Position numbers and translations under genes: made by a program. DNA of 64,000 nt from positions 1 through 64,000 of the forward strand of contig JALQPE010001686.1 of NCBI GenBank assembly GCA_030407315.1, written 5' to 3'. Under the pieces are notes generated by a model, which had not been told where the DNA came from, made no database searches, and saw nothing but the letters and a program-made list of their open reading frames with translations. Origin of the DNA: Asparagopsis taxiformis. Lineage: Eukaryota > Rhodophyta > Florideophyceae > Bonnemaisoniales > Bonnemaisoniaceae. This document shows, piece by piece, positions 1-64,000 of this stretch (positions are counted from its first letter, which is position 1; every line of letters starts with the position of its first letter).

Positions 1-1093
1 CAGCGCGGAGCATCTTCTCCACTTGCGTACGGCTAATCTCGCGCGGACGCGTGTCCGGCGCGGTACGGCGTTGGTTTCACGGGGGTCGCCCCCGGAACCA
101 GCTCGATGCGGTGCTCCGTCGCGTGAATGGCTCCCAGCGTGCCGCTCCACATGCGCTCATGCTTTCTTAGCATCTCGATAATTTCCGCGTGCAGGTTCGT
201 CGTCTACTCGCTCGTCGCGTAGCGTCGCGCGTAAGAGTTCTTCCCAAGGCGGCGTCGCGCTCGCAATTTCGTCGGTCTCGCGCGGGTCCGGCGGTGTCGT
301 AACGTTGCGTCGCGTCGCGTCGTCGGGCGGTCGGTCTTGCGGGTCCGGCGCTTCTGAGCGACTTGTAGACACCCCACGGGGTTGGGCACGGCGGTGCCTA
401 CCTTCATGCTTTTGGGTAAATACTTGTAGACGAGTGCCAGCGTTGTGTAACTGTACTCGGAAGGGTACATTCTTCGAACCATCGTCTCCCCGTTGGTTAA
501 ACGGAGTATTTCTGCGCGTAGAGGTTAGTCGCGGGAACTACGATGCAGCGCCCTTCAGCGCTCGTGGTAACGTCGATCGCTCGCGTCGCGTTCGGCGGAA
601 TCGATGTGCGGCGCGCAGCGCGATAGGCGCGAAGCTTGTGGGTCGGGTCGCCTTCGCGGTCGGCGCGCGGCGCGGTTCGTCGGCGTACGCGGAAGCATCG
701 GGACGTGGTCGCCATAGCGGGTTCGCAACGCGCGCTGCGGTCCAGTGTAGATAATTTCGACTACGCGGTCGATGAAGTCCGCTCCCAAGATACATGGGAC
801 GGATAAGCGTGGCATCACCAAAAAGATTTGGAGATGCGCTCGGGCACCTAGAAAAACGCTAAGTCGCAGCGACGCGTTGGCGCAAGGCGTCGTCCGTTCG
901 CGTCGATAATCGCGCAGCGCAGCGTCGGCGGCGTAGCGTGGCGCTTCCAGTCGGCGCCTAGTACGTTTTCGCGAATGAGGCTTGGGCCTGCGCCAGTATC
1001 AAGCACGGCGGTCACCGCGGTGGCCGTGCGTTGATTATACCCGACGCGGGTCTCGAGTTTGTAGTTCGCGGTAGGGGTCTGAAACAGGACCAC
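1..1093 (-). pseudogene. pol 5' part of element A (protease to start of RT), frameshifted
   Basis: Starting at about 1093 on the minus strand the sequence encodes an aspartic protease region with the motif LDTGAGPSLI, then ILGADFIDRVV further on in a shifted frame (821-555). Next comes the linker and the PYRAGHASREI region just before reverse transcriptase, which reaches the window edge. Each block matches element C pol (57057 onward) but in a different frame, so several small indels have accumulated. No full catalytic domain is left intact inside the window. Family knowledge: gypsy pol order is protease, RT, RNase H, integrase. Confidence 0.78.
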
Positions 1094-1185
1094 TGTTTCG
1101 GGGGTAACGGAGGCGGTTTTTCGCGCGGTAGTTGCGTCGTTGCCGCGTCGCGTATCCGTTGAGTGAGGAGGAGCCGGCCCACCCG

Positions 1186-3219
1186 CTACGGCTCCTCGTA
1201 GGCGTTTCCCGGGTCTTCTGCAAAACGAACCGAGTGGGGCGTGAGCTGCTCGCCGTCATGCGCGTCGTATTCGCGCGTCCGATCGTTTTCGCGCTCACGC
1301 TCGCGTGCGCCCTCGTTTTCGCGCGTTCGCTCGTTGCCGTCGACGCGCTGTCGCTCGCTCTCGTTCGCGTCGGCGTGCGCGGAGACTTCGAAGACCTGAA
1401 CGTTGCGCTGCAGGTTCAGTTCTTCGGGCGTTAGGCGCGCGTGGCTATGCATTTCGCGAATCGCGGCCTGCTGCTCGGACGAGAGCAGTGGGCAATTCAC
1501 CATCGGGTGCCCGAACTTCCTGCATATCAGGCATCGGAACGCCGCCGTGCGAGACGTCGGTGCCGTGCGTCTGCCTCACGATAGGCGGTGGGTAAGTCGC
1601 GCGCGGTATGTGCGCCGTGTACGGTCCCGCGCGTTCGCGTTCCCGGTCGTCGGTATGCGCGGTGCGTCGTGGGCGGTCGGCGGGCGAGGCGTCGCGCGAG
1701 CGTGGCGTGCGGTAATTCGACGAAGGAGTGCCAAGCGAGGTCGGACTTCGCATGGGGCTCGGAGTCGAGAACTTCCGTTCGCGCGGAGCGTGCGGTGTCG
1801 CGGCGGAGGTTGAGACGTTTGGCGATGAGAAATCTGATGGTGGGGTGTGCCCCACGGTCAGAGCTTGCATCGTTGGTGTCTCCTCCTCTTCCACGTAGAG
1901 CGCAGGCGTTCGCCTTAATAGCGGTCGAGCGCTCGTCGTCGGCGTCATCGCTCGGTGCGTGTCTCCGTGGCTCTGCGCCATAGAGACTAGCTCTCGAAAG
2001 GTGTATCGCCGCGGGTCACGAGACAGCGCGTCCCGCACGAGGTGTTGCGCGTAGGGGCGTAGACCATCGACGAAAATAGAAACAAGCGTTCGCTCGCTAA
2101 ACGCGTCGCCGCAGCGCAGCGCTCGTCGTCGTAATCGCGTAGCGAATTGCGTTTCGGTTTCCTTCGGGTCTTGCGTTTGTTGCGCCACGTCGCGGTACGC
2201 TTGCGCAACGTCGCCTTCGCGCGCGTAGGTTAGTAAGAGCCACTGAACGGCTTCCGCGTAGAACGTAATCGAATCGACGCCCGCGCGCGCTCCTCGGAAC
2301 GTTCGTCCCACGTACGTTTGGAACTTGTCGCGCGCTTCGTCGGCCAGGAAATACTTGAGAATCGGGAGCGCTGCGCCTTCGGATACGCCGGTGTCGTCGC
2401 ATGCGCTCTTGAAGTACTTCAGAAACGATAGTACCGCGATTCCGTCAGCGCCCGTGAAATTCTCTCCTTGCATCGAATGGCGCACCATTTCGCGGTGTTA
2501 GCCAATTCGCTCGCAATCGTTCGGTTAAACGCGCGGTCCGTATTACGCAAGCGGTACGTGCGATACGAAAGCGCGCGCGTGAACAGCTCGTTCAACGGCT
2601 GGATCTCTACCAGCCCGGGATGTGCGGGTCCATCGTCGCAATCCGAACGCGGATGGTCGTCGAATGACAGGTCCTGGCGCGCCAGTTCCAGCCATCCTTC
2701 GGGATCCGCGTTACGCGCGTAGTTCGTCGGAGTCGCGCGCGCTGCGGTTCGCGTTCGGTTTTCGCGCGTAACGACGCTCGCGCGGTCGGTATTGTGCTCC
2801 TCGCGGGAGTCCATCGTAGTGACGATTAGGTTGTGGACTTGCGCCCTCATCTGAGCCGTCAATCCACGTGATTGGCCCTTGATGGCGCGGTCCACAGCCG
2901 CTCGGACTTCTGCCTGGAGCATGCATTGGAACGTAGGGTCGTCCACTACTTGTCGAACCAAGCTCGGAAGCGTTGCGGACGGCGTAGCGTGCACGTCGGA
3001 AACGCGGAACTCGGCCTCGCGCTTCGTTGCGGCGCCATCGTCGGACGTTTGCGCGTCGTCATCAATGCTCGCGAGCGCTTGCGTCGGTAACGGCGGCCAA
3101 CGGGAAGCGGTAGGGTCAGGGATGTGTGAAGCGACCAGCGCGTCGACTGCGTGCGTTTGCGACGTGACTGGCGGCGGTTCGGTCGGTGCGTTCGATCGCT
3201 CGGGCGCGGATGGATCCAT
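1186..3219 (-). pseudogene. gag of element A, frameshifted
   Basis: The frame opening at 3219 starts MDPSAPERSNAPTEPPP, nearly the same as the gag of element C at 55040. It continues in that frame to about 2480, where a one-base change moves the match to another frame (2488-1445). A second shift near 1550 moves the C-terminal match to the frame ending at 1186. The second shift falls at the zinc knuckle seen in element C, which is therefore lost here. The capsid-like middle part is still recognisable. With at least two frameshifts this copy cannot make full-length Gag. The C-terminal tail is rich in Arg and Glu and ends at EEP followed by a stop. Confidence 0.8.
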
Positions 3220-3796
3220 CGGCGCGGTTGCGTTCGATCGTCGCCTAGGGAAAAGGGAAAAAGGGATGATGGGGAAGGAGAAAGGGGAATTCGACGCGCG
3301 TCAGAATCTCGCGTCGGCGCGTCGAAAAATTGGCAAGTAAAAAGGGAAGCGCTTCCCGAAAATTGTCTGCGTATCGGGCGCGCGTGTAAGGGTGAGGGGG
3401 ACGAGTTCGCTCGCAGGAGGGCTTCTTCCTCGCTCGGAACGCGCAAAGACGGGTCTCGATCGTCCGCGAACCCAATATTTTCGGCACCGCCGAACTCGCG
3501 TTAGGGTTGCGAACTAGCGCGCGCACGCGCTGCGTCTTCGATCGCGTCGTTCCGCGCTGCGAACCGTCGTAGTAGAGATAGGGTAGTTATGCAAACCAGA
3601 GAGGCTATAGCACCGCTTCCGGGATAGCGATACGCGCGCACGCGTCAATCGCCCTCGCTGTCGCGCACGACGAACGGATAAATGAGGAATTAGAGTAAGC
3701 GATAGGTTTTGGCGTCCTGTGTTTTCCCCAAGCGGAGTTTCTGTGCTTCGCTGAGTTCGCACGTCGGTTCGCGCAATTCTAGGTCGAGAGACCAGT

Positions 3797-4590
3797 TGTA
3801 GGACCAGCCGGGACGGCGGTCACTAGGAGAGTTCTAGAATCGCTTGCCGTGTCAGGGCGTAGTGAACCGGATCGCGCTGGTGAACTTGCGTTTCGCACGT
3901 CGCGCGGTCGCAGTGGCGATCGGGTGGTACAACCGCGGAACGCGCAGGGATCGATCGCAACACGGGATTCGCGGGCCGGCGCAAGCCGTGATCTCAGGGG
4001 GAGATCACCGAGTAAACTCGAGTACAACGCGATCCACACAGGGGTCGTAAATCCCTGGCCTAGTGGAGTGCAACGCAACGCGCGCTATCGCGGTGCGACG
4101 CGGTTCGACGATCGGTTTATGCGCAGCGCGCACGCGAACGTCGGCGATGTCGTGCAAGCAACCGCACGCATTGTCGTAATGCAATCGGTCCTCGCGACGC
4201 GCTGGACACTTCACTCGTAGCTGCGAAGATGCTGACTGTTTATTGGTAAGGTGCGAAGCTGAACGACCATTAATAGCTAACTACTAAAGGACAGGCTGTC
4301 ATTCCATGGCCGGCCGGCGTCCGCTCGCTTGCACGCAAAAGGGAAATATTTGGGAAAAAGACTTTCGTCATAAAAAACCCAAAAAGGGGAAATAAAGGGA
4401 ATTTCGCAAAAGGCGCTACACGTGGCGCCGGGCTCGCAATCGCACGCGTTCGCGCTGACGCGCCGTGACACGTAATTGTATCGCCACGCGTACGCTCGCT
4501 TACTAACTAACTCAGCGCGGATGCACGCGGACTCAACTCGTCGATATCGCTTCAACCCGCGTTCGCGTTAGTGGCATAAATTGCACCACA
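3797..4590 (-). repeat. 5' LTR of element A
   Basis: On the minus strand this 794-bp unit begins TGTGGTGCAATTTATG and ends GGTCCTACA, so it has TG...CA ends. It matches the LTRs at 26446-27235 and 53674-54462 but is more diverged from both than they are from each other. Inside the LTR boundary, after two bases, the sequence TGGTCTCTCGACC follows. It sits where a tRNA primer-binding site is expected and is the same in element C. The 5 bp beyond the outer edge (4591-4595, ccaag) should be the target-site duplication, repeated at the unseen other end. Confidence 0.85.
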
Positions 4591-5051
4591 CCAAGGCCGT
4601 CGTCTCCCTCGTCACCGTCACCCCATGCGACAGAAGAGCAGGAAGTGAAGGGCAGGCTCTCGCAAAGGACTTTCTTTCGAAAATGAGTCAGTATTGCCGG
4701 GTGTACGACGTCCCTTTCGAAGATTTGGTCAGTGCCGACGAGAGCCGAGAACACGTGCCCATCACGGGCAACGTTCAGCTCATTCTGACTGATCCGCCCT
4801 ACAATGTTCGTCGTAACAGGAACGATTCCAACTCTTCGTACGACAGGCTAACTGCAGAAGATATGCAGGCTAGCATCGAAGTGTTTGACGAGCTGTTGCG
4901 CCCCGGTGGCCACGGCATCGTGTTCTGCTCCGCTTTGCAGTTCTACGAATGGTTCCATTACTTGGAAACGTACAAAGGACCGCAGTCAGAAGGCCCAACC
5001 GATGCTGCTGCCAGTGATGACGGGTCGGATGAAGAAGAGGTTACGCCATGA
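4581..5051 (+). CDS. DNA N6-adenine methyltransferase, catalytic half (MTase-SET protein, 5' ORF)
   Basis: This frame carries the methyltransferase motif IV LILTDPPYNVRR (DPPY at 4791-4802), followed by a helix and the LLRPGGHGIVFCS strand typical of beta-class amino-methyltransferases. DPPY suggests the N6 of adenine as target; SPPY would suggest cytosine N4. The SAM-binding motif I is absent here and lies in the next ORF, as expected for the beta-class order. The formal first ATG (4581) lies inside the LTR of element A, so the true N terminus is cut off or displaced. The in-frame ATG at 4683 (MSQYCRVYDV) is a good alternative. The ORF ends in an acidic linker whose stop overlaps the next start codon as ATGA (5048-5051). 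Either this is a frameshift within one fused protein or two subunits are made. Confidence 0.75.
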   Translation: MHHTKAVVSLVTVTPCDRRAGSEGQALAKDFLSKMSQYCRVYDVPFEDLVSADESREHVPITGNVQLILTDPPYNVRRNRNDSNSSYDRLTAEDMQASIEVFDELLRPGGHGIVFCSALQFYEWFHYLETYKGPQSEGPTDAAASDDGSDEEEVTP

Positions 5052-6463
5052 ATTCGGACTCCGAAGCATCGCAGCGCAGTGGCGAAGAAAGTGCAGATGA
5101 GGATGAGGAGGAGGAGGACGTCGTTCGGAATTCAGTTTTCTTCGTTGACGAGGTACCTCTGTTGTTTGTCCGACTACCTGGGCACCTCTATCAAATGCCG
5201 GGGCGGAAGAGGTACCAACGCATGAACATGGCAGAGGTCGCTATCCACTTCTGGAAGCGAGGTGTTCCGTTCAAGACTGGAAGCGAGATGGTGGCCTATA
5301 GGAACCACGGATACATGGACGGCACGTACCCGGCGTGGTGCAACGTCACCATCAATATGCCCGCCATCGATTCGAATGAGATGGTGTGGCGAACAAGGAG
5401 CACAACCGGTGCTACGGTCAGAGTTCGTGCAGAGCAGAAGAGCGTCGCTCTCATGATGGAGTTGATCAGCCAGCATTCACAGCCTGGTGATATTGTTGTC
5501 GATCCATTCTCTGGCACTTTCGCAACGGGAAAAGCAGCTATGAGCTTGCCTGAGCACCGTGTTTTCGTCGGCAGTGACATGGACAAATTGTGTGTGGCAC
5601 GATCGCTTCCAAAGCTGTGTGCTCTCATGTCACGTGTAATTCTTTCAAACAACACTGACATGAGGGTCACGACAGAAGCGAAACAGAGTGCTGAGAAGTT
5701 CTTGGCGTCCCCCTCTGTCACGATGCGTACACAGAGGGAACGCAGGATCATCGAACCCCCACCTGGCCTTCCCCTGTACCAGAGGTTCCCGAAATATATT
5801 CGGCAGTACCTCTGGCAGCTGTGCCCAGAGTCGATTGCGTCGCACGAGCACATGGAAAAAACGGTACATTATTGGCCACCTTCCCTGCGCCGCTGGTTGC
5901 AAACTGAAAACCCTCGCGTGATGCGGGCACACGATTGTGTTGCGAAAAAATTGAGCGTTCGACCATCGCTGATTAAGCATCCAAATGCAGGAAGAGGGCT
6001 CTTCGCTGAACAGACATTTAATGTTGGCGACGAAGTATGTGCATACTACGGAACTGTTGTGTACTCTGATATGAGCAAGGAGTCGATGAGGTTCGCGTAC
6101 GGAGAGGGTCACATGGCGATAACGAAGGAAACATTCTTGATGTATGCCATCAAGCTGTATGCAACAGCGGAGGACGACGAAAACATCGAGCATCCAATTT
6201 GGGTTGTTCCGGCTCCGTTCTGTTCGGCGCAGTTCATCAACGACCCGCGGTATTTGCGAGGTGAGGACACTCCGGCGGAAGACACCAGGCGGATGGCCAA
6301 CGTCGAGTTTGTCGAGAACTACAGCAGCGGTTCGACGGGGAAGAAGCTCAAGGCGAAGGACCTAGAAAATCCGAAGATCATCGTAGTACGTGCAATCCGC
6401 GATATCCGTCCAGGGCAGGAGCTCTACGTTCATTATGGGACAGCGTTTAGAGCATGGAATTAG
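5048..6463 (+). CDS. SAM-binding half of DNA methyltransferase fused to a SET domain
   Basis: This 471-aa ORF starts with a run of acidic residues, then continues the methyltransferase. A target-recognition-like stretch is followed by the SAM-binding motif DPFSGTFATGKA (from 5501) and the acidic strand end VGSDMD. After a linker comes a SET domain: GRGLFA (near 5992), the strand with EVCAYYG, FINDPR, ANVEFV, and the closing ELYVHYG (6419-6439). SET domains methylate lysines, usually on histones; adenine methyltransferases modify DNA. The canonical NHS/C..PN signature is altered to FIND...ANVEF, as in some non-canonical SET proteins. AATAAA lies at 6495-6500, 32 nt past the stop. The gene sits inside transposon D1, so a role in silencing control or self-marking of the transposon is likely but inferred. 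Confidence 0.82.
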   Translation: MNSDSEASQRSGEESADEDEEEEDVVRNSVFFVDEVPLLFVRLPGHLYQMPGRKRYQRMNMAEVAIHFWKRGVPFKTGSEMVAYRNHGYMDGTYPAWCNVTINMPAIDSNEMVWRTRSTTGATVRVRAEQKSVALMMELISQHSQPGDIVVDPFSGTFATGKAAMSLPEHRVFVGSDMDKLCVARSLPKLCALMSRVILSNNTDMRVTTEAKQSAEKFLASPSVTMRTQRERRIIEPPPGLPLYQRFPKYIRQYLWQLCPESIASHEHMEKTVHYWPPSLRRWLQTENPRVMRAHDCVAKKLSVRPSLIKHPNAGRGLFAEQTFNVGDEVCAYYGTVVYSDMSKESMRFAYGEGHMAITKETFLMYAIKLYATAEDDENIEHPIWVVPAPFCSAQFINDPRYLRGEDTPAEDTRRMANVEFVENYSSGSTGKKLKAKDLENPKIIVVRAIRDIRPGQELYVHYGTAFRAWN

Positions 6464-6494
6464 GTTCACGAAAGATGTTTTCATTTCGACTACA

Positions 6495-6500
6495 AATAAA
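6495..6500 (+). promoter_or_regulatory. AATAAA polyadenylation signal of the MTase-SET gene
   Basis: A perfect AATAAA lies 32 nt downstream of the stop codon at 6461-6463. The position suits 3' end formation. Confidence 0.5.
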
Positions 6501-7124
6501 GCTACGTTCCAGAGTTGAAGTATATCATATAATGCAGCATGTCCAGCCACCATTAGTCCAGGGTGAAACCTATTGAGCAGTACTCGCCTGTCAAAAACCA
6601 ATCGTTCACACTCTAGGTGCACTTCGTCCGAGCAGTGAACCTGACTGCTTGGATGCTGTTATGCGTGCAGATGCAAAATACACGACCAAGTTGAAATGGA
6701 CGCCCGGTGGATGTCCAGCTCAGTTGCATTGCTGTCCAGCCCAGAAATTCTACAATTCAGGGCAGAAAAAAATATCGCAAAAAAACATCGATTTCAGCGG
6801 GTCGATTGTGCCGTACGGCACACCCCCATCTCAAAAACATGTTCACATGTGCATGTTTTTGAGAATAGCCCAAATTTTAATTCAAATCAGGACGTCTTCC
6901 GGACATAGGGGTGCTCGCGGCCTAGCTCGACAGCTGTAATTGTACCTCATTAAATACTGTTGATGACTGCCTACCGTATACAATCTGGACTGTTGGCGTA
7001 TTCTCCGGTACTTGACCTGACCTGAACGTTCATCGCAGACCGTTGTGGTTACCGACACTATACAGCAATCTTTTTTGTATCTCGTGCAACTCAATCGTTC
7101 CATCGCTTCGGGTAAAGCTTCATT
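6501..7124. other. Intergenic stretch of D1 with a hairpin
   Basis: No coding sequence is supported here. It holds a 12-bp perfect inverted repeat, CTCAAAAACATG at 6830-6841 and CATGTTTTTGAG at 6852-6863, separated by 10 nt that are themselves partly symmetric. The stretch presumably contains the promoter of the downstream coiled-coil gene, but no clear TATA box was found. Confidence 0.4.
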
Positions 7125-9410
7125 ATGCCGCCGCGTATTGCGAAGAAAGCTCCAAAGCCTCCGGGCCTCCAGAAAACCCGGTCAGCAGCTGCTGTATCGA
7201 GTGCCCGACAATCCCGTGCGAAGAAGCGGTCTGGGCCTACCGGCAGCATTGAACCGCGGTCCGGTAGTCGCAAGACGGACCGGCGCAGAACTGGGGATCC
7301 GCAGCGAGAAAGTGAGGAAGGAGGAACGGCGCGGAGAGAGATGGGGCTTGACCGAGGCAAGCGCGCTCGCAGGGACAGTGAACATCATGATGATGACATG
7401 ATAGTGGCTCAAAACATGTTGGAATTGCGGCAGAGTGCTATGGCAAAGGTAGTTCCTCCCGGGTTGGCAGATGCGGAGGTGCTGCAGACGGAGTCCCAGC
7501 CGGGGGTTCGCGAGACACTGGAGGCTGTGACCCCCACTGCGCCAACTATGCCGAGTACATCAGCCCCAGCAGGTAATGCAGTCAGGGACCCGAGGATAGC
7601 GGCAAGGGATGTTGTTTCTGAGCAACGTTCACAGGATGCCAACTATCATCGGCGGTCAGGTGGTACTGAGGGGAGAGAGCAGCCGGAGTGCGGGCCTCGT
7701 CACAACAGACTGTCATTGGTGCCAAATATGCGCGTAACGCCCCCGCGACGTCAGGCTATTGCCGATGGAGGACATCATATTCCCGATAGCGTGGGAGATG
7801 GGGGGACGGTGAGGGCAGAGAGGTTGCATCCGCCGGAATCCATCGATTTAATGGCGAGTCGCATCAATGCGCAGAAGAAGAAGATCGCGGAGCTGGAAAA
7901 AAAAGTGTTTAGCCAGGACATAGCAAACAAGGCGCTCACCACGGAGATAGTTGCGTTGGAGGCTAAGGTGAAGACTCTGCAGGCGGAAAATGCCAGCCTT
8001 ACTGCAATTGCGAGAACAGGTAGAATCAGTGATCACGGTGGCGGTAAGTCGAAAATACAGAAAGCCATTCCTGTGAAATACCTTGGAGTTCTTAGGGCGG
8101 TTGAGGAAAACCTGACAAAGTGGTGCAAGAACGAGACTATGGAGCTGGACCCTATAGCGGAACAAACGCAGAGACGTTGGACTGGACGTACCATCGAGGT
8201 AGAGCCGGTAGAAGGGACACTTTGGAGCGAAAACGGTGTAGGATATATTGCTACCCCTCCGGGCTATATCATCAAGAATCTGCAGTGGTATACACCTTCG
8301 TACAGAGACGAGAGTGATCTGCTGAATGACTTGGTGCGACACGTACTGCGTCAAAGTCCGTGGTGTGATGTGTTTTCCGATGAGGAGCAGCGTGTGTGCT
8401 GTCAAGAGGCTGTGGCGGGGAGCAAGGAATTGAAAGTGAAGGTGACGCAGAAACTGTCCGACGTGATGAGTGCACGGAAGCGTAATGCGAGGGACAGATT
8501 GTTCGGTTCGCTGGGGTACACGAAATTAATGTCTAGATGCACGATGCTGACGACGCGAGCTGAGATGGACGAGCGAGAGGATCAAAAGCGCGAAGCGTCT
8601 GAGAAGCTTTTGAAACGGGAAAGCAACGGTGATTTGGATATGGGGAGGTGGCGAACGGCACCGTTCTCAGAGCTGCGATACAGCAAAGGCATGGTTCCTG
8701 ACAGCTTCGAAATGGAAGTGAATGGTGATGCATGGTTTAACAACCGAGTAGCTGTGAATGTGCTGGACATCTTCAGGGGTTATTCGATACGACCAGAACA
8801 AGTAATGGACATAGAGACGAGCATACTAACGCTGGCGCGCCTGGATGCTTGGCTAGTGACTACTGTGGAGTGTTTGGATGAACCGAAGGGGAAAGGAGGT
8901 GCACGGCAGAAGGAGTTTACAAGGCGGTACAGTCAATATGTGGGGGTAGCTTTTCAGCAATTAGTTGGTATGGTGGTGTACTGCATGTCTTGTCTCCAAG
9001 GCTCGCAAGCAAGGGAAGAAACGGACGTTGTCGAGAGCGAACAGCGGACTAGTGCACAGTCACGGCATGTGTTTGCAAGCCGTACTGTGACGAGAGAGGC
9101 TGTTGAAGTGTGGCAAAGCGGAGAGGGGTCTGGAATTGTTCATGTCGTTGATGATGTAAACCGCTGCTCATCACTTGTTCTAGTGTCCGAGGATTGGATT
9201 CAATCGCATATTACGTCAAACCTCGGTGCTGTAATGGATTGTGTGATTGCGCAAGGACTAATTGGCGCAGAACTTTTCGTCGTTGACCCATATGCTGGAC
9301 ACCTGAGTGCAAACCTGAATGTAGAAATCAATGCCCCACAGTATGGGGGCATGGAGCGGCGCCATGCAGCAACTGCTGATAACAGTTTTGGCGCAATGGA
9401 GGATGGTTGA
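7125..9410 (+). CDS. Large basic coiled-coil protein of transposon D1, function unknown
   Basis: This intact 761-aa ORF has no family I recognise. The first 110 residues are basic and disordered with Lys/Arg clusters (AKKRSG, KRARRDSE), which could be nuclear targeting signals. A coiled coil runs from about residue 242 to 300 (INAQKKKIAELEKKV and following heptads). The C-terminal half looks globular, with many Trp, Tyr and Val residues. It stands between the MTase-SET gene and the convergent transposase gene and stops 77 nt from the transposase end. Two-gene DNA transposons often pair a transposase with a DNA-binding accessory protein, so an accessory role is a fair inference. Its intactness beside a disrupted transposase is notable. 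Confidence 0.7.
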   Translation: MPPRIAKKAPKPPGLQKTRSAAAVSSARQSRAKKRSGPTGSIEPRSGSRKTDRRRTGDPQRESEEGGTARREMGLDRGKRARRDSEHHDDDMIVAQNMLELRQSAMAKVVPPGLADAEVLQTESQPGVRETLEAVTPTAPTMPSTSAPAGNAVRDPRIAARDVVSEQRSQDANYHRRSGGTEGREQPECGPRHNRLSLVPNMRVTPPRRQAIADGGHHIPDSVGDGGTVRAERLHPPESIDLMASRINAQKKKIAELEKKVFSQDIANKALTTEIVALEAKVKTLQAENASLTAIARTGRISDHGGGKSKIQKAIPVKYLGVLRAVEENLTKWCKNETMELDPIAEQTQRRWTGRTIEVEPVEGTLWSENGVGYIATPPGYIIKNLQWYTPSYRDESDLLNDLVRHVLRQSPWCDVFSDEEQRVCCQEAVAGSKELKVKVTQKLSDVMSARKRNARDRLFGSLGYTKLMSRCTMLTTRAEMDEREDQKREASEKLLKRESNGDLDMGRWRTAPFSELRYSKGMVPDSFEMEVNGDAWFNNRVAVNVLDIFRGYSIRPEQVMDIETSILTLARLDAWLVTTVECLDEPKGKGGARQKEFTRRYSQYVGVAFQQLVGMVVYCMSCLQGSQAREETDVVESEQRTSAQSRHVFASRTVTREAVEVWQSGEGSGIVHVVDDVNRCSSLVLVSEDWIQSHITSNLGAVMDCVIAQGLIGAELFVVDPYAGHLSANLNVEINAPQYGGMERRHAATADNSFGAMEDG

Positions 9411-9487
9411 AATTAGTGCAGTAAATGTGACGTTGACTAGAAGGCTTATCATGTAGTACATTATCAATAGAGTGCTGCGATTTAGAT

Positions 9488-12400
9488 TTATTCTTCTTCA
9501 TTATCATCTGTGAACTGGTAATCAGTGTTGGTGTAGAAGCGGTTGAGATAGAAACGGTGGTCCGACCAGTGCATTTGTTTCGTAAATGGCTTGACTGGAA
9601 AGTTACTTCGTACGATGTGCACGGTGCCAGATATAGTAGATGCAGGAATGAGGTCAAACCAAGGACCACCTGCACTGTGGGATGCAGTGTCATTGCTGTC
9701 AACGGATCCGTTGTCCGGGTCCCATGTGGACCACTTTAAACAAATGCACCCAAGTGATTTTTCCACAGCGGTTTTTGGGGCAAAGCAGGTCATATACTGA
9801 ACGAAAGCGAGTTCTACAGGTTGAAACAGGTTTGGAGACTGCAGGCGTACCAGTGCCAGGACGCGCCCTACCCATATGGTTCTGTAGTCATCGGCAGTTC
9901 CGGAGATGACGACAAAGGAGTACTGCGATCTCTTTGCGGGGCCGAATGATGAAGTTGCAAAGACGCGCTGCTGCTTGTGCCTCGACACGTTTGTGGGGCG
10001 AAGCATGCCACTGTGCGGGTCAAAGTCGTCGGCATCTGGGACGTACCCTCCCATGACGTAGGCGGACTTTACCACGGTGACGGAAATGTCCATGTCATGT
10101 ATTGGAGGGCCTTCTGCCGTGGCGCGCAGTCTAGCGAGGGTGAGGAACGCTTGTGCAGCTGTGTCACCGAGTTGCTGGAATAGCGTTATGGTGCCAGACG
10201 GGAACGAGGAGTTGTGCAGAGGCAAAAGAGTGGCAGGATCGGGCTGTCCGTCGATATCTGCAACGAGGAGGGTTGCATCGGGCAGCAGGGAGGCAAAGTC
10301 GTGCAGTGCAACGGTGAATCCGTCGCGAACGAGTACTGCACCGTCTGTGGGCGATATCATGCGTGCGTTCCCCAATGTGTTCGATGGGGTATGACCAGTT
10401 GGAGTGGCCAAGGAGAATTCCATGTGGCGAATAGTCTCTTCTATGGCTGTGGAGCGCCTTCGAGAGGTTTTCCTATAACTCTGTTTGAACAGAAGATGGG
10501 AGTGTTCGTAGGGGCCTGCATCGATGTGTTCCAGGGCGCCATATCTCTGCAAGTCACCGGGAAGATGGTCTAGAAGATGGAACTTGAAAGTTTTGAGACC
10601 TGTGGTGTGGAATGGGCCGAGGGTGGAGAGCATTGATTGTTTGAAATAGGAAATGGATTTCTGGAGGCTTTCTAGTTCGGCGGTAGTTCAGTGCTTGATG
10701 CGACCGCGTTTCATGACCCATGCGACGAGGTCAGAGTATTGCGTGCAGATGGAAGTGAGGGAGGCTGTCTCTACTTCGTCACAGCATCTGTCAATGAATG
10801 CTGCGATGAAAGGGAACACCATGTCGACATGGTGATAGTCTTTGGCTGCGAGCATGCCGCGTATGCCGTCCTCCGTGAAGAGGCCGTTCAAATTGGTGCC
10901 CTTCTCACCCTTGGAGAAGTCGACATGAAGACCGGTGATGTAGTAGTCGCGTTCGATAGCGGACAGAATGCTGTTTGAGCCGGCGAGGATGGATTTTTTC
11001 ACCTTCTTGAAGGTGCGAGGTGTCCCGGAATGGGAGGCAGTGGTGGTGGTGAGGTCTGGGGAGCTGAGGCGGTGGACAATGCACTGTTTTATGAGCTTTG
11101 AGATGCCGAGGTGGAGATTGTGCAGAGGCTCGAAGGAGAAAATGTTGTACGGGTCTAGGGGACTGTTGGTGGGTAAAAGAGCGGTCGATTCGAGGACAGA
11201 GTGTTGTTCGAGGAGGGAGAGAGCTTCGAGCGGAGCAGTTGTATGCTCCTGAGCGCTCTCTTGGCGTGCAGAGCGTGTATCATCGAGGGAGCGGGGCTGG
11301 TGTGGCGCGCTAGATTCAAGTTGAGTGGCGGGGATGTAGCAGCGGTGGCAGGGATGTGTGGTGGTAGTGCTGTTGCGAGTGCATGACAGCTCTTTGGCCT
11401 CTGGAAAGTCGCAGCAATAATTGGCTAGGATGGGAAAGCATTGGCGGGCAGTTGCAGTGGAGTCTGTGCAGGGGAACCCGGAAGAGAACGCGGTGGATAG
11501 GGACGAAAACACTTTTTCGAGTGCTTTATGAATAATATCAATTTTGCGAGCGCGACTAGCAGAACTAGAGGTTTTCGGCATTTCATCACCGAACAAGGCG
11601 TTGGACGAAGGGTTAACAATGTACGGAAGATAACCGACGATGGTGAGGCCGGTACGGATGCAGTGGCGACGGAGGGGGGCGGAGAAGTTGAGCAGTGTGA
11701 CGTGTATGGGGTATGCGACGATTGCGGAGCTCTTGAGGCTTGTGTTGCTCTTGTGGAGTACACTTGGAGGAGGCCGGCAAAGGAGGAAGGGGTGGGATCA
11801 GTTTCCTCTGCCCATACGACCTGTGGATCTTCCGAGAGCTGCACGCGCTGTCTAGTAACCTGGTGCAGCGTTTTCGCGAATTCTGTGTGTAGGGGATGAG
11901 GAAATATTGCGGTGCCGTCTGGGGCGGTCTGTGGGGAGGGGTGGAAGAGAGTATTTTGGTCGTTAGCCAGTGCTAACTGCCTGCGGAGCATGTCGACTGG
12001 GTCGCGGAGGTACAGCTGTGCCGAGTACTTACCAGTTTTGTCTGGAATGATGTGGCTCTTGTAACCTTCGGTGCGGAAATGTGTTTCGACCATGGAAGCG
12101 GTAACGTGGCGACATTCTTCCACGGTGCGAACGGCGCTGTTGAACTTTTCTAGGGAGAATGCGGGGTCTTGTAGGATGGTGATGACTTCGCTCACGCGGC
12201 CAGCGCCGGCCTTCTACTCGAGGGTTGTGAGACTGGCGGCGAGGGATTGCACGAGGAGGTCTGCGCGGGAGGGGGTTGAGGTTGGTGGCAGTGGAGCGTC
12301 ACAGGGTGAGTCGCTGGAGGAAGCACGACCAGATTCTGGGTCTGGGGAGCTGGGTTGCGGGGAATCATGGTCGCTGTTTCGAGCAGGCTCATGGGTGACG

Positions 12401-12717
12401 GCAGGGACACGAGCGTTGTTGAAATGTTGGGGAGAGGGGTTGAAACGGTAGCGACACGTTCGCTCATGCAGCGCGAGCGCATAAGCATCTACGCAGTAGT
12501 AGAAGCATCCTTCATACTTGCATTCCATGTCGAGTTTTGACGCAAAAGGGAGGATTGCGAGCTGAACAGGGGAGACTGTGCCGTCCAGATGCGACCAATT
12601 TTTTTTGTGGTGCTTTCGAGACTTGGAATGTAACGTGTTCGTTCGTAGTTTTGTGGGTAGTAGTTTTGTGCTCACTCCAGCTGACATCCCAACGGTGGAA
12701 TTTAACCGAGAGTTCAA
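9488..12717 (-). pseudogene. Plavaka/tnp2-like transposase of D1, with two in-frame stops and a frameshift
   Basis: Reading right to left: an N-terminal C2H2-like finger (MECKYEGC...HERTC, with ATG near 12529), a Ser/Pro-rich linker, and an in-frame TAG at 12214-12216. The same frame then resumes. Near 11755-11780 the match moves to another frame (11596-10688), which carries NCDFPEA-type and CHRCYIP segments and FSFEPLHNLHLGISK. An in-frame TGA at 10688-10690 is followed at once by the C-terminal part with GLKTFKFHLLDHL and the SYRKTSRRR helix. This order (C2H2 finger, a D-x-PE element with a CxxC pair, LLHxLHxG-like, then KFHLLxH) is that of the Plavaka/tnp2 transposases related to CACTA. 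The same three lesions occur in D2 where it overlaps them. The protein cannot be made in one piece without recoding. Confidence 0.78.
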
Positions 12718-12978
12718 TCATTTCCAACTGTTACATCACATTGCGTGCTGGCAACGTGTGCATGGAAGGACGAACGACTGCCCTGGGACATGAATTTTCA
12801 ATTAATTCATTAGTAATAATAAACTTTTTTATTTCCGAACTTCGTGGAATCTGAATGTGCTTTACAGCGGATATGCCACGGATCATGTAAGGAAAGCAAA
12901 TGGATTCTCATATATATGATTATATGTTTATATTTGTTGTTCTCGATCCGGATCTCATTGTTCGGGGAATCAGAGACC
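12718..12978. promoter_or_regulatory. Divergent intergenic region between transposase and microexon gene in D1
   Basis: The transposase reads left from here and the microexon gene reads right. The region is AT-rich, with ATATATATGATTATATG around 12911-12927 upstream of the ATG at 12979, a plausible TATA region. The same stretch is in D2 (29502-29762). Confidence 0.4.
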
Positions 12979-14390
12979 ATGGCTTGGGCCATACTCAATC
13001 TCACTGCCGGCGATGATTTCGAGTATGCACAGCAAGACTTAAGCGGACGCAGAAAGCTGTCCGGTCGACGCCGCAGGCTCCACTCCGCCATCATCACCGA
13101 CTGATATTCTTTGACCGACTTTGCTTTGTACGTGCGCGAATCTTGATCAAGATTCGCGCACGTACCTTCGTTCCATCCTCTACACTAAACAAAGCAAAGG
13201 CGGTCAAAGGGAAGCGTGGAGTTTGAGTCTGACTATTTCCGTTTATGCGATATTTTTCCTTGGAAGCATGTTGACTCATGGTGTGTATTGAGCGGAGGAT
13301 GGAAGAAGGTACGTGAAGTTATGAACGTATGCTGCGAGGGAAGGTTGGTTTAGAGTCTGACTGTTGTGGTTGATTCCGATGTTTTGTAGATGATACAGGA
13401 ATGTTGATGACAGAAGGTAAGTTTCACTGAGCACCAAGACTTGTTTTGCGAAGATATGGACTGCTGACTTTGATTATTCATTGCAAGGTTTTTGGATCAT
13501 GGTTTGTATTGTGTGTAGGATGGATGAGAGGTACATTCGCGAGTTCTCAGGGTATGTAGCAAGGGAAACGTTGCTTTTGAATCTGACTGTTGCGATTGAT
13601 TCCGATGTTGCGTAGGTGATGGAGGAATAGTGATGACAGAAGGTAAGTCACATTGGGCGCCCAGACCGGTTGTGCGAAGATGCGGAATGCTGACTACTTT
13701 TCTTGGCTACACGATTACGTGACTTATGGTTTTTATTGTGTGCAGGATGGAACGGGTAAGGTAAGTGTGCGAGTTTTGAAAGTAAGCAGCGAGGGAATGT
13801 TGGTTTTGAGTCTGACTGTTGCTGTTGATCCAATATTCATTCATTGGAAGCCTATTGAGTCATGGTGTGTATTGTGTGGAGCGAAGGTAAGTGTGCGAGT
13901 TTTGAAAGTAAGCAGCGAGGGAAGGTTGGTTTTGAGTCTGACTGTTGTGGTTGATTCCGATATTGTGTAGGTGATGCAGGAATGTTGATGACAGAAGGTA
14001 AGTTTCACTGAGCACCAAGACTTGTTTTGCGAAGATATGGACTGCTGACTATGATTATTATTCATTGCAAGGTTTTTGGATCATGGTTTGTATTGTGTGT
14101 AGGATGGATGAGAGGTAAGTAAGGGAGTTTCTAGGATATCTGTCGTGGTAAGCGTTGCTGTTGAATCTGACTGTTGTGGTTGATTCTGATGTTTTGTATG
14201 TGATGCAGGAGTGGTGAAGCAGGAACGGCAGGACTCAAGGACAGTGAAGAAGGGATCTAGGAAGATGGGGAATGAAGCTGTGAGGTGTTTCTGGTATGTG
14301 TATATTTTCGGGCATACGATAGAAGTGAGAGTGGGTTTCAAGTGGTGTAAGATTTTGCTGACCATGTTCATGTTTGATGTCTTGATGATT
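12979..14390 (+). pseudogene. Microexon gene of D1, first exon broken by an inverted duplication
   Basis: This is the counterpart of the intact copy in D2 (29763-31022). The first exon begins MAWAILNLTAGDDFEYAQQ but meets TGA at 13102-13104. Its 3' part and splice donor have been replaced by an inverted duplication centred on 13146/13147. Downstream the array of short exon-like units remains, for example an 18-nt unit at 13399-13416 between an AG acceptor and GGTAAG. The first 12-nt unit has lost a base (11 nt). The final-exon region begins after TGATGCAG near 14209. A spliced product from this copy would not be in frame from the ATG. Confidence 0.55.
13110..13208. repeat. Inverted duplication with a 36-bp perfect palindrome in D1
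   Basis: The inner palindrome is 13129-13146 against 13147-13164 (arms TACGTGCGCGAATCTTGA). Outer arms at 13110-13128 and 13190-13208 match in inverted orientation. The right side carries an inverted copy of bases deleted from the left side, which are present in direct orientation in D2 (29894-29955). Confidence 0.85.
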
Positions 14391-14570
14391 TAATGGGCTG
14401 GGGTGGTGTCGAGGAAAGCGGGGATGGAATTGGGAAGGAGCGGATTTTTGTAATCTAGGTCGTGAGGGTTCTTGAAGTATGTGCGGATGGTGGTGCATGG
14501 CGTTCGGATGGTAGGGAGAACGCGATATTGAGGGAGATGGGTGATCGACGATATGCTGACAGGTATTTTG

Positions 14571-14714
14571 TATTCTGGCTGGATACGTATTTCGTATTCT
14601 GGCTGGATACATATTCCGTATTCTGGCTGGATACGTATTTCCTATTCTAACCGGGTATTTATTTCCTATTCTGACCAGATATGTATTCCCTATTCTAGAG
14701 CGACGTATTGTATA
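14571..14714. repeat. Six 24-bp subterminal tandem repeats of D1
   Basis: The units start at 14571, 14595, 14619, 14643, 14667 and 14691. The consensus is TATTCTGGCTGGATACGTAT followed by TTCS. The first three are almost the same; the last three are diverged. The same array is at 31333-31476 in D2. Subterminal repeats of this kind are transposase-binding sites in CACTA-type elements, so that role is inferred. Confidence 0.75.
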
Positions 14715-14820
14715 CGAGCAGTTTCCTAAATGAGAGAATAAAATACGGTCCGATATGGGCCCTGAATTTACCATCCGCTGTAATTTATTCCCTCCCGGTT
14801 TTCGCTGATATATTGTATAC

Positions 14821-14949
14821 TGGATGTCGGGTCCTAGTATTCCGCCATATGTATTAGAGAAAGTGGATGTCGGGTCCTAGTATTCCGCCATATGTACTAG
14901 AGAAAGTGGATGTCGGGCCCTAGTATTCCGCCATATGTACTAGAGAAAG
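14821..14949. repeat. Three 43-bp tandem repeats near the right end of D1
   Basis: The units start at 14821, 14864 and 14907 and carry TGGATGTCGGGTCCTAGTAT and TCCGCCATATGTACTAGAGA. A fourth partial unit starts at 14950. D2 has only two units (31583-31668), so copy number differs between the two transposon copies. Confidence 0.85.
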
Positions 14950-15081
14950 TGGACGTCCGCATCCAAAAAATTTTTATTTTTTTTGGACGCGGACGTTCAT
15001 TTGTTCTAGTAAATCTCGGGGCCGACTAGGACCCGTACTAGAGAGACTGGACGTCCGCGTCCACTTCCGAAAACACAGACG
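14950..15081. repeat. Right terminal region of D1 with GGACGTCC inverted motifs
   Basis: GGACGTCCGCATCC, an A/T-rich loop, and GGACGCGGACGTTC form a hairpin. A further GGACGTCCGCGTCC stands close to the end. CTAGGACCC inverts the GGGTCCTAG of the 43-bp repeats. Homology with D2 stops at 15081 and 31801, after which the flanks are unrelated, so this is the element terminus or within a base or two of it. Confidence 0.7.
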
Positions 15082-15133
15082 TAGTGAGTTATCCTCTTCC
15101 GGCTCAAACCGTATCATCAGTCTAACCAACCCG

Positions 15134-18100
15134 ATGACGGGAACCAAGGAGAAAGAGAATCCGCAATGGCGGGAGGATGTATCCTTGGAGCACCTTCAAC
15201 AACCACAGTTGAAGGAGAAAATTATAGCGATACTATCACAACATGAGTCCATGTGGGATGGGTCTCTTGGAGACATTAAAGCAACCGAGCATCGGATTGA
15301 TATAGGCAAAGGAAGTCGACCACGTCGACAGCAACCATACCGAATGGGACCCTTGAGAAGGGAGCTAGTAAGTAAGGAGATCATCTCCATGCTAGAAAAA
15401 GGATTCATCGAGCCTTCAAACTCTGAATGGGCTAGCCCAGTGGTCCTAGTACCCAAGAAGGATGGTAAATTACGCTTCTGCGTTGACTACCGACGTCTCA
15501 ACGACATCACCATCTCGGATGCTTATCCGTTACCGCGCATGGACGATTGCATAGACTCCTTAGGAGATGCACGCGTGTTCACCACGCTTGATTGCAACTC
15601 AGGCTATTGGCAAATTCCCGTTGCCTCCGAGGATCGGGATAAGACGGCCTTTACGTCGCACCTTGGAACATATCGATTTAAACGATTGCCCTTCGGGCTG
15701 AAGAATGCGCCCGCCACGTTCCAACGTGCTATCGATATTATCTTAAGCAGCGTACGCTGGCAAACTTGTCTCATCTATCTTGACGACGTCATCGTCTTCT
15801 CACGGAGTGAGGAAGAACACCTTCATCAGGTGGATCAGGTACTCACACTGTTGAGGAAGGCAGGGGTAACCCTAAAACTGGCCAAGTGCCACTTCTTCGA
15901 AGCGAAGGTAGATTACCTTGGACATGTGGTTATGCCAGGTAAGCTAGCGGTCGCCCAAACGGCAACGGACGCTATTGCGAAAGCAACTTTTCCGACCACA
16001 CCTACGCAAATGCGTTCTTTCCTCGGGAGCTGCGGGGTCTTCCGCCGTTTCGTGAAGGGGTACGCGGATATCTCCGACCCCCTCAACGCGATGTTGACTA
16101 AGGAAAACCTACCGAGTTTCGGTTCAATGCCTCCAACAGAGGAACAACGCCACGCGTTTGAACAACTCAAGGAATCCTTGGTGCAACCACCAATATTGGC
16201 TCTGCCAAGAGTGGGTAAACCCTACATCGTAGACACGGACGCTTCTGCGTATCAGATAGGGTGTGCGCTGTTGCAACAGCAGGATGACGACGACTATCGT
16301 CCTGTAGGATACTGGTCGCGGACCTTAACCAACCCCGAAAGGAGATATTCTCCGACAGAGCGCGAGTGTCTCGCTGTAGTATGGGCAGTCACTACCCTCA
16401 GACCATACCTTGAGCAAACAAAGTTTGTGGTACGATCCGATCATAACGCGTTGCGTTGGTTGATGAACATCACCGACCCATCCGGGCGCCTTTGCCGTTG
16501 GCGACTCCGCCTTTCAGAGTTTGACTACACCATAGTCTATCGCCCCGGTAGGGTTCACCAAGTACCAGACGCGTTATCGCGTGTTGAAACAGAAGGGTTA
16601 GACCCACATCCGGTGGATGACGAAATTCCCACACTCTTCGCGTATGATCTTACCCAGGAAATACCTGTTACAGAAGAGATGAACCCTTGGTTCTTTGATG
16701 TGCTCATCGCGCGGAATTACACTGACAAATCCCTAACGGGAATAAACCCAGCTGTCCTAACGACACACCCTCAGACAGAGGGTTTCGAACCGATAACACT
16801 CAACGAGTGGATTGAGGAGCAACGCTCTGATGACTTTTGTCAACAAGTATTGACAAGTCAGAAGTCGGACACTGTCTTCTTCGAAGATGACAAAGGTGTC
16901 TTGCGACGTAAATCCACCCTTTACAATTCCCACCAAGTGGTGGTACCAAGAACACTCAGGCCCCGCCTGTTGAAGATGTGTCATCACGACGTACTCGCGG
17001 GTCACCCCGGACAAAACCGTATTTATGAGACTAGGCGTCTCTCGTATTATTGGCCTGCCATGGCCGCGGATATAACCGCTACGGTTGAACGTTGTCAGGC
17101 TTGCGCCAAGAACCGCCTCAAGTTGCGTAGACACGCAAACACATTGAAACTATTCCCAGCTTCAGCACCGCTGGAAGAAGTCTCTATAGACTTATTAGGC
17201 CCGTTGCCTAAAACAAAGAAGGGTAACCTTCACCTTTTAGTAATTACCTGTCGCTTCACGAAGCTTACTCAGGTTGTACCATTACGCAGTATCACTGCTT
17301 ACCATGTGGCTGTTGCCTTTTGCACCCACTGGGTTTTCAAGTACGGTCCCCCTAGGACGTTGCTTTCCGATAATGGACCTCAGTTTGCTTCCAAACTTTT
17401 TCAGGCTGTTTGCCTGCAACTTGGAACAAAGAACTTGTTCACAACAACCTACCACCCTCAGACCAACGGTCAGGTAGAACGGTATAACCGTACGTTGTTG
17501 AACATGTTACGCAACTACGTAAATGAGAACCAGAATGACTGGGATGTATACGCACCAGCGTTGACTTACGCGTATAATACGCACGTGCATCGCACGACAG
17601 GGACGACACCCTTTGACCTTATCCTAAGTCGACCCCCACCACCTTACTCCCTTCATCACTCGACGAGATCACGGCAAAAACCGGACGCTTTCTTGAAACA
17701 GGATTTCCTGCAACGGATTGCTCACGCGATTGAGAAGTCTGGTCAACGGCTACAAGCCACGCAAGCGCGTTATAAACGGGACTTTGACCGAAGGATCCGG
17801 AAGACCAAACGACTCCTTCAGGAGGGTGACTACGTCTACCTTGACAACCCCGAAGTACGGGAACGAAACAAGTTGACGCCACTGGCGCAAGGACCTTTTA
17901 AGGTTGCTAAAGCCGGTAGGCGTACCGTCCATATTGAACGTGATGGACTTGTCGAACAAGTTAGCCACGACCGCGTGACGTATGCGCCACAACCTGAACA
18001 GGAAATACCGCACTTACGGTTAACTTCTAACGGAGCACCCGTACCTGCGGCAAGAACCGACGATCAAGCCGCCAACACGGTGCCGACTATGGCGGAAGAA

Positions 18101-18853
18101 CGACTACGTCGCGAGACATCAGGTCCGCAGCGCGTACCTCTTCACACCGGACAACCCCCAGGTCACCCTGTAACCAAGCCTTTGTCATCCCGCTCCGCGG
18201 TTGAAGGTAATTCCGTAACTAACACACCGAGTATCGGTCCGAGACGAACCGTCTTTGGGGAGGGGGCCCAGGCTGACATACGTCGTAATAACAATGCTGC
18301 TTTACAGCCAATGCCCACTCAAATTGACCTCGCCGAGGATGAAACTCTTGACACAATGCAGGAACCTGCTTCCCAAGACGCCAACAAGACGTTCTCCCGG
18401 CTTCGCCGATCAACCCATAAGGCACCAACCGGAACAAGTCTGAAGAAGAATAGTCGCTCTCGTCGACAAACAAGAATAAGCCGACCACACGGCATGGAAA
18501 TATCCCAAGAAGCCACTTCGGCTGAGCCGATAAACCCTGCGGGTGACACGGCCAACACCGGAAGCAGACGACGCTCGTCGAGCCAAGAGGTTATACCCGA
18601 ACCGGGAACTGTCTCCCACAACCTGGGACCACCTGAGGAACAGGAATTCGCCATAGACGACTTGATCGATTATGTCGTCGACGACGATCAGGAGGAATGG
18701 TTCCTCGTGAAGTGGTACGGGTATCGTGACCCTACGTGGACGCAACGGCACAACGTGCCAGACGAGCAAATATCTCGGTACTTCCGGAAAGTTGACCGCC
18801 AAGCGGGTAAGAAAACGTCTAAACGACGAACGGCCAAAAGGCGTGGTAAGTAG
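15134..18853 (+). CDS. Pol polyprotein of element E: RT, RNase H, integrase, chromodomain
   Basis: This intact 1239-aa frame is open upstream of the first ATG to the D1 junction, so the N terminus (protease) is missing rather than absent by design. RT has SEWASPVVLVPKKDG, FTTLDCNSGYWQIPV and the active site IYLDDVIVF. RNase H has DTDASAYQIGCALLQ, TERECLA and RSDHNAL. Integrase has an H-H-C-C finger (HHDVLAGHPG...CQACAKNR), SIDLLGPLP, LSDNGPQF and NGQVERYN. After a Pro/Arg-rich tail, a chromodomain-like module closes the protein (DLIDYVVDDD...WFLVKWYGYRDPTW). Chromodomains guide chromovirus integration to marked chromatin. All catalytic residues I looked for are present, so this half is enzymatically plausible, but the element is interrupted by D1. 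Confidence 0.93.
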   Translation: MTGTKEKENPQWREDVSLEHLQQPQLKEKIIAILSQHESMWDGSLGDIKATEHRIDIGKGSRPRRQQPYRMGPLRRELVSKEIISMLEKGFIEPSNSEWASPVVLVPKKDGKLRFCVDYRRLNDITISDAYPLPRMDDCIDSLGDARVFTTLDCNSGYWQIPVASEDRDKTAFTSHLGTYRFKRLPFGLKNAPATFQRAIDIILSSVRWQTCLIYLDDVIVFSRSEEEHLHQVDQVLTLLRKAGVTLKLAKCHFFEAKVDYLGHVVMPGKLAVAQTATDAIAKATFPTTPTQMRSFLGSCGVFRRFVKGYADISDPLNAMLTKENLPSFGSMPPTEEQRHAFEQLKESLVQPPILALPRVGKPYIVDTDASAYQIGCALLQQQDDDDYRPVGYWSRTLTNPERRYSPTERECLAVVWAVTTLRPYLEQTKFVVRSDHNALRWLMNITDPSGRLCRWRLRLSEFDYTIVYRPGRVHQVPDALSRVETEGLDPHPVDDEIPTLFAYDLTQEIPVTEEMNPWFFDVLIARNYTDKSLTGINPAVLTTHPQTEGFEPITLNEWIEEQRSDDFCQQVLTSQKSDTVFFEDDKGVLRRKSTLYNSHQVVVPRTLRPRLLKMCHHDVLAGHPGQNRIYETRRLSYYWPAMAADITATVERCQACAKNRLKLRRHANTLKLFPASAPLEEVSIDLLGPLPKTKKGNLHLLVITCRFTKLTQVVPLRSITAYHVAVAFCTHWVFKYGPPRTLLSDNGPQFASKLFQAVCLQLGTKNLFTTTYHPQTNGQVERYNRTLLNMLRNYVNENQNDWDVYAPALTYAYNTHVHRTTGTTPFDLILSRPPPPYSLHHSTRSRQKPDAFLKQDFLQRIAHAIEKSGQRLQATQARYKRDFDRRIRKTKRLLQEGDYVYLDNPEVRERNKLTPLAQGPFKVAKAGRRTVHIERDGLVEQVSHDRVTYAPQPEQEIPHLRLTSNGAPVPAARTDDQAANTVPTMAEERLRRETSGPQRVPLHTGQPPGHPVTKPLSSRSAVEGNSVTNTPSIGPRRTVFGEGAQADIRRNNNAALQPMPTQIDLAEDETLDTMQEPASQDANKTFSRLRRSTHKAPTGTSLKKNSRSRRQTRISRPHGMEISQEATSAEPINPAGDTANTGSRRRSSSQEVIPEPGTVSHNLGPPEEQEFAIDDLIDYVVDDDQEEWFLVKWYGYRDPTWTQRHNVPDEQISRYFRKVDRQAGKKTSKRRTAKRRGK

Positions 18854-19184
18854 AACGGCAGAGCTGCCCCACAGCGAAGCTGTTGTACGCAAGAGCGTCA
18901 GTAGGAACGGCTAGTGATCGCGGCGTCACCGCTAATGACCACAAGGTTGAGCCGGTAAGACCCCACGAACAGCACCCGTCGGGTTGGCCAAATAACAAAA
19001 ACCGCGAGCGGTAGAAATATGAAGCCAATCGGCGGACGAAAAAATCCATAAAAACAACAAAAACATTCCAAATTTTAATGGGAGACATGACAAAGCCGCA
19101 CACGGCGCATGGATGAACGATCTAACATGAGAGTGAAACGCAAATGCGTATAAGAAGGTAAACCCGGTTACGGAAGTAAGACGT
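18854..19184. other. Spacer between pol and the antisense ORF in element E
   Basis: No coding sequence is supported. It lies between two convergent genes, so both 3' ends should fall here. No feature stands out. Confidence 0.3.
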
Positions 19185-21236
19185 CTAACGTCGGAAGTTG
19201 TCGGAGGGACGGGGGCGCTGATGCGAAGGGTAGGAAGAGGTTGGCCTCAATGACCGGTTGGTCGGATGTTGAGCCGTAGAACGACGAGTGTCGCGACGAC
19301 GAATGCGTCCAGCATCCCGACGGGAAGTGGTTAAACGAGCCGGTGGGCGATGATGAGGCACAGCAGGGACTGAAGGAACCGATACCGTCGGAGAATTAGT
19401 GACCACCTCATCGGACATATCCGGAGACTCCTCCCTCACGGGATCCCGTGATTCGATGCGCTGAAGCAACGGCGGAGTCGTGTTAACTGGAGAAGCGCGC
19501 CGGGGGCGGACATTTCGACCATCGTCGCGCTCAGCGGGAGAACGATCCCGACGACGACCGGATATCCCTCCCCGAGGTTGAATACTAGCTGGAGTCTCCA
19601 GGGCGTGTGTCGTATCCCTACCCCGCTCATGCGGTATGCGCCTACGCGCTAAGCGCAATTCTTCCTCAAGCTCTCGGACTCTTGTCACTAGTTCATCGAA
19701 CGTCTTCTGCCTCGCAGTTAAGTCCTTTTCCAATTTTGACACCTTCTCTTCCGCTAAGCGGCGACCTGTACGCTCTGCGCGATAGCGCGTTACTGCAGCA
19801 TCCCGTCGCTCGCGACTTTCCTTGTACCGAGTACCCAACGTGACACACGTTAACGCCAAAGTATCCAACGCATTGCGAACGGGGTAACCGTCATCCCGTG
19901 GATGAAACACCGACGAAAGTTGGCCATCACCAAGACTATCCGCCAATTGGCGCACATTCGTAACTGATAATAACTGCGCCGCAGACAAACTGGATTCAAG
20001 AACATCCGCGCGAGCGGTAGCACGACCGACCGTACCGTCATCCTCGAGTGACTGACCGGATTGACGGTCTGGTGACAGAAACGGCGCTGCCATAGAAGCC
20101 GGAAGACCCGGACGGGTAGAGCGAGAAAGATCCAGTGGGGCTGGTGGAGGGACAACTGCCGGGGGTTCCATCGCTTCGTAAGAAGCTGGCTCTACAGGAG
20201 CAGTTGGATGAGGAGAGACGCCGGAATCAGCTGGACGATAATGACCAGCAGGTGTCGAACGCCCAGGGCGTGGAACGTGCATCTCCCGTTCGGGTTTGTA
20301 CATGTAGTCCTCCAAATCTCCGTCGGAGTAACTTGGCGGGTCGACCGTAAGATAGCCGTCCTCGGAAAATTCACCGTCCCGACGAAACGGAGGAGTCTCA
20401 ACCACAGTCCCGTCCCGGGTAGTATACGCTGCGGCCTTCGCCGGTTTGAAGGGCAAACTCGGATGCGAGTAAAGGAAGATCTTCTCGGGCGCAACGCCTT
20501 CGATTGTACAAGCAATCTCCTCTATACCATCGGTGGTCTTGTAAGAAGCCTCGAGGAGGTCGATGATAACCTTCACATCTACGCTACGTGTCTTCGGTAC
20601 AACCGGTGATAACGGCATCTCATGGAATGTCTTCCACGTCGTGATAGCCGACTCTGCCAAGTGTTTGGCCAATACCGGGAGGAACCCTCTAGTCTCTACG
20701 AGACGAGCCAATTCCAAACCAATCATGAGCTCTCGCTCTAACAGGACATAGTCCAAAAACCGAGGCTTCACCCAAGGACGGGGATCCGCCTCTACCACAC
20801 TGTGGAAATACAGCATCGCTGGTGTATCCCCAATGGGCAAACACAAGGGCGGTGAGTTCTCGCCTTCCCATCGGGAATCTTCCAACGTCGAATTCAGCTC
20901 TGCTGTAGGTACCACCAAGTTCGCAGTGCGATGGTCTATGCTCCGATTAGCTCGGTAACCGAACACTCGGTAGTCAAGTGACGACACTTGCAAACCGGTA
21001 GTCCGGGTTAGGTGACGCGCGTGTACACGCATGTGATGTTCCAACATACCGGTATCCGGGCGGGGCGGATACGCAAACCATCTTGACCTAACGATAGGTA
21101 AGTCGGGGACGCTCCCTTGATCCGAGTGTGACTCGAACAATCGACGGTTCATCCGCTCAACGTACAAGGCATCGCCTGGGTGGAGAAGAAAGGTGCGGTC
21201 GCACAGCAACGTGTGTGGTACACGGAAATGTCTCAT
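19185..21236 (-). CDS. Antisense ORF of element E, C-terminal 683 aa: globular, coiled coil, basic tail
   Basis: This gene lies downstream of pol on the opposite strand. It shares the reading frame of the next ORF to the right (22388-21270), from which it is separated by one TAG at 21270-21272, so the two were probably one gene of about 1066 aa. The N-terminal half looks globular (WVKPRFLDYVLLERELMIGL near residue 175). A Pro-rich stretch follows, then a coiled coil at about 500-570 (EEKVSKLEKDLTARQKTFDE and on), and a tail rich in Arg and Ser. I know no family for it. The antisense gene of elements B and C has the same layout, and a short stretch looks similar (FWAVALSEWVVMV in B). Antisense genes between pol and the 3' LTR are known in some plant gypsy elements; their role is unclear. 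Confidence 0.65.
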   Translation of the reverse strand: MRHFRVPHTLLCDRTFLLHPGDALYVERMNRRLFESHSDQGSVPDLPIVRSRWFAYPPRPDTGMLEHHMRVHARHLTRTTGLQVSSLDYRVFGYRANRSIDHRTANLVVPTAELNSTLEDSRWEGENSPPLCLPIGDTPAMLYFHSVVEADPRPWVKPRFLDYVLLERELMIGLELARLVETRGFLPVLAKHLAESAITTWKTFHEMPLSPVVPKTRSVDVKVIIDLLEASYKTTDGIEEIACTIEGVAPEKIFLYSHPSLPFKPAKAAAYTTRDGTVVETPPFRRDGEFSEDGYLTVDPPSYSDGDLEDYMYKPEREMHVPRPGRSTPAGHYRPADSGVSPHPTAPVEPASYEAMEPPAVVPPPAPLDLSRSTRPGLPASMAAPFLSPDRQSGQSLEDDGTVGRATARADVLESSLSAAQLLSVTNVRQLADSLGDGQLSSVFHPRDDGYPVRNALDTLALTCVTLGTRYKESRERRDAAVTRYRAERTGRRLAEEKVSKLEKDLTARQKTFDELVTRVRELEEELRLARRRIPHERGRDTTHALETPASIQPRGGISGRRRDRSPAERDDGRNVRPRRASPVNTTPPLLQRIESRDPVREESPDMSDEVVTNSPTVSVPSVPAVPHHRPPARLTTSRRDAGRIRRRDTRRSTAQHPTNRSLRPTSSYPSHQRPRPSDNFRR

Positions 21237-21269
21237 CGGCCGACACGACGGCAGTTGGGCATAAGCCGA

Positions 21270-22388
21270 CTAGCTGTTATGCAGCGCATGGGTATCACGG
21301 TGTTTAACACCTGCCATGAGACGGAGGTCTCGACGTAAGTCGGTAACGTCCTCGCTTAAAAACTCCCGTAGGGGCAGGCGCGCAAAAGGGTAATACTCCC
21401 ACGGAGCTCTCAAATACCTTGAAAAAGGCAACTCATGTGAGTCAAAGACCATGAGCTCCGAAGCATTCGAAGGATAAAATTCGCCTTCGCGACGCCAATC
21501 GGCGGAAGGAGCCGGAACCCGCTTGGGCGATGAATAAGTCGGCGCAGCCGTAACAGCAGGAGCTGGTTTTTGGTACGGATCTACCAACTGACCTTGTCTT
21601 CCTTGCGGTTGCACCGTCTCATATCCACCGGACCCATACGCGGCTCGCGTCGAATTGCTGGCAACCAGCCCGCGACCCGCTTCTTCGGCCGCCTTGCGGT
21701 TTCGCGCATCGATGATGAATTGCCGATTACGGCTGTATAAGTCCTCATAAGGATTCTTGGACTTAACCGGCTCAGCCGTAATGGGATTCTGTGTGGACGA
21801 GCGAGGTTTCGCATAAGGATCCGGATACTCCGATGGACGGGGAACGATGGAACGGCCTGTGACAGCAGGAGCGGCAGAAGTCGCGTGGGTCGAACTGGGC
21901 TGCGAAGCCGCAGCAGCGTCAACGATAATTTCTGCCGGTTCCGGCGTGCGGCGCGAAGGCTGGGGAGTCCCTTGCTTGTCCGATGGCGGTGAACGCGGGG
22001 TATCCCGTTGAACTTCAACTTCTTCTACCTCAGGATGAGGGTCGCTTGGGGGCGGAACTACCGAAGGCAGCACAACCGGTTTACCGGGATTGTCTTTACG
22101 AGGCGTAACCTCAGGTGAGGGACTCGGCGGATGGTGAGCGGCCGAAGGTGTCTTCGCCTGTTCTTGACCAGTCCCTGTAGAGGGTTTAGCCTGCGAACCG
22201 GAATCCGGTGGTTGAGAAGAAGAAGCTGGAACGCCAGCAGCGGAAGCGGAAGGGTTAGTTGTCGGCGTCGCCGGGGTTGGAGTCGAAGGTGCGCGCGACG
22301 CCTGATGGCGGGTGGTTTGACGGCGGGAAGCCGCCCGCGTAGAACGTGTTGGCATGTTGCCTGTCGGGCTGTTAATGCGATCGACCAT
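21270..22388 (-). CDS. Antisense ORF of element E, N-terminal 372 aa, disordered
   Basis: This is the 5' part of the antisense gene. The first ATG is at 22388; MPTRSTRAASRRQ a few codons later is an alternative. Most of it is Ser, Pro, Thr and Ala, with repeats of the type DPYAKP, NPYEDLY and DPYQKP, then a more ordered end (LRAPWEYYPFARLPLREFL). The stop at 21270-21272 is in the same frame as the following 683-aa ORF. It is either a single nonsense mutation or a readthrough site. The start lies about 480 bp from the 3' LTR, so an antisense promoter in the LTR or just inside it is needed. Confidence 0.55.
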   Translation of the reverse strand: MVDRINSPTGNMPTRSTRAASRRQTTRHQASRAPSTPTPATPTTNPSASAAGVPASSSQPPDSGSQAKPSTGTGQEQAKTPSAAHHPPSPSPEVTPRKDNPGKPVVLPSVVPPPSDPHPEVEEVEVQRDTPRSPPSDKQGTPQPSRRTPEPAEIIVDAAAASQPSSTHATSAAPAVTGRSIVPRPSEYPDPYAKPRSSTQNPITAEPVKSKNPYEDLYSRNRQFIIDARNRKAAEEAGRGLVASNSTRAAYGSGGYETVQPQGRQGQLVDPYQKPAPAVTAAPTYSSPKRVPAPSADWRREGEFYPSNASELMVFDSHELPFSRYLRAPWEYYPFARLPLREFLSEDVTDLRRDLRLMAGVKHRDTHALHNS

Positions 22389-22852
22389 GCTGAGTAACAG
22401 CAGTCCTTAAATACTCCACTGGAGTCAGAAGCAACGCAACAGACAAGTCGTACGGTCGCCACAGGCGTGAGGTCTTTCTTGAATCCCGAAGGGACGCCGC
22501 GGAAGAACGCAAGGCGGGTATTACCCTTAACGCAAGAAAAATCGCGTATCACGCGCGCAAACCTCAGCGAGGCACAAGACTTGAATCGCCAGGCGAGATC
22601 GCTTCGCAAACCGGCAGGACCGGAGGGAGAACAAGGTTGGACAACACGGCAAAGCCGGTGAAAGGACGCAAACCTGAAAGGTCGTTACTCAGATGATGAG
22701 CGACGCTCGGGAGTGGAACCGTGTGCACGGGTAAATATCAGTCAAATTTTGGCGGTCAAAATTTTTATCCGGTTGGCCGGCCACGGCGGTGGAAATAATT
22801 TGGGAATTTAAAATCAGTAGATTTTTGGAATTGTCGGGACGACAATTGGCTT
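22389..22852. other. Noncoding stretch between antisense ORF and polypurine tract of E
   Basis: No gene is supported. It should contain the antisense promoter. It includes a GGCCGGCC motif near 22775. Nothing else is clear. Confidence 0.3.
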
Positions 22853-22864
22853 AGGAGGGGGCGA
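22853..22864 (+). other. Polypurine tract of element E
   Basis: AGGAGGGGGCGA directly precedes the LTR start TGTCATACC. It is purine except one C, as expected of the plus-strand primer of a gypsy element. Confidence 0.6.
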
Positions 22865-23523
22865 TGTCATACCACGCGGTGGTCTGCCCTGGTAGGGTCG
22901 TGTCAACATCCTATTGGATGACCCCGGGTCGGGACTGACCAATAGAAACAGCCTCGCTGTATCTCGCCCAAGTCAAGGGAATGGACCCACTGGGACAATT
23001 AAAGACCCCACAAGGGGCAAATTTTAACTAAGCTGACTCAGCTAACTTTACACTGTAACACTAACAGTTGGTGATCTCGCGGGCTTCCGCAGTCGCCATA
23101 ATCAGGGATCTGATTGGTGCACATAAGGATATTTATTCCTAACTGTCTACCTACCCTAACTGTTTACAGTAACTTAGACTAGTATAAAACGCCTCTGGAT
23201 TAGCCAGAGTGCTTAACCTTTTAGAGGTAACGTAAACTCACGTGGAATTTACGACTCCACTGAACAGTGTTTGCATTGCTCTATTCCATCCTTCCAGGAC
23301 GAATTAGCTTTAGCTATACAGCTCGACGGGTTACGTCTTTCGCTCCATCAATACGCACTTCGTGCGTGAGCACCCCCAACCTTCACCCGGCATTACCGGA
23401 AGACCTTTCGTGGTATACACGCCATTGGCGGTTGACGCAAGATTCGCTTGCTCTACCACGCTACCGAAGCTCGGGACACCTGTAGGGTGGTTTTGCCGCT
23501 TTGCGGATTTTCTACCTACTACA
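22865..23523 (+). repeat. 3' LTR of element E
   Basis: This 659-bp unit begins TGTCATACCACG right after the polypurine tract and ends CTACCTACTACA. The end is fixed because 23524 onward matches element C from 63435 (GTATCTGCCTGGTGACCGCG). No second copy is in the window, so the inner sequence could not be checked against the 5' LTR. Confidence 0.75.
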
Positions 23524-26272
23524 GTATCTGCCTGGTGACCGCGTCGCCGCTCGGAATTTAACACCCGAACGACGCGCCCGTCGTGTACGCCAATCCGAAG
23601 TGGAGGGATACCCGTACGCCTCGTGCGACCCGCGGAACTCGCCGCTGCACGCGAACGCGTCATGGGACGCGCCCCGCCACGACCCGAACCAACGCTTCCC
23701 GTCGCGCCATGCGTCGCATCTGCGCGTAACCCGCTCTCCGACTGCGTCGCGCCAGTCGACTCCCTTTCGTCAACAGAACCCGCAGGAGAACGCTGCATGA
23801 AATTGACGACGTCATTTAACGCCGAGCCCATACGGTGAGCGCGTTCGATAGTTTCCTGAACCCGACGAACAGTCTCCCTCTCCCGAGCGCGATACCCGTC
23901 ACGCACAGCGGCGATTCGAGCAGCCAACCGACCCCTCTCCGCCTCCAAATTAGATTCGACTTCGGCCAACGCACGCTGCGCGGCCTCCTGCGCTGAACCG
24001 GCGGAATCGTAACGAGACTGAAGGGCCGCCAACGCTTCGCGACCACCTTCAACCTCCTTCTCCTGCTTAGCCGCACGACTTTGCATTACGCCGATATCCT
24101 TATGCATGCGCTCGATTCGCACGGCATCTTCGTCGATCTTACGCTTCAACGCGACCTCGCGAGCCTCGGACTCGGCTAGCGCTTCGCGAGTCTCGCGTAA
24201 GAATGACACGGCCTCGTCGCGCGCCTCGTTCGCATCGTCGCGAGCCTTAATCGCCTCGTCGCGGGCCTTGATAGCCACGTCAAGGCGTCCCAGGGCTTCG
24301 TCTCGAGCTTGGGCGACCGAGGTCACACGCGAAAGCGCCTCGTCGCGGTTTTGTTCAGCAGACGAGATCTGTGCCTGCAAGTTGGCTGCACCCGTTGAAT
24401 CCGCTAACGCAACGGCGTCTTCGCCATCCACCACCGCCGGCGCCTCCGCCTGGTCAATAACCGCGACCGCGACCGCGCTCGACGCCGCGACGCTACCAAC
24501 CGCCGCGCTCGCGCTCGCACCACCCGGAGCGTTAGCGATATCTTGGCTCGGAATGGACTTCTTCAACTCCTGCAGTTCGTTATAAACCTTGACGTACTCC
24601 GCCCGTAGCGCTGCGTCCAACTGCGTAATGTCAACAGGAGGCCGAGGCGACTCAGAGAATAACGAATAGCGCCCGTCGCGGAAACGCCGGCGCTCGACGG
24701 CCAATAACGCAGCCATGCCGAGGTATTGCGCGTACTCACGCGAATTAGTTGCGCGCATCACATGCAACTCGTTGGAAGATAAGGCCGACAAGACGGCATC
24801 CATGGTCACAACGTCACCCGCTTCCAAGTGCGCGAACGCGCTGCGCGACGGGTTACGCGGGGACTTCAACAACAAGTGCGGAATTTCGGTATGACGATGA
24901 ACCCCGAGCGCGCCGTGCGCCCAGTCTATCACGCCGCGTTCCGCGCTCCAAGGCAACCACTGGCCACCCTCGTTAAAGTCCACACCCGGGGCGACGTCGA
25001 AGACAGGCGTCTCGTCCCAAGGACATGCGCGATCTCCGTCAAAAGACTCTCCAAATGCGCAACCGAATACGTGCCGCCACGAACGACCGCCGAAGCGCCG
25101 ACGCTCTCGATGCCAGCCACGAGTCTGTCGCTCAAGCGAACGATGCGGCGCTCAACGAACGCGATATGGAGCCACGCGCAAGCCACCATGACGACCCACT
25201 CGCTAAGGGCAACGGCCCAGAAATAAGAACGCGTCTCCACAGGGACGTCAAGGCCAAGAAGAACGGACGGCGCATAGTGGAAGACACAAGGCAAAGGAAC
25301 GGAAAGAGATTCTGGCGCCTCCGGCCAGTCGCGCGGATCGTAGCGAGGAAAGAAAGCGCCAACGCGATCCTCGGGGAACTCGCGAAACTCCGCGTCGCGA
25401 TACGTGACGAAGTAACCGGCGGAGCGGCGCATGCGTAACTCGCGGTGCGCTTCGGCACGCATCCCCGCGTCGAAGAACCACGGTACACTGACTTCTCCTT
25501 CTTGTTCGATGTCGTTCCAGGGGACACCACCGTCCAACAAGAAGCCGGCGCTAGGCGCCGCCGCCCACGGGTCAAGATGCGCAAATTCGTCGCGACGCAT
25601 CGTTCGGAGCCGCGCCAGATGACGCACAAGCCGCTCGTCCGCTGCGTCCTCGAGGAAATAGGCATCGCATGGAAGATTAGTGGGTACGGCTAAATCGCAT
25701 AGGGCCGCTTCACGCCGCGCGTCCCACACGGCCTGCGCGTTTTTGTGGCCGGGCAACACCGCGTAGCGGTTGACGTCGGCGATACGCACCCATTGAAAAC
25801 GCCGCGGGAAGTATTGAACACGGCCTAGCTCAGTCCAAGTCGGCATCGCGCGCGGAAGGAAACGGAAGGCAGAAGGGTCTTCGTAGCGCGCACGCGGGAC
25901 GACGTCGGGTACATGTTGCACAGCAGAAGGAAGAGAAACAGACGAAGGAGCAGGAATGGACCGCAAAGTCACGCCGACGTTCGTGCGACTCCCGGACGCG
26001 GATGCGGGAGCAGCAGTCACGTCCACTGTCGCGTCGATACCGGGCGATGCGTCAGCGCCGTCCGTATTATGCACACTCGCCGTCGCTGCAACGGGAGCGA
26101 TCGCGGATGACGCTTGAGCCATGGAAAGATAAAACGGGCTCTCGGGGCTCGCAGGCGCAGGGGAAGCGAAGCGCGAAGCAGCAGACGGAGTGCGTAGCGG
26201 CGTCGCAGCGTCTTCGCCGGAAGGAATGCTGGCCCGCAGCCAGCTCGGAAGGGTATCACCATCGTGCGCCAT
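23524..26272 (-). pseudogene. Antisense ORF of element B (about 920 aa), one frameshift, C terminus replaced
   Basis: The ATG at 26272 (MAHDGDTLPSWLR) is a better start than the upstream 26341 one. A Ser/Ala/Pro-rich N terminus is followed by a globular part with Trp- and Arg-rich stretches (YFPRRFQWVRIADVNRYAVL) and a hydrophobic segment near YFWAVALSEWVVMVACAW. One base is lost near 25019, shifting the match into the frame 24983-23331. That frame has a long coiled coil with repeated ARDEA units (EALGRLDVAIKARDEAIKA), then EVALKRKIDEDAVRIERM, and a basic tail. The last codons read into element E and are foreign. The intact C terminus is seen at 63340-63996. The family is unknown to me. Confidence 0.65.
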
Positions 26273-26445
26273 AGCGTGTGAATCGGTAAGGATGACGGCG
26301 AACGCGGGTTGCAAGAGAGAAGGAAGAAGGAGATGGAACAAAAGAGAAGAGGTTGCAGACGAAAAGAGTAGAACGAAGGAAACGGAAGAGCACGTGAGGA
26401 GAGAGATGACGCGCGAGGACGCGCTGTGATGTTAGTCGGGGGGAG
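26273..26445. other. Region between antisense start and 3' LTR of B, with polypurine tract
   Basis: This is a purine-rich plus strand. The tract GGGGGGAG at 26438-26445 lies directly against the LTR start and is the likely plus-strand primer. The antisense transcript must start here or in the LTR. Confidence 0.55.
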
Positions 26446-27235
26446 TGTGATGCAATTTATGTTGCAAGTGCGCGCGCGGGTCGGAGCGATGCGTCGCGTT
26501 GAGTCCGCGTGCATCCGCGTTTAGTTAGTTAGTAAGCGAGCGTACGCGTGGCGATACAATTACGTGTCACGGCGCGCCTGCGCGAACGCGTGCGATTGCG
26601 AGCTTGGCGCCACGTGTAGCTCCTTTTGCGAATTTCCCTTTATTTCCCCTTTTTTGGGTTTTTTATGACGAAAGTCTTTTTCCCAAATATTTCCCTTTTT
26701 GCGTGCGAGCGAGCGGCCGCCGGCCGGCCGCGCAAGGACAACCTGTCCTTAGTAGTTAGCTATTAATGGTCGTTCCGCTTCGCACCTTACCAATAAACAG
26801 CCAGCATCTTCGCAGCTACGAGTTAAGCGTTTAGCGAATCGCGAGGACCGATTGCGTTGAAACGTTGCGTGCGGGTTGCTCACGATCGCCGACGTTAGCG
26901 TGCGCGCTGCGCATAAACCGATCGTCGAACCGCGTCGCACCGCGATAGAGCGCGTTGCGTCGCACGCCACCAGGCCAGGGATTTACGACCCCTGTGTGGA
27001 TCGCGTTGTGCTCGAGTTTACTCGGTGATCTCACCCTGAGATCACGGCTTGCGCCGGCCCGCGAATCCCGTGTTGCGATCGTTCCCTACGCGTTCCGCCG
27101 TTGTACCACCCGTTCGCCAGCGCGACCGAGCGACGCGCGAACGCAAGTTCAACCAGCGCGTTACGGTTCACCTCGCCCTGACACGGCTGCAATTCTAGAA
27201 CTCCCTTAGCGATCGCCACCCCGGCTGGTCCTACA
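26446..27235 (+). repeat. 3' LTR of element B
   Basis: This 790-bp unit has ends TGTGATGCAATT and GGTCCTACA and is nearly the same as the LTR of element C (53674-54462). It is preceded by a polypurine tract and followed by D2 sequence. It contains AATAAA near the CAGCATCTTCGC segment. Confidence 0.85.
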
Positions 27236-29501
27236 GAGCGCCTTCGAGAGGTTTTCCTATAACTCTGTTTGAACAGAAGATGCTAGTGTTCGTAGGGGCC
27301 TGCATCGATGTGTTCCAGGGCGCCATATCTCTGCAAGTCACCGGGAAGATGGTCTAGAAGATGGAACTTGAAAGTTTTGAGACCTGTGGTGTGGAATGGG
27401 CCGAGGGTGGAGAGCATTGATTGTTTGAAATAGGAAATGGATTTCTGGAGGCTTTCTAGTTCGGCGGTAGTTCAGTGCTTGATGCGACCGCGTTTCATGA
27501 CCCATGCGACGAGGTCAGAGTATTGCGTGCAGATGGAAGTGAGGGAGGCTGTCTCTACTTCGTCACAGCATCTGTCAATGAATGCTGCGATGAAAGGGAA
27601 CACCATGTCGACATGGTGATAGTCTTTGGCTGCGAGCATGCCGCGTATGCCGTCCTCCGTGAAGAGGCCGTTCAAATTGGTGCCCTTCTCACCCTTGGAG
27701 AAGTCGACATGAAGACCGGTGATGTAGTAGTCGCGTTCGATAGCGGACAGAATGCTGTTTGAGCCGGCGAGGATGGATTTTTTCACCTTCTTGAAGGTGC
27801 GAGGTGTCCCGGAATGGGAGGCAGTGGTGGTGGTGAGGTCTGGGGAGCTGAGGCGGTGGACAATGCACTGTTTTATGAGCTTTGAGATGCCGAGGTGGAG
27901 ATTGTGCAGAGGCTCGAAGGAGAAAATGTTGTACGGGTCTAGGGGACTGTTGGTGGGTAAAAGAGCGGTCGATTCGAGGACAGAGTGTTGTTCGAGGAGG
28001 GAGAGAGCTTCGAGCGGAGCAGTTGTATGCTCCTGAGCGCTCTCTTGGCGTGCAGAGCGTGTATCATCGAGGGAGCGGGGCTGGTGTGGCGCGCTAGATT
28101 CAAGTTGAGTGGCGGGGATGTAGCAGCGGTGGCAGGGATGTGTGGTGGTAGTGCTGTTGCGAGTGCATGACAGCTCTTTGGCCTCTGGAAAGTCGCAGCA
28201 ATAATTGGCTAGGATGGGAAAGCATTGGCGGGCAGTTGCAGTGGAGTCTGTGCAGGGGAACCCGGAAGAGAACGCGGTGGATAGGGACGAAAACACTTTT
28301 TCGAGTGCTTTATGAATAATATCAATTTTGCGAGCGCGACTAGCAGAACTAGAGGTTTTCGGCATTTCATCACCGAACAAGGCGTTGGACGAAGGGTTAA
28401 CAATGTACGGAAGATAACCGACGATGGTGAGGCCGGTACGGATGCAGTGGCGACGGAGGGGGGCGGAGAAGTTGAGCAGTGTGACGTGTATGGGGTATGC
28501 GACGATTGCGGAGCTCTTGAGGCTTGTGTTGCTCTTGTGGAGTACACTTGGAGGAGGCCGGCAAAGGAGGAAGGGGTGGGATCAGTTTCCTCTGCCCATA
28601 CGACCTGTGGATCTTCCGAGAGCTGCACGCGCTGTCTAGTAACCTGGTGCAGCGTTTTCGCGAATTCTGTGTGTAGGGGATGAGGAAATATTGCGGTGCC
28701 GTCTGGGGCGGTCTGTGGGGAGGGGTGGAAGAGAGTATTTTGGTCGTTAGCCAGTGCTAACTGCCTGCGGAGCATGTCGACTGGGTCGCGGAGGTACAGC
28801 TGTGCCGAGTACTTACCAGTTTTGTCTGGAATGATGTGGCTCTTGTAACCTTCGGTGCGGAAATGTGTTTCGACCATGGAAGCGGTAACGTGGCGACATT
28901 CTTCCACGGTGCGAACGGCGCTGTTGAACTTTTCTAGGGAGAATGCGGGGTCTTGTAGGATGGTGATGACTTCGCTCACGCGGCCAGCGCCGGCCTTCTA
29001 CTCGAGGGTTGTGAGACTGGCGGCGAGGGATTGCACGAGGAGGTCTGCGCGGGAGGGGGTTGAGGTTGGTGGCAGTGGAGCGTCACAGGGTGAGTCGCTG
29101 GAGGAAGCACGACCAGATTCTGGGTCTGGGGAGCTGGGTTGCGGGGAATCATGGTCGCTGTTTCGAGCAGGCTCATGGGTGACGGCAGGGACACGAGCGT
29201 TGTTGAAATGTTGGGGAGAGGGGTTGAAACGGTAGCGACACGTTCGCTCATGCAGCGCGAGCGCATAAGCATCTACGCAGTAGTAGAAGCATCCTTCATA
29301 CTTGCATTCCATGTCGAGTTTTGACGCAAAAGGGAGGATTGCGAGCTGAACAGGGGAGACTGTGCCGTCCAGATGCGACCAATTTTTTTTGTGGTGCTTT
29401 CGAGACTTGGAATGTAACGTGTTCGTTCGTAGTTTTGTGGGTAGTAGTTTTGTGCTCACTCCAGCTGACATCCCAACGGTGGAATTTAACCGAGAGTTCA
29501 A
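27236..29501 (-). pseudogene. Plavaka/tnp2-like transposase of D2, C terminus cut off by element B
   Basis: This is the same protein as in D1: C2H2-like finger, linker, in-frame TAG at 28998-29000, frame change near 28540-28565, and in-frame TGA at 27472-27474. After the TGA only about 78 residues of the C-terminal part remain before the LTR of B. The lesions are the same as in D1, so they predate the split of the two copies. The N-terminal finger (MECKYEGC...HERTC) is intact. Confidence 0.78.
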
Positions 29502-29762
29502 TCATTTCCAACTGTTACATCACATTGCGTGCTGGCAACGTGTGCATGGAAGGACGAACGACTGCCCTGGGACATGAATTTTCAATTAATTCATTAGTAA
29601 TAATAAACTTTTTTATTTCCGAACTTCGTGGAATCTGAATGTGCTTTACAGCGGATATGCCACGGATCATGTAAGGAAAGCAAATGGATTCTCATATATA
29701 TGATTATATGTTTATATTTGTTGTTCTCGATCCGGATCTCATTGTTCGGGGAATCAGAGACC

Positions 29763-31022
29763 ATGGCTTGGGCCATACTCAATCTCACTGCCGGCGATGA
29801 TTTCGAGTATGCACAGCAAGACTTAAGCGGACGCAGAAAGCTGTCCGGTCGACGCCGCAGGCTCCACTCCGCCCTCATCACCGACTGGGATTCTTTGACC
29901 GCCTTTGCTTTGTTTAGTGTAGAGGATGGACGAAGGTACGTGCGCGAATCTTGAGGGTATGCATTGAGGGAAGCGTGGGTTTTGAGTCTGACTATTTCCG
30001 TTGATGCGATATTTTTCCTTGGAAGCCTGTTGACTCATGGTGTGTATTGAGCGGAGGATGGAAGAGAGGTACGTGAAGTTTTGAAAGTATGCTGCGAGGG
30101 AAGGTTGGTTTTGAGTCTGACTGTTGTGGTTGATTCCGATGTTGTATAGATGATGCAGGAATGTTGATGACGGAAGGTAAGTTTCACTGAGCACCAAGAC
30201 TTGTTTTGCGAAGATATGGACTGCTGACTATGATTATTATTCATTGCAAGGTTTTTGGATCATGGTTTGTATTGTGTGTAGGATGGATGAGAGGTACATT
30301 TGCGAGTTCTCAGGGTATGTAGCGAGGGAAACGTTGGTTTTCAATCTGACCGTTGCGATTGATTTCGATGTTGCGTAGGTGATGGAGAAATAGTGATGAC
30401 GGAAGGTAAGTCACATTGGGCGCCCAGACCGGTTGTGCGAAGATGCGGAATGCTGACTACTTTTCTTGGCTACACGATTACGTGACTTATGGTTTTTATT
30501 GTGTGCAGGATGGAACGGGTAAGGTAAGTATGCGAGTTTTGAAAGTAAGCAGCGAGGGAAGGTTGGTTTTGAGTCTGACTATTTCCGTTGATGCGATATT
30601 TTTCATTAGAAGCCTATTGAGTCATGGTTTGTATTGTGTGGAGCAAAGGTAAGTGTGCGAGTTCTGGAAGTATGCTGCGAGGGAAGGTTGGTTTTGAGTC
30701 TGACTGTTGTGGTTGATTCCGATGTTGTGTAGATGATGCAGGAATGTTGATGACGGAAGGTAAGTTTCATTGAGCACCAAGACTTGTTTTGCGAAGATAT
30801 GGACTGCTGACTATGATTATTATTCATTGCAAGGTTTTTGGATCATGGTTTGTATTGTGTGTAGGATGGATGAGAGGTAAGTAAGGGAGTTTCTAGGATA
30901 TCTGTCGTGGTAAGCGTTGCTGTTGAATCTGACTGTTGTGGTTGATTCTGATGTTTTGTATGTGATGCAGGAGTGGTGAAGCAGGAACGGCAGGACTCAA
31001 GGACAGTGAAGAAGGGATCTAG
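29763..31022 (+). CDS. Microexon gene of D2: 109-aa acidic repeat protein from 9 exons (predicted)
   Basis: Exon 1 (29763-29935, 173 nt) begins MAWAILNLTAGDDFEYAQQ and ends at a GTACGT donor. Seven short units follow, each with an AG before it and GTAAGT, GTACGT or GTACAT after it: 30057-30068, 30159-30176, 30282-30293, 30388-30405, 30509-30523, 30742-30759 and 30865-30876, with lengths 12, 18, 12, 18, 15, 18 and 12 nt. The last exon starts at 30971 and stops at TAG 31020-31022. Exon 1 leaves two bases over and every microexon is a multiple of three, so the phase is kept, and the sum (330 nt) is an exact reading frame. CTGAC branch-point-like sites precede most acceptors. The microexons encode alternating RMxE and RNxDDG blocks. 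A 5-nt unit at 30644-30648 would break the frame and must be skipped. Function is unknown. Confidence 0.55.
30057..30970 (+). repeat. Tandem array of about 225-bp units carrying the microexons
   Basis: Each unit holds a GATGGA-type microexon, an intron with GTCTGACTGTTGTGG or a close relative, a GAATGTTGATGACGGAAG-type microexon, and an intron with ATGGACTGCTGACTATGATT. Starts of the first type are at 30057, 30282, 30509, 30644 (degenerate) and 30865. The matching array in D1 runs from about 13290 to 14200. Confidence 0.75.
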
Positions 31023-31332
31023 GAAGATGGGGAATGAAGCTGTGAGGTGTTTCTGGTATGTGTATATTTTCGGGCATACGATAGAAGTGAGAGTGGTTTC
31101 AAGTGGTGTAAGATTTTGCTGACCATGTTCATGTTTGATGTCTTGATGATTTAATGGGCTGGGGTGGTGTCGAGGAAAGCGGAGATGGAATTGGGAAGGA
31201 GCGGATTTTTTGTAATCAAGGTCGTGAGGGTTCTTGAAGTATGTGCGAATGGTGGTGCATGGCGTTCGGATGGTATGGAGAACGCGATAGTGAGGGAGAT
31301 GGGTGATCCACGATATGCTGACAGGTATTTTG

Positions 31333-31476
31333 TATTCTGGCTGGATACGTATTTCGTATTCTGGCTGGATACATATTCCGTATTCTGGTTGGATACGTAT
31401 TTCCTATTCTAACCGGGTATTTATTTCCTATTCTGACCAGATATGTATTCCCTATTCTAGAGAGACGTATTGTATA
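31333..31476. repeat. Six 24-bp subterminal repeats of D2
   Basis: This is the counterpart of 14571-14714 with the same order of good and diverged units. It is a probable transposase-binding array. Confidence 0.75.
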
Positions 31477-31582
31477 CGAGCAGTTTCCTAAATGAGAGAA
31501 TAAAATACGGTCCGATATGGGCCCTGAATTTACCATCCGCTGTAATTTATTCCCTCCCGGTTTTCGCTGATATATTGTATAC

Positions 31583-31801
31583 TGGATGTCGGGTCCTAGT
31601 ATTCCGCCATATGTACTAGAGAAAGTGGATGTCGGGCCCTAGTATTCCGCCATATGTACTAGAGAAAGTGGACGTCCGCATCCAAAAATTTTTTATTTTT
31701 TTTTGGACGCGGACGTTCATTTGTTCTAGTAAATCTCGGGGCCGACTAGGACCCGTACTAGAGAGACTGGACGTCCGCGTCCACTTCCGAAAACACAGAC
31801 G
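31583..31801. repeat. Two 43-bp repeats and right terminus of D2
   Basis: Units start at 31583 and 31626; a partial one starts at 31669. The GGACGTCC hairpin and the terminal GGACGTCCGCGTCC follow, and homology with D1 ends at 31801. One 43-bp unit fewer than in D1. Confidence 0.8.
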
Positions 31802-32695
31802 ACCGGTGCTTTGGTGGGCAATTGCTTCGGAATATCAAAAGATCCTTGCTCCTCTTCAGTCCATCTGTATCCTCTATCTTTTCTGGTTATGTTAGTAAGA
31901 GGCGTTGCCACTGTAGCGAAATCCTTTACGAATCTTCTGTAGTAGTTACAAAGTCCAAGAAAGCTTTGAACTTGAGTTACGTTCTCTGGTATTTCCGAAT
32001 TTTTATGGCTTCAATTTTCTTTGAATTTACTTGAATTCCATTTTTGTTTATAATATGCCCTAAGTACTCAATCTCTTGTTTAAAGAAATCGCACTTGGAC
32101 TTCTTTCCATACAGCTTATGTTTTCGTAAAAGCTCTAGAACTTTTGTAAGATGTTCCCAATGTTCTTCCTTAGTCTTGCTGTAAATCCAGATATCATATA
32201 GATATACTAGAACAAACTCATCAATGTATAGTCTCAGCACATTATTCATTAACGCTTGGAAACATCCTGGTGCTCCTGTTAAACCAAATGGAGTCACTAA
32301 GTATTCAAATTGTCCATACCTGGTTCTGAAAGCTGTTTTGCGATATCAGAGTCTCTGACCCTTATCTAATGGTATCCAGATCTTAAGTCTATAGACGAAA
32401 AATAGTTCGCTTCTCCGACCTGATCCCATACTTCATCAATTCTAGGTAATGGTACTTGGTTCTTGATTGTTTGTTTATTTAGTGCTCGGTAGTCTACACA
32501 CATGCATAGACCACCATCTTTTTCTGGTGTAAATTGTACTGGGCTTCCCCATGGACTTATACTTGGTCTGATGAATCCATGGTCCAAAGCCCCTTCAATC
32601 TGTTTCTTCATTTCTTCGAGCTCCTTTCTCGATAGTTTATATATTGGTCCCATTTTGGGTTTTGCTTCTTTTTCTAGGTCTATTCTCATTTCCAC
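31802..32695 (-). pseudogene. Reverse transcriptase of element F, catalytic aspartate lost
   Basis: The frame 32695-32366 carries [18 protein letters not shown], the [11 protein letters not shown] motif and [11 protein letters not shown] break at about 32300-32365 follows, then MTPFGLTGAPGCFQALMN and the active-site region. There the usual YLDD reads YLYD (VYLYDIWIYSK), which removes a metal-binding aspartate. The sequence goes on through YLGHIINKNGIQVN to the D2 junction. With stops, a frame break and a lost catalytic residue it is dead. RNase H and integrase would lie beyond D2. Confidence 0.85.
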
Positions 32696-32803
32696 TGATC
32701 TCTTCGGTGGTAATTCTTTTGGTAATTCTTCAGGGAATACATCACTGTACTCTTGTAATAGTTTCTCTAATTTAGATGCATCTTGTTCTCTTCTTTCGTC
32801 TTT

Positions 32804-33142
32804 TCATTGATGGTTTGCAGGCCATTCTCCTGATTCATAAGTCTTTCGCGTAGGATCTTCCCCTAATAATTTGTGATTTTGCGCAGGACCTTCCCCTGTT
32901 TGAGTTTTCCTTGGATCCCTTCCAATCCATGCTCCCTTCTCCATGTTTTCGTCCTGTGAGCAATCCTCTCTTTTATCTTCTTTAGAGGTTATTATAACCA
33001 CGTAGTATATATTGCTTTTCGTTTTTCTACACCATCTTGTGAACTGTTTGCTCGTAAGCATGTATGTCAGGCGGGAATTCCCATGCTTAGAATTTTTCTC
33101 TGCGTCCAGAGTAATTAGTCTATTTCTTTGTTTCAGTAACAT
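32804..33142 (-). pseudogene. Linker between protease and RT of element F
   Basis: This 112-aa open stretch is Lys-, Arg- and Glu-rich and shows no domain. It lies between the protease and RT frames in the place where gypsy pol has a poorly conserved linker. It is probably part of pol separated by frame breaks. Confidence 0.4.
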
Positions 33143-33148
33143 ACGAGA

Positions 33149-33559
33149 TTATTTCCAATCTATTATAGGGTTGGCCTTGGACAGCCATGATATGCCTAGG
33201 ATTATGTCGTAAGCAATCCAGTCGACTATATAAGGTTTTACTCTTATCGTCTCTTCCCCTATCCGTATGGTGAAAATTTTAGAACAAGTGTTCATAGCCA
33301 CGAGTGTTCCGTCCCATAGTTCAGCGTTAAGGTCCGTATGTTTTCCCTTTATCTGCAGTTTATTTGCAAACTCTTTTGATATAAATACTTCTTCACATCC
33401 ACTATCGACGAGGATTAAGCAAGTAGGTTCGCGACTTCCTACCTGAACAGATCCATGGAAGTTCAATAGTGTTTGTTTCTTTCCTTCACTACGATCTTTG
33501 TACGGTGAGAACGTACAAAGCTTCACAAGGCTTGGTTCACGCAACTCATTTTTTATCAT
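33149..33559 (-). pseudogene. Aspartic protease of element F
   Basis: A retropepsin-like fold is indicated by LILVDSGCEEVFIS (the active DSG triad) and the later hydrophobic DIILGISWLSK, matching the ILG(A/M)DWL motif of gypsy proteases. The start is not clear because the frame is a piece of a larger pol gene. It is intact as a domain but belongs to a dead element. Confidence 0.75.
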
Positions 33560-33687
33560 GTTGTATTTTTTTATTTTTTTGTGTTTACTGATGTTTTCTG
33601 CAATGCGCTTCGGTTATAATACAATGACCCGTTGATGTGCCGAGTGCATCAAACGGAAGCGTTAGTTTTTTCCGAATTATTGGATAA

Positions 33688-34674
33688 TTAAGATCCCCTC
33701 TGGCTAGATTGTGCCCTTTGAACTCCAAATTGGGAGTGGTTCCTCAGTCTTCCTCCTGAGTGGTTCCTTGCAATGCAATTTGGTTTTCCGCAGACGTAAC
33801 AAAGCTTATTTGCCATCCTCCTCCTTTTCTCAGCGGGGGATAGTCGTTGGTGAAAGCCCTGGTTATAAATTCTTCTATTCTGGATGTTTCCGATTTGCAT
33901 CGGTGTGGGTCCACTGGAGTATCCTGGGTAGTTCGATGTGTATCCAAAGTTTGACCCATTGCTAGAGTATAACCCATCAAACTTATCAGCGATTCTCATT
34001 GCGTGATCCAATGATTCTGGTTCAACTCTTTCCACCTCTGTTCGGATCTTATGTTTTAGGCCGTGGCTATAGTGGAAGATTTGTTCGTCATTCTCCATGC
34101 TTGGTATTTGCAACAGCCATCTGGAGAACTCCTTGTTGTATTCTCTGACGGAAAGCAACTTTCCAGTCTGTTTCAGTTCACTGAGTATTTTTCGAGCGTT
34201 CAACTCCCTGTTTACAGGTTCAAAGTGTTTCAATAGTTCCCTTTCAAACTCTTCGAAGGTACTAATATCAACTGCATTGAGAGTTACCAACTCCCACCAT
34301 TGTAGTCCATCACCCGTGAGGTAGCTAACTGCATAGGTTATCTTAGTTTTCTCCGATGAAGGAAGGGTTTGCATGTCGAAAAGGTTTCGCAAACTCTTCA
34401 ACCAACTTCGGGCGTTTCGGCCACCGAACTTTTCTGGTTTACCTATCTCTAGATTATCCTTCCTTTGCTCTCTGGCTAGGTTTTGATACTGTTGGTTTGC
34501 AGCATCCAATTGGCTTTGAAGGTGACTGATCTGGGATTGCATCCGATCATATACTTGTTGGAGTGTAGGTTGTTGTGGGGTAGCCTGTTTTTGCTGATTT
34601 GGAGGAGGTTGAGTAACCTGTTGACGTCGGTTGCTTTCGGGTGTAAGCCTATTATGAATATTTTCAGAGTCCAT
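33688..34674 (-). CDS. Gag of element F with a variant zinc knuckle
   Basis: This 328-aa ORF starts MDSENIHNRLTPES. A Gln-rich N terminus with a short coiled coil is followed by a retrotransposon capsid domain (KPEKFGGRNARSWLKSLRNL, then VSYLTGDGLQWWELV and FEEFERELLKHFEP). The C-terminal knuckle reads CYVCGKPNCIARNH. Spacing is as in the normal C-x2-C-x4-H-x4-C, but the third ligand is Cys and the fourth is His. The order may still bind zinc, or it may be decay. The ORF is otherwise unbroken although pol is dead. Confidence 0.85.
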   Translation of the reverse strand: MDSENIHNRLTPESNRRQQVTQPPPNQQKQATPQQPTLQQVYDRMQSQISHLQSQLDAANQQYQNLAREQRKDNLEIGKPEKFGGRNARSWLKSLRNLFDMQTLPSSEKTKITYAVSYLTGDGLQWWELVTLNAVDISTFEEFERELLKHFEPVNRELNARKILSELKQTGKLLSVREYNKEFSRWLLQIPSMENDEQIFHYSHGLKHKIRTEVERVEPESLDHAMRIADKFDGLYSSNGSNFGYTSNYPGYSSGPTPMQIGNIQNRRIYNQGFHQRLSPAEKRRRMANKLCYVCGKPNCIARNHSGGRLRNHSQFGVQRAQSSQRGS

Positions 34675-34820
34675 AATGAATTAGAGTGTACTTAGAGAGC
34701 AAAAGTGTTTTAATCTGAAGTTTCGGTATTTCACGAAGGGAATTTTAATGTTCAGGATTTTCCAAGTTGGTTCAGTAATTTTCAATTCAATGCGACTTTT
34801 ATTGATATTTCAATGTTTTT

Positions 34821-35438
34821 CTATTTCTGAGTGTAACACTTGCGAACCTTGCTTACAGACTTAGCTGAGTGTTTTCCCGGTTTCTTGACTGAATTCCAGC
34901 GTTCAATTTTGCCAGTGTCAGCAGTAAACCTGACCAACCGGAGAAGCTGCTCCTTGCGGCGGCGGTGCTCTGGGTCGAGCTTGTGTTCGTTGAAATGTAA
35001 TATATTTTTGAACTCAGTATCGCACAAGTCGCACTGTAAAAAAAGTAACTTACTGTAACGTCTATCTAAATTGCTTACTGTCTTGGATGTCCCGTCACGA
35101 TTAAACAAGTGTTTAATGTGATCCTCGGTGGTGTTGTGTACAGCCCACGATTGGTGCCTCGGTTTCAATACCTGGCAGTATGAGCACCGTAGGCCAGCCT
35201 GTCCGTGGTGGCTCTCTAGTCCCAAAGTGGGGCCAGCGCTCAATGCGCCACCAAAAATCTTATTGGCCAACTCGTCTTCATTCGGCAGTGATTGGCCGAT
35301 TGGGGCGGTGGAAGCCGTATTAATTTCCGTCTCAGCCGTTTGTACCGGCTTGTCTGTATCGGAAATAATTTCCGTGGCCGGCGGCTGGTCAGCCGTAGCG
35401 GCGTTTTTATTGGCCTGTTCAGCAGTAGGGTTGTACAC
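34821..35438 (-). CDS. C2H2-like zinc-finger ORF upstream of gag in element F
   Basis: The frame has no ATG at its head; it opens after a stop and contains an acceptor-like TTAATTGCAG just before the first codon used here (GTG at 35436-35438), so the start may be spliced. The first 75 residues are Ala/Thr/Glu-rich and disordered. Two finger-like units follow: CSYCQVLKPRHQ...H..H and CDLCDTEFKNILHFNEH...H. The C terminus is basic. It lies between the LTR end and gag, so it is probably an extra 5' ORF of element F or a captured host gene fragment. The function is not known. Confidence 0.5.
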   Translation of the reverse strand: MYNPTAEQANKNAATADQPPATEIISDTDKPVQTAETEINTASTAPIGQSLPNEDELANKIFGGALSAGPTLGLESHHGQAGLRCSYCQVLKPRHQSWAVHNTTEDHIKHLFNRDGTSKTVSNLDRRYSKLLFLQCDLCDTEFKNILHFNEHKLDPEHRRRKEQLLRLVRFTADTGKIERWNSVKKPGKHSAKSVSKVRKCYTQK

Positions 35439-35496
35439 TGCAATTAAAATTCGTTATATTTTTCGGTCAGATCGCTGATTGGGCGATGCTACCAGT

Positions 35497-35872
35497 TGTT
35501 AGGTTCCGATAGGTTGAAATGATAATCTTACTTTTTGGGTAAATTTTTGAGTTTCACGAAGCGGCGCTTATTTCGGCTCAACTTAGGAATTGTTGTTACT
35601 GGGTTTTTTGATCTGCCCGAACTCTTCCAGCAGCCATTCCAGTACCTCCTTTATAGAATTCTAGATTAACTCGTAGACTACTAAAATCACTACACTAGCC
35701 TAGCGATAGTAATTTCATAGACTCGCAGAGTACGGTGCAAATCTAGCTTCTATTCGCACCTTGCGATCGAGAATACTATAGCTAGTGTAATTTAAACTAT
35801 TATGGAACCTAGTCATTCAAATAAGGGGTATAATTGCGTAGTGTAAACTATCCTAGCGTATTGTAAATTTCA
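35497..35872 (-). repeat. Likely 5' LTR of element F (outer limit uncertain)
   Basis: On the minus strand it would end CCTAACA, followed two bases later by TGGTAGCATCGCCC. This is the same arrangement (CA, two bases, TGG) as at the LTRs of elements A and C. There is no second copy to confirm the outer edge. Confidence 0.4.
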
Positions 35873-36461
35873 TAATGGAACTGATCCGACTTGATCATCC
35901 AGATGGACGTTACACGAGGACCCTGTTTCCAGCAACTTGGCGACAGCCAAGTGGTTTCACTATTTTTTGTGATTTCGGGATTGCAATGGAGTTGTCGTGG
36001 TTTGCTGTCCATGGGCTACACTTTGTAGCCCACACTATTCAATCTACAAAAAAATGGTAGGCTACAATTTAAATCAATATGTAGGTAACACTAGTCCTTT
36101 TTTAGTCACTCAGAAGCATTCTATAGGAATTTGGATGAGCGTGCACGACCGTGAGCGAGTTATAGGGCCCGCAATTTGGGCTGTTTTGTGGACGTTTTAA
36201 ATTAAAGGTTCTGACGTCTTTTTACTTTACGTGAGCGTACGTGAACGAAATTGTAAGCCACTTGTCGCATCATTGTAAGCCGATTGACTAACTCGTCGTC
36301 AGCTTCGCTTTCGATAGCCTCGGTAACCAAATCGAGTAGAAGCCTGTCGCATGGGGACTAATGAAATGTGCTGATCGAAAACGTTGGGGAAATTGCAGGA
36401 ATAAGCATGGAAGCAAACCGGGAAACGGGAGCCTAACTTTTGTCTGCAGATTACTGAAAGT
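35873..36461. other. Unassigned stretch left of the Harbinger transposase
   Basis: No gene is supported. It should hold the left end of the PIF/Harbinger element, but I found no convincing terminal inverted repeat pair with the right flank. Confidence 0.3.
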
Positions 36462-37739
36462 ATGTCAAACACAAATGGCAGGAATGATGAGCTTTCTGAG
36501 GACGACGAAGATGACCTTCTTTTCTTACGATTCTTATGGTACGGGCTGCAGAGAACGCGGGGGAGGAAGATGGCAACCTTGGTACGAGGCAATAATCACT
36601 CAACTAATCGTCCGAAAATGGTTTCTGTTCGGTTTCGGAACATCACGGGCTGTATGTGCCATACTGAATTCATTGAATCTTTCCGTCTATCCAGGGAAAC
36701 CTTTTCTAGACTGCTCAGCATGATAAGGGATCACAAATATGATGAAGATACAAGCAAAGCACAGGCGGGCCATGGTGTGTTTATTGACATATGCCTTGCC
36801 GTTACTCTCCGCATTTTAGCGGGGGGAAGCTGTTTAGACTTGCAAAGGTTGTACGGGATACGTAAAAGTACATTGTACAATGTTTTCCACGCGACATGCG
36901 AGTTGCTAATAGAACTAATTCCGTTTCCTGGTCTTTCCTCCAATGGTGGAAAACTAAATGGAATTTCATTTGGATTCAAATCGTCACGAAGACTTCCAAA
37001 TCCGTTAACCGGTTGTGTGGGAGCACTAGATGGCATTTCTATCAAGATTTGCAAACCGCTTAGACATCAACGCCCTGCGGCCTATTTTTGTCGGAAAGGT
37101 TTCTACTCCCTTCCTGTACAGGCTTTAGTGGACTCTGAATACAGGTTTCTATCGTTTTCTGCGCGCTGTGTAGGATCAGCTCACGATTCCATGGCACACT
37201 CTGTATCTAGTCTAGCTGAGTTTCAAAACAGTGGAAATCTCCCTGTGGAGTACTGGATCTGCGGCGACGAGGCATACATGTGTACAGAGTCGCTAATAAC
37301 ACCGTATTCGAGATCACAATGCACTGAAAAGGAAGAGAACTTTAACTTTTTCCTTTCCTCTTATCGTGTGCATGTAGAACAAGCTTTCGGCCAGCTTCTC
37401 TCAAGCTGGCGTATTCTCAGATCAAGTCTAGGATACTCCCTGAGAAGAAACACTCGAATTATTTGTTTGTGCATGAAGTTGCACAATTTTCGTATAGACA
37501 ACAATGATTGTGACGTCACACTTTACAAAAGGTCTGAAGCAGACTATTCCACTATATTTGCCGAGATGGAACAGTGGAGATACGAGGCAAAGCTTCTACA
37601 GGAATCGTACGCTACTATAAGTGACGGAGGACCAAGAAGAAGAGTAGGAAGAACGATTTCGAGGGAGCGTGATGTGCTGAGGGATCTTTTGTGGGCTAGT
37701 GGGAAGAGGCGTCCATCTGGACTTGTTGCGCGGAATTGA
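36462..37739 (+). CDS. PIF/Harbinger transposase (DDE superfamily endonuclease)
   Basis: This intact 425-aa ORF has the three catalytic blocks of the DDE_Tnp_4 family in order: GCVGALDGISIKI (first D), WICGDEAYM (second D), and FNFFLSSYRVHVEQAFGQL (E). An N-terminal helical domain (LQRLYGIRKSTLYNVFHATC) resembles the helix-turn-helix of Harbinger proteins. A basic tail (GGPRRRVGRTISRERDVLR) ends the protein. Harbinger elements usually need a second Myb/SANT-like protein; none is seen next to this gene. The start at 36462 gives an acidic N terminus and is the first ATG in frame. The ORF is undamaged and could be active or domesticated. Confidence 0.9.
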   Translation: MSNTNGRNDELSEDDEDDLLFLRFLWYGLQRTRGRKMATLVRGNNHSTNRPKMVSVRFRNITGCMCHTEFIESFRLSRETFSRLLSMIRDHKYDEDTSKAQAGHGVFIDICLAVTLRILAGGSCLDLQRLYGIRKSTLYNVFHATCELLIELIPFPGLSSNGGKLNGISFGFKSSRRLPNPLTGCVGALDGISIKICKPLRHQRPAAYFCRKGFYSLPVQALVDSEYRFLSFSARCVGSAHDSMAHSVSSLAEFQNSGNLPVEYWICGDEAYMCTESLITPYSRSQCTEKEENFNFFLSSYRVHVEQAFGQLLSSWRILRSSLGYSLRRNTRIICLCMKLHNFRIDNNDCDVTLYKRSEADYSTIFAEMEQWRYEAKLLQESYATISDGGPRRRVGRTISRERDVLRDLLWASGKRRPSGLVARN

Positions 37740-39935
37740 AAAGGCTAGTCTTCTGAAAGCTAGAATCAATTTTTGATGAGAGGATAGTTCGCATCGTGCG
37801 CCCCATGTTGCAAGACCCCCATCGGCGATAAATGTATGTTTTTGCGACTCACCATTGCCGCTTTGGAGTTGGAATGGCTACATCGATGTAGTGGTCAACT
37901 ACAGTCGAGCGCATTCGAATAGAAATTGTTGAAATTATAAATTCCCATCCGCATTTCGAGCTCAACACATCGACATGGTAAATGCCGCTTGGCCAACTTG
38001 AACGTTGCGCACGATTGCAGTCAAACCACAACCGATTCATGCCAACATGTCGCATTCATTACCTTGTTGCGCATTGCAAAGTCAAAAATCGACCGCGATG
38101 CGGCAAAATACCTGATCTGTTCTGAAACGCAATTCATCGCTGCGTATCATACGCAATGATTTCGTGTATCCTGCACAGATCTATGACAGTTTGGTTGTAT
38201 CGCCCTGTGGCTCCAATGGATGCTTGAATAGATGACGCTGTACATAGTGAGAGACCATTTCCGTTCGTTCATGGTGTTCTGTATTGTGCAACCAGCGCAG
38301 CGCTGAAAGAACAAAAGAGCAAGCGAGCGAAGCGCATGTGGAACAATTTCACGAGTGGATGTGTCTAACGATACGCTGATGGAACGCAGTGCGCAGCGTG
38401 CAATGGACAATGTACCTCGAAAAACTGACAAACGCATGTATCGGCACAATGACACCGACCGACACACATAACAATTAGGATCATGTGACGCAGTCGCAAC
38501 AAATGCACCAAACGCTTTACTTATCTATCGCACATACCACATGTTGCTGTGGACGCGCCTCGACGGGCAGATCGATGCGCACAACGGCTGCAAGTGCACC
38601 GGCATCACAATTCTACTATCACCGCGCCCAACTGTCACACACCAGCACTTGTCGAGTCTCCGCCCATCGCCGCAACGTTGAGGCGCACATGTCGATTGCG
38701 CCCAACACCGCCACGGGTCACATCATCGGAAAGCACGTATGGTCAAGTGAAGCGGCGTGTGTGATGTTGAACGATTCGATACTCTCCGGCCATTCCGTAT
38801 TCCATGAGTGTAGAAACCATTGTACCATACCTCATGTCCGGTGTGACTTAGTGGTTGTACGAGCATTGGCGATTTATCCCTCTCAATTTTCTTATTTTCA
38901 CACGACTCCGCAGCCACTTCAACTCCCAGTCGCTCATGTACAACTCGCAATCTTGGTCATCGCGCTGACCGAGTGTTCTCTACCCCATGTGAGCCACTTC
39001 ATGTCTGACTGTTGATTGCTTCAGACATCGAATATATCATTGCAGGTCGTGCAGGGATGAGCATCGTGTCGAGCACACATCGGTTTGACCGGGCTGGCTC
39101 AACACTTGCAGCTGCCGTTTGCGAAGATGTCTGTTGTAGACTGCGCGTTGCCCAGTGTGTATGGAATGTGAACGAGTGTGTGTGAATAGCGAAATGTTGC
39201 GAGATGCACTGTATGGAGTCGCTCCACTTTTCCAGCCTCCATGCAAATTCACCAAATGCGCTTACCTGCCTCCTTGGGTCCACAACGAAAAGGTTGCACA
39301 TTATTCTCGGAAGTCTAAATCTACTTACCATTTCGTCGTGCACATCTCACTCTATTTCGAAACATACTATCTGTGTCGCCCACCGGCATCATCACAGCTC
39401 GTCTGCTTCAATTGCAGCCCAATAATCTCTTATGAATCCATAGAACATGCTCTCTGGTTTAACGACCTCACTAGTACACGTATTCCGACTTCGACTGTAG
39501 TGGAGTTGCATCATATGATCTTCGTGGCCTCACGCTACATGGCCGCTGTGGCTTCGCAGAGTGATGATGGTGCAGCCAACATGCAGTCGGTCTTCGACTG
39601 CGGTGTGCAGTACGTGCTGGAGCGACTTGATGGTCGGCAGCTCTCTACAGTTTAAAAGGCTGTATTCAAGAAAATCTGAGCAAGATTGGTCGGTTACTGT
39701 TCCCCCAAGTCGGATATCGCCGTTATGCAAGCAAGCGCTGGCATGTAAATCACTTGTGTGGATGCTCATATCGGCGTCAAGTTCGAAGAGGACGATCCCC
39801 CTTTCCCAGGCGAAATTACATCCATGTCGCCGCGCACCATAAAGCTCGAATTATCCCGTCTCAAAAAGGCTATTCTTGCCACCCAAAAACCAGTTAGAAT
39901 GGTGGTCGCCTCCCGAAAAGCAGTTAAGGGTGACC
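37740..39935. other. Gene-free stretch between Harbinger transposase and amine-oxidase pseudogene
   Basis: Only short chance ORFs are present and none has a recognisable domain. There is a 14-bp palindrome CTACATCGATGTAG at 37877-37890. Open stretches such as 39155-39655 could be eroded coding sequence, but I cannot tie them to a family. Confidence 0.35.
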
Positions 39936-40346
39936 GTATTTCCTTGATGGCTATACACCGTTCCTCGTTGACCGTCTTAAGGAGGGTGTGGATATTCGCA
40001 CTGGTCAGTTCGTGTGTGGCGTGTCAATGCATGACACTGTAACAGGTTCCGTACCGCATGAACTTGATGTTTCGGCCCGTATGGCCACACGCTCTCAGAA
40101 ACGCGCCCGCGTTGCAGAGTCTAGTTCTTCAGAATGAATCGGCGATCCATCGACCCCTACGCGCATTGTCTGTGTCTCAAACCGCAGTGGGGAGGTGCAT
40201 GAATGTGAATATGCTGTTCTAACGCTTCCCCTCGGTGTTCTCAAAGACATTCAAGGAGAGGGTGTCGTGACCTTTTCTCCACCACTTTCAGAAGAAAAGA
40301 TGAAGGCTATCGAAGGCATGGGTGTGGATGTTCGCAGTGGATAACT
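39936..40346 (+). pseudogene. Flavin amine oxidase (LSD1/polyamine-oxidase type) remnant
   Basis: One frame reads DGYTPFLVDRLKEGVDIRTGQF, then a Ser/Arg-rich insertion with QKRARVAESSSSE, a TGA at 40135-40137, then RIVCVSNRSGEVHECEYAVL, TLPLGVLKDIQGEG, VVTFSPPLSEEKMKAIEGMG and a stop. The order G-Y-x-x-L...L-x-x-G-V-D-I-R...TLPLGVLK...F-x-P-P-L-x-x-x-K-x-x-A-I is the substrate/FAD region of LSD1-like histone demethylases and polyamine oxidases. The FAD-binding N terminus and the C terminus are not found, so it is a fragment with an internal stop. It may be a truncated copy of a gene elsewhere. Confidence 0.65.
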
Positions 40347-40734
40347 ACTAATTGTACAGATGGTATTTTCCGTTCGTTTATAGATGAAAACTTCGTTTGT
40401 CTCATGCGGCAGTTGCCAATACCATTCAGATGCATTATGGTTGCAAAATGTAATTCTGGGGAGTTTTTATACGGATGAATCCCCGGGAGATTGATCCGAT
40501 GGAGATGGTCGAAGTAACAAATTGCTGGTGGTGGAGGTCACATGGGTTGCGGGTGGGAGTTTCCGATTCGTAAGAAATATTGTACTGCATATAGAATGAC
40601 TGCAGAGAATCACCAATAGTTTACTGGAGTGAATATGCGCTCGAGAAAATTTCGTCATCACTTTATTTGAGCTTTCCATTATCGCAAAAGAACTACGTCA
40701 AATTCGTCAGCTACGCCATGTAGCTCAGGAAATT
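40347..40734. other. Unassigned stretch
   Basis: This may include eroded downstream amine-oxidase sequence, but no motif is clear. Nothing else is seen. Confidence 0.3.
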
Positions 40735-42293
40735 TCAGCATCCACGACCAGAGCTCACCATGTTCCAGCGATCCACCATCGTATCAAATTGTTTCTGTGC
40801 AGCAGTAATGAACTTTTCGTTACCGGTCTCTCTTGCTCGCTCCACTTTTCTAGCCGCATTCTCAAGTAAAGAGATCATCTTGTCTTCTTGTTCAGCCAAG
40901 TGAACTAAATCAATCGCATTCTTGCTGTTGCTCCCAGTCTGACTGCTTTCTAGGGTGTTCCCATTCTTCTCGGCTGACAAATTTGATCTGCATGCTTCTT
41001 GGATCCTTCTAGTCCGCACATCAGCCAACTTTCCAATTTTTTGACATGCCCAGGAAAAGCCATCTTCGTCTTCTTTAAGTTGATCTGTTTGACACCTTTT
41101 GCCTAGTAAGGTCGGTTCAGAAGAAGATTGAAAAGGCTTTTTTTTTCGACCTTCAGTCATTTGATTCATTTGCCATTCGTCAGTGCGAAACTCGTCGTAA
41201 CCATTTTCATCCTGTCCTGAAATGTCAATGGTTTTCGAAACCAGACGCATGAATGTGTCATCCTGATGCGGCGTTCCCATTCGAGCAGTGCAAAATATGA
41301 CAAAAGCCCGCTTTCCACTGGCTGCAAGCTCGCCGTTTTCAAGATGGCGAAGAAAGTTGGGAAAACGCTCAGGGTCATTTTGACCTGATTTCTGCCAATG
41401 CTGCTTCGGGGCCGTGAAAGCTGCTCGCCCATCGATGAAAGCATCTTTGAGCTTAGATGCTCGACGAAACTCTAGCGGTTGTGCAGTAGGATCCACGTTA
41501 TCTATCCTCCCCTCAAATTCCTCCCCTCCCGTGACAGTTGCATTGTTAAACCTGTCTTCTACTATCGTCCAGAAATGATCCCTCGAAACACCCTCATCCA
41601 AATGAGTCCTTTGCAGCAAATCTTCAGTCGCTTGCATCACTGCTGCGCGAGCGACCTCATCATCCCTCAAAATTAGCATCAACCGAGCGAATTCGTTGAG
41701 AGAGAAACCCTTCTTCTGTGAACTCTGTTCTGCAATATCATCTTCGCAGATTGAAGTTTTTTCTATATCATGTCTTGAATCTGGACGATTGAAGTCGGTA
41801 GATCCTCTATATTCTTTCTTTGATCTGTACCAAGCTCTTCGCATAATCGTCTGCTCGACAGCAGGAAGCTTTTTAAAATGCAATCTAATGCAGGTGCATT
41901 GAATAGAAGCTCTGGCCTACTTTCATTCTGTTTCCGGAATTCATCAATGTTTTCAAACCCCTTGTTCTGTTTACAAATGTTCTCCAAAGAACCAGACTGT
42001 GATAATATCATAGCCTTAACCATTGCACGTGCAACAAGTACATTCTTGTTCCCACCTACCTTCATATTCCAATACTTGTTAATGATCCGCAGTTCTTTGT
42101 GTGTTCGATCACATAGGAATGAATACAGCAAATCCGGGAAACTGAACTGGTTTACAGACAGATTCTTGACTTCTGTTTTTCCCAGATCCTCCGAAGGGCT
42201 TTGGATTCTTTCGATCATGTCCAAACGGTCGTCTTGTGTGAGTACATCATTGATGTCTATTTCAACCGATCTATGGAAAAGTTCGATGTTAGA
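40735..42293 (-). pseudogene. SAP-like domain protein, about 510 aa, one frame break
   Basis: The right part (42293-41880) encodes a region that fits a SAP motif: KELRIINKYWNMKVGGNKNV, a helix, a short loop with GGNK, and a second helix. Near 41880 the better match moves to the next frame (41883-40735), starting MHFKKLPAVEQTIMRR. That frame has a helical region FSLNEFARLMLILRDDEVAR, a block with WQKSGQNDPERFPNFLRH and GKRAFVIFCTARMGTPHQDD, and a C-terminal coiled coil. SAP domains bind AT-rich DNA. Upstream of 42293 a stop precedes and there is no ATG before LDMIERI, so the first exon may be elsewhere. It could be a host gene with an intron or a transposon accessory gene. I do not recognise the C-terminal family with certainty. 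Confidence 0.5.
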
Positions 42294-42306
42294 TGCGTTT
42301 CAATGA

Positions 42307-44163
42307 GTTGAACTAGCTCAGCTTCGTATTGCGTTTATTTATGTCCTCTATCTTCACAGCAATGGCGTATTGCCTCTGGAATGAACTGTGGTACAAACTG
42401 ACCTCACTGATACATTTCGCAGCATCCTATCAACAGTGCCCAACATGACCGCCGTCGCACACTCACCGTTTCCTCAAACAGCGAAATTTGCTTAATTCCA
42501 TGGTACAGACGAATGCCTCCGCATCGAATGCATGCAAATTATCAACGCTCATGTCTGGAGGATCTAATTTTGCGGACAATATCTCCCGAGTCGAAATTTC
42601 GTGGGCAGACTTTGCTGTTGTTAATATCGGAACAGGTCAAATGTAGTTGGGGACTGTAGGACATATTTGTGGATCTGTGATGCCGCAAGGGTATCCGCGA
42701 GGCTACTTTTCAGTTGTCTTCTATGAGCAAGTTCTGCTCCTATTACGACAAGTGTTGCAAGATCAGACACTTTCGACCGTTTCCGGAGTCCAGCTTTCGT
42801 GCACACCTGTGAGGACATACAGAACTTCCTTACGCGTTTCAACCAACCAGATCCCTCCATTCCGTCGGTGCACGCTCATCCACGCTCACATGGAATGCCC
42901 CTCAGACGGAAACGTCAACACTACGTTACCTACAATTTGAATTTACTAGCCACCTAGAATAGTAGCTGTTGTAGAAAGTAGAAGCTAGAAACTAGAATAA
43001 AAGGATGACTTGCTTCGGCTCCGAAGCAATCATCAGCATCAAGATTTCATCACCAACCATCATCAACCATCATTCATCATCGCGCACACCGTTCTGCGCC
43101 AATCAAAACCGAACACTTGTCATTCTAATTTCGGGAATCGTTTTTCCCATCATTCGCGGACGTGATAATTAAAATTTAAGCATTCACTCTACCTTGCCAC
43201 CCCATCAATCTCGCCGGCGAGTCTACTAGTGGCAAAATTGGAGCTAATCGTTTATTTTTTCAATTTAAACTAGGGTGGTAAAATGTGGCCTCATATGAGG
43301 CCACTTGTCCAGTAGACCCTAGCTTGTTTCTAAAATCCTGGAATGATATGATAGATTTAAGGACCAGCAGTGAATAATCTCCTGGACCGCAGTCCTTACT
43401 GGTCTGGTCCCGAAATTTTAAACAACTTGGCAGTCCGGGCTATTTTGCTGCTATCGGTTAAGATTCTGGCCCAACCCATCATTACTAGCTCGCTGTCTCC
43501 GAGTCCTCGTCTATGGTGGACCGCGGGTCCTGTTCATTCCACCCCCTGAAGGTTTCGGTCCGGTCTAAATCCTCTCTGAAAATACTGGACCGTTTGCAGA
43601 CTTTGCACAGGCGTAACAAGAATGAGTTTCTTGTGGATGCGGTAAGTGTGGCGACTTGTCGCAGATCCCTCCTGAGACAATACTCTAGTCGGAACTGCGC
43701 CGTGGAATGACACATACACATCGTAAATTTAGGAACAACACCCCGCGTACAGTACCGTTGAGTGTAAGTATCTGCATCGCGCAGTGGGCTTCCAAGTTCG
43801 TTACGTGTGGCGGTAGAAACTAAATTACAGTCGAGTGCGACACTCATGACTTGCCATCACGCAACGCACTCTTACAGTTCGACCTGCTCAGCATCAGATG
43901 AAAAACCCCAGCCTTACTCATCTACTGCTCCATCTATATCAACCTATGTGCTAGCGTGGCTCAACCCGTCACTCCCGCCGTCACACTCATCCACCCTCAA
44001 ATCTATATCGAGACGCAAAGAACTGTTTCAAAACTGCTCCTTCCGTTTGGGACCCAAACCACTCCCCTTCTAATCACACCACATCTACTCTGCACAACGC
44101 CCGTCGCAGAACGCAACAATTCATCATCCAGCCCACTCAATACCACACCAACCATCGCACCTC
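42307..44163. other. Gene-free stretch with palindromes
   Basis: No gene is supported. It contains a hairpin GCTTCGGCTCCGAAGC near 43013-43028, an ATC-rich microsatellite-like stretch around 43029-43080, and a perfect 20-bp palindrome GTGGCCTCATATGAGGCCAC at 43285-43304. Confidence 0.45.
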
Positions 44164-45546
44164 TTAGTCCATGTCATATTTCTTCTTCCGTCTCAACCGT
44201 CTGACGACTAGCGAAAATGAGCAAACCACGACAAAAATCAAGCTCAACGCTGCGTAAACCCATTCTAGACCCGTGTCATCCTTTGGAAACACATCTTGTG
44301 AATGCACGACCTCCAAAATGGGATACCCCTCCCCGACGAGTCTCCTGCGCCCAACACGACTTTCCTGTCGTTTAATTGCGCTCTTGATCACCGGCATCAC
44401 CTGCTCGACGTCGACTATGTGCGGCCTCCCAGTCACAATGTGAAACGCTTCCATTTCATCGTCCAGCTCGTCCTCTGTCTTGACTGCTTTGTCTGCCATA
44501 TGGCACTGTACGTACTGCAGATGTAGGTTCATGAGATATGGATGCCACCCGGTCCATTTCTGTGGCATGTAGCGATTCTGAATAATGTTTGCGTCGCAAG
44601 TAGTGTAAATCTCTACGATGTCCGCCCCAGGCTTCATGAAAATCGTGCTTGCCATTGCGGCTCCATGCGGTGCAATCACGATATCCGCCCAATAGTACAA
44701 CTCGACCTGCGCTGAAAACGACACTGGCGTGGTGCGTATATATCGCACATCTAATCGAGCATCCTTCTCCAGTAGATGAACAATCTGCAGCGCATTTGTC
44801 CATTGCCGCCAATTAGTATCATTACGATCGTACACGAGCACATTGATTTGATCTCCATGCGTCACAAAGCGTTCAACCTGTAAATAATCATACACAGCAT
44901 CCCGAATAGCACGCAGCGCTTTCGCCTTGTACTCATCCGGCAATGGTACTACACCCGAGGTTATCTGCTGAAAACCAAAGCACGAACCGCGCGGGTCCGA
45001 CCCACCACAATCTGCTCCAAACCACGACAGGCCGCGGAAAACAGTGCGTATCTTTCCATAACCGCTGACGGTACTCATGGAGGGCTCACCACCGAAGAGA
45101 ACCGCCTGGCGTGCACAGCCAGCTACGGAGGCCACGGCGGGCCAGGTGCCATTTTTCGGGTAGGCGCGAAGATCGTTTGTCGGGATGCCGTAATGATGCG
45201 CCAGAAGGCCGTACACACAAGGCATCCAGAGACCGAATTCGACGCGAGGCGCATCTTCACGTTCACGACATACCGTTAGATCGAACGCCCCCTTGCCGGC
45301 AAAGATGACGCGACGGGTTCCGGCACGTGTGCAGTGGGAGAGATAATGTGATAGAGCCCAGAGGTGATCGTGGAGCGAATGGTAAGGGTTGTAGGGGAGA
45401 TATGGAAGGAAGATTGCAGTTTCTATGGCATTGTTGCAGGTGGTGTGATGGAACTGGAGGCGTGGATCAGCATGGCAAAAATCCGGTCGGCCTGTCGCGC
45501 GCGTGTGAAGCAGCAGTAGTGCGAGGAGGATACGCGTCAGGAACAT
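44164..45546 (-). CDS. Glycosyltransferase family 61-like protein (secretory pathway)
   Basis: This intact 460-aa ORF starts MFLTRILLALLLLHTRATG, a signal peptide or signal anchor. The middle matches the GT61 (DUF563) fold. The hallmark near residue 300 reads YWADIVIAPHGAAMASTIFM, then KPGADIVEIYTTCD, corresponding to the conserved HGAxxxxxxFxxPGxxxxE of the family. Preceding blocks (INVLVYDRNDTNWRQWTN) fit too. A C-terminal hydrophobic segment (LSLIFVVVCSFSLVV) is followed by RRLRRKKK, a type-I-like membrane anchor with a basic cytosolic tail, which is unusual since GT61 enzymes are normally type II. GT61 members add xylose, arabinose or GlcNAc to glycans in Golgi or ER. It is the best host gene in the window, intronless, and the sugar is unknown. 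Confidence 0.85.
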   Translation of the reverse strand: MFLTRILLALLLLHTRATGRPDFCHADPRLQFHHTTCNNAIETAIFLPYLPYNPYHSLHDHLWALSHYLSHCTRAGTRRVIFAGKGAFDLTVCREREDAPRVEFGLWMPCVYGLLAHHYGIPTNDLRAYPKNGTWPAVASVAGCARQAVLFGGEPSMSTVSGYGKIRTVFRGLSWFGADCGGSDPRGSCFGFQQITSGVVPLPDEYKAKALRAIRDAVYDYLQVERFVTHGDQINVLVYDRNDTNWRQWTNALQIVHLLEKDARLDVRYIRTTPVSFSAQVELYYWADIVIAPHGAAMASTIFMKPGADIVEIYTTCDANIIQNRYMPQKWTGWHPYLMNLHLQYVQCHMADKAVKTEDELDDEMEAFHIVTGRPHIVDVEQVMPVIKSAIKRQESRVGRRRLVGEGYPILEVVHSQDVFPKDDTGLEWVYAALSLIFVVVCSFSLVVRRLRRKKKYDMD

Positions 45547-47430
45547 GGTGGATCGATGCCATGGTGCGACAGTGGTGCAGACAGGGTTGTTGACCTATGA
45601 ATACTGTGTTGATCGATCCAGACTCTCTGACACCATTGCAAATCAATGGATGCACCCGATAAGTTGTCTGGTGTATGAAGCGAGTTTGATTGTCAGGATA
45701 ACTGTAACTAAATTACGATACGGCGGAAAATACATGAACCACGTGGTGTGTCGCACGATATTTCTGCTGGCATTCGATTTCTGGTCTCATATTGGATGGT
45801 GTTTTAAAGATGTGAAGGAATTTTGCGTCGTTGGAGATTTACAAAGTTGACAGAGTGGATGCAGACGGCTATAACGCAGTGATACCTTGTTTCCGTTGGG
45901 CGCATAAAATCGGTCACTCGTTTCTTTTCTTTCCTGATTGTTCCAATCAATACAAAGCGTGTCACAGTAACCTACCTTCCCTTGTTGGCTCGAGTATGTG
46001 CATACCGAAGGGTAGCTAGATTCCATTGTCACATTTTACTCTCGAAGAAATACTAATTTATCAAAAAGCCAAGAGTCTTCATCGTAGTTGTGAAATAAGT
46101 TTGCAATGCCCTCGAAACAGAACAGGCTTGTCGATTGGTTTGTTGTGACCAATATTTATAACTTTGTGATATATATTAAACTCCGTGATGTATCGTACAG
46201 TAGGGAGTGAGTGGGATGAATGCGAAAGGATCGAATGACATCATTCATCTTGAACAACTTCGAGGCCAAAACCTTGCGGACGCCATCGATACGCGTCGTG
46301 TAAGCTTCATCAATTTCTAACTGGATCAAGTAAAGGTCAACAGTATTCATACTCCGAATCATTCCCTAATTCCCTCCAAGCTGAGCAACCCTCCAGTATC
46401 CTGCAAAGATTTCAGTCCCCAAATTATTTCCCGACACACAGAAACACACGAATTGGTGCCACAATATCACCATGTTCCATTCTTACACCTCTCTATGCTA
46501 TCATACCATATTTAAGTCGAACCTCGAGAGCTTTCTCTCTATCCTCAGCACACGTTGTCACAAAACCTCATCGTCTTTCGTCACTCCAGACGTCCCCTCC
46601 CGGCCCGATATCCACAATTTGTGCGCTCCCAATTACACGACGCCCCTAACAGACAAATCATAGACCCAAGTTGTGCACGAGTGGTGTTGTGTCACACAGC
46701 ACCACTCGTACACGGCCACGTCAGTTCATCACCAGCTCTCATTGTGTTGTGCAATTCGTGCACCAATCGAGTTGGTGGCATCAACGCTCCATCATCGCTT
46801 CCATTTCTCCAACTCGCTTATGCGAACTTGAATTTAATTTAGTAACCCCACCATTCTCATTGCCATATTCTTCCTTTCCATATCCGCAACTGTCCCACCT
46901 AATCGGAAACATCCGCAAATCCCAAACGGTGTGCAGTCTCTTGCGTTTTAGTGCAGTAAAATTCAAGTTGATGAAGACGACGCCGATCTCACGCACATCA
47001 TCCAATCAACATATCACATTTGTGCAACCTTTACAATTTCGACCCGTGCTCCCACCCAGTGCTCTTCCAGTACACGTGTAACAATAACCGTGTCCACCAC
47101 CTCTGTCTGTTCTTGTGACGCTAGCCAGAATACCAACCAACCTCCATCTCCACGTTTATCCCCGACATCAGCATTTACCGATTTCTCCCTTCACCACGTA
47201 GCTTGTACGCGCTCGCAATGAACAGGATCGCAACAAACAGATCCATCGTGATTACATTTCCAGTCGGCTGAGGAGCAGCCAATGATTTGCAGTTCTACTT
47301 CTTCTTCTGTCCGTCACGAACGATTGCCTCGGGTCGCAGAGAAATAACGTTACGCTACATGGTCTCGCCCGATAGATTCCATTTTTCTCTGCTCTTGCTG
47401 TACCTCGATCGGTGTTCTGCATTGCATAGG
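45547..47430. other. Gene-free stretch upstream of the GT61 gene
   Basis: No gene is supported. A short segment CCTCATCGTCTTTCGTCAC at 46567 recurs at about 50163, so small dispersed repeats are present. Confidence 0.35.
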
Positions 47431-47438
47431 CGCTCAAT

Positions 47439-48340
47439 TTGACTGACTGGCGTTTCAACAGCCGAGCAAGCATTCCGCGGAACGATCCAAGCTCAACAAC
47501 CCCATTGCATACGTACGCGTATTGGTCTCTGAGACTTTTTGTTTGGCAGCGCACGGCAAATAGTTCTCTGTACGAACATTCTGCGCGAGGACAGAGTGAA
47601 CGGCTCTCGATTGATGACAACGGATTATCTGTGGCGCGATTTATGGTCACGCACCCGCACAATACCACTGATCGTAGAATGGTTATGCAACAGACTCTAG
47701 ACTCTTTGGTCATGAGCTACTCGGCCAACGTGGAAACCTCGTTACGAGCTGCGACGCATTTATTGCCAGTGTGTGAAAGCGATGCCGAAACCCCTCGAGC
47801 TCTGGATCAGTGGTTCTTCACCACGGACAAAATATGTTGAAGCTGTTGAAACGCTGGAAAAGTCCAATGAGGTTCTTGCCGAATTTCTGTTAACGTCGGA
47901 ACTCTGAGTGATCACAGGCATTCCATAAATTTATGGTCCTTCGCTCACATCCGATGCCAATGAGCTAGCACAACTGGTGCCTCGAGAAACGCGTGAATTG
48001 CTGCACAGAGTGCTGATGAGTGGGTTTCCAGGCCTTTGAACGGAAGCACAGACTGGTGTGAAAGTGGCAATTGAGTTGAGTCTGTGCGATCTCGCCTGTT
48101 CAATATGCTGACTAATCCTGGGGAAACTGCTGCGTACATTATGGTGAGCGATACTGCAACAGCAACTGCGCTCTGTACACTGCAACATCAACAGGGTGAT
48201 GTGTGTGTGATCTCAGAGCTGAGTGTGATTTCAAGAGAAGCTGTTCTAAATTGCTGGTGCTCATGCAAAGGGTCATTCTCTACAGCTGGAGCGCTGCAGG
48301 TTGTAACGAACGGACGAGCGATTCGACAAGTATTACAATA
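47439..48340 (+). pseudogene. Possible eroded coding sequence, family unknown
   Basis: Open stretches in changing frames follow one another: a 133-aa frame at 47439-47840 ending RALDQWFFTTDKIC, then from about 47830 a frame reading KYVEAVETLEKSNEVLAEFL and later ELAQLVPRETRELLHRVLMS with stops between. A third stretch at 48084-48341 reads GETAAYIMVSDTATATALC. The protein-like composition and the shifts suggest an old broken gene, but no domain was recognised and chance cannot be excluded. Confidence 0.3.
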
Positions 48341-48931
48341 GCGTGACTGCGAAACAATCGAACAGTATTTTTCATGTCTAGATGTGGGCAGCAGGGTGGG
48401 TGGTGGGAGAACATTCGTTGAAGGTGGTGGGGATATCGAGCTGAACCGCTCAACGACACGATCGAGGTTGGTTGTGAATACAGACGAGGTGAAAAGCGAT
48501 TGTGCGATCGGCGAGTCGAGGTTATCTGCAGCGCAACACCCGGCTCAGCTGTTGTTGCAAATAATGCGAACTGAATCGCACCTGAGCAAATACGGTACCT
48601 CCTACAATTTGTAGTGTTTGGGCGCAGTTTGTGGTATCACGCGGCCATGGCGGATCGGTCAGAATTTGGAAATCGCGGGTGAAACACAGTGTTATGTTTG
48701 CAATGTTTTATTTAACAGTTGTGGTTGTGAATGGAGAGGATGTGGGGATTGCATGGCAGTCGTACAGCTCTGCGGGGGTGCACGCGGGTAGGGTGAGATG
48801 GGGTTGCTTGGTAGCGTAGGCGAGAATATTACGTTTCACCGTTCTACTCTGCACCGTCATCATGGACTAAATATTATGGTGGAAGTGGAGGAGAGGGCTG
48901 GAGCCGTACGGTCTAGCGCATGGAGTCACTA

Positions 48932-48937
48932 TATAAA
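48932..48937 (+). promoter_or_regulatory. TATA box of the secreted protein gene
   Basis: A perfect TATAAA lies in CACTATATAAACACTG, 119 nt upstream of the chosen ATG at 49056. That predicts a 5' leader of roughly 90 nt and argues against the longer upstream ORF start at 48798. Confidence 0.6.
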
Positions 48938-49055
48938 CACTGATCCATCGATCGATCAACCGGCCGATTACACGCCACCCACACTTGCCCGCTCTGTCCT
49001 CCCAACGCATCGGCAATTCATCGACCCCTCATCTACACGACAGTGTATCTCGAAA

Positions 49056-49619
49056 ATGAAGGTCGTGTTCGTCACCCTGCTTCTGCTCTCGGTCATCTCA
49101 ACAATCTCGGTACAGGCGAGCAGTGTTTCTGAGCGCGGCCGAGAGATACCCGGTGCGACAAACGCCAGAAGAATTGCAAATGTACAAAATGGCCATCAAT
49201 CCCAGCAGCAGGAGCGGGAGGACTCTGGCAATGACGTTGGGGCCGGTGAGACGATTGAGGAGATGGACGACGTAGGTGGTTCATTGCCGGTCACTATTCG
49301 CAAGAAGAAAGCGTTTGGGGCCCGATTCCCAAGAACGTGCCCCTGCAAACAGGTCAAGGCCCGTCCTGGAAAGTGCTATTACTTTCTCAAGAGCAAGGGC
49401 TTCAAGTGCAAGAGTCGCACATGCGAGCCGCGGTATGTGTGCGTACCGAAGAAGGTTGCTGCCAAGCTGGCAAAGAAGTTTGGAAAGGTGTTGCTGATGT
49501 GTATCAGGCGGGTGACGAGGAAGCGAATTGTGCCGTGGATCAGGAAGGGGCGGAAGGGATTGTGCAAGTCTATTCGAACGCGCAGGAGAGTGTTCTATGT
49601 GCCGTATGTTCGCTCGTGA
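49056..49619 (+). CDS. Small secreted cationic protein with cysteines (187 aa), function unknown
   Basis: The start at 49056 gives MKVVFVTLLLLSVISTISVQASS, a good signal peptide with likely cleavage after QA. The open frame reaches back to 48798, but the TATA box at 48932 rules that out as the main start. After the signal comes a disordered Gln/Glu/Asp-rich stretch (about residues 25-75), then a very basic C-terminal domain with about nine cysteines, beginning CPCKQVKARPGKCYYF and including KCKSRTCEPRYVCVPKK. It is rich in Arg and Lys to the end. The acidic pro-region followed by a cationic cysteine domain is the plan of a processed peptide, for example antimicrobial or cell-wall-binding. I recognise no family. 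AATAAA is at 49765-49770. No neighbour suggests a role. Confidence 0.7.
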   Translation: MKVVFVTLLLLSVISTISVQASSVSERGREIPGATNARRIANVQNGHQSQQQEREDSGNDVGAGETIEEMDDVGGSLPVTIRKKKAFGARFPRTCPCKQVKARPGKCYYFLKSKGFKCKSRTCEPRYVCVPKKVAAKLAKKFGKVLLMCIRRVTRKRIVPWIRKGRKGLCKSIRTRRRVFYVPYVRS

Positions 49620-49764
49620 CGTGAGGAGCTGGACAGTGCGGGGCAATAGCAATAGTAGTTGTATGGAGAATGTGCACGAGTTGGTTATGGGGAGTGATTT
49701 GATTTGAGATTTGGGACGGTGGGTGTGCGTGCGACGTGTGCCATGTATTGCAATCTAATCTTTC

Positions 49765-49770
49765 AATAAA
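49765..49770 (+). promoter_or_regulatory. AATAAA polyadenylation signal of the secreted protein gene
   Basis: A perfect signal in TTTCAATAAATGAATG lies about 145 nt after the stop codon. Confidence 0.5.
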
Positions 49771-49783
49771 TGAATGGGCCGAC

Positions 49784-49804
49784 GAACGAACGAACGAACG
49801 AAGA
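49784..49804. repeat. (CGAA)n microsatellite
   Basis: About five CGAA tetranucleotides lie in a row just downstream of the secreted protein gene. Confidence 0.7.
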
Positions 49805-49805
49805 A

Positions 49806-50739
49806 AAGAATAGATGGATGAGGCGAAAAGGGCGAGGACGAACACGTAGATCAATACTCGGAGCAAGGGTGGAAAGCGGTCTTCAATTCATACAACAGTG
49901 AATACTGCAATAGAGAGCGAACAGCATATCTATCATGCCATTGAGGCTGCACAGCGCACCGTGCTGGAGATTGCAAACCGCCTCGCCAGATTCAGAACAC
50001 ACCGGGAGGCATTGGTCTGGACATCATGTTTTTGCTACACACGCATGCGATACAGCTCCGAAACAAACGTCCTTGCACCTCTCCTAGCAGTCATACCATA
50101 TCTGTACTGAACCACGAGCGCGCGCTCCCTCTCTCTTTGTCATCACCGCACCTTGTCACAATACCTCATCGTCTTTCGTCACGACACCACGAATGAAATA
50201 TGTGCAAATAACTGAAACTGTACAATCATAAAGCTCCACACCACTATCAACACTCCCGTTCACTGTTTTCATTTCTTCCCAGCATCACAACAACCATACT
50301 GCCTCACACCCCCGTTGCAGCCCCTATACTCCGAACCTGCACCAACGTCATCCACGATAATAAGCATGTGCTGTGCCGGTCTCCAGACCAGACCGAATGC
50401 CATTATCTCGTCATTGCGTGCTCCCTTCTTTCCCTTCTACTATACGTCAGCAGTAAGAGTTTGGTGGGTGGGTGTGATGGAACTAAACTAGAAAATTTAG
50501 TTCCATCACAACCAACCACCTACCACACGCATCCGATTCTTGCTGAACCGATAGAATGGTTTCAGAATAGTTTTAGTGTCAAGTATCTATATATCTGATA
50601 CGAGGGCAGGATCTATCGCATCGCGCAATTCTCACGCAGACACTGCCAGTTTGCTCTATGTCTAACTGTCTGCATGCCTGGCTCAGAATTTTCGAGCTAC
50701 AAGCTGACCGACCTCGGTAGAAAAAATATTCCGAGCGGA
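49806..50739. other. Gene-free stretch with a long hairpin
   Basis: No gene is supported. An inverted repeat at 50463-50520 has 12 perfect base pairs next to the loop (GATGGAACTAAA against TTTAGTTCCATC) and continues, nearly perfect, to about 24 pairs. It could be a small foldback element. Confidence 0.5.
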
Positions 50740-51110
50740 TGTGCCTACCGGGCTTCGATCCCGGTACCTCTCGTGTAATCAGGTAATCCACGAGCCACAG
50801 GGGACCGATGACCTCGCAGAGGCAGACGAGCAGCGCATTTCCCCATAGCTCGGGATCTCCTGCGCCCTCGGGAGATCTCTGGCTCGAGGGAATGCGTGTA
50901 CAGCCGTTCGCCGGCCGCAGGACCGCCGATGCGGCGCGCCCGCGGCACCCCGACTCCCTCTGTGGCCCGTGTGCACCCGATTGGAGCGCACCAGAACGCT
51001 CCCCCGCGGCCCGTGGAAAGGTTTCACCGCGAACGGGGTGTGTTCATCAGGTTCCAGCTCGGGAGACCAGGGTATGACACGAGCGCTACTTCCAACTGAG
51101 CTACAGGCAC
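50740..51110 (-). tRNA. tRNA-Met(CAU) candidate with a 297-nt intron
   Basis: On the minus strand GTGCCTG (51110-51104) and TAGGCAC (50747-50741) form a seven-pair acceptor stem with one G-U pair; the discriminator is A at 50740. TAGCTCAGTTGG matches the A box exactly. The anticodon stem CTCGT/ACGAG encloses the loop GTCATAC only after an intron (51072-50776) is removed between loop positions 37 and 38, the normal place for nuclear tRNA introns. T33 and the CAT anticodon are correct for methionine. The T arm is CCGGG-ATCGAAG-CCCGG, with A at position 54 rather than T and G at 60, a weak B box. The anticodon stem lacks the three G-C pairs of initiator tRNA, so an elongator is more likely. It could be a pseudogene. 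Confidence 0.6.
50776..51072 (-). other. Intron of the tRNA-Met candidate
   Basis: These 297 nt lie between the two tRNA halves, far longer than usual nuclear tRNA introns. It is GC-rich and contains a foldback GATCTCC...GGGAGATC around 50855-50876. Near its 3' end CTCGTGGATTACCTGATTA repeats part of the anticodon stem and could help to shape the splice sites. Confidence 0.5.
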
Positions 51111-53673
51111 ATCCTCTCGCATGGCTGTGCACAGCGAGTGAATGTGTATTTGTAATACGAATACAAATTTTGTATGATGCAGATGGGTAACTTACAGCAG
51201 TGGCCGGATGCCAATGGGTGTTTCACGGCGGTGGCCGCCGTGGCGATTCTGCTGCGCCGTGGCTGCGCTGCACCTGCACTGCACTGCTCACTTCGCTGGG
51301 CGGTTGGCTTCCAAATTTATTTCAAAAAGATAATCAAATTTGCGGAAATAAACGTGTCATTCACTGCTGCATTGTGACAGTTATACCGAACAGACGCCAG
51401 GTGGATGGAACAGCCGGCCCCTTTGGTCGTGCCGTCCATGCCACTACACACACCGAACTCGCTAAACACCTTACAGATAGTAGGATAAGTAGAGACAGGC
51501 TGTCACACGCGCACCACCGTCCACCGAGAGGGGAACGGGACTATAATAACCGAGTCCAGTGATCAAGTAAGGAAGAATAAAGAGTTACGGCAATCTCAGT
51601 CCAGACACAGTATGTGATCCACCAGGCACATAACGACGCAGTACCGACTCTTCTCTTCGGTTAGTTAATTGTGGAGCACACGCTCAACTCGTACAAGTCC
51701 AATTTCATCAAATAAGTAGTTGTAGAGGATTTTCATGAACCACTTGCTACAGTCTGCAGCTCATGAGCTTACTAGGAATGGGACCCGTTTGCTTGGGAAA
51801 CCACACCAACGAAACGAATGGACCACCTACTAGTGCCTCATAGAGAGGCACATCGAAGTGATTGACGCAGCATCACCACAAACATCCCCTTGTCTATCGT
51901 CGGAGGCTGTTCCCGTTTGAGGACAGGTGTGACGTTCATTCGTAGCTGAACTGGCTCACTTATGTCGACTGCAGAGCTGGTATGGATGTCTGTCACCTTT
52001 CTTACTCTTGATGGGTGAGTGCGTGAGTGCATCTTGTACTACTAGTAACAATTTGAAGCTCCTTCCGATTGATTCATCCTGCATCTATCGTACACCTTGA
52101 ACGTTTCTTTGGTGGTTTCATGGTGGTGATGAATATAGGAGACTATGAAAGCGAGTCATGGAGGGTTTCCATCCATGGGTTAGATTTGTGGTGCAATGCC
52201 TCTGATATCGATTCGAATCGGGTTTGTGAGCTGTTTTAGGAAAGCACCAAGAGGCGTTCAAACTATCCTGTCTCAGTACTCAGGCTCGAAGGTAGAGTTA
52301 GTAGTTTTTGGCTGATCGCCTGCTTGGCTGTAGGTTTTGAAAAGACAGATACGATAAATTGAGAATGTCGGTTCATTTGATACTGGGTTGCAGTTCAGAG
52401 GTTGTATTTAGGACCTGAGATCCTGAATGGGTAGAGGGGATAGAACCAACATTGGGTCAGTGACACACTGAAGGTGGGAGTGATACACTAAAAAGTTTAC
52501 AACGGGCACTCAGTATGTGAAGGGAGTTCTCAGTGGTGGAATAGGGAAGCAAGAGGTAGTGGAAGAACTTGGCTGTTGTGGATACAGTGACAACTGTAGG
52601 GCTCAAATCGACGCTTAGACGTAAAAGCTTGGGAATCATTTCAAACGTCCCGAGTAGTCGTCGGGGGGGGGGACTGGTGTCGCACGACTTGATTCTATTA
52701 TCCCGAAGCGGTGAAGTGCGTTAACACTACCGAAGACCGCCCTCTGTTCTTGAATCGGTAGGTGGTAGGGTGGTTGAATCGGACGGGTCTTGATCACTCT
52801 TAGACGAAAACAAACCATTACGGTGCACGAGCCGGCGGTGGCTATGTCGGATCACGGGAACGGGAAGGTTCTGTAACGGATTGACAACCTGGAGAGAGCG
52901 TCGCGACACCCGGATTGTGTCTGCTCCAGATACACACGCTTGAGCGATACTTGTAACCTTGATCAGCCTCACATGTGCAGGCGTCGTGTTGGCGCTTCGT
53001 GGCAACCCGGTGACCACGGTCCGTGACGCATCGACAATGTCGGTACGCAACGGAACACTTCCGAAGACGGATCGATTGACACGGGCATGAAAACAGTGCG
53101 TCGCCTCTAGATTTGACCTGGATCGTAGCACTAGAGTAATAAGTTGCTCTTTACTCATTGGTGATTGGTCACTACTTGTAATAGCGTGTCGGGCCTGAAT
53201 AGCCCGTTCCGGGGTATCCAACCGGGCGGTCTACGTCGGCAGCCGCGGTGGTATTACAATACGTGTACAGTTATCAGTCTCCCTACAGGTGGCGCATACC
53301 ACGCTCGCACGCGCACCCGCCAGTTGTACACAATTTTGAAATATGTAAAAAGGAAACTGCCGGGATGCAACGGTCACTACTGGCGATTGCATTGAATGGT
53401 CGCGTGAGGTGACACGTGTGTGTCGTCACGTCACTGCGTTACGACAACTTCTTTGCTCGTACAGCCCAAGTAGCCCATTGGCTTTTTCGATTAGTCGTAA
53501 GTGCCCGCCCGTTTTGTGCATTTGTCCCACAAGAATGGTGATCCAACAAGCATCTGAAGGTCCCTCGTGGGAAGGAGAGGGTAATTGAGGACATGGAACA
53601 CAGTTTGGAAGTATAGGGAACAGAACCTGTGAGGGAAAGGAGGAAACTGGTACAGGGAGGCAGCGAGCCTGGG
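51111..53673. other. Gene-free stretch left of element C
   Basis: No gene is supported. The stretch 51374-51609 begins TGTGACAG and ends CAGACACA, with TATAATAA and AATAAAG inside it, and might be a short LTR, but no matching target duplication was found. The 164-aa frame at 53221-52727 shows no domain. Poly-G is present near 52664-52672. Confidence 0.3.
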
Positions 53674-54462
53674 TGTGATGCAATTTATGTTGCAAGTGCG
53701 CGCGCGGGTCGGAGCGATGCGTCGCGTTGAGTCCGCGTGCATCCGCGTTTAGTTAGTTAGTAAGCGAGCGTACGCGTGGCGATACAATTACGTGTCACGG
53801 CGCGCTTGCGCGAACGCGTACGATTGCGAGCTTGGCGCCACGTGTAGCGCCTTTTGCGAAATTCCCTTTATTTCCCCTTTTTGGGTTTTTTATGACGAAA
53901 GTCTTTTTCCCAAATATTTCCCTTTTTGCGTGCGAGCGAGCGGCCGCCGGCCGGCCGCGCAAGGACAACCTGTCCTAGGTAGTTAGCTACTAATGGTTGT
54001 TCTGCTTCGCACCTTACCAATAAACAGTCAGCATCTTCGCAGCTACGAGTTAAGCGTTTAGCGAATCGCGAGGACCGATTGCGTTGAAACGTTGCGTGCG
54101 GGTTGCTCACGATCGCCGACGTTCGCGTGCGCGCTGCGCATAAACCGATCGTCGAACCGCGTCGCACCGCGATAGCGCGCGTTGCGTCGCACGCCACTAG
54201 GCCAGGGATTTACGACCCCTGTGTGGATCGCGTTGTGCTCGAGTTTACTCGGTGATCTCACCCTGAGATCACGGCTTGCGCCGGCCCGCGAATCCCGTGT
54301 TGCGATCGTTCCCTACGCGTTCCGCCGTTGTACCACCCGTTCGCCAGCGCGACCGAGCGACGCGCGAACGCAAGTTCAACCAGCGCGTTACGGTTCACCT
54401 CGCCCTGACACGGCTGCAATTCTAGAACTCCCTTAGTGATCGCCACCCCGGCTGGTCCTACA
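53674..54462 (+). repeat. 5' LTR of element C
   Basis: This 789-bp unit, with ends TGTGATGCAATT and GGTCCTACA, is nearly the same as the LTR at 26446-27235. AATAAA is at 54019-54024. Two bases after the end, TGGTCTCTCGACC is the likely primer-binding site; it is not the initiator tRNA-Met complement common in many retroelements. Confidence 0.88.
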
Positions 54463-55039
54463 ACTGGTCTCTCGACCTAGAATTGCGCGAACCGACGTGC
54501 GAACTCAGCGAAGCACAGAAACTCCGCTTGGGGAAAACACGGGACGCCAAACCTACCGCTTACTCTAATTCTTCTTTTATCCGTTCGTCGTGCGCGACAG
54601 CGAGGGCGATTGACGCGTGCGCGCGTATCGCTATCCCGGAAGCGGTGCTATAGCCTCTCTGGTTTGTATAACTACCCTACCTCTACTACGACGATTCGCC
54701 GCGCGGAACGACGCGATCGAAGACGCAGCGCGTGCGCGCGCTAGTTCGCAACCCTAACGCGGGTTCGGCGGTGCCGAAAATATTGGGTTGGCGAACGATC
54801 GAGACCCGTCTTTGCGCGTTCCGAGCGAGGAAGAAGCACTCCTGCGAGCGAACTCGTCCCCCTCACCCTTACTACGCGCGCCCGATACGCAGACAATTTT
54901 CGGGAAGCGCTTCCCTTTTTACTTGCCAATTTTTCGACGCGCCGACGCGAGATTTTGACGCGCGCCGAATTCCCCTTTCTCCCTTCCCATCATCCCTTTT
55001 TCCCTTTTCCCTAGGCGACGATCGAACGCAACCGCGCCG
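54463..55039 (+). other. Leader of element C between LTR and gag
   Basis: This holds the primer-binding site and presumably the packaging signal. No gene is supported; the ORF 54732-55313 is a shadow of gag. The tract of T and C just before the gag ATG resembles a spliceable polypyrimidine run, but no splice pair was defined. Confidence 0.45.
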
Positions 55040-56833
55040 ATGGATCCATCCGCGCCCGAGCGATCGAACGCGCCGACCGAACCGCCGCCAGTCGCGTCGC
55101 AAACACACGCAGTCGACGCGCTGGTCGCTTCACATATCCCTGACCCTACCGCTTCTCCGTGGCCGCCGTTACCGACGCAAGCGCTCGCGAGCATCGACGA
55201 CGACGCGCAAACGTCCGACGATGGCGCCGCAACGAAGCGCGAGGCCGAGTTCCGTGTTTCCGACGTGCACGCCACGCCGTCCGCAACGCTTCCGAGCTTG
55301 GTTCGACAAGTAGTGGACGACCCTACGTTCCAATGCATGCTCCAGGCTGAAGTACGAGCTGCAGTGGACCGCGCTATCAAAGGCCAATCACGTGGACTGA
55401 CGGCTCAGATGAGGGCGCAAGTCCACAACCTAATCGTCACTACGATGGACTCCCGCGAGGAGCACAATATTGAACGCGCGAACGTCGCTGCGCGCGAAAA
55501 CCGAACGCGAACCGCAGCGCGCGCGACCCCTACGAACTACGCGCGCGACGCGGACCCCGAAGGATGGCTGGAACTGGCGCGCCAGGACCTGTCATTCGAC
55601 GACCACCCGCATTCGGATAGCGACAATAGACCCGCGCATCCCGGACTGGTAGAGATCCAGCCGTTGAACGAGCTGTTCACGCGCGCGCTTTCGTATCGCA
55701 CGTACCGCTTGCGTAATACGGACCGCGCGTTTAACCGAACAATTGCGAGCGAATTGGCTAACACCGCGAAAATGGTGCGCCATTCGATGCAAGGAGAGAA
55801 TTTCACGGGCGCTGACGGAATCGCCGTGCTATCGTTCCTGAAGTATTTCAAGAGCGCATGCGACGACACCGGCGTATCCGAAGGCGCAGCGTTGCCGATT
55901 CTCAAGTATTTCCTCGCCGACGAGGCGCGCGACACGTTCCAAACGTACGTGGGACGAACGTTCCGAGGCTCGCGCGCGGGCGTCGATTCGATTACGTGCT
56001 ACGCGGAAGCCGTTCAGTGGCTCCTGCTAACCTATGCGCGCGAAGGCGACGTCGCGCAAGCGTATCGTGACGTGGCGCAACAAACGCAAGACCCGAAGGA
56101 AACCGAAACGCAATTCGCTACGAGACTACGACGCCGCGCGCTGCGCTGCGGCGATGCCTTTAGCGAGCGAACGCTTGTTTCTATTTTCGTCGATGGTCTA
56201 CGACCCTATGCGCAACACCTCGTACGGGACGCGCTGTCTCGCGACCCGCGTCGATACACCTTCCGAGAGCTAGTCTCTATGGCGCAGAGCCATGGGGACA
56301 CGCATCGAGCGATGACGCCGACGACGAGCGCGCGACCGCTACTGCGACGAACGCCTGCGCTCTACGTGGAAGAGGAGGAGACACCAACGATGCAGGCACT
56401 GACCGTGGGGCATACCCCGCCATCAGGCTTCTCATCGCCAAACGTCTCAACCTCCGCCGCGACGCCGCACGCTCCGCGCGAACGGAAGTTCTCGACCCCG
56501 AGCCCCATGCGAAGTCCAACCTCGCTTGGCACCCCTTCGTCGAATTATCGCACGCCACGCTCTCGCGACGCCTCGCCCGCCGACCGCTCGCGACGCTTTG
56601 CGCATAACGACGACCGAGAACGCGAACGCGCGGGACCGTACACGGCGCACATACCGCGCGCCACTTACCCACCGCCTATCGTGAGACAGACGGCACCGGC
56701 CGACACGTCTCGCACAGCGGCGTTCCGCTGTCTGATATGCCGGAAGTTTGGGCATCCTATGGTAAGCTGCCCGCTGCTCTCATCCGAGCAACAGGCCGCA
56801 ATTCGCGAGATGCATAGCCACGCGCGCGTCTGA
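55040..56833 (+). CDS. Gag of element C
   Basis: This 597-aa ORF starts MDPSAPERSNAPTEPPP. The first 270 residues are disordered. A capsid domain follows (MVRHSMQGENFTGADGIAVL, then a helical region with FQTYVGRTF and QFATRLRRRALRC), then a Pro/Ser/Arg linker. Near residue 565 is a CCHC knuckle CLICRKFGHPMVSC with the normal spacing for nucleic-acid binding. Compared with element A the last part is shifted by one extra base near 56830. Without it the frame would go on to TAG at 57010-57012, adding an Arg/Glu/Asp-rich tail, and stop 45 nt before the pol ATG. Confidence 0.88.
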   Translation: MDPSAPERSNAPTEPPPVASQTHAVDALVASHIPDPTASPWPPLPTQALASIDDDAQTSDDGAATKREAEFRVSDVHATPSATLPSLVRQVVDDPTFQCMLQAEVRAAVDRAIKGQSRGLTAQMRAQVHNLIVTTMDSREEHNIERANVAARENRTRTAARATPTNYARDADPEGWLELARQDLSFDDHPHSDSDNRPAHPGLVEIQPLNELFTRALSYRTYRLRNTDRAFNRTIASELANTAKMVRHSMQGENFTGADGIAVLSFLKYFKSACDDTGVSEGAALPILKYFLADEARDTFQTYVGRTFRGSRAGVDSITCYAEAVQWLLLTYAREGDVAQAYRDVAQQTQDPKETETQFATRLRRRALRCGDAFSERTLVSIFVDGLRPYAQHLVRDALSRDPRRYTFRELVSMAQSHGDTHRAMTPTTSARPLLRRTPALYVEEEETPTMQALTVGHTPPSGFSSPNVSTSAATPHAPRERKFSTPSPMRSPTSLGTPSSNYRTPRSRDASPADRSRRFAHNDDRERERAGPYTAHIPRATYPPPIVRQTAPADTSRTAAFRCLICRKFGHPMVSCPLLSSEQQAAIREMHSHARV

Positions 56834-57056
56834 CGCCCGAAGAGCTGAACCTGCAGCGTAACGTTCAGGTTTTCGAAGTTTCCGCGGACGATGACGCACG
56901 CGAGCGCGAAAGCGAACGCACGCGCGAAGACGACGCGCACGACGGCGAGCAGCTCACGCCCCACTCGGTTCGCTTCGCAGAAGACCCGGGAAACGCCTAC
57001 GAGGAGTCGTAGCGGGTGGGCCGACTCCTCTCCATCCAACGGATACGCGACGCGCG

Positions 57057-59339
57057 ATGACGCAACCGCCGCGCGAAAAACCGCCTCCGTTACCACCCGA
57101 AACAGTGGTCCTGTTTCAGACCCCTACCGCGAACTACAAACTCGAGGTACGCGTCGGATATAATCTACGCACGGCCACCGCGGTGACCGCTGTGCTTGAT
57201 ACCGGCGCGGGCCCGAGCCTCATTCGCGAGAACGTATTAGGCGCTGATTGGAAACACCACGCTACGCCGCCGACGCTGCGTTGCGCGATTATCGACGCGA
57301 ATGGACGACGCCTCGCGCCGAACGCGTCGTTGCGACTCAGCGTTCTTCTAGGTGCCCGCGCGCACCTTCAAACTTTCCTGGTGATGCCGCGCTTATCCGT
57401 CCCTTGCATTCTGGGAGCAGACTTCATCGACCGTGTGGTTCGGATGATCTATACTGGGCCGCAGCGCGCGTTGCGAACCCGCTATGGAGACCACGTTCCA
57501 ATGCTCCCACGAACGCCGACGAAACCGCGCCGCGCACCGACCCCCAAGACTACCCGACCGACAGAATTCGCACCAATCCGCGTTGCGCGCCGCACGTCGA
57601 TTCCGCCGCACGCGACGCAAGCTATCGAAGTCACCACGGGCGCTGACGGACGCTGCATCACGATACCCGCGACCGACCTCTACGGACAGAAGTTGTTGCG
57701 TCTAGCCAATGGTGAAACGCAGGTTAAAAGGAACGTGCCCTTCAGCGTGCATGTGCACAACGCCGGCACCCGCCTACAGATATTGCCCAAAGGCATGAAG
57801 GTGGGCGCCGCAGTGCCCAACCCCGTAGGTTGCCTACAAGTTGCACAAGAGGCACCGACCCCGCAAGACCGACCGCCCGACGATGCGACGCCACGCGACG
57901 CGACGAACCCGCCGGACCTGCGCGAAGCCGACGGAATTGCGAACGCGACGCCGCACTGGGAAGACCTCCTACGCGCGACGCTACGCGATGAGCGAGTAGA
58001 CGACGACCTACACGCGCGAATTATCGAGATGCTGCGAAAGCACGAGCAAATGTGGAATGGCACGCTTGGAGCCATCCACGCGACAGAACACCGCATCGAA
58101 CTGGTTCCGGGGGCGACCCCCGTCAACCAACCGCCGTACCGCGCCGGACACGCGTCGCGCGAAATTATCCGTACGCAAGTGGATAAGATGCTCCGCGCTG
58201 GAGTGATCGAACCTGCTACATCGGAATGGGCGAGCCCGGTCGTAGTCGTGCCTAAGAAGGACGGGACTTCCCGCTTCTGCATCGACTACCGCCGCTTAAA
58301 CGCCGCCACCGTCAAGGACGCGTATCCGATTCCGCGCATGGACGATTGCGTCGACTCGCTCGGTAACGCGACGGTTTTCACTACGCTGGACTGCAATTCG
58401 GGATACTGGCAGATCCCAGTGGCGCACGCCGACCGCGATAAGACTACGTTTACATCGCACGTTGGTACGTATCGTTTCCGCCGCATGCCTTTTGGGCTTT
58501 CGAACGCGCCCGCGACGTTTCAGCGCGCGCTTGACATTTTGCTCGCGAACGTGAAGTGGCAACATTGCCTTGTCTACCTGGATGACGTAATCATCTTCTC
58601 CGCCGACGTAAACGCGCACGTGCACCACGTCGACGAAATACTGGGAATCCTCGGACGCGCAGGCGTTTCGCTAAAGTTCGCGAAGACCGAGTTCTTCAAG
58701 CGCTCGGTGGACTACCTGGGACATACTATTTCGCCTGGGAAGCTCTCCGTACCGACGACAAAGTGCGACGCGCTGCGCGATGCGACGTACCCGACGACGA
58801 AGACGCAGTTGCGAAGTTTTCTAGGAACTTGCAACGTATACCGCCGATTCGTCGAAAAATTCGCGTTCGTAGCCGCGCCGCTTACGCAGCTGCTGAAGAA
58901 GGACCAAGGAGACAGCTTACCCGCGCCGACGCCGGAGCAAACGCGCGCGTTCGAATCATTGCGACAAGCGATGCTATCTCCGCCTATCCTCCGTCTACCG
59001 CGCGAAGGGCACCCGTACGTGCTCGACACTGACGCGTCGCAAGGCCAAATCGGATGCGCCTTGCTACAGCTAGACGCGGACGAAGACGTATTACATCCGG
59101 TCGGATACTGGTCGCGCACGCTTAACGACGCGGAGCGAAATTATTCGACGACGGAACGCGAATGCCTCGCGGTAGTATGGGCAGTGCTACTACTACGCGC
59201 GTACCTAGAAGGACGGAAGTTCACGGTTCGCACGGACCACAATTCGCTGCGCTGGATTCTAAACATGACCTCTGCGGAAGGACGACTCGCGCGCTGGCGA
59301 TTGCGACTCGCCGAGTTCGAGTTCGACGTATATATATAG
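57057..59339 (+). CDS. Pol of element C, part 1: protease, RT, RNase H
   Basis: This 760-aa frame carries a retropepsin region (VLDTGAGPSLI, then VPCILGADFIDRVV) and an RT with SEWASPVVVVPKKDG, FTTLDCNSGYWQIPV and the active site VYLDDVIIF (near 58573). RNase H follows with DTDASQGQIGCALLQ, TERECLA and RTDHNSL. The frame ends at TAG inside GTATATATATAG. A two-base slip in this TA run would join it to the integrase frame, where YRKGKRHVIADALSR is the expected continuation. Pol is in a different frame from gag and starts its own ATG 45 nt after the probable gag stop. Confidence 0.9.
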   Translation: MTQPPREKPPPLPPETVVLFQTPTANYKLEVRVGYNLRTATAVTAVLDTGAGPSLIRENVLGADWKHHATPPTLRCAIIDANGRRLAPNASLRLSVLLGARAHLQTFLVMPRLSVPCILGADFIDRVVRMIYTGPQRALRTRYGDHVPMLPRTPTKPRRAPTPKTTRPTEFAPIRVARRTSIPPHATQAIEVTTGADGRCITIPATDLYGQKLLRLANGETQVKRNVPFSVHVHNAGTRLQILPKGMKVGAAVPNPVGCLQVAQEAPTPQDRPPDDATPRDATNPPDLREADGIANATPHWEDLLRATLRDERVDDDLHARIIEMLRKHEQMWNGTLGAIHATEHRIELVPGATPVNQPPYRAGHASREIIRTQVDKMLRAGVIEPATSEWASPVVVVPKKDGTSRFCIDYRRLNAATVKDAYPIPRMDDCVDSLGNATVFTTLDCNSGYWQIPVAHADRDKTTFTSHVGTYRFRRMPFGLSNAPATFQRALDILLANVKWQHCLVYLDDVIIFSADVNAHVHHVDEILGILGRAGVSLKFAKTEFFKRSVDYLGHTISPGKLSVPTTKCDALRDATYPTTKTQLRSFLGTCNVYRRFVEKFAFVAAPLTQLLKKDQGDSLPAPTPEQTRAFESLRQAMLSPPILRLPREGHPYVLDTDASQGQIGCALLQLDADEDVLHPVGYWSRTLNDAERNYSTTERECLAVVWAVLLLRAYLEGRKFTVRTDHNSLRWILNMTSAEGRLARWRLRLAEFEFDVYI

Positions 59340-59379
59340 AAAGGGTAAACGCCACGTTATCGCCGACGCGCTCTCGCGA

Positions 59380-61287
59380 ATGGCCACGCGAAGCGGCGAC
59401 GAGACGGAAATACCGGACGAGATACCCTGCTTCGACGCCGCGAACATCGTTGAACCGCACGCGGACGCTTATGCGCGAACCGATACCGCGCTACTATGCG
59501 ACTACGCAGAATACTACCCGAGTTTGGACTGCCTACTGGCAACTCGGTCATGCATCGAACCGCCTGTGTCCACTGACGAGTGGATACGCGAGCAGGCGAC
59601 GGACGAATTCTGCCAAAACGCGAAACGCGATGTCGAAACCGCGCCGCAGTCGCGCTTTCACCTGTCCCCCGATGGGATACTTATGAGGACCGCGCCGCTC
59701 GACGACGCCACGCAGATAGTCGTGCCCGAAGCGATTAAGGGGCGCATTTTGCGAGCGAACCATTATGCGGTAACTGCAGGACATCCGGGCGCGCGGCGCA
59801 TGTACGACGCCATCCGACGCGCGTACTACTGGCCGATGATGAGCGTGGACGTCTACACTACAGTGAGACAGTGCGATGCGTGCGCACGTAACCGCGTTAC
59901 GCAATATCGCCATACGAACGCCCTGAAGCTATTCCCCGCGACGCGCCCGCTCGAAGACGTCGCTATCGATATCCTTGGTCCGCTGCCCGAGACTCCGCGC
60001 CAACGCCGCTTCGTACTCGTAATCGCAGACCGCTATAGCAAACTCTGCCGACTCATCGCGCTCGGACGCGTATCCGCACTCGCCGTTGCGAAGGCATTTT
60101 GCCGAGACTGGGTTTTCGTCTATGGACCGCCGCGCACGCTACTTTCGGACAATGGGCCGCAATTCCGCTCGAAGCTGTTTCAGGAGACTTGCGCGCTGAT
60201 GGGTACGCGGAACATATTTACGACGACATACCATCCGCAATCGAATGGACAAGTCGAGCGCATGAACCGCACTATCGTAGCGACGCTGCGCCATTATGTA
60301 GATGAAGAGCGCAGAGATTGGGACGAGCATTTAGACGCGCTCGCGTACGCTTACAACCGCGCGATACACCGCTCGACGAATACGTCGCCGTTCGAACTCA
60401 CGCTCACGCGCTATCCCGTATCGCTGGGAACGGAGCAAGTGGACACGATTCGCAGCACGCCATTCCTTCGCATGGAATTTCTCGCACGATTATCGGACGC
60501 GTACGCACGCTCGGCGAATGCGTTGAAGAAAGCGCAAGCGAGATACAAGCGCGACTTCGACCGCGGCGTGCGCACGGTGAATAAGGATATCAAGGTGGGC
60601 GATCAAGTGTACCTGGACACTCGCGCGGGAGCGACGACACGAACACAACGCAGCGACGCAGCGCACACGTCGAAGTTAGACTACCCTGTGTCGGGCCCTT
60701 TCCCGGTTATAGGCTGCCGCGGACACACGTACGAAATCATAATCGACGGTGTCCCCGAACTCGTCAGCTCCGATCGCGTTCGCATGGCACCGCGCTACGC
60801 GACGCATGCGCCAACGACGTTGGACGACGTAGAAGAAGACACTAACACGGAGAACGCGAACGACGCAGAGCGACGGGATGAACGCGAAATTAACGAGGCG
60901 CGCAAGGTCGACCCGGAAGCCGGGTATGGGACGCGCGAGTTCATGATTGACAGGCTAACAGCCGAGGGCATCGACGACACCGGCGCGCCCGTATTCCGGG
61001 TGCGCTGGAAGGGCTACTCCCCGCGCGATGATACGTGGGAGCCCGAAGCGTCCCTGCCCGCGCCTATCGTCGCCCGTTTTCGCCGTGATCAAGGACGGCC
61101 CGCCTCTAAAACCGCTGCGCGCGCTACTGCCGACGGCCCTGCGGCGCTGCGTAACCGCCGAAGTCGCTCAACGAAGCGCTCAGCCCCGAGGGAGGCACCC
61201 GATGGCGCGCCGCGAAAAACGACACCTACCCGCATCAGCGCGCGTATTGCAAGCCGACAAATGACGCCTCGTGCGCAACGCAATTAA
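59380..61287 (+). CDS. Pol of element C, part 2: integrase and chromodomain
   Basis: The frame is open upstream of the first ATG to the TA run. It carries the end of the RNase H linker, then an HHCC finger (NHYAVTAGHPG...CDACARNR), the integrase core (AIDILGPLP, LSDNGPQF, NGQVERMN) and a C-terminal chromodomain with FRVRWKGYSPRDDTWEPEAS (about 60985-61055). A basic tail ends the protein. The chromodomain has the aromatic and acidic pattern of methyl-lysine readers, more complete than in element E, where the TW...P part reads DPTWTQRHN. Confidence 0.9.
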   Translation: MATRSGDETEIPDEIPCFDAANIVEPHADAYARTDTALLCDYAEYYPSLDCLLATRSCIEPPVSTDEWIREQATDEFCQNAKRDVETAPQSRFHLSPDGILMRTAPLDDATQIVVPEAIKGRILRANHYAVTAGHPGARRMYDAIRRAYYWPMMSVDVYTTVRQCDACARNRVTQYRHTNALKLFPATRPLEDVAIDILGPLPETPRQRRFVLVIADRYSKLCRLIALGRVSALAVAKAFCRDWVFVYGPPRTLLSDNGPQFRSKLFQETCALMGTRNIFTTTYHPQSNGQVERMNRTIVATLRHYVDEERRDWDEHLDALAYAYNRAIHRSTNTSPFELTLTRYPVSLGTEQVDTIRSTPFLRMEFLARLSDAYARSANALKKAQARYKRDFDRGVRTVNKDIKVGDQVYLDTRAGATTRTQRSDAAHTSKLDYPVSGPFPVIGCRGHTYEIIIDGVPELVSSDRVRMAPRYATHAPTTLDDVEEDTNTENANDAERRDEREINEARKVDPEAGYGTREFMIDRLTAEGIDDTGAPVFRVRWKGYSPRDDTWEPEASLPAPIVARFRRDQGRPASKTAARATADGPAALRNRRSRSTKRSAPREAPDGAPRKTTPTRISARIASRQMTPRAQRN

Positions 61288-63339
61288 TGCAGGAAGCGTT
61301 GCGGGGGGGTTGCCATCCACGCGCGTTTACGTCGACGAAGAAGCTGTGCAAGTGCCAGCTGATTACCTGGCAGTGGTAAGCATCCAAGCGCAAACACAGC
61401 TACCCGCCTTGCATCACGCCAAACTACTATCGGCAGCAGGGACCGGAAGGGGATACGACTTATTGCCGCCAAGCGTCGCAGCGCCACGCAACCGCTTCGT
61501 CGCACAACGCGCAACCGCTCCTTCGGACGCCACACAACCGCTTCGTCGCACAACACGCAAACGCTTCCTCGAACGCCTTGTAACCGTTTCGTCGCACGCC
61601 ACGCGATCGCCGTTCGCGCCAACGCCTCGTCGTTCGGCACGCAACGCCCGGTTCGTCGTACGCCTTGCAACACGCGTCGCATCGTCGTTCGCCACGCCCC
61701 GCGCAATCGACATTCTACCGCTGAATGACCTGAAACTACTGCCGCACGCAATGAAGCGACGCCGCTCGCGAGCCGCGTACGTGTGCGCCTGACAGGTTGA
61801 ACACGATTCGACGTTTGCCCGCCGCGCTACTACCCGCGCCGACTACCCGCACGAAGGCGCGCCGCCCCGGACTAAGCTGCCTGAATCTCGACGCTTGACA
61901 ACACACGAAGGGGCCCTCACAGACGCTGGTCGGTCCGGCATCGACACGCGTCGCGCGGGACGCCACCACCGCGAAGATATTGAGCCCCCTCGCTGACGCT
62001 CGAGACGTTGCCTGTTAAGAAGTGCGATAAGCGCGAAAAGCCCATGACGGACGCTGCGTCAATCTCGCTAAACAGGCGCCACGCAATATTCGCCGCTTGC
62101 GTTTCGGTCGCCTTTCGTTCGCCACGCGCTATCCGCCGTTTACGCCACGTAACGCCTAACGACCGTCTACCGCCACACGGCCACTGCGCCACTACGCTCG
62201 TTGGAACCGCCGCGGATACGAACGGCCGCGTATCTCTGGATTCGTTGCGAGTTGGGCCTCGACTAACACCCGACCTACTCCAGAGGCCGCGACATGCGCG
62301 GGACCACGCGATGCGTTTTCGCGCGAAAAAAGGGGAGCGACACTGGCGCTGGCGTGCGGGCTGGCCCGGCTATTTAGCAATTCTACCGTCCCACTCGAAT
62401 TGTCCCATTGGAAAAATGCGACGAAAGGGGCACCCGAATCGCGCCGCCGTCAAGTTGGCCCCCGCACCGTGACGAACTGTCCCCTACTGCCGTCACCTGA
62501 TTGGACGACAACATACGCGAACTCCAGCGAGGCGCTCGAAGCTGGTGGAAGGACGCATACCCCTGGACGCACGCAGCCCCCTACCGAGAATATAGTGGTG
62601 CCCACGTGCATGGTTCCCCCTCAACCCAAGCGTGGAGAATGAGGCTCGCTCCAAGAAGGGAAGAATGTGACCCCACCCGAGCCCCCTAGGTACCATTCGG
62701 CCGTCCGCTCTAGTCACGGGACAATAGACACGGTAGCAAACGGTGAACGCCGGTAGTAGGCGACGCGAACGACGGATGCGAAAAAGCGAACGAACCGGCG
62801 ACGCGAACGACGAATGCGTAAGGCGGCACGAATTGACGACGCGAAGCGGAAGCGAACAACGAATACGCATGCGAAAATTAACCAGCGACGTCGAGGATTG
62901 CGCGTGACGAACCGACGAAACGAAACCGCTACGACGAACTCGTACCGACGCGCTACCCGTCCATACTCCCTTCTTCTACCCCCCCACTCAAACCTTTCTC
63001 GCTTCGCAACGTATGCATACTACCCCTCCCTTCCCCCCGCGCGCACGACTGGACGCCGCCGGCCGCGTGCCCTCCGAACGCCGACGTGGGCAGCGGGCAA
63101 ATACGGTTTCAAGCAACGACACGCGCGCCCCTTCGCGGAAACACCGGCTCGTGCATGCATTTGACGGAACCCGCGTTGCGCTGTCGCTCACTCAAAAGCT
63201 GCAGGAACCCTGGCGTTTCACGGCCGCAAGCGTGTCGGACGGGAGGAACCCCGCATTACGAAGCGCTAGGTGGAGATACAAACAAGGAGAGTTTATTTCA
63301 AAAGAGGATGCAATGCGAGGAGGAGGAACGAAGTGATAG
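61288..63339. other. Long spacer of element C between pol and antisense ORF
   Basis: No gene is supported despite long open frames, which come from the GC-rich composition. Degenerate repeats occur: CAACCGCTTCGTCGCACAAC-type units at about 61490-61680 and GACGCGAACGACGAATGCG-type units at about 62758-62870. AGAAGGGAAGAATGTGACCCC at about 62656 looks like a polypurine tract and LTR start, but the sequence that follows does not match the LTR. Confidence 0.5.
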
Positions 63340-63996
63340 CTAAGACGGAGGCGCGCGCGTGTCGTCGTCTCGACGCGAAGCGCGGCTCGACGAACTGGCT
63401 GCCGCACCGCGCGAACGAGCACGGCTTGAAGCCGTATCTGCCTGGTGACCGCGTCGCCGCTCGGAATTTAACACCCGAACGACGCGCCCGTCGTGTACGC
63501 CAATCCGGAGTGGAGGGATACCCGTACGCCTCGCGCGACCCGCGGAACTCGCCGCTGCACGCGAACGCGTCATGGGACGCGCCCCGCCACGACCCGAACC
63601 AACGCTTCCCGTCGCGCCCCGCGTCGCATCTGCGCGTAACCCGCTCTCCGACTGCGTCGCGCCAGTCGACTCCCTTTCGTCAACAGAACCCGCAGGAGAA
63701 CGCTGCATGAAATGGACGACGTCATTTAACGCCGAGCCCATACGGTGAGCGCGTTCGATAGTTTCCTGAACCCGACGGACAGTCTCCCTCTCCCGAGCGC
63801 GATACCCGTCACGTACAGCGGCGATTCGAGCAGCCAACCGATCCCTCTCCGCCTCCAAATTAGATTCGACTTCGGCCAACGCACGTTGCGCGGCCTCCTG
63901 CGCTGAACCGGCGGAATCGTAACGAGACTGAAGGGCCGCCAACGCTTCGCGACCACCTTCAACCTCCTTCTCCTGTTTAGCCGCACGACCTTGCAT
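63340..63996 (-). CDS. Antisense ORF of element C, C-terminal 218 aa, continues beyond window
   Basis: This is the C-terminal end of the antisense gene also seen in element B (23524-26272). It shows the coiled coil (GREALAALQSRYDSAGSAQE onward), the segment MGSALNDVVHFMQRSPAG, and a basic tail. The tail is rich in Arg and Ser and ends APPS then the stop, which is lost in B. The near-identity of the B and C sequences over this stretch shows recent common origin. It is open to the edge of the window with no lesion. Confidence 0.7.
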   Translation of the reverse strand: MQGRAAKQEKEVEGGREALAALQSRYDSAGSAQEAAQRALAEVESNLEAERDRLAARIAAVRDGYRARERETVRRVQETIERAHRMGSALNDVVHFMQRSPAGSVDERESTGATQSESGLRADATRGATGSVGSGRGGARPMTRSRAAASSAGRARRTGIPPLRIGVHDGRVVRVLNSERRRGHQADTASSRARSRGAAASSSSRASRRDDDTRAPPS

Positions 63997-64000
63997 TACG

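What the first reader, a model, noticed from the sequence alone, without database searches (positions are those of the whole stretch)
4581..6463. Transposon-encoded DNA adenine methyltransferase joined to a histone-type SET domain
The sequence shows a beta-class DNA methyltransferase (DPPY at 4791, FSGTFATG at 5501) followed by a SET domain (GRGLF, FINDPR, ELYVHYG) in one gene region inside a cut-and-paste transposon. Family knowledge: DPPY enzymes usually make N6-methyladenine in DNA, SET domains methylate protein lysines. A mobile element that could write both a DNA mark and a chromatin mark on its own insertion sites would be a striking way to escape or steer host silencing.
Basis: partly seen in the sequence, partly recalled or inferred. 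Interest (0 to 1): 0.92.

Follow-up and report, generated by a model that had tools for sequence, protein, structure and literature searches.

The report
Jumping gene with dual-methyltransferase fusion protein
A giant, very abundant jumping gene in a red-alga-like genome carries a single gene whose protein looks like a DNA-adenine methyltransferase joined to a histone-type (SET) methyltransferase, so the element may be able to mark its own DNA and its own chromatin; both activities are predicted, not tested.

Summary
The fusion is real. Window ORF 5033-6463 matches PF01555 and SET above Pfam's cut-offs. The window copy is broken: cut off at 4591 beside a retroelement and frameshifted near 5046. 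Elsewhere in this genome (phycobilisome genes, probably a red alga) 61 of the 89 listed copies keep a frame of 1,079 aa or more.

It lies in a 21.9-kb Plavaka transposon with TIRs; 7 of 11 end pairs show 2-bp TSDs. Exact-match sites: 1,252 left ends, 1,284 right ends, 935 MTase, 1,011 transposase.

57 homologues were found; 43 of 57 aligned rows keep four SET landmarks. A second gene joins a ParB-like motif to a dioxygenase-like domain.

Best reading: an element-encoded writer of adenine and lysine methylation acting on the element itself to keep it active. Activity and targeting are inferred; no structure model came back.

Precedents: ParB-MTase proteins in giant algal transposons (PMC12477816); SET or TET/JBP genes in other transposons (PMC12730594). 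I saw no MTase-SET fusion in print, but the key red-algal paper was not held. New variant of a known kind.

The parts
4591..15081 (+). Left-truncated copy of the giant Plavaka element (right ~10.5 kb of a 21.9-kb element)
   Evidence: blastn of the window against 10 other genomic copies starts at 4591 in 10 of 10; right homology ends at 15081-15083 in 8 of 10 (C535 ends earlier at its contig end, C1645 is rearranged)
4591..5051 (+). MTase N-terminal half with DPPY (4791); frame broken from the next part near 5046
5033..6463 (+). ORF of 476 aa: MTase C-terminal half (motif I at 5501) plus SET domain
   Evidence: PF01555 residues 62-185, PF00856 residues 320-469
5990..6439 (+). SET domain (GRGLF, YYGTVVY, FINDPR, ELYVHYG)
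   Evidence: landmark conservation
6681..6897 (+). ~217-bp intergenic module with palindromes and a GGATGTCC motif at 6709; 8 full or partial copies in element C2140, one of them upstream of the MTase-SET gene
7116..9410 (+). ORF of 764 aa, function unknown; only weak matches, all below Pfam cut-offs
9488..12717 (-). Plavaka transposase gene, in several frames here; one 1,036-aa frame in copy C2140
   Evidence: PF18759 E 3e-22 in window, 1.7e-24 in C2140
13222..14957 (+). Subterminal repeats (162/161-nt families, 24-nt and 43-nt tandem units)
15048..15081 (+). Right terminal inverted repeat
   Evidence: right terminus seen in the window and at 8 other places, left partner in L042
27236..31801 (+). 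Second fragment of the same element (transposase part and right end)
   Evidence: 96.3% blastn match over 4,482 columns; terminus at 31785-31801

Best explanation
The feature is an accessory gene of an abundant, recently active Plavaka-type DNA transposon. Its single protein has a family-specific N-terminal region, a beta-class amino-methyltransferase domain (most likely DNA N6-adenine) and a C-terminal SET lysine-methyltransferase domain. The most likely mechanism is self-marking. The protein, brought to the element's ends and intergenic regions (possibly through the GGAYGTCC motif or the ParB-like partner), methylates adenines there and lysines on the local nucleosomes. This gives the element a permissive chromatin state so that transposase and accessory genes stay expressed despite host silencing. 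The ParB/dioxygenase-like protein would be the partner that removes or modifies an opposing DNA mark. Shown by sequence: the fusion, the transposon, the copy numbers, the conserved active-site residues, the motif enrichment. Inferred: catalysis, the modified base, the lysine target, the targeting, the permissive outcome.
For: Both domains are above Pfam cut-offs in one frame. 61 of 89 listed genomic copies have a frame of at least 1,079 aa (counted by me; the tool scored the 89 best candidates). 10 of 10 homologues that I chose for scanning, of 57 found, match both PF01555 and SET at E<=0.1; 43 of 57 tree rows keep four SET landmarks. Profile matches in the PDB: DpnA 1.3e-15, CcrM 3.8e-10, KMT2C SET 3.7e-8, also EZH2 2.8e-5 and KMT5A 1.2e-4. 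TIRs, with 2-bp TSD in 7 of 11 pairs. The 4 paired elements of 20.0-22.5 kb, of 24 paired, carry the MTase, transposase and dioxygenase markers. GGAYGTCC occurs 21 times in element C2140 against 1.3 expected: 8 at the ends, 12 in intergenic modules, 1 inside a gene. 6mA is described as associated with permissive chromatin in eukaryotes (PMC12695648, title, abstract start and passages).
Against: No activity, expression or methylation data. The family has Asp for the usual His in the SET NH motif and an altered third position of the MTase glycine motif (both canons recalled). 14 of 57 rows miss at least one of four SET landmarks: a clade of seven (P0040-P0043, P0047, P0048, P0053), P0054, the SET-less P0055 and P0057, and P0004, P0025, P0036, P0044 (some may be truncated). 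The PDB SET matches include a repressive-mark enzyme (EZH2), so a permissive mark is a guess. Four of 11 end pairs show no TSD, among them two (C88, C164) of the four 20.0-22.5-kb elements. GGAYGTCC was picked after I saw it in the ends, and the modules are copies of one another, so its excess is partly duplication. The 10 copies compared were picked for long frames from the top protein hits, so pN/pS 0.33 is biased. No structure model was obtained.
Confidence: 0.45

Rival explanations
1. Only the DNA methyltransferase is catalytic; the SET half is a structural or binding module, for instance a nucleosome contact or oligomerisation domain.
For: NH-motif His replaced by Asp in 44 of 58 rows; 14 of 57 rows miss at least one SET landmark, and P0055 and P0057 have no SET region.
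Against: Asn 1009, Tyr 1074, Gly 928 and Gly 946 are retained in 43 of 57 rows across deep divergence; 0 nonsynonymous against 5 synonymous changes in SET among 10 copies (biased sample).
Confidence: 0.25
2. The marks regulate transposition itself rather than expression: adenine methylation at the ends controls transposase binding or limits excision to just after replication, as Dam does for IS10 (recalled).
For: 8 of 21 GGAYGTCC sites lie at element positions 26-285 and 21751-21851, close to both ends.
Against: 12 of 21 sites are in intergenic modules; does not explain a SET domain.
Confidence: 0.2
3. Self-silencing: the element writes repressive marks to limit damage to the host, keeping itself tolerated.
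For: EZH2-type SET chains also match the profile; 935 exact MTase sites are carried in a 141-Mb genome.
Against: KMT2C matches more strongly than EZH2; highly similar copies imply recent spread.
Confidence: 0.15
4. Passenger cargo: a captured fusion gene that does nothing for the element.
For: Paired elements of 10-12 kb (14 of 24) lack the MTase and transposase markers and still have both ends.
Against: Fusion conserved in divergent homologues; MTase marker present in 8 of 10 paired elements over 14 kb.
Confidence: 0.08

Closest known systems
[quoted passage not shown] its refs 50 and 51 not read)
   Same: ~1,100-aa transposon accessory protein with an N4C/N6A-type DNA methyltransferase in a ~21-kb algal DNA transposon; the authors also propose self-modification; 4 of 57 homologues here carry a ParB-like DGxHR motif fused to the MTase
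   Different: No SET domain is mentioned in the passages read; here MTase is fused to SET, and the ParB-like motif is on a separate dioxygenase-like gene; the transposase is Plavaka, not Sola1
SET-carrying transposons HarbingerS and MuDR of Phytophthora, and TET/JBP-carrying Plavaka and other DNA transposons of fungi (PMC12730594, abstract and passages)
   Same: DNA transposons that carry a chromatin- or DNA-mark enzyme; Plavaka transposase in some
   Different: 'adenine' does not occur in that paper's main text; no DNA-adenine MTase-SET fusion in the passages read; the dioxygenase here has no dioxygenase match in Pfam
Giant Plavaka repeats of Amoebidium (PMC11244446, section read) and 16-20-kb EnSpm elements with 4-5 ORFs in Chondrus crispus (PMC6431247, passage read)
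   Same: Large multi-gene elements; Plavaka or related CACTA transposase; the Amoebidium genes are intron-poor and hit red algae
   Different: No MTase-SET protein is described in the text read
Dam-like N6A methylases in DIRS retrotransposons and DNMTs in Symbiodinium retrotransposons (PMC5890265, passages); methyltransferases in virus-borne Mariner elements (PMC3627910, passages)
   Same: Mobile elements that bring their own DNA methyltransferase
   Different: Retrotransposons or Mariner, other enzyme classes, no SET fusion in the passages read

Membership tests
Beta-class N6_N4 DNA methyltransferase (PF01555) | Pfam gathering score | tested here: met
   42.6 bits in the window ORF, 57.2 in the C2140 protein, cut-off 26.7
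Beta-class N6_N4 DNA methyltransferase (PF01555) | Motif IV DPPY before motif I | tested here: met
   DPPY residues 524-527, DPFSGTFATG 763-772; of 58 rows D in 55, each P in 57, Y in 46 (F in 8)
Beta-class N6_N4 DNA methyltransferase (PF01555) | Canonical glycine pattern of motif I (recalled) | tested here: inconclusive
   G and T each in 57 of 58 rows, but the next position is mostly F (36) or C (9)
Beta-class N6_N4 DNA methyltransferase (PF01555) | Methylates adenine N6 in DNA | not testable with these tools
   Inferred from DPPY and best PDB matches DpnA and CcrM
SET domain (PF00856) | Pfam gathering score | tested here: met
   31.6 and 29.5 bits, cut-off 22.4
SET domain (PF00856) | GxG, YYG, Asn and catalytic Tyr landmarks (recalled) | tested here: met
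   All four scored positions in the query and in 43 of 57 rows; 14 of 57 miss at least one
SET domain (PF00856) | His of the NH motif (recalled as usual) | tested here: not met
   Asp in 44 of 58 rows, the query included
SET domain (PF00856) | Lysine methyltransferase activity | not testable with these tools
   none
Plavaka DNA transposon | Plavaka transposase (PF18759) | tested here: met
   79.7 and 87.1 bits, cut-off 26.3
Plavaka DNA transposon | TIRs and 2-3-bp TSDs | tested here: met
   34-bp TIR with 2 mismatches; 2-bp TSD in 7 of 11 end pairs, none in 4
Plavaka DNA transposon | Termini TGT..ACA or CATCA..TGATG of PlavakaA and PlavakaB (PMC12730594) | tested here: not met
   Termini are CGTCTGTGTT..AACACAGACG; those subgroups were described from fungi
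TET/JBP or other 2OG dioxygenase | Profile match | tested here: not met
   No dioxygenase family among Pfam matches of 9 members at E<=0.5 or in the PDB by profile; only the pattern HxD..H..R is invariant in 9 of 9 rows

The most novel reading that the evidence does not exclude
The element carries its own closed epigenetic circuit. One protein writes adenine methylation and a histone mark, and a ParB-like dioxygenase binds, spreads along the element and removes or oxidises a mark. Both would be aimed at the same GGAYGTCC-containing ends and intergenic modules, so that about a thousand copies define a chromatin state separate from the host's.
Probability: 0.18. Interest if true: 0.88.

Novelty: new variant of a known kind. 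Interest (0 to 1): 0.62.

Why it matters
The transposon-borne mark enzymes that I met in the literature handle one kind of mark each. A single protein able to write both a DNA and a histone mark, with 935 exact marker sites in one genome, would be a natural system for asking whether 6mA and histone marks can be coupled by one enzyme and whether a transposon can set its own chromatin state. It would also help explain how giant transposons come to occupy a sizeable part of an algal genome. It gives a clear direct test: map 6mA over intact copies.

Tried and rejected
Artefact or two neighbouring genes: rejected. Copy C2140 reads both domains in one open frame; the other 9 fetched copies have the same open frame from the same Met, though I had picked copies with long frames; P0001 (1,065 aa, 99% identical) has both Pfam domains.

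Viral or prokaryotic origin of the fusion: four IMG/VR scans gave only matches to the MTase part or nothing, and one GTDB scan gave three matches to the MTase part.

Same-contig link to Plavaka in other species: the 9 transposase homologues share no listed contig length with the 57 MTase homologues; not shown either way, and searches scored only the 8,000 candidates sharing most words. MTase-SET P0024 and ParB/dioxygenase P0061 share a contig length of 15,726, which suggests but does not prove linkage.

DNA search with the 64-nt terminus found nothing, although exact patterns of 20 and 21 bases then found 1,284 and 1,252 sites; I take the empty answer to come from the tool's stated skipping of very common words.

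Structure: the MTase-SET job was accepted and was still unfinished; the dioxygenase job was never accepted. No fold evidence is claimed.

Literature: ten answered searches. The Bostrychia paper (Petroll 2025) and Iyer 2014 are not held; Iyer 2011 and Kojima 2013 (Repbase Reports) I did not look up. I recall, unverified, that the Bostrychia paper reports genome growth through giant Plavaka transposons; it may already describe this gene.
Full report
What is in the window. ORF 5033-6463 (476 aa) carries the C-terminal half of an N6_N4 methyltransferase (PF01555 E 9.1e-11, 42.6 bits against a cut-off of 26.7) and a SET domain (PF00856 E 2.3e-7, 31.6 bits against 22.4) in one frame; the DPPY half is in another frame, 4572-5051, with a match below the cut-off. 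Comparison with other copies shows why: the window copy has a single-base frameshift near 5046, and homology to the element begins only at 4591 in 10 of 10 fetched copies, about codon 457 of the C2140 frame (my arithmetic). The sequence to the left (window 1-4609) is 89.5% identical, in reverse, to about 53,655-58,200 of the same window. I read both as Ty3/gypsy copies; the only profile support is a below-cut-off gag match. The window starts at base 1 of its contig, so the gene may be interrupted by that retroelement with the rest beyond the contig's edge. A second place, C1565, holds an almost identical stretch (99.6%).

Intact copies. The window's genome (141.5 Mb, 3,156 contigs) lists 89 matches to the ORF at 98-100% amino-acid identity; by my count 61 of 89 lie in a frame of at least 1,079 aa (the tool scored the 89 best of 3,185 candidates). 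In copy C2140 the 1,082-aa frame has PF01555 at residues 518-791 (57.2 bits) and SET at 926-1075 (29.5 bits). The 10 copies that I fetched, picked from that list mainly for long frames, are open from the same Met in 10 of 10. The genome has 13 phycobilisome-family matches, 11 of them on one contig (C469); of 14 control genomes only Synechococcus rings.

The element. Copy C2140 spans 21,883 bp from CGTCTGTGTTCTCGG to CCGAAAACACAGACG, with a 34-bp terminal inverted repeat of two mismatches (sequences). Of 11 left/right end pairs examined, 7 are flanked by the same two bases (TG, CA, TT, AA, CA, TA, TA), where chance would give about one in sixteen each; 4 pairs (C11, C112, C88, C164) are not. 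The transposase matches Plavaka (PF18759, 87.1 bits against 26.3). Exact counts in the genome, reversed-pattern controls all zero: right terminus 1,284, left terminus 1,252, MTase 21-mer 935, transposase 21-mer 1,011, dioxygenase 21-mer 829. From the listed places on contigs C4-C190 I paired 24 elements with both ends. The 14 of 10.0-12.0 kb carry none of the three markers. Of the 10 above 14 kb, 8 carry MTase and transposase and 2 transposase only; 4 of the 10, those of 20.0-22.5 kb, also carry the dioxygenase marker, 6 do not. Of those four, C52 has a TSD, C88 and C164 have none, and C138 was not examined. So the MTase-SET gene belongs to the large, presumably autonomous form, and a smaller form shares its ends. 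With roughly 900 copies of 10-20 kb the family could make up something like a tenth of the assembly; that is an estimate, not a measurement.

A second modification-like gene. On the opposite strand lies a gene that in 54 of 62 listed copies has a 1,403-aa open frame (the tool scored the 62 best of 3,887 candidates). C2140 and C1645 are frameshifted at different places. Its first part has a ParB/sulfiredoxin-like motif (VIDGLHR; motif name recalled). Its second part has invariant HND, HxxxxHAG and RYHxY in 9 of 9 aligned rows, as expected of a 2-oxoglutarate/iron dioxygenase. The search gave 8 homologues; 6 of the 8 also show the DGxHR motif, the shorter P0059 and P0065 do not. No dioxygenase family appeared in Pfam for any of 9 members (one weak DndB match, E 0.21) nor in the PDB, so the assignment rests on motifs. 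Four of 57 MTase homologues have a DGxHR motif fused directly to the MTase, which ties the two modules together.

Conservation of the fusion. The homologue search returned 57 proteins; 23 of 57 carry both Pfam domains in the precomputed table. I rescanned 10 of the 57, chosen among the better-aligned ones; 3 of these (P0012, P0014, P0020) lack the SET label in the table, yet 10 of 10 match both domains at E<=0.1, so the table undercounts. In a tree of 57 rows (query and 56 homologues; P0056 dropped for lack of most of the MTase part), 43 keep all four SET landmarks. The 14 others are a clade of seven (P0040-P0043, P0047, P0048, P0053), P0054, the SET-less pair P0055/P0057, and P0004, P0025, P0036, P0044. 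DPP and the GT of motif I are nearly invariant. As a profile, the family matches DpnA (1.3e-15), CcrM (3.8e-10) and RsrI (9.3e-9) among DNA adenine methylases, and KMT2C (3.7e-8), EZH2 (2.8e-5) and KMT5A (1.2e-4) among SET enzymes. Against full activity: the His of the SET NH motif is Asp in 44 of 58 rows including the query, and the MTase glycine motif is altered.

Selection and age. Ten copies differ by a median of 7 (range 1-30) of 3,198 nt, so the family spread recently. Over the whole gene there are 16 synonymous and 18 nonsynonymous changes (pN/pS 0.33; 3 multiple changes set aside); N-terminal part 8 and 13 (0.50), MTase 2 and 4 (0.56), SET 5 and 0. The copies came from the best protein hits, which biases this against nonsynonymous change; it is suggestive only.

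Cis signals. Modules of about 200 bp with palindromes (TGCCGTACGGCA; CTCAAAAACATG...CATGTTTTTGAG) lie between genes, 8 full or partial copies in C2140. The motif GGAYGTCC, on either strand, occurs 21 times in the C2140 element against 1.3 expected (maximum 5 of 200 first-order simulations) and 2 times in 48.9 kb of the window outside the element: 6 in the first 285 bp, 2 in the last ~130 bp, 12 in modules and 1 inside the ParB/dioxygenase gene. I chose the motif after seeing it at the ends, and the modules are copies of one another, so part of the excess is duplication. A shared site at ends and intergenic regions is what a self-targeting system would need, but which protein binds it, and whether the modules are promoters, is not known.

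How it most likely works. I favour self-marking for counter-silencing: the fusion writes adenine methylation and a lysine mark on the element's ends and control regions, and the ParB/dioxygenase protein removes or alters an opposing mark. 6mA goes with permissive chromatin in several eukaryotes (PMC12695648, title, abstract start and passages), and the best SET match is a KMT2-type enzyme, but EZH2 and KMT5A also match, so the sign of the mark is a guess. Rivals are a non-catalytic SET, control of transposition rather than expression, self-silencing, and passenger cargo.

What is known. Transposons with SET genes (HarbingerS, MuDR of Phytophthora) and with TET/JBP genes, including fungal Plavaka, are in print (PMC12730594, abstract and passages). 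[quoted passage not shown] Giant Plavaka repeats occur in Amoebidium (PMC11244446, section read) and 16-20-kb EnSpm elements with 4-5 ORFs in Chondrus (PMC6431247, passage). DIRS elements carry Dam-like methylases (PMC5890265, passages) and some virus-borne Mariner elements a methyltransferase (PMC3627910, passages). In ten library searches I saw no description of an adenine MTase-SET fusion, but of most listed papers I saw only the listing, and the red-algal paper cited for such genes was not held. I therefore call it a new variant of a known kind.

Limits. No structure model was returned, no expression or methylation data were available, other-species linkage to Plavaka was not shown, and the 10-12-kb class was read only through end flanks and one 1.2-kb sample (read).

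Noticed in passing
window 6681-6897 and matching modules in copies: ~200-bp intergenic modules with palindromes, several per element and in both orientations; possible promoters, terminators or protein-binding sites.
   Followed up: partly
window 27236-31801: A second fragment of the same Plavaka element with transposase remnants and a right terminus.
   Followed up: partly
window 1-4609 and about 53655-61287: Two related Ty3/gypsy-like copies in opposite orientation; the second copy's last long frame ends in what looks like a chromodomain (my reading; profile support only a below-cut-off gag match).
   Followed up: partly
window 14924-18853: Another retroelement polyprotein frame directly right of the transposon's end, with reverse transcriptase and integrase-like sequence (my reading, not scanned).
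   Followed up: no
window 36405-37739: 444-aa ORF that reads like a Harbinger-type transposase (my reading, not scanned).
   Followed up: no
G000:C107:42543-53667 and 13 other paired elements of 10-12 kb: A class of elements of rather uniform length sharing both termini but lacking all three marker sites; a 1.2-kb sample (L063) shares only the intergenic module with the large element.
   Followed up: partly
L037/L038 (G000:C1645): A rearranged copy in which the left half of a second element lies inverted next to the MTase-SET gene, with the left terminus next to a copia-like retroelement (my reading).
   Followed up: no
window 7116-9410: 764-aa ORF of the element with no family match above cut-off; position suggests a second transposition or DNA-binding protein.
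   Followed up: no
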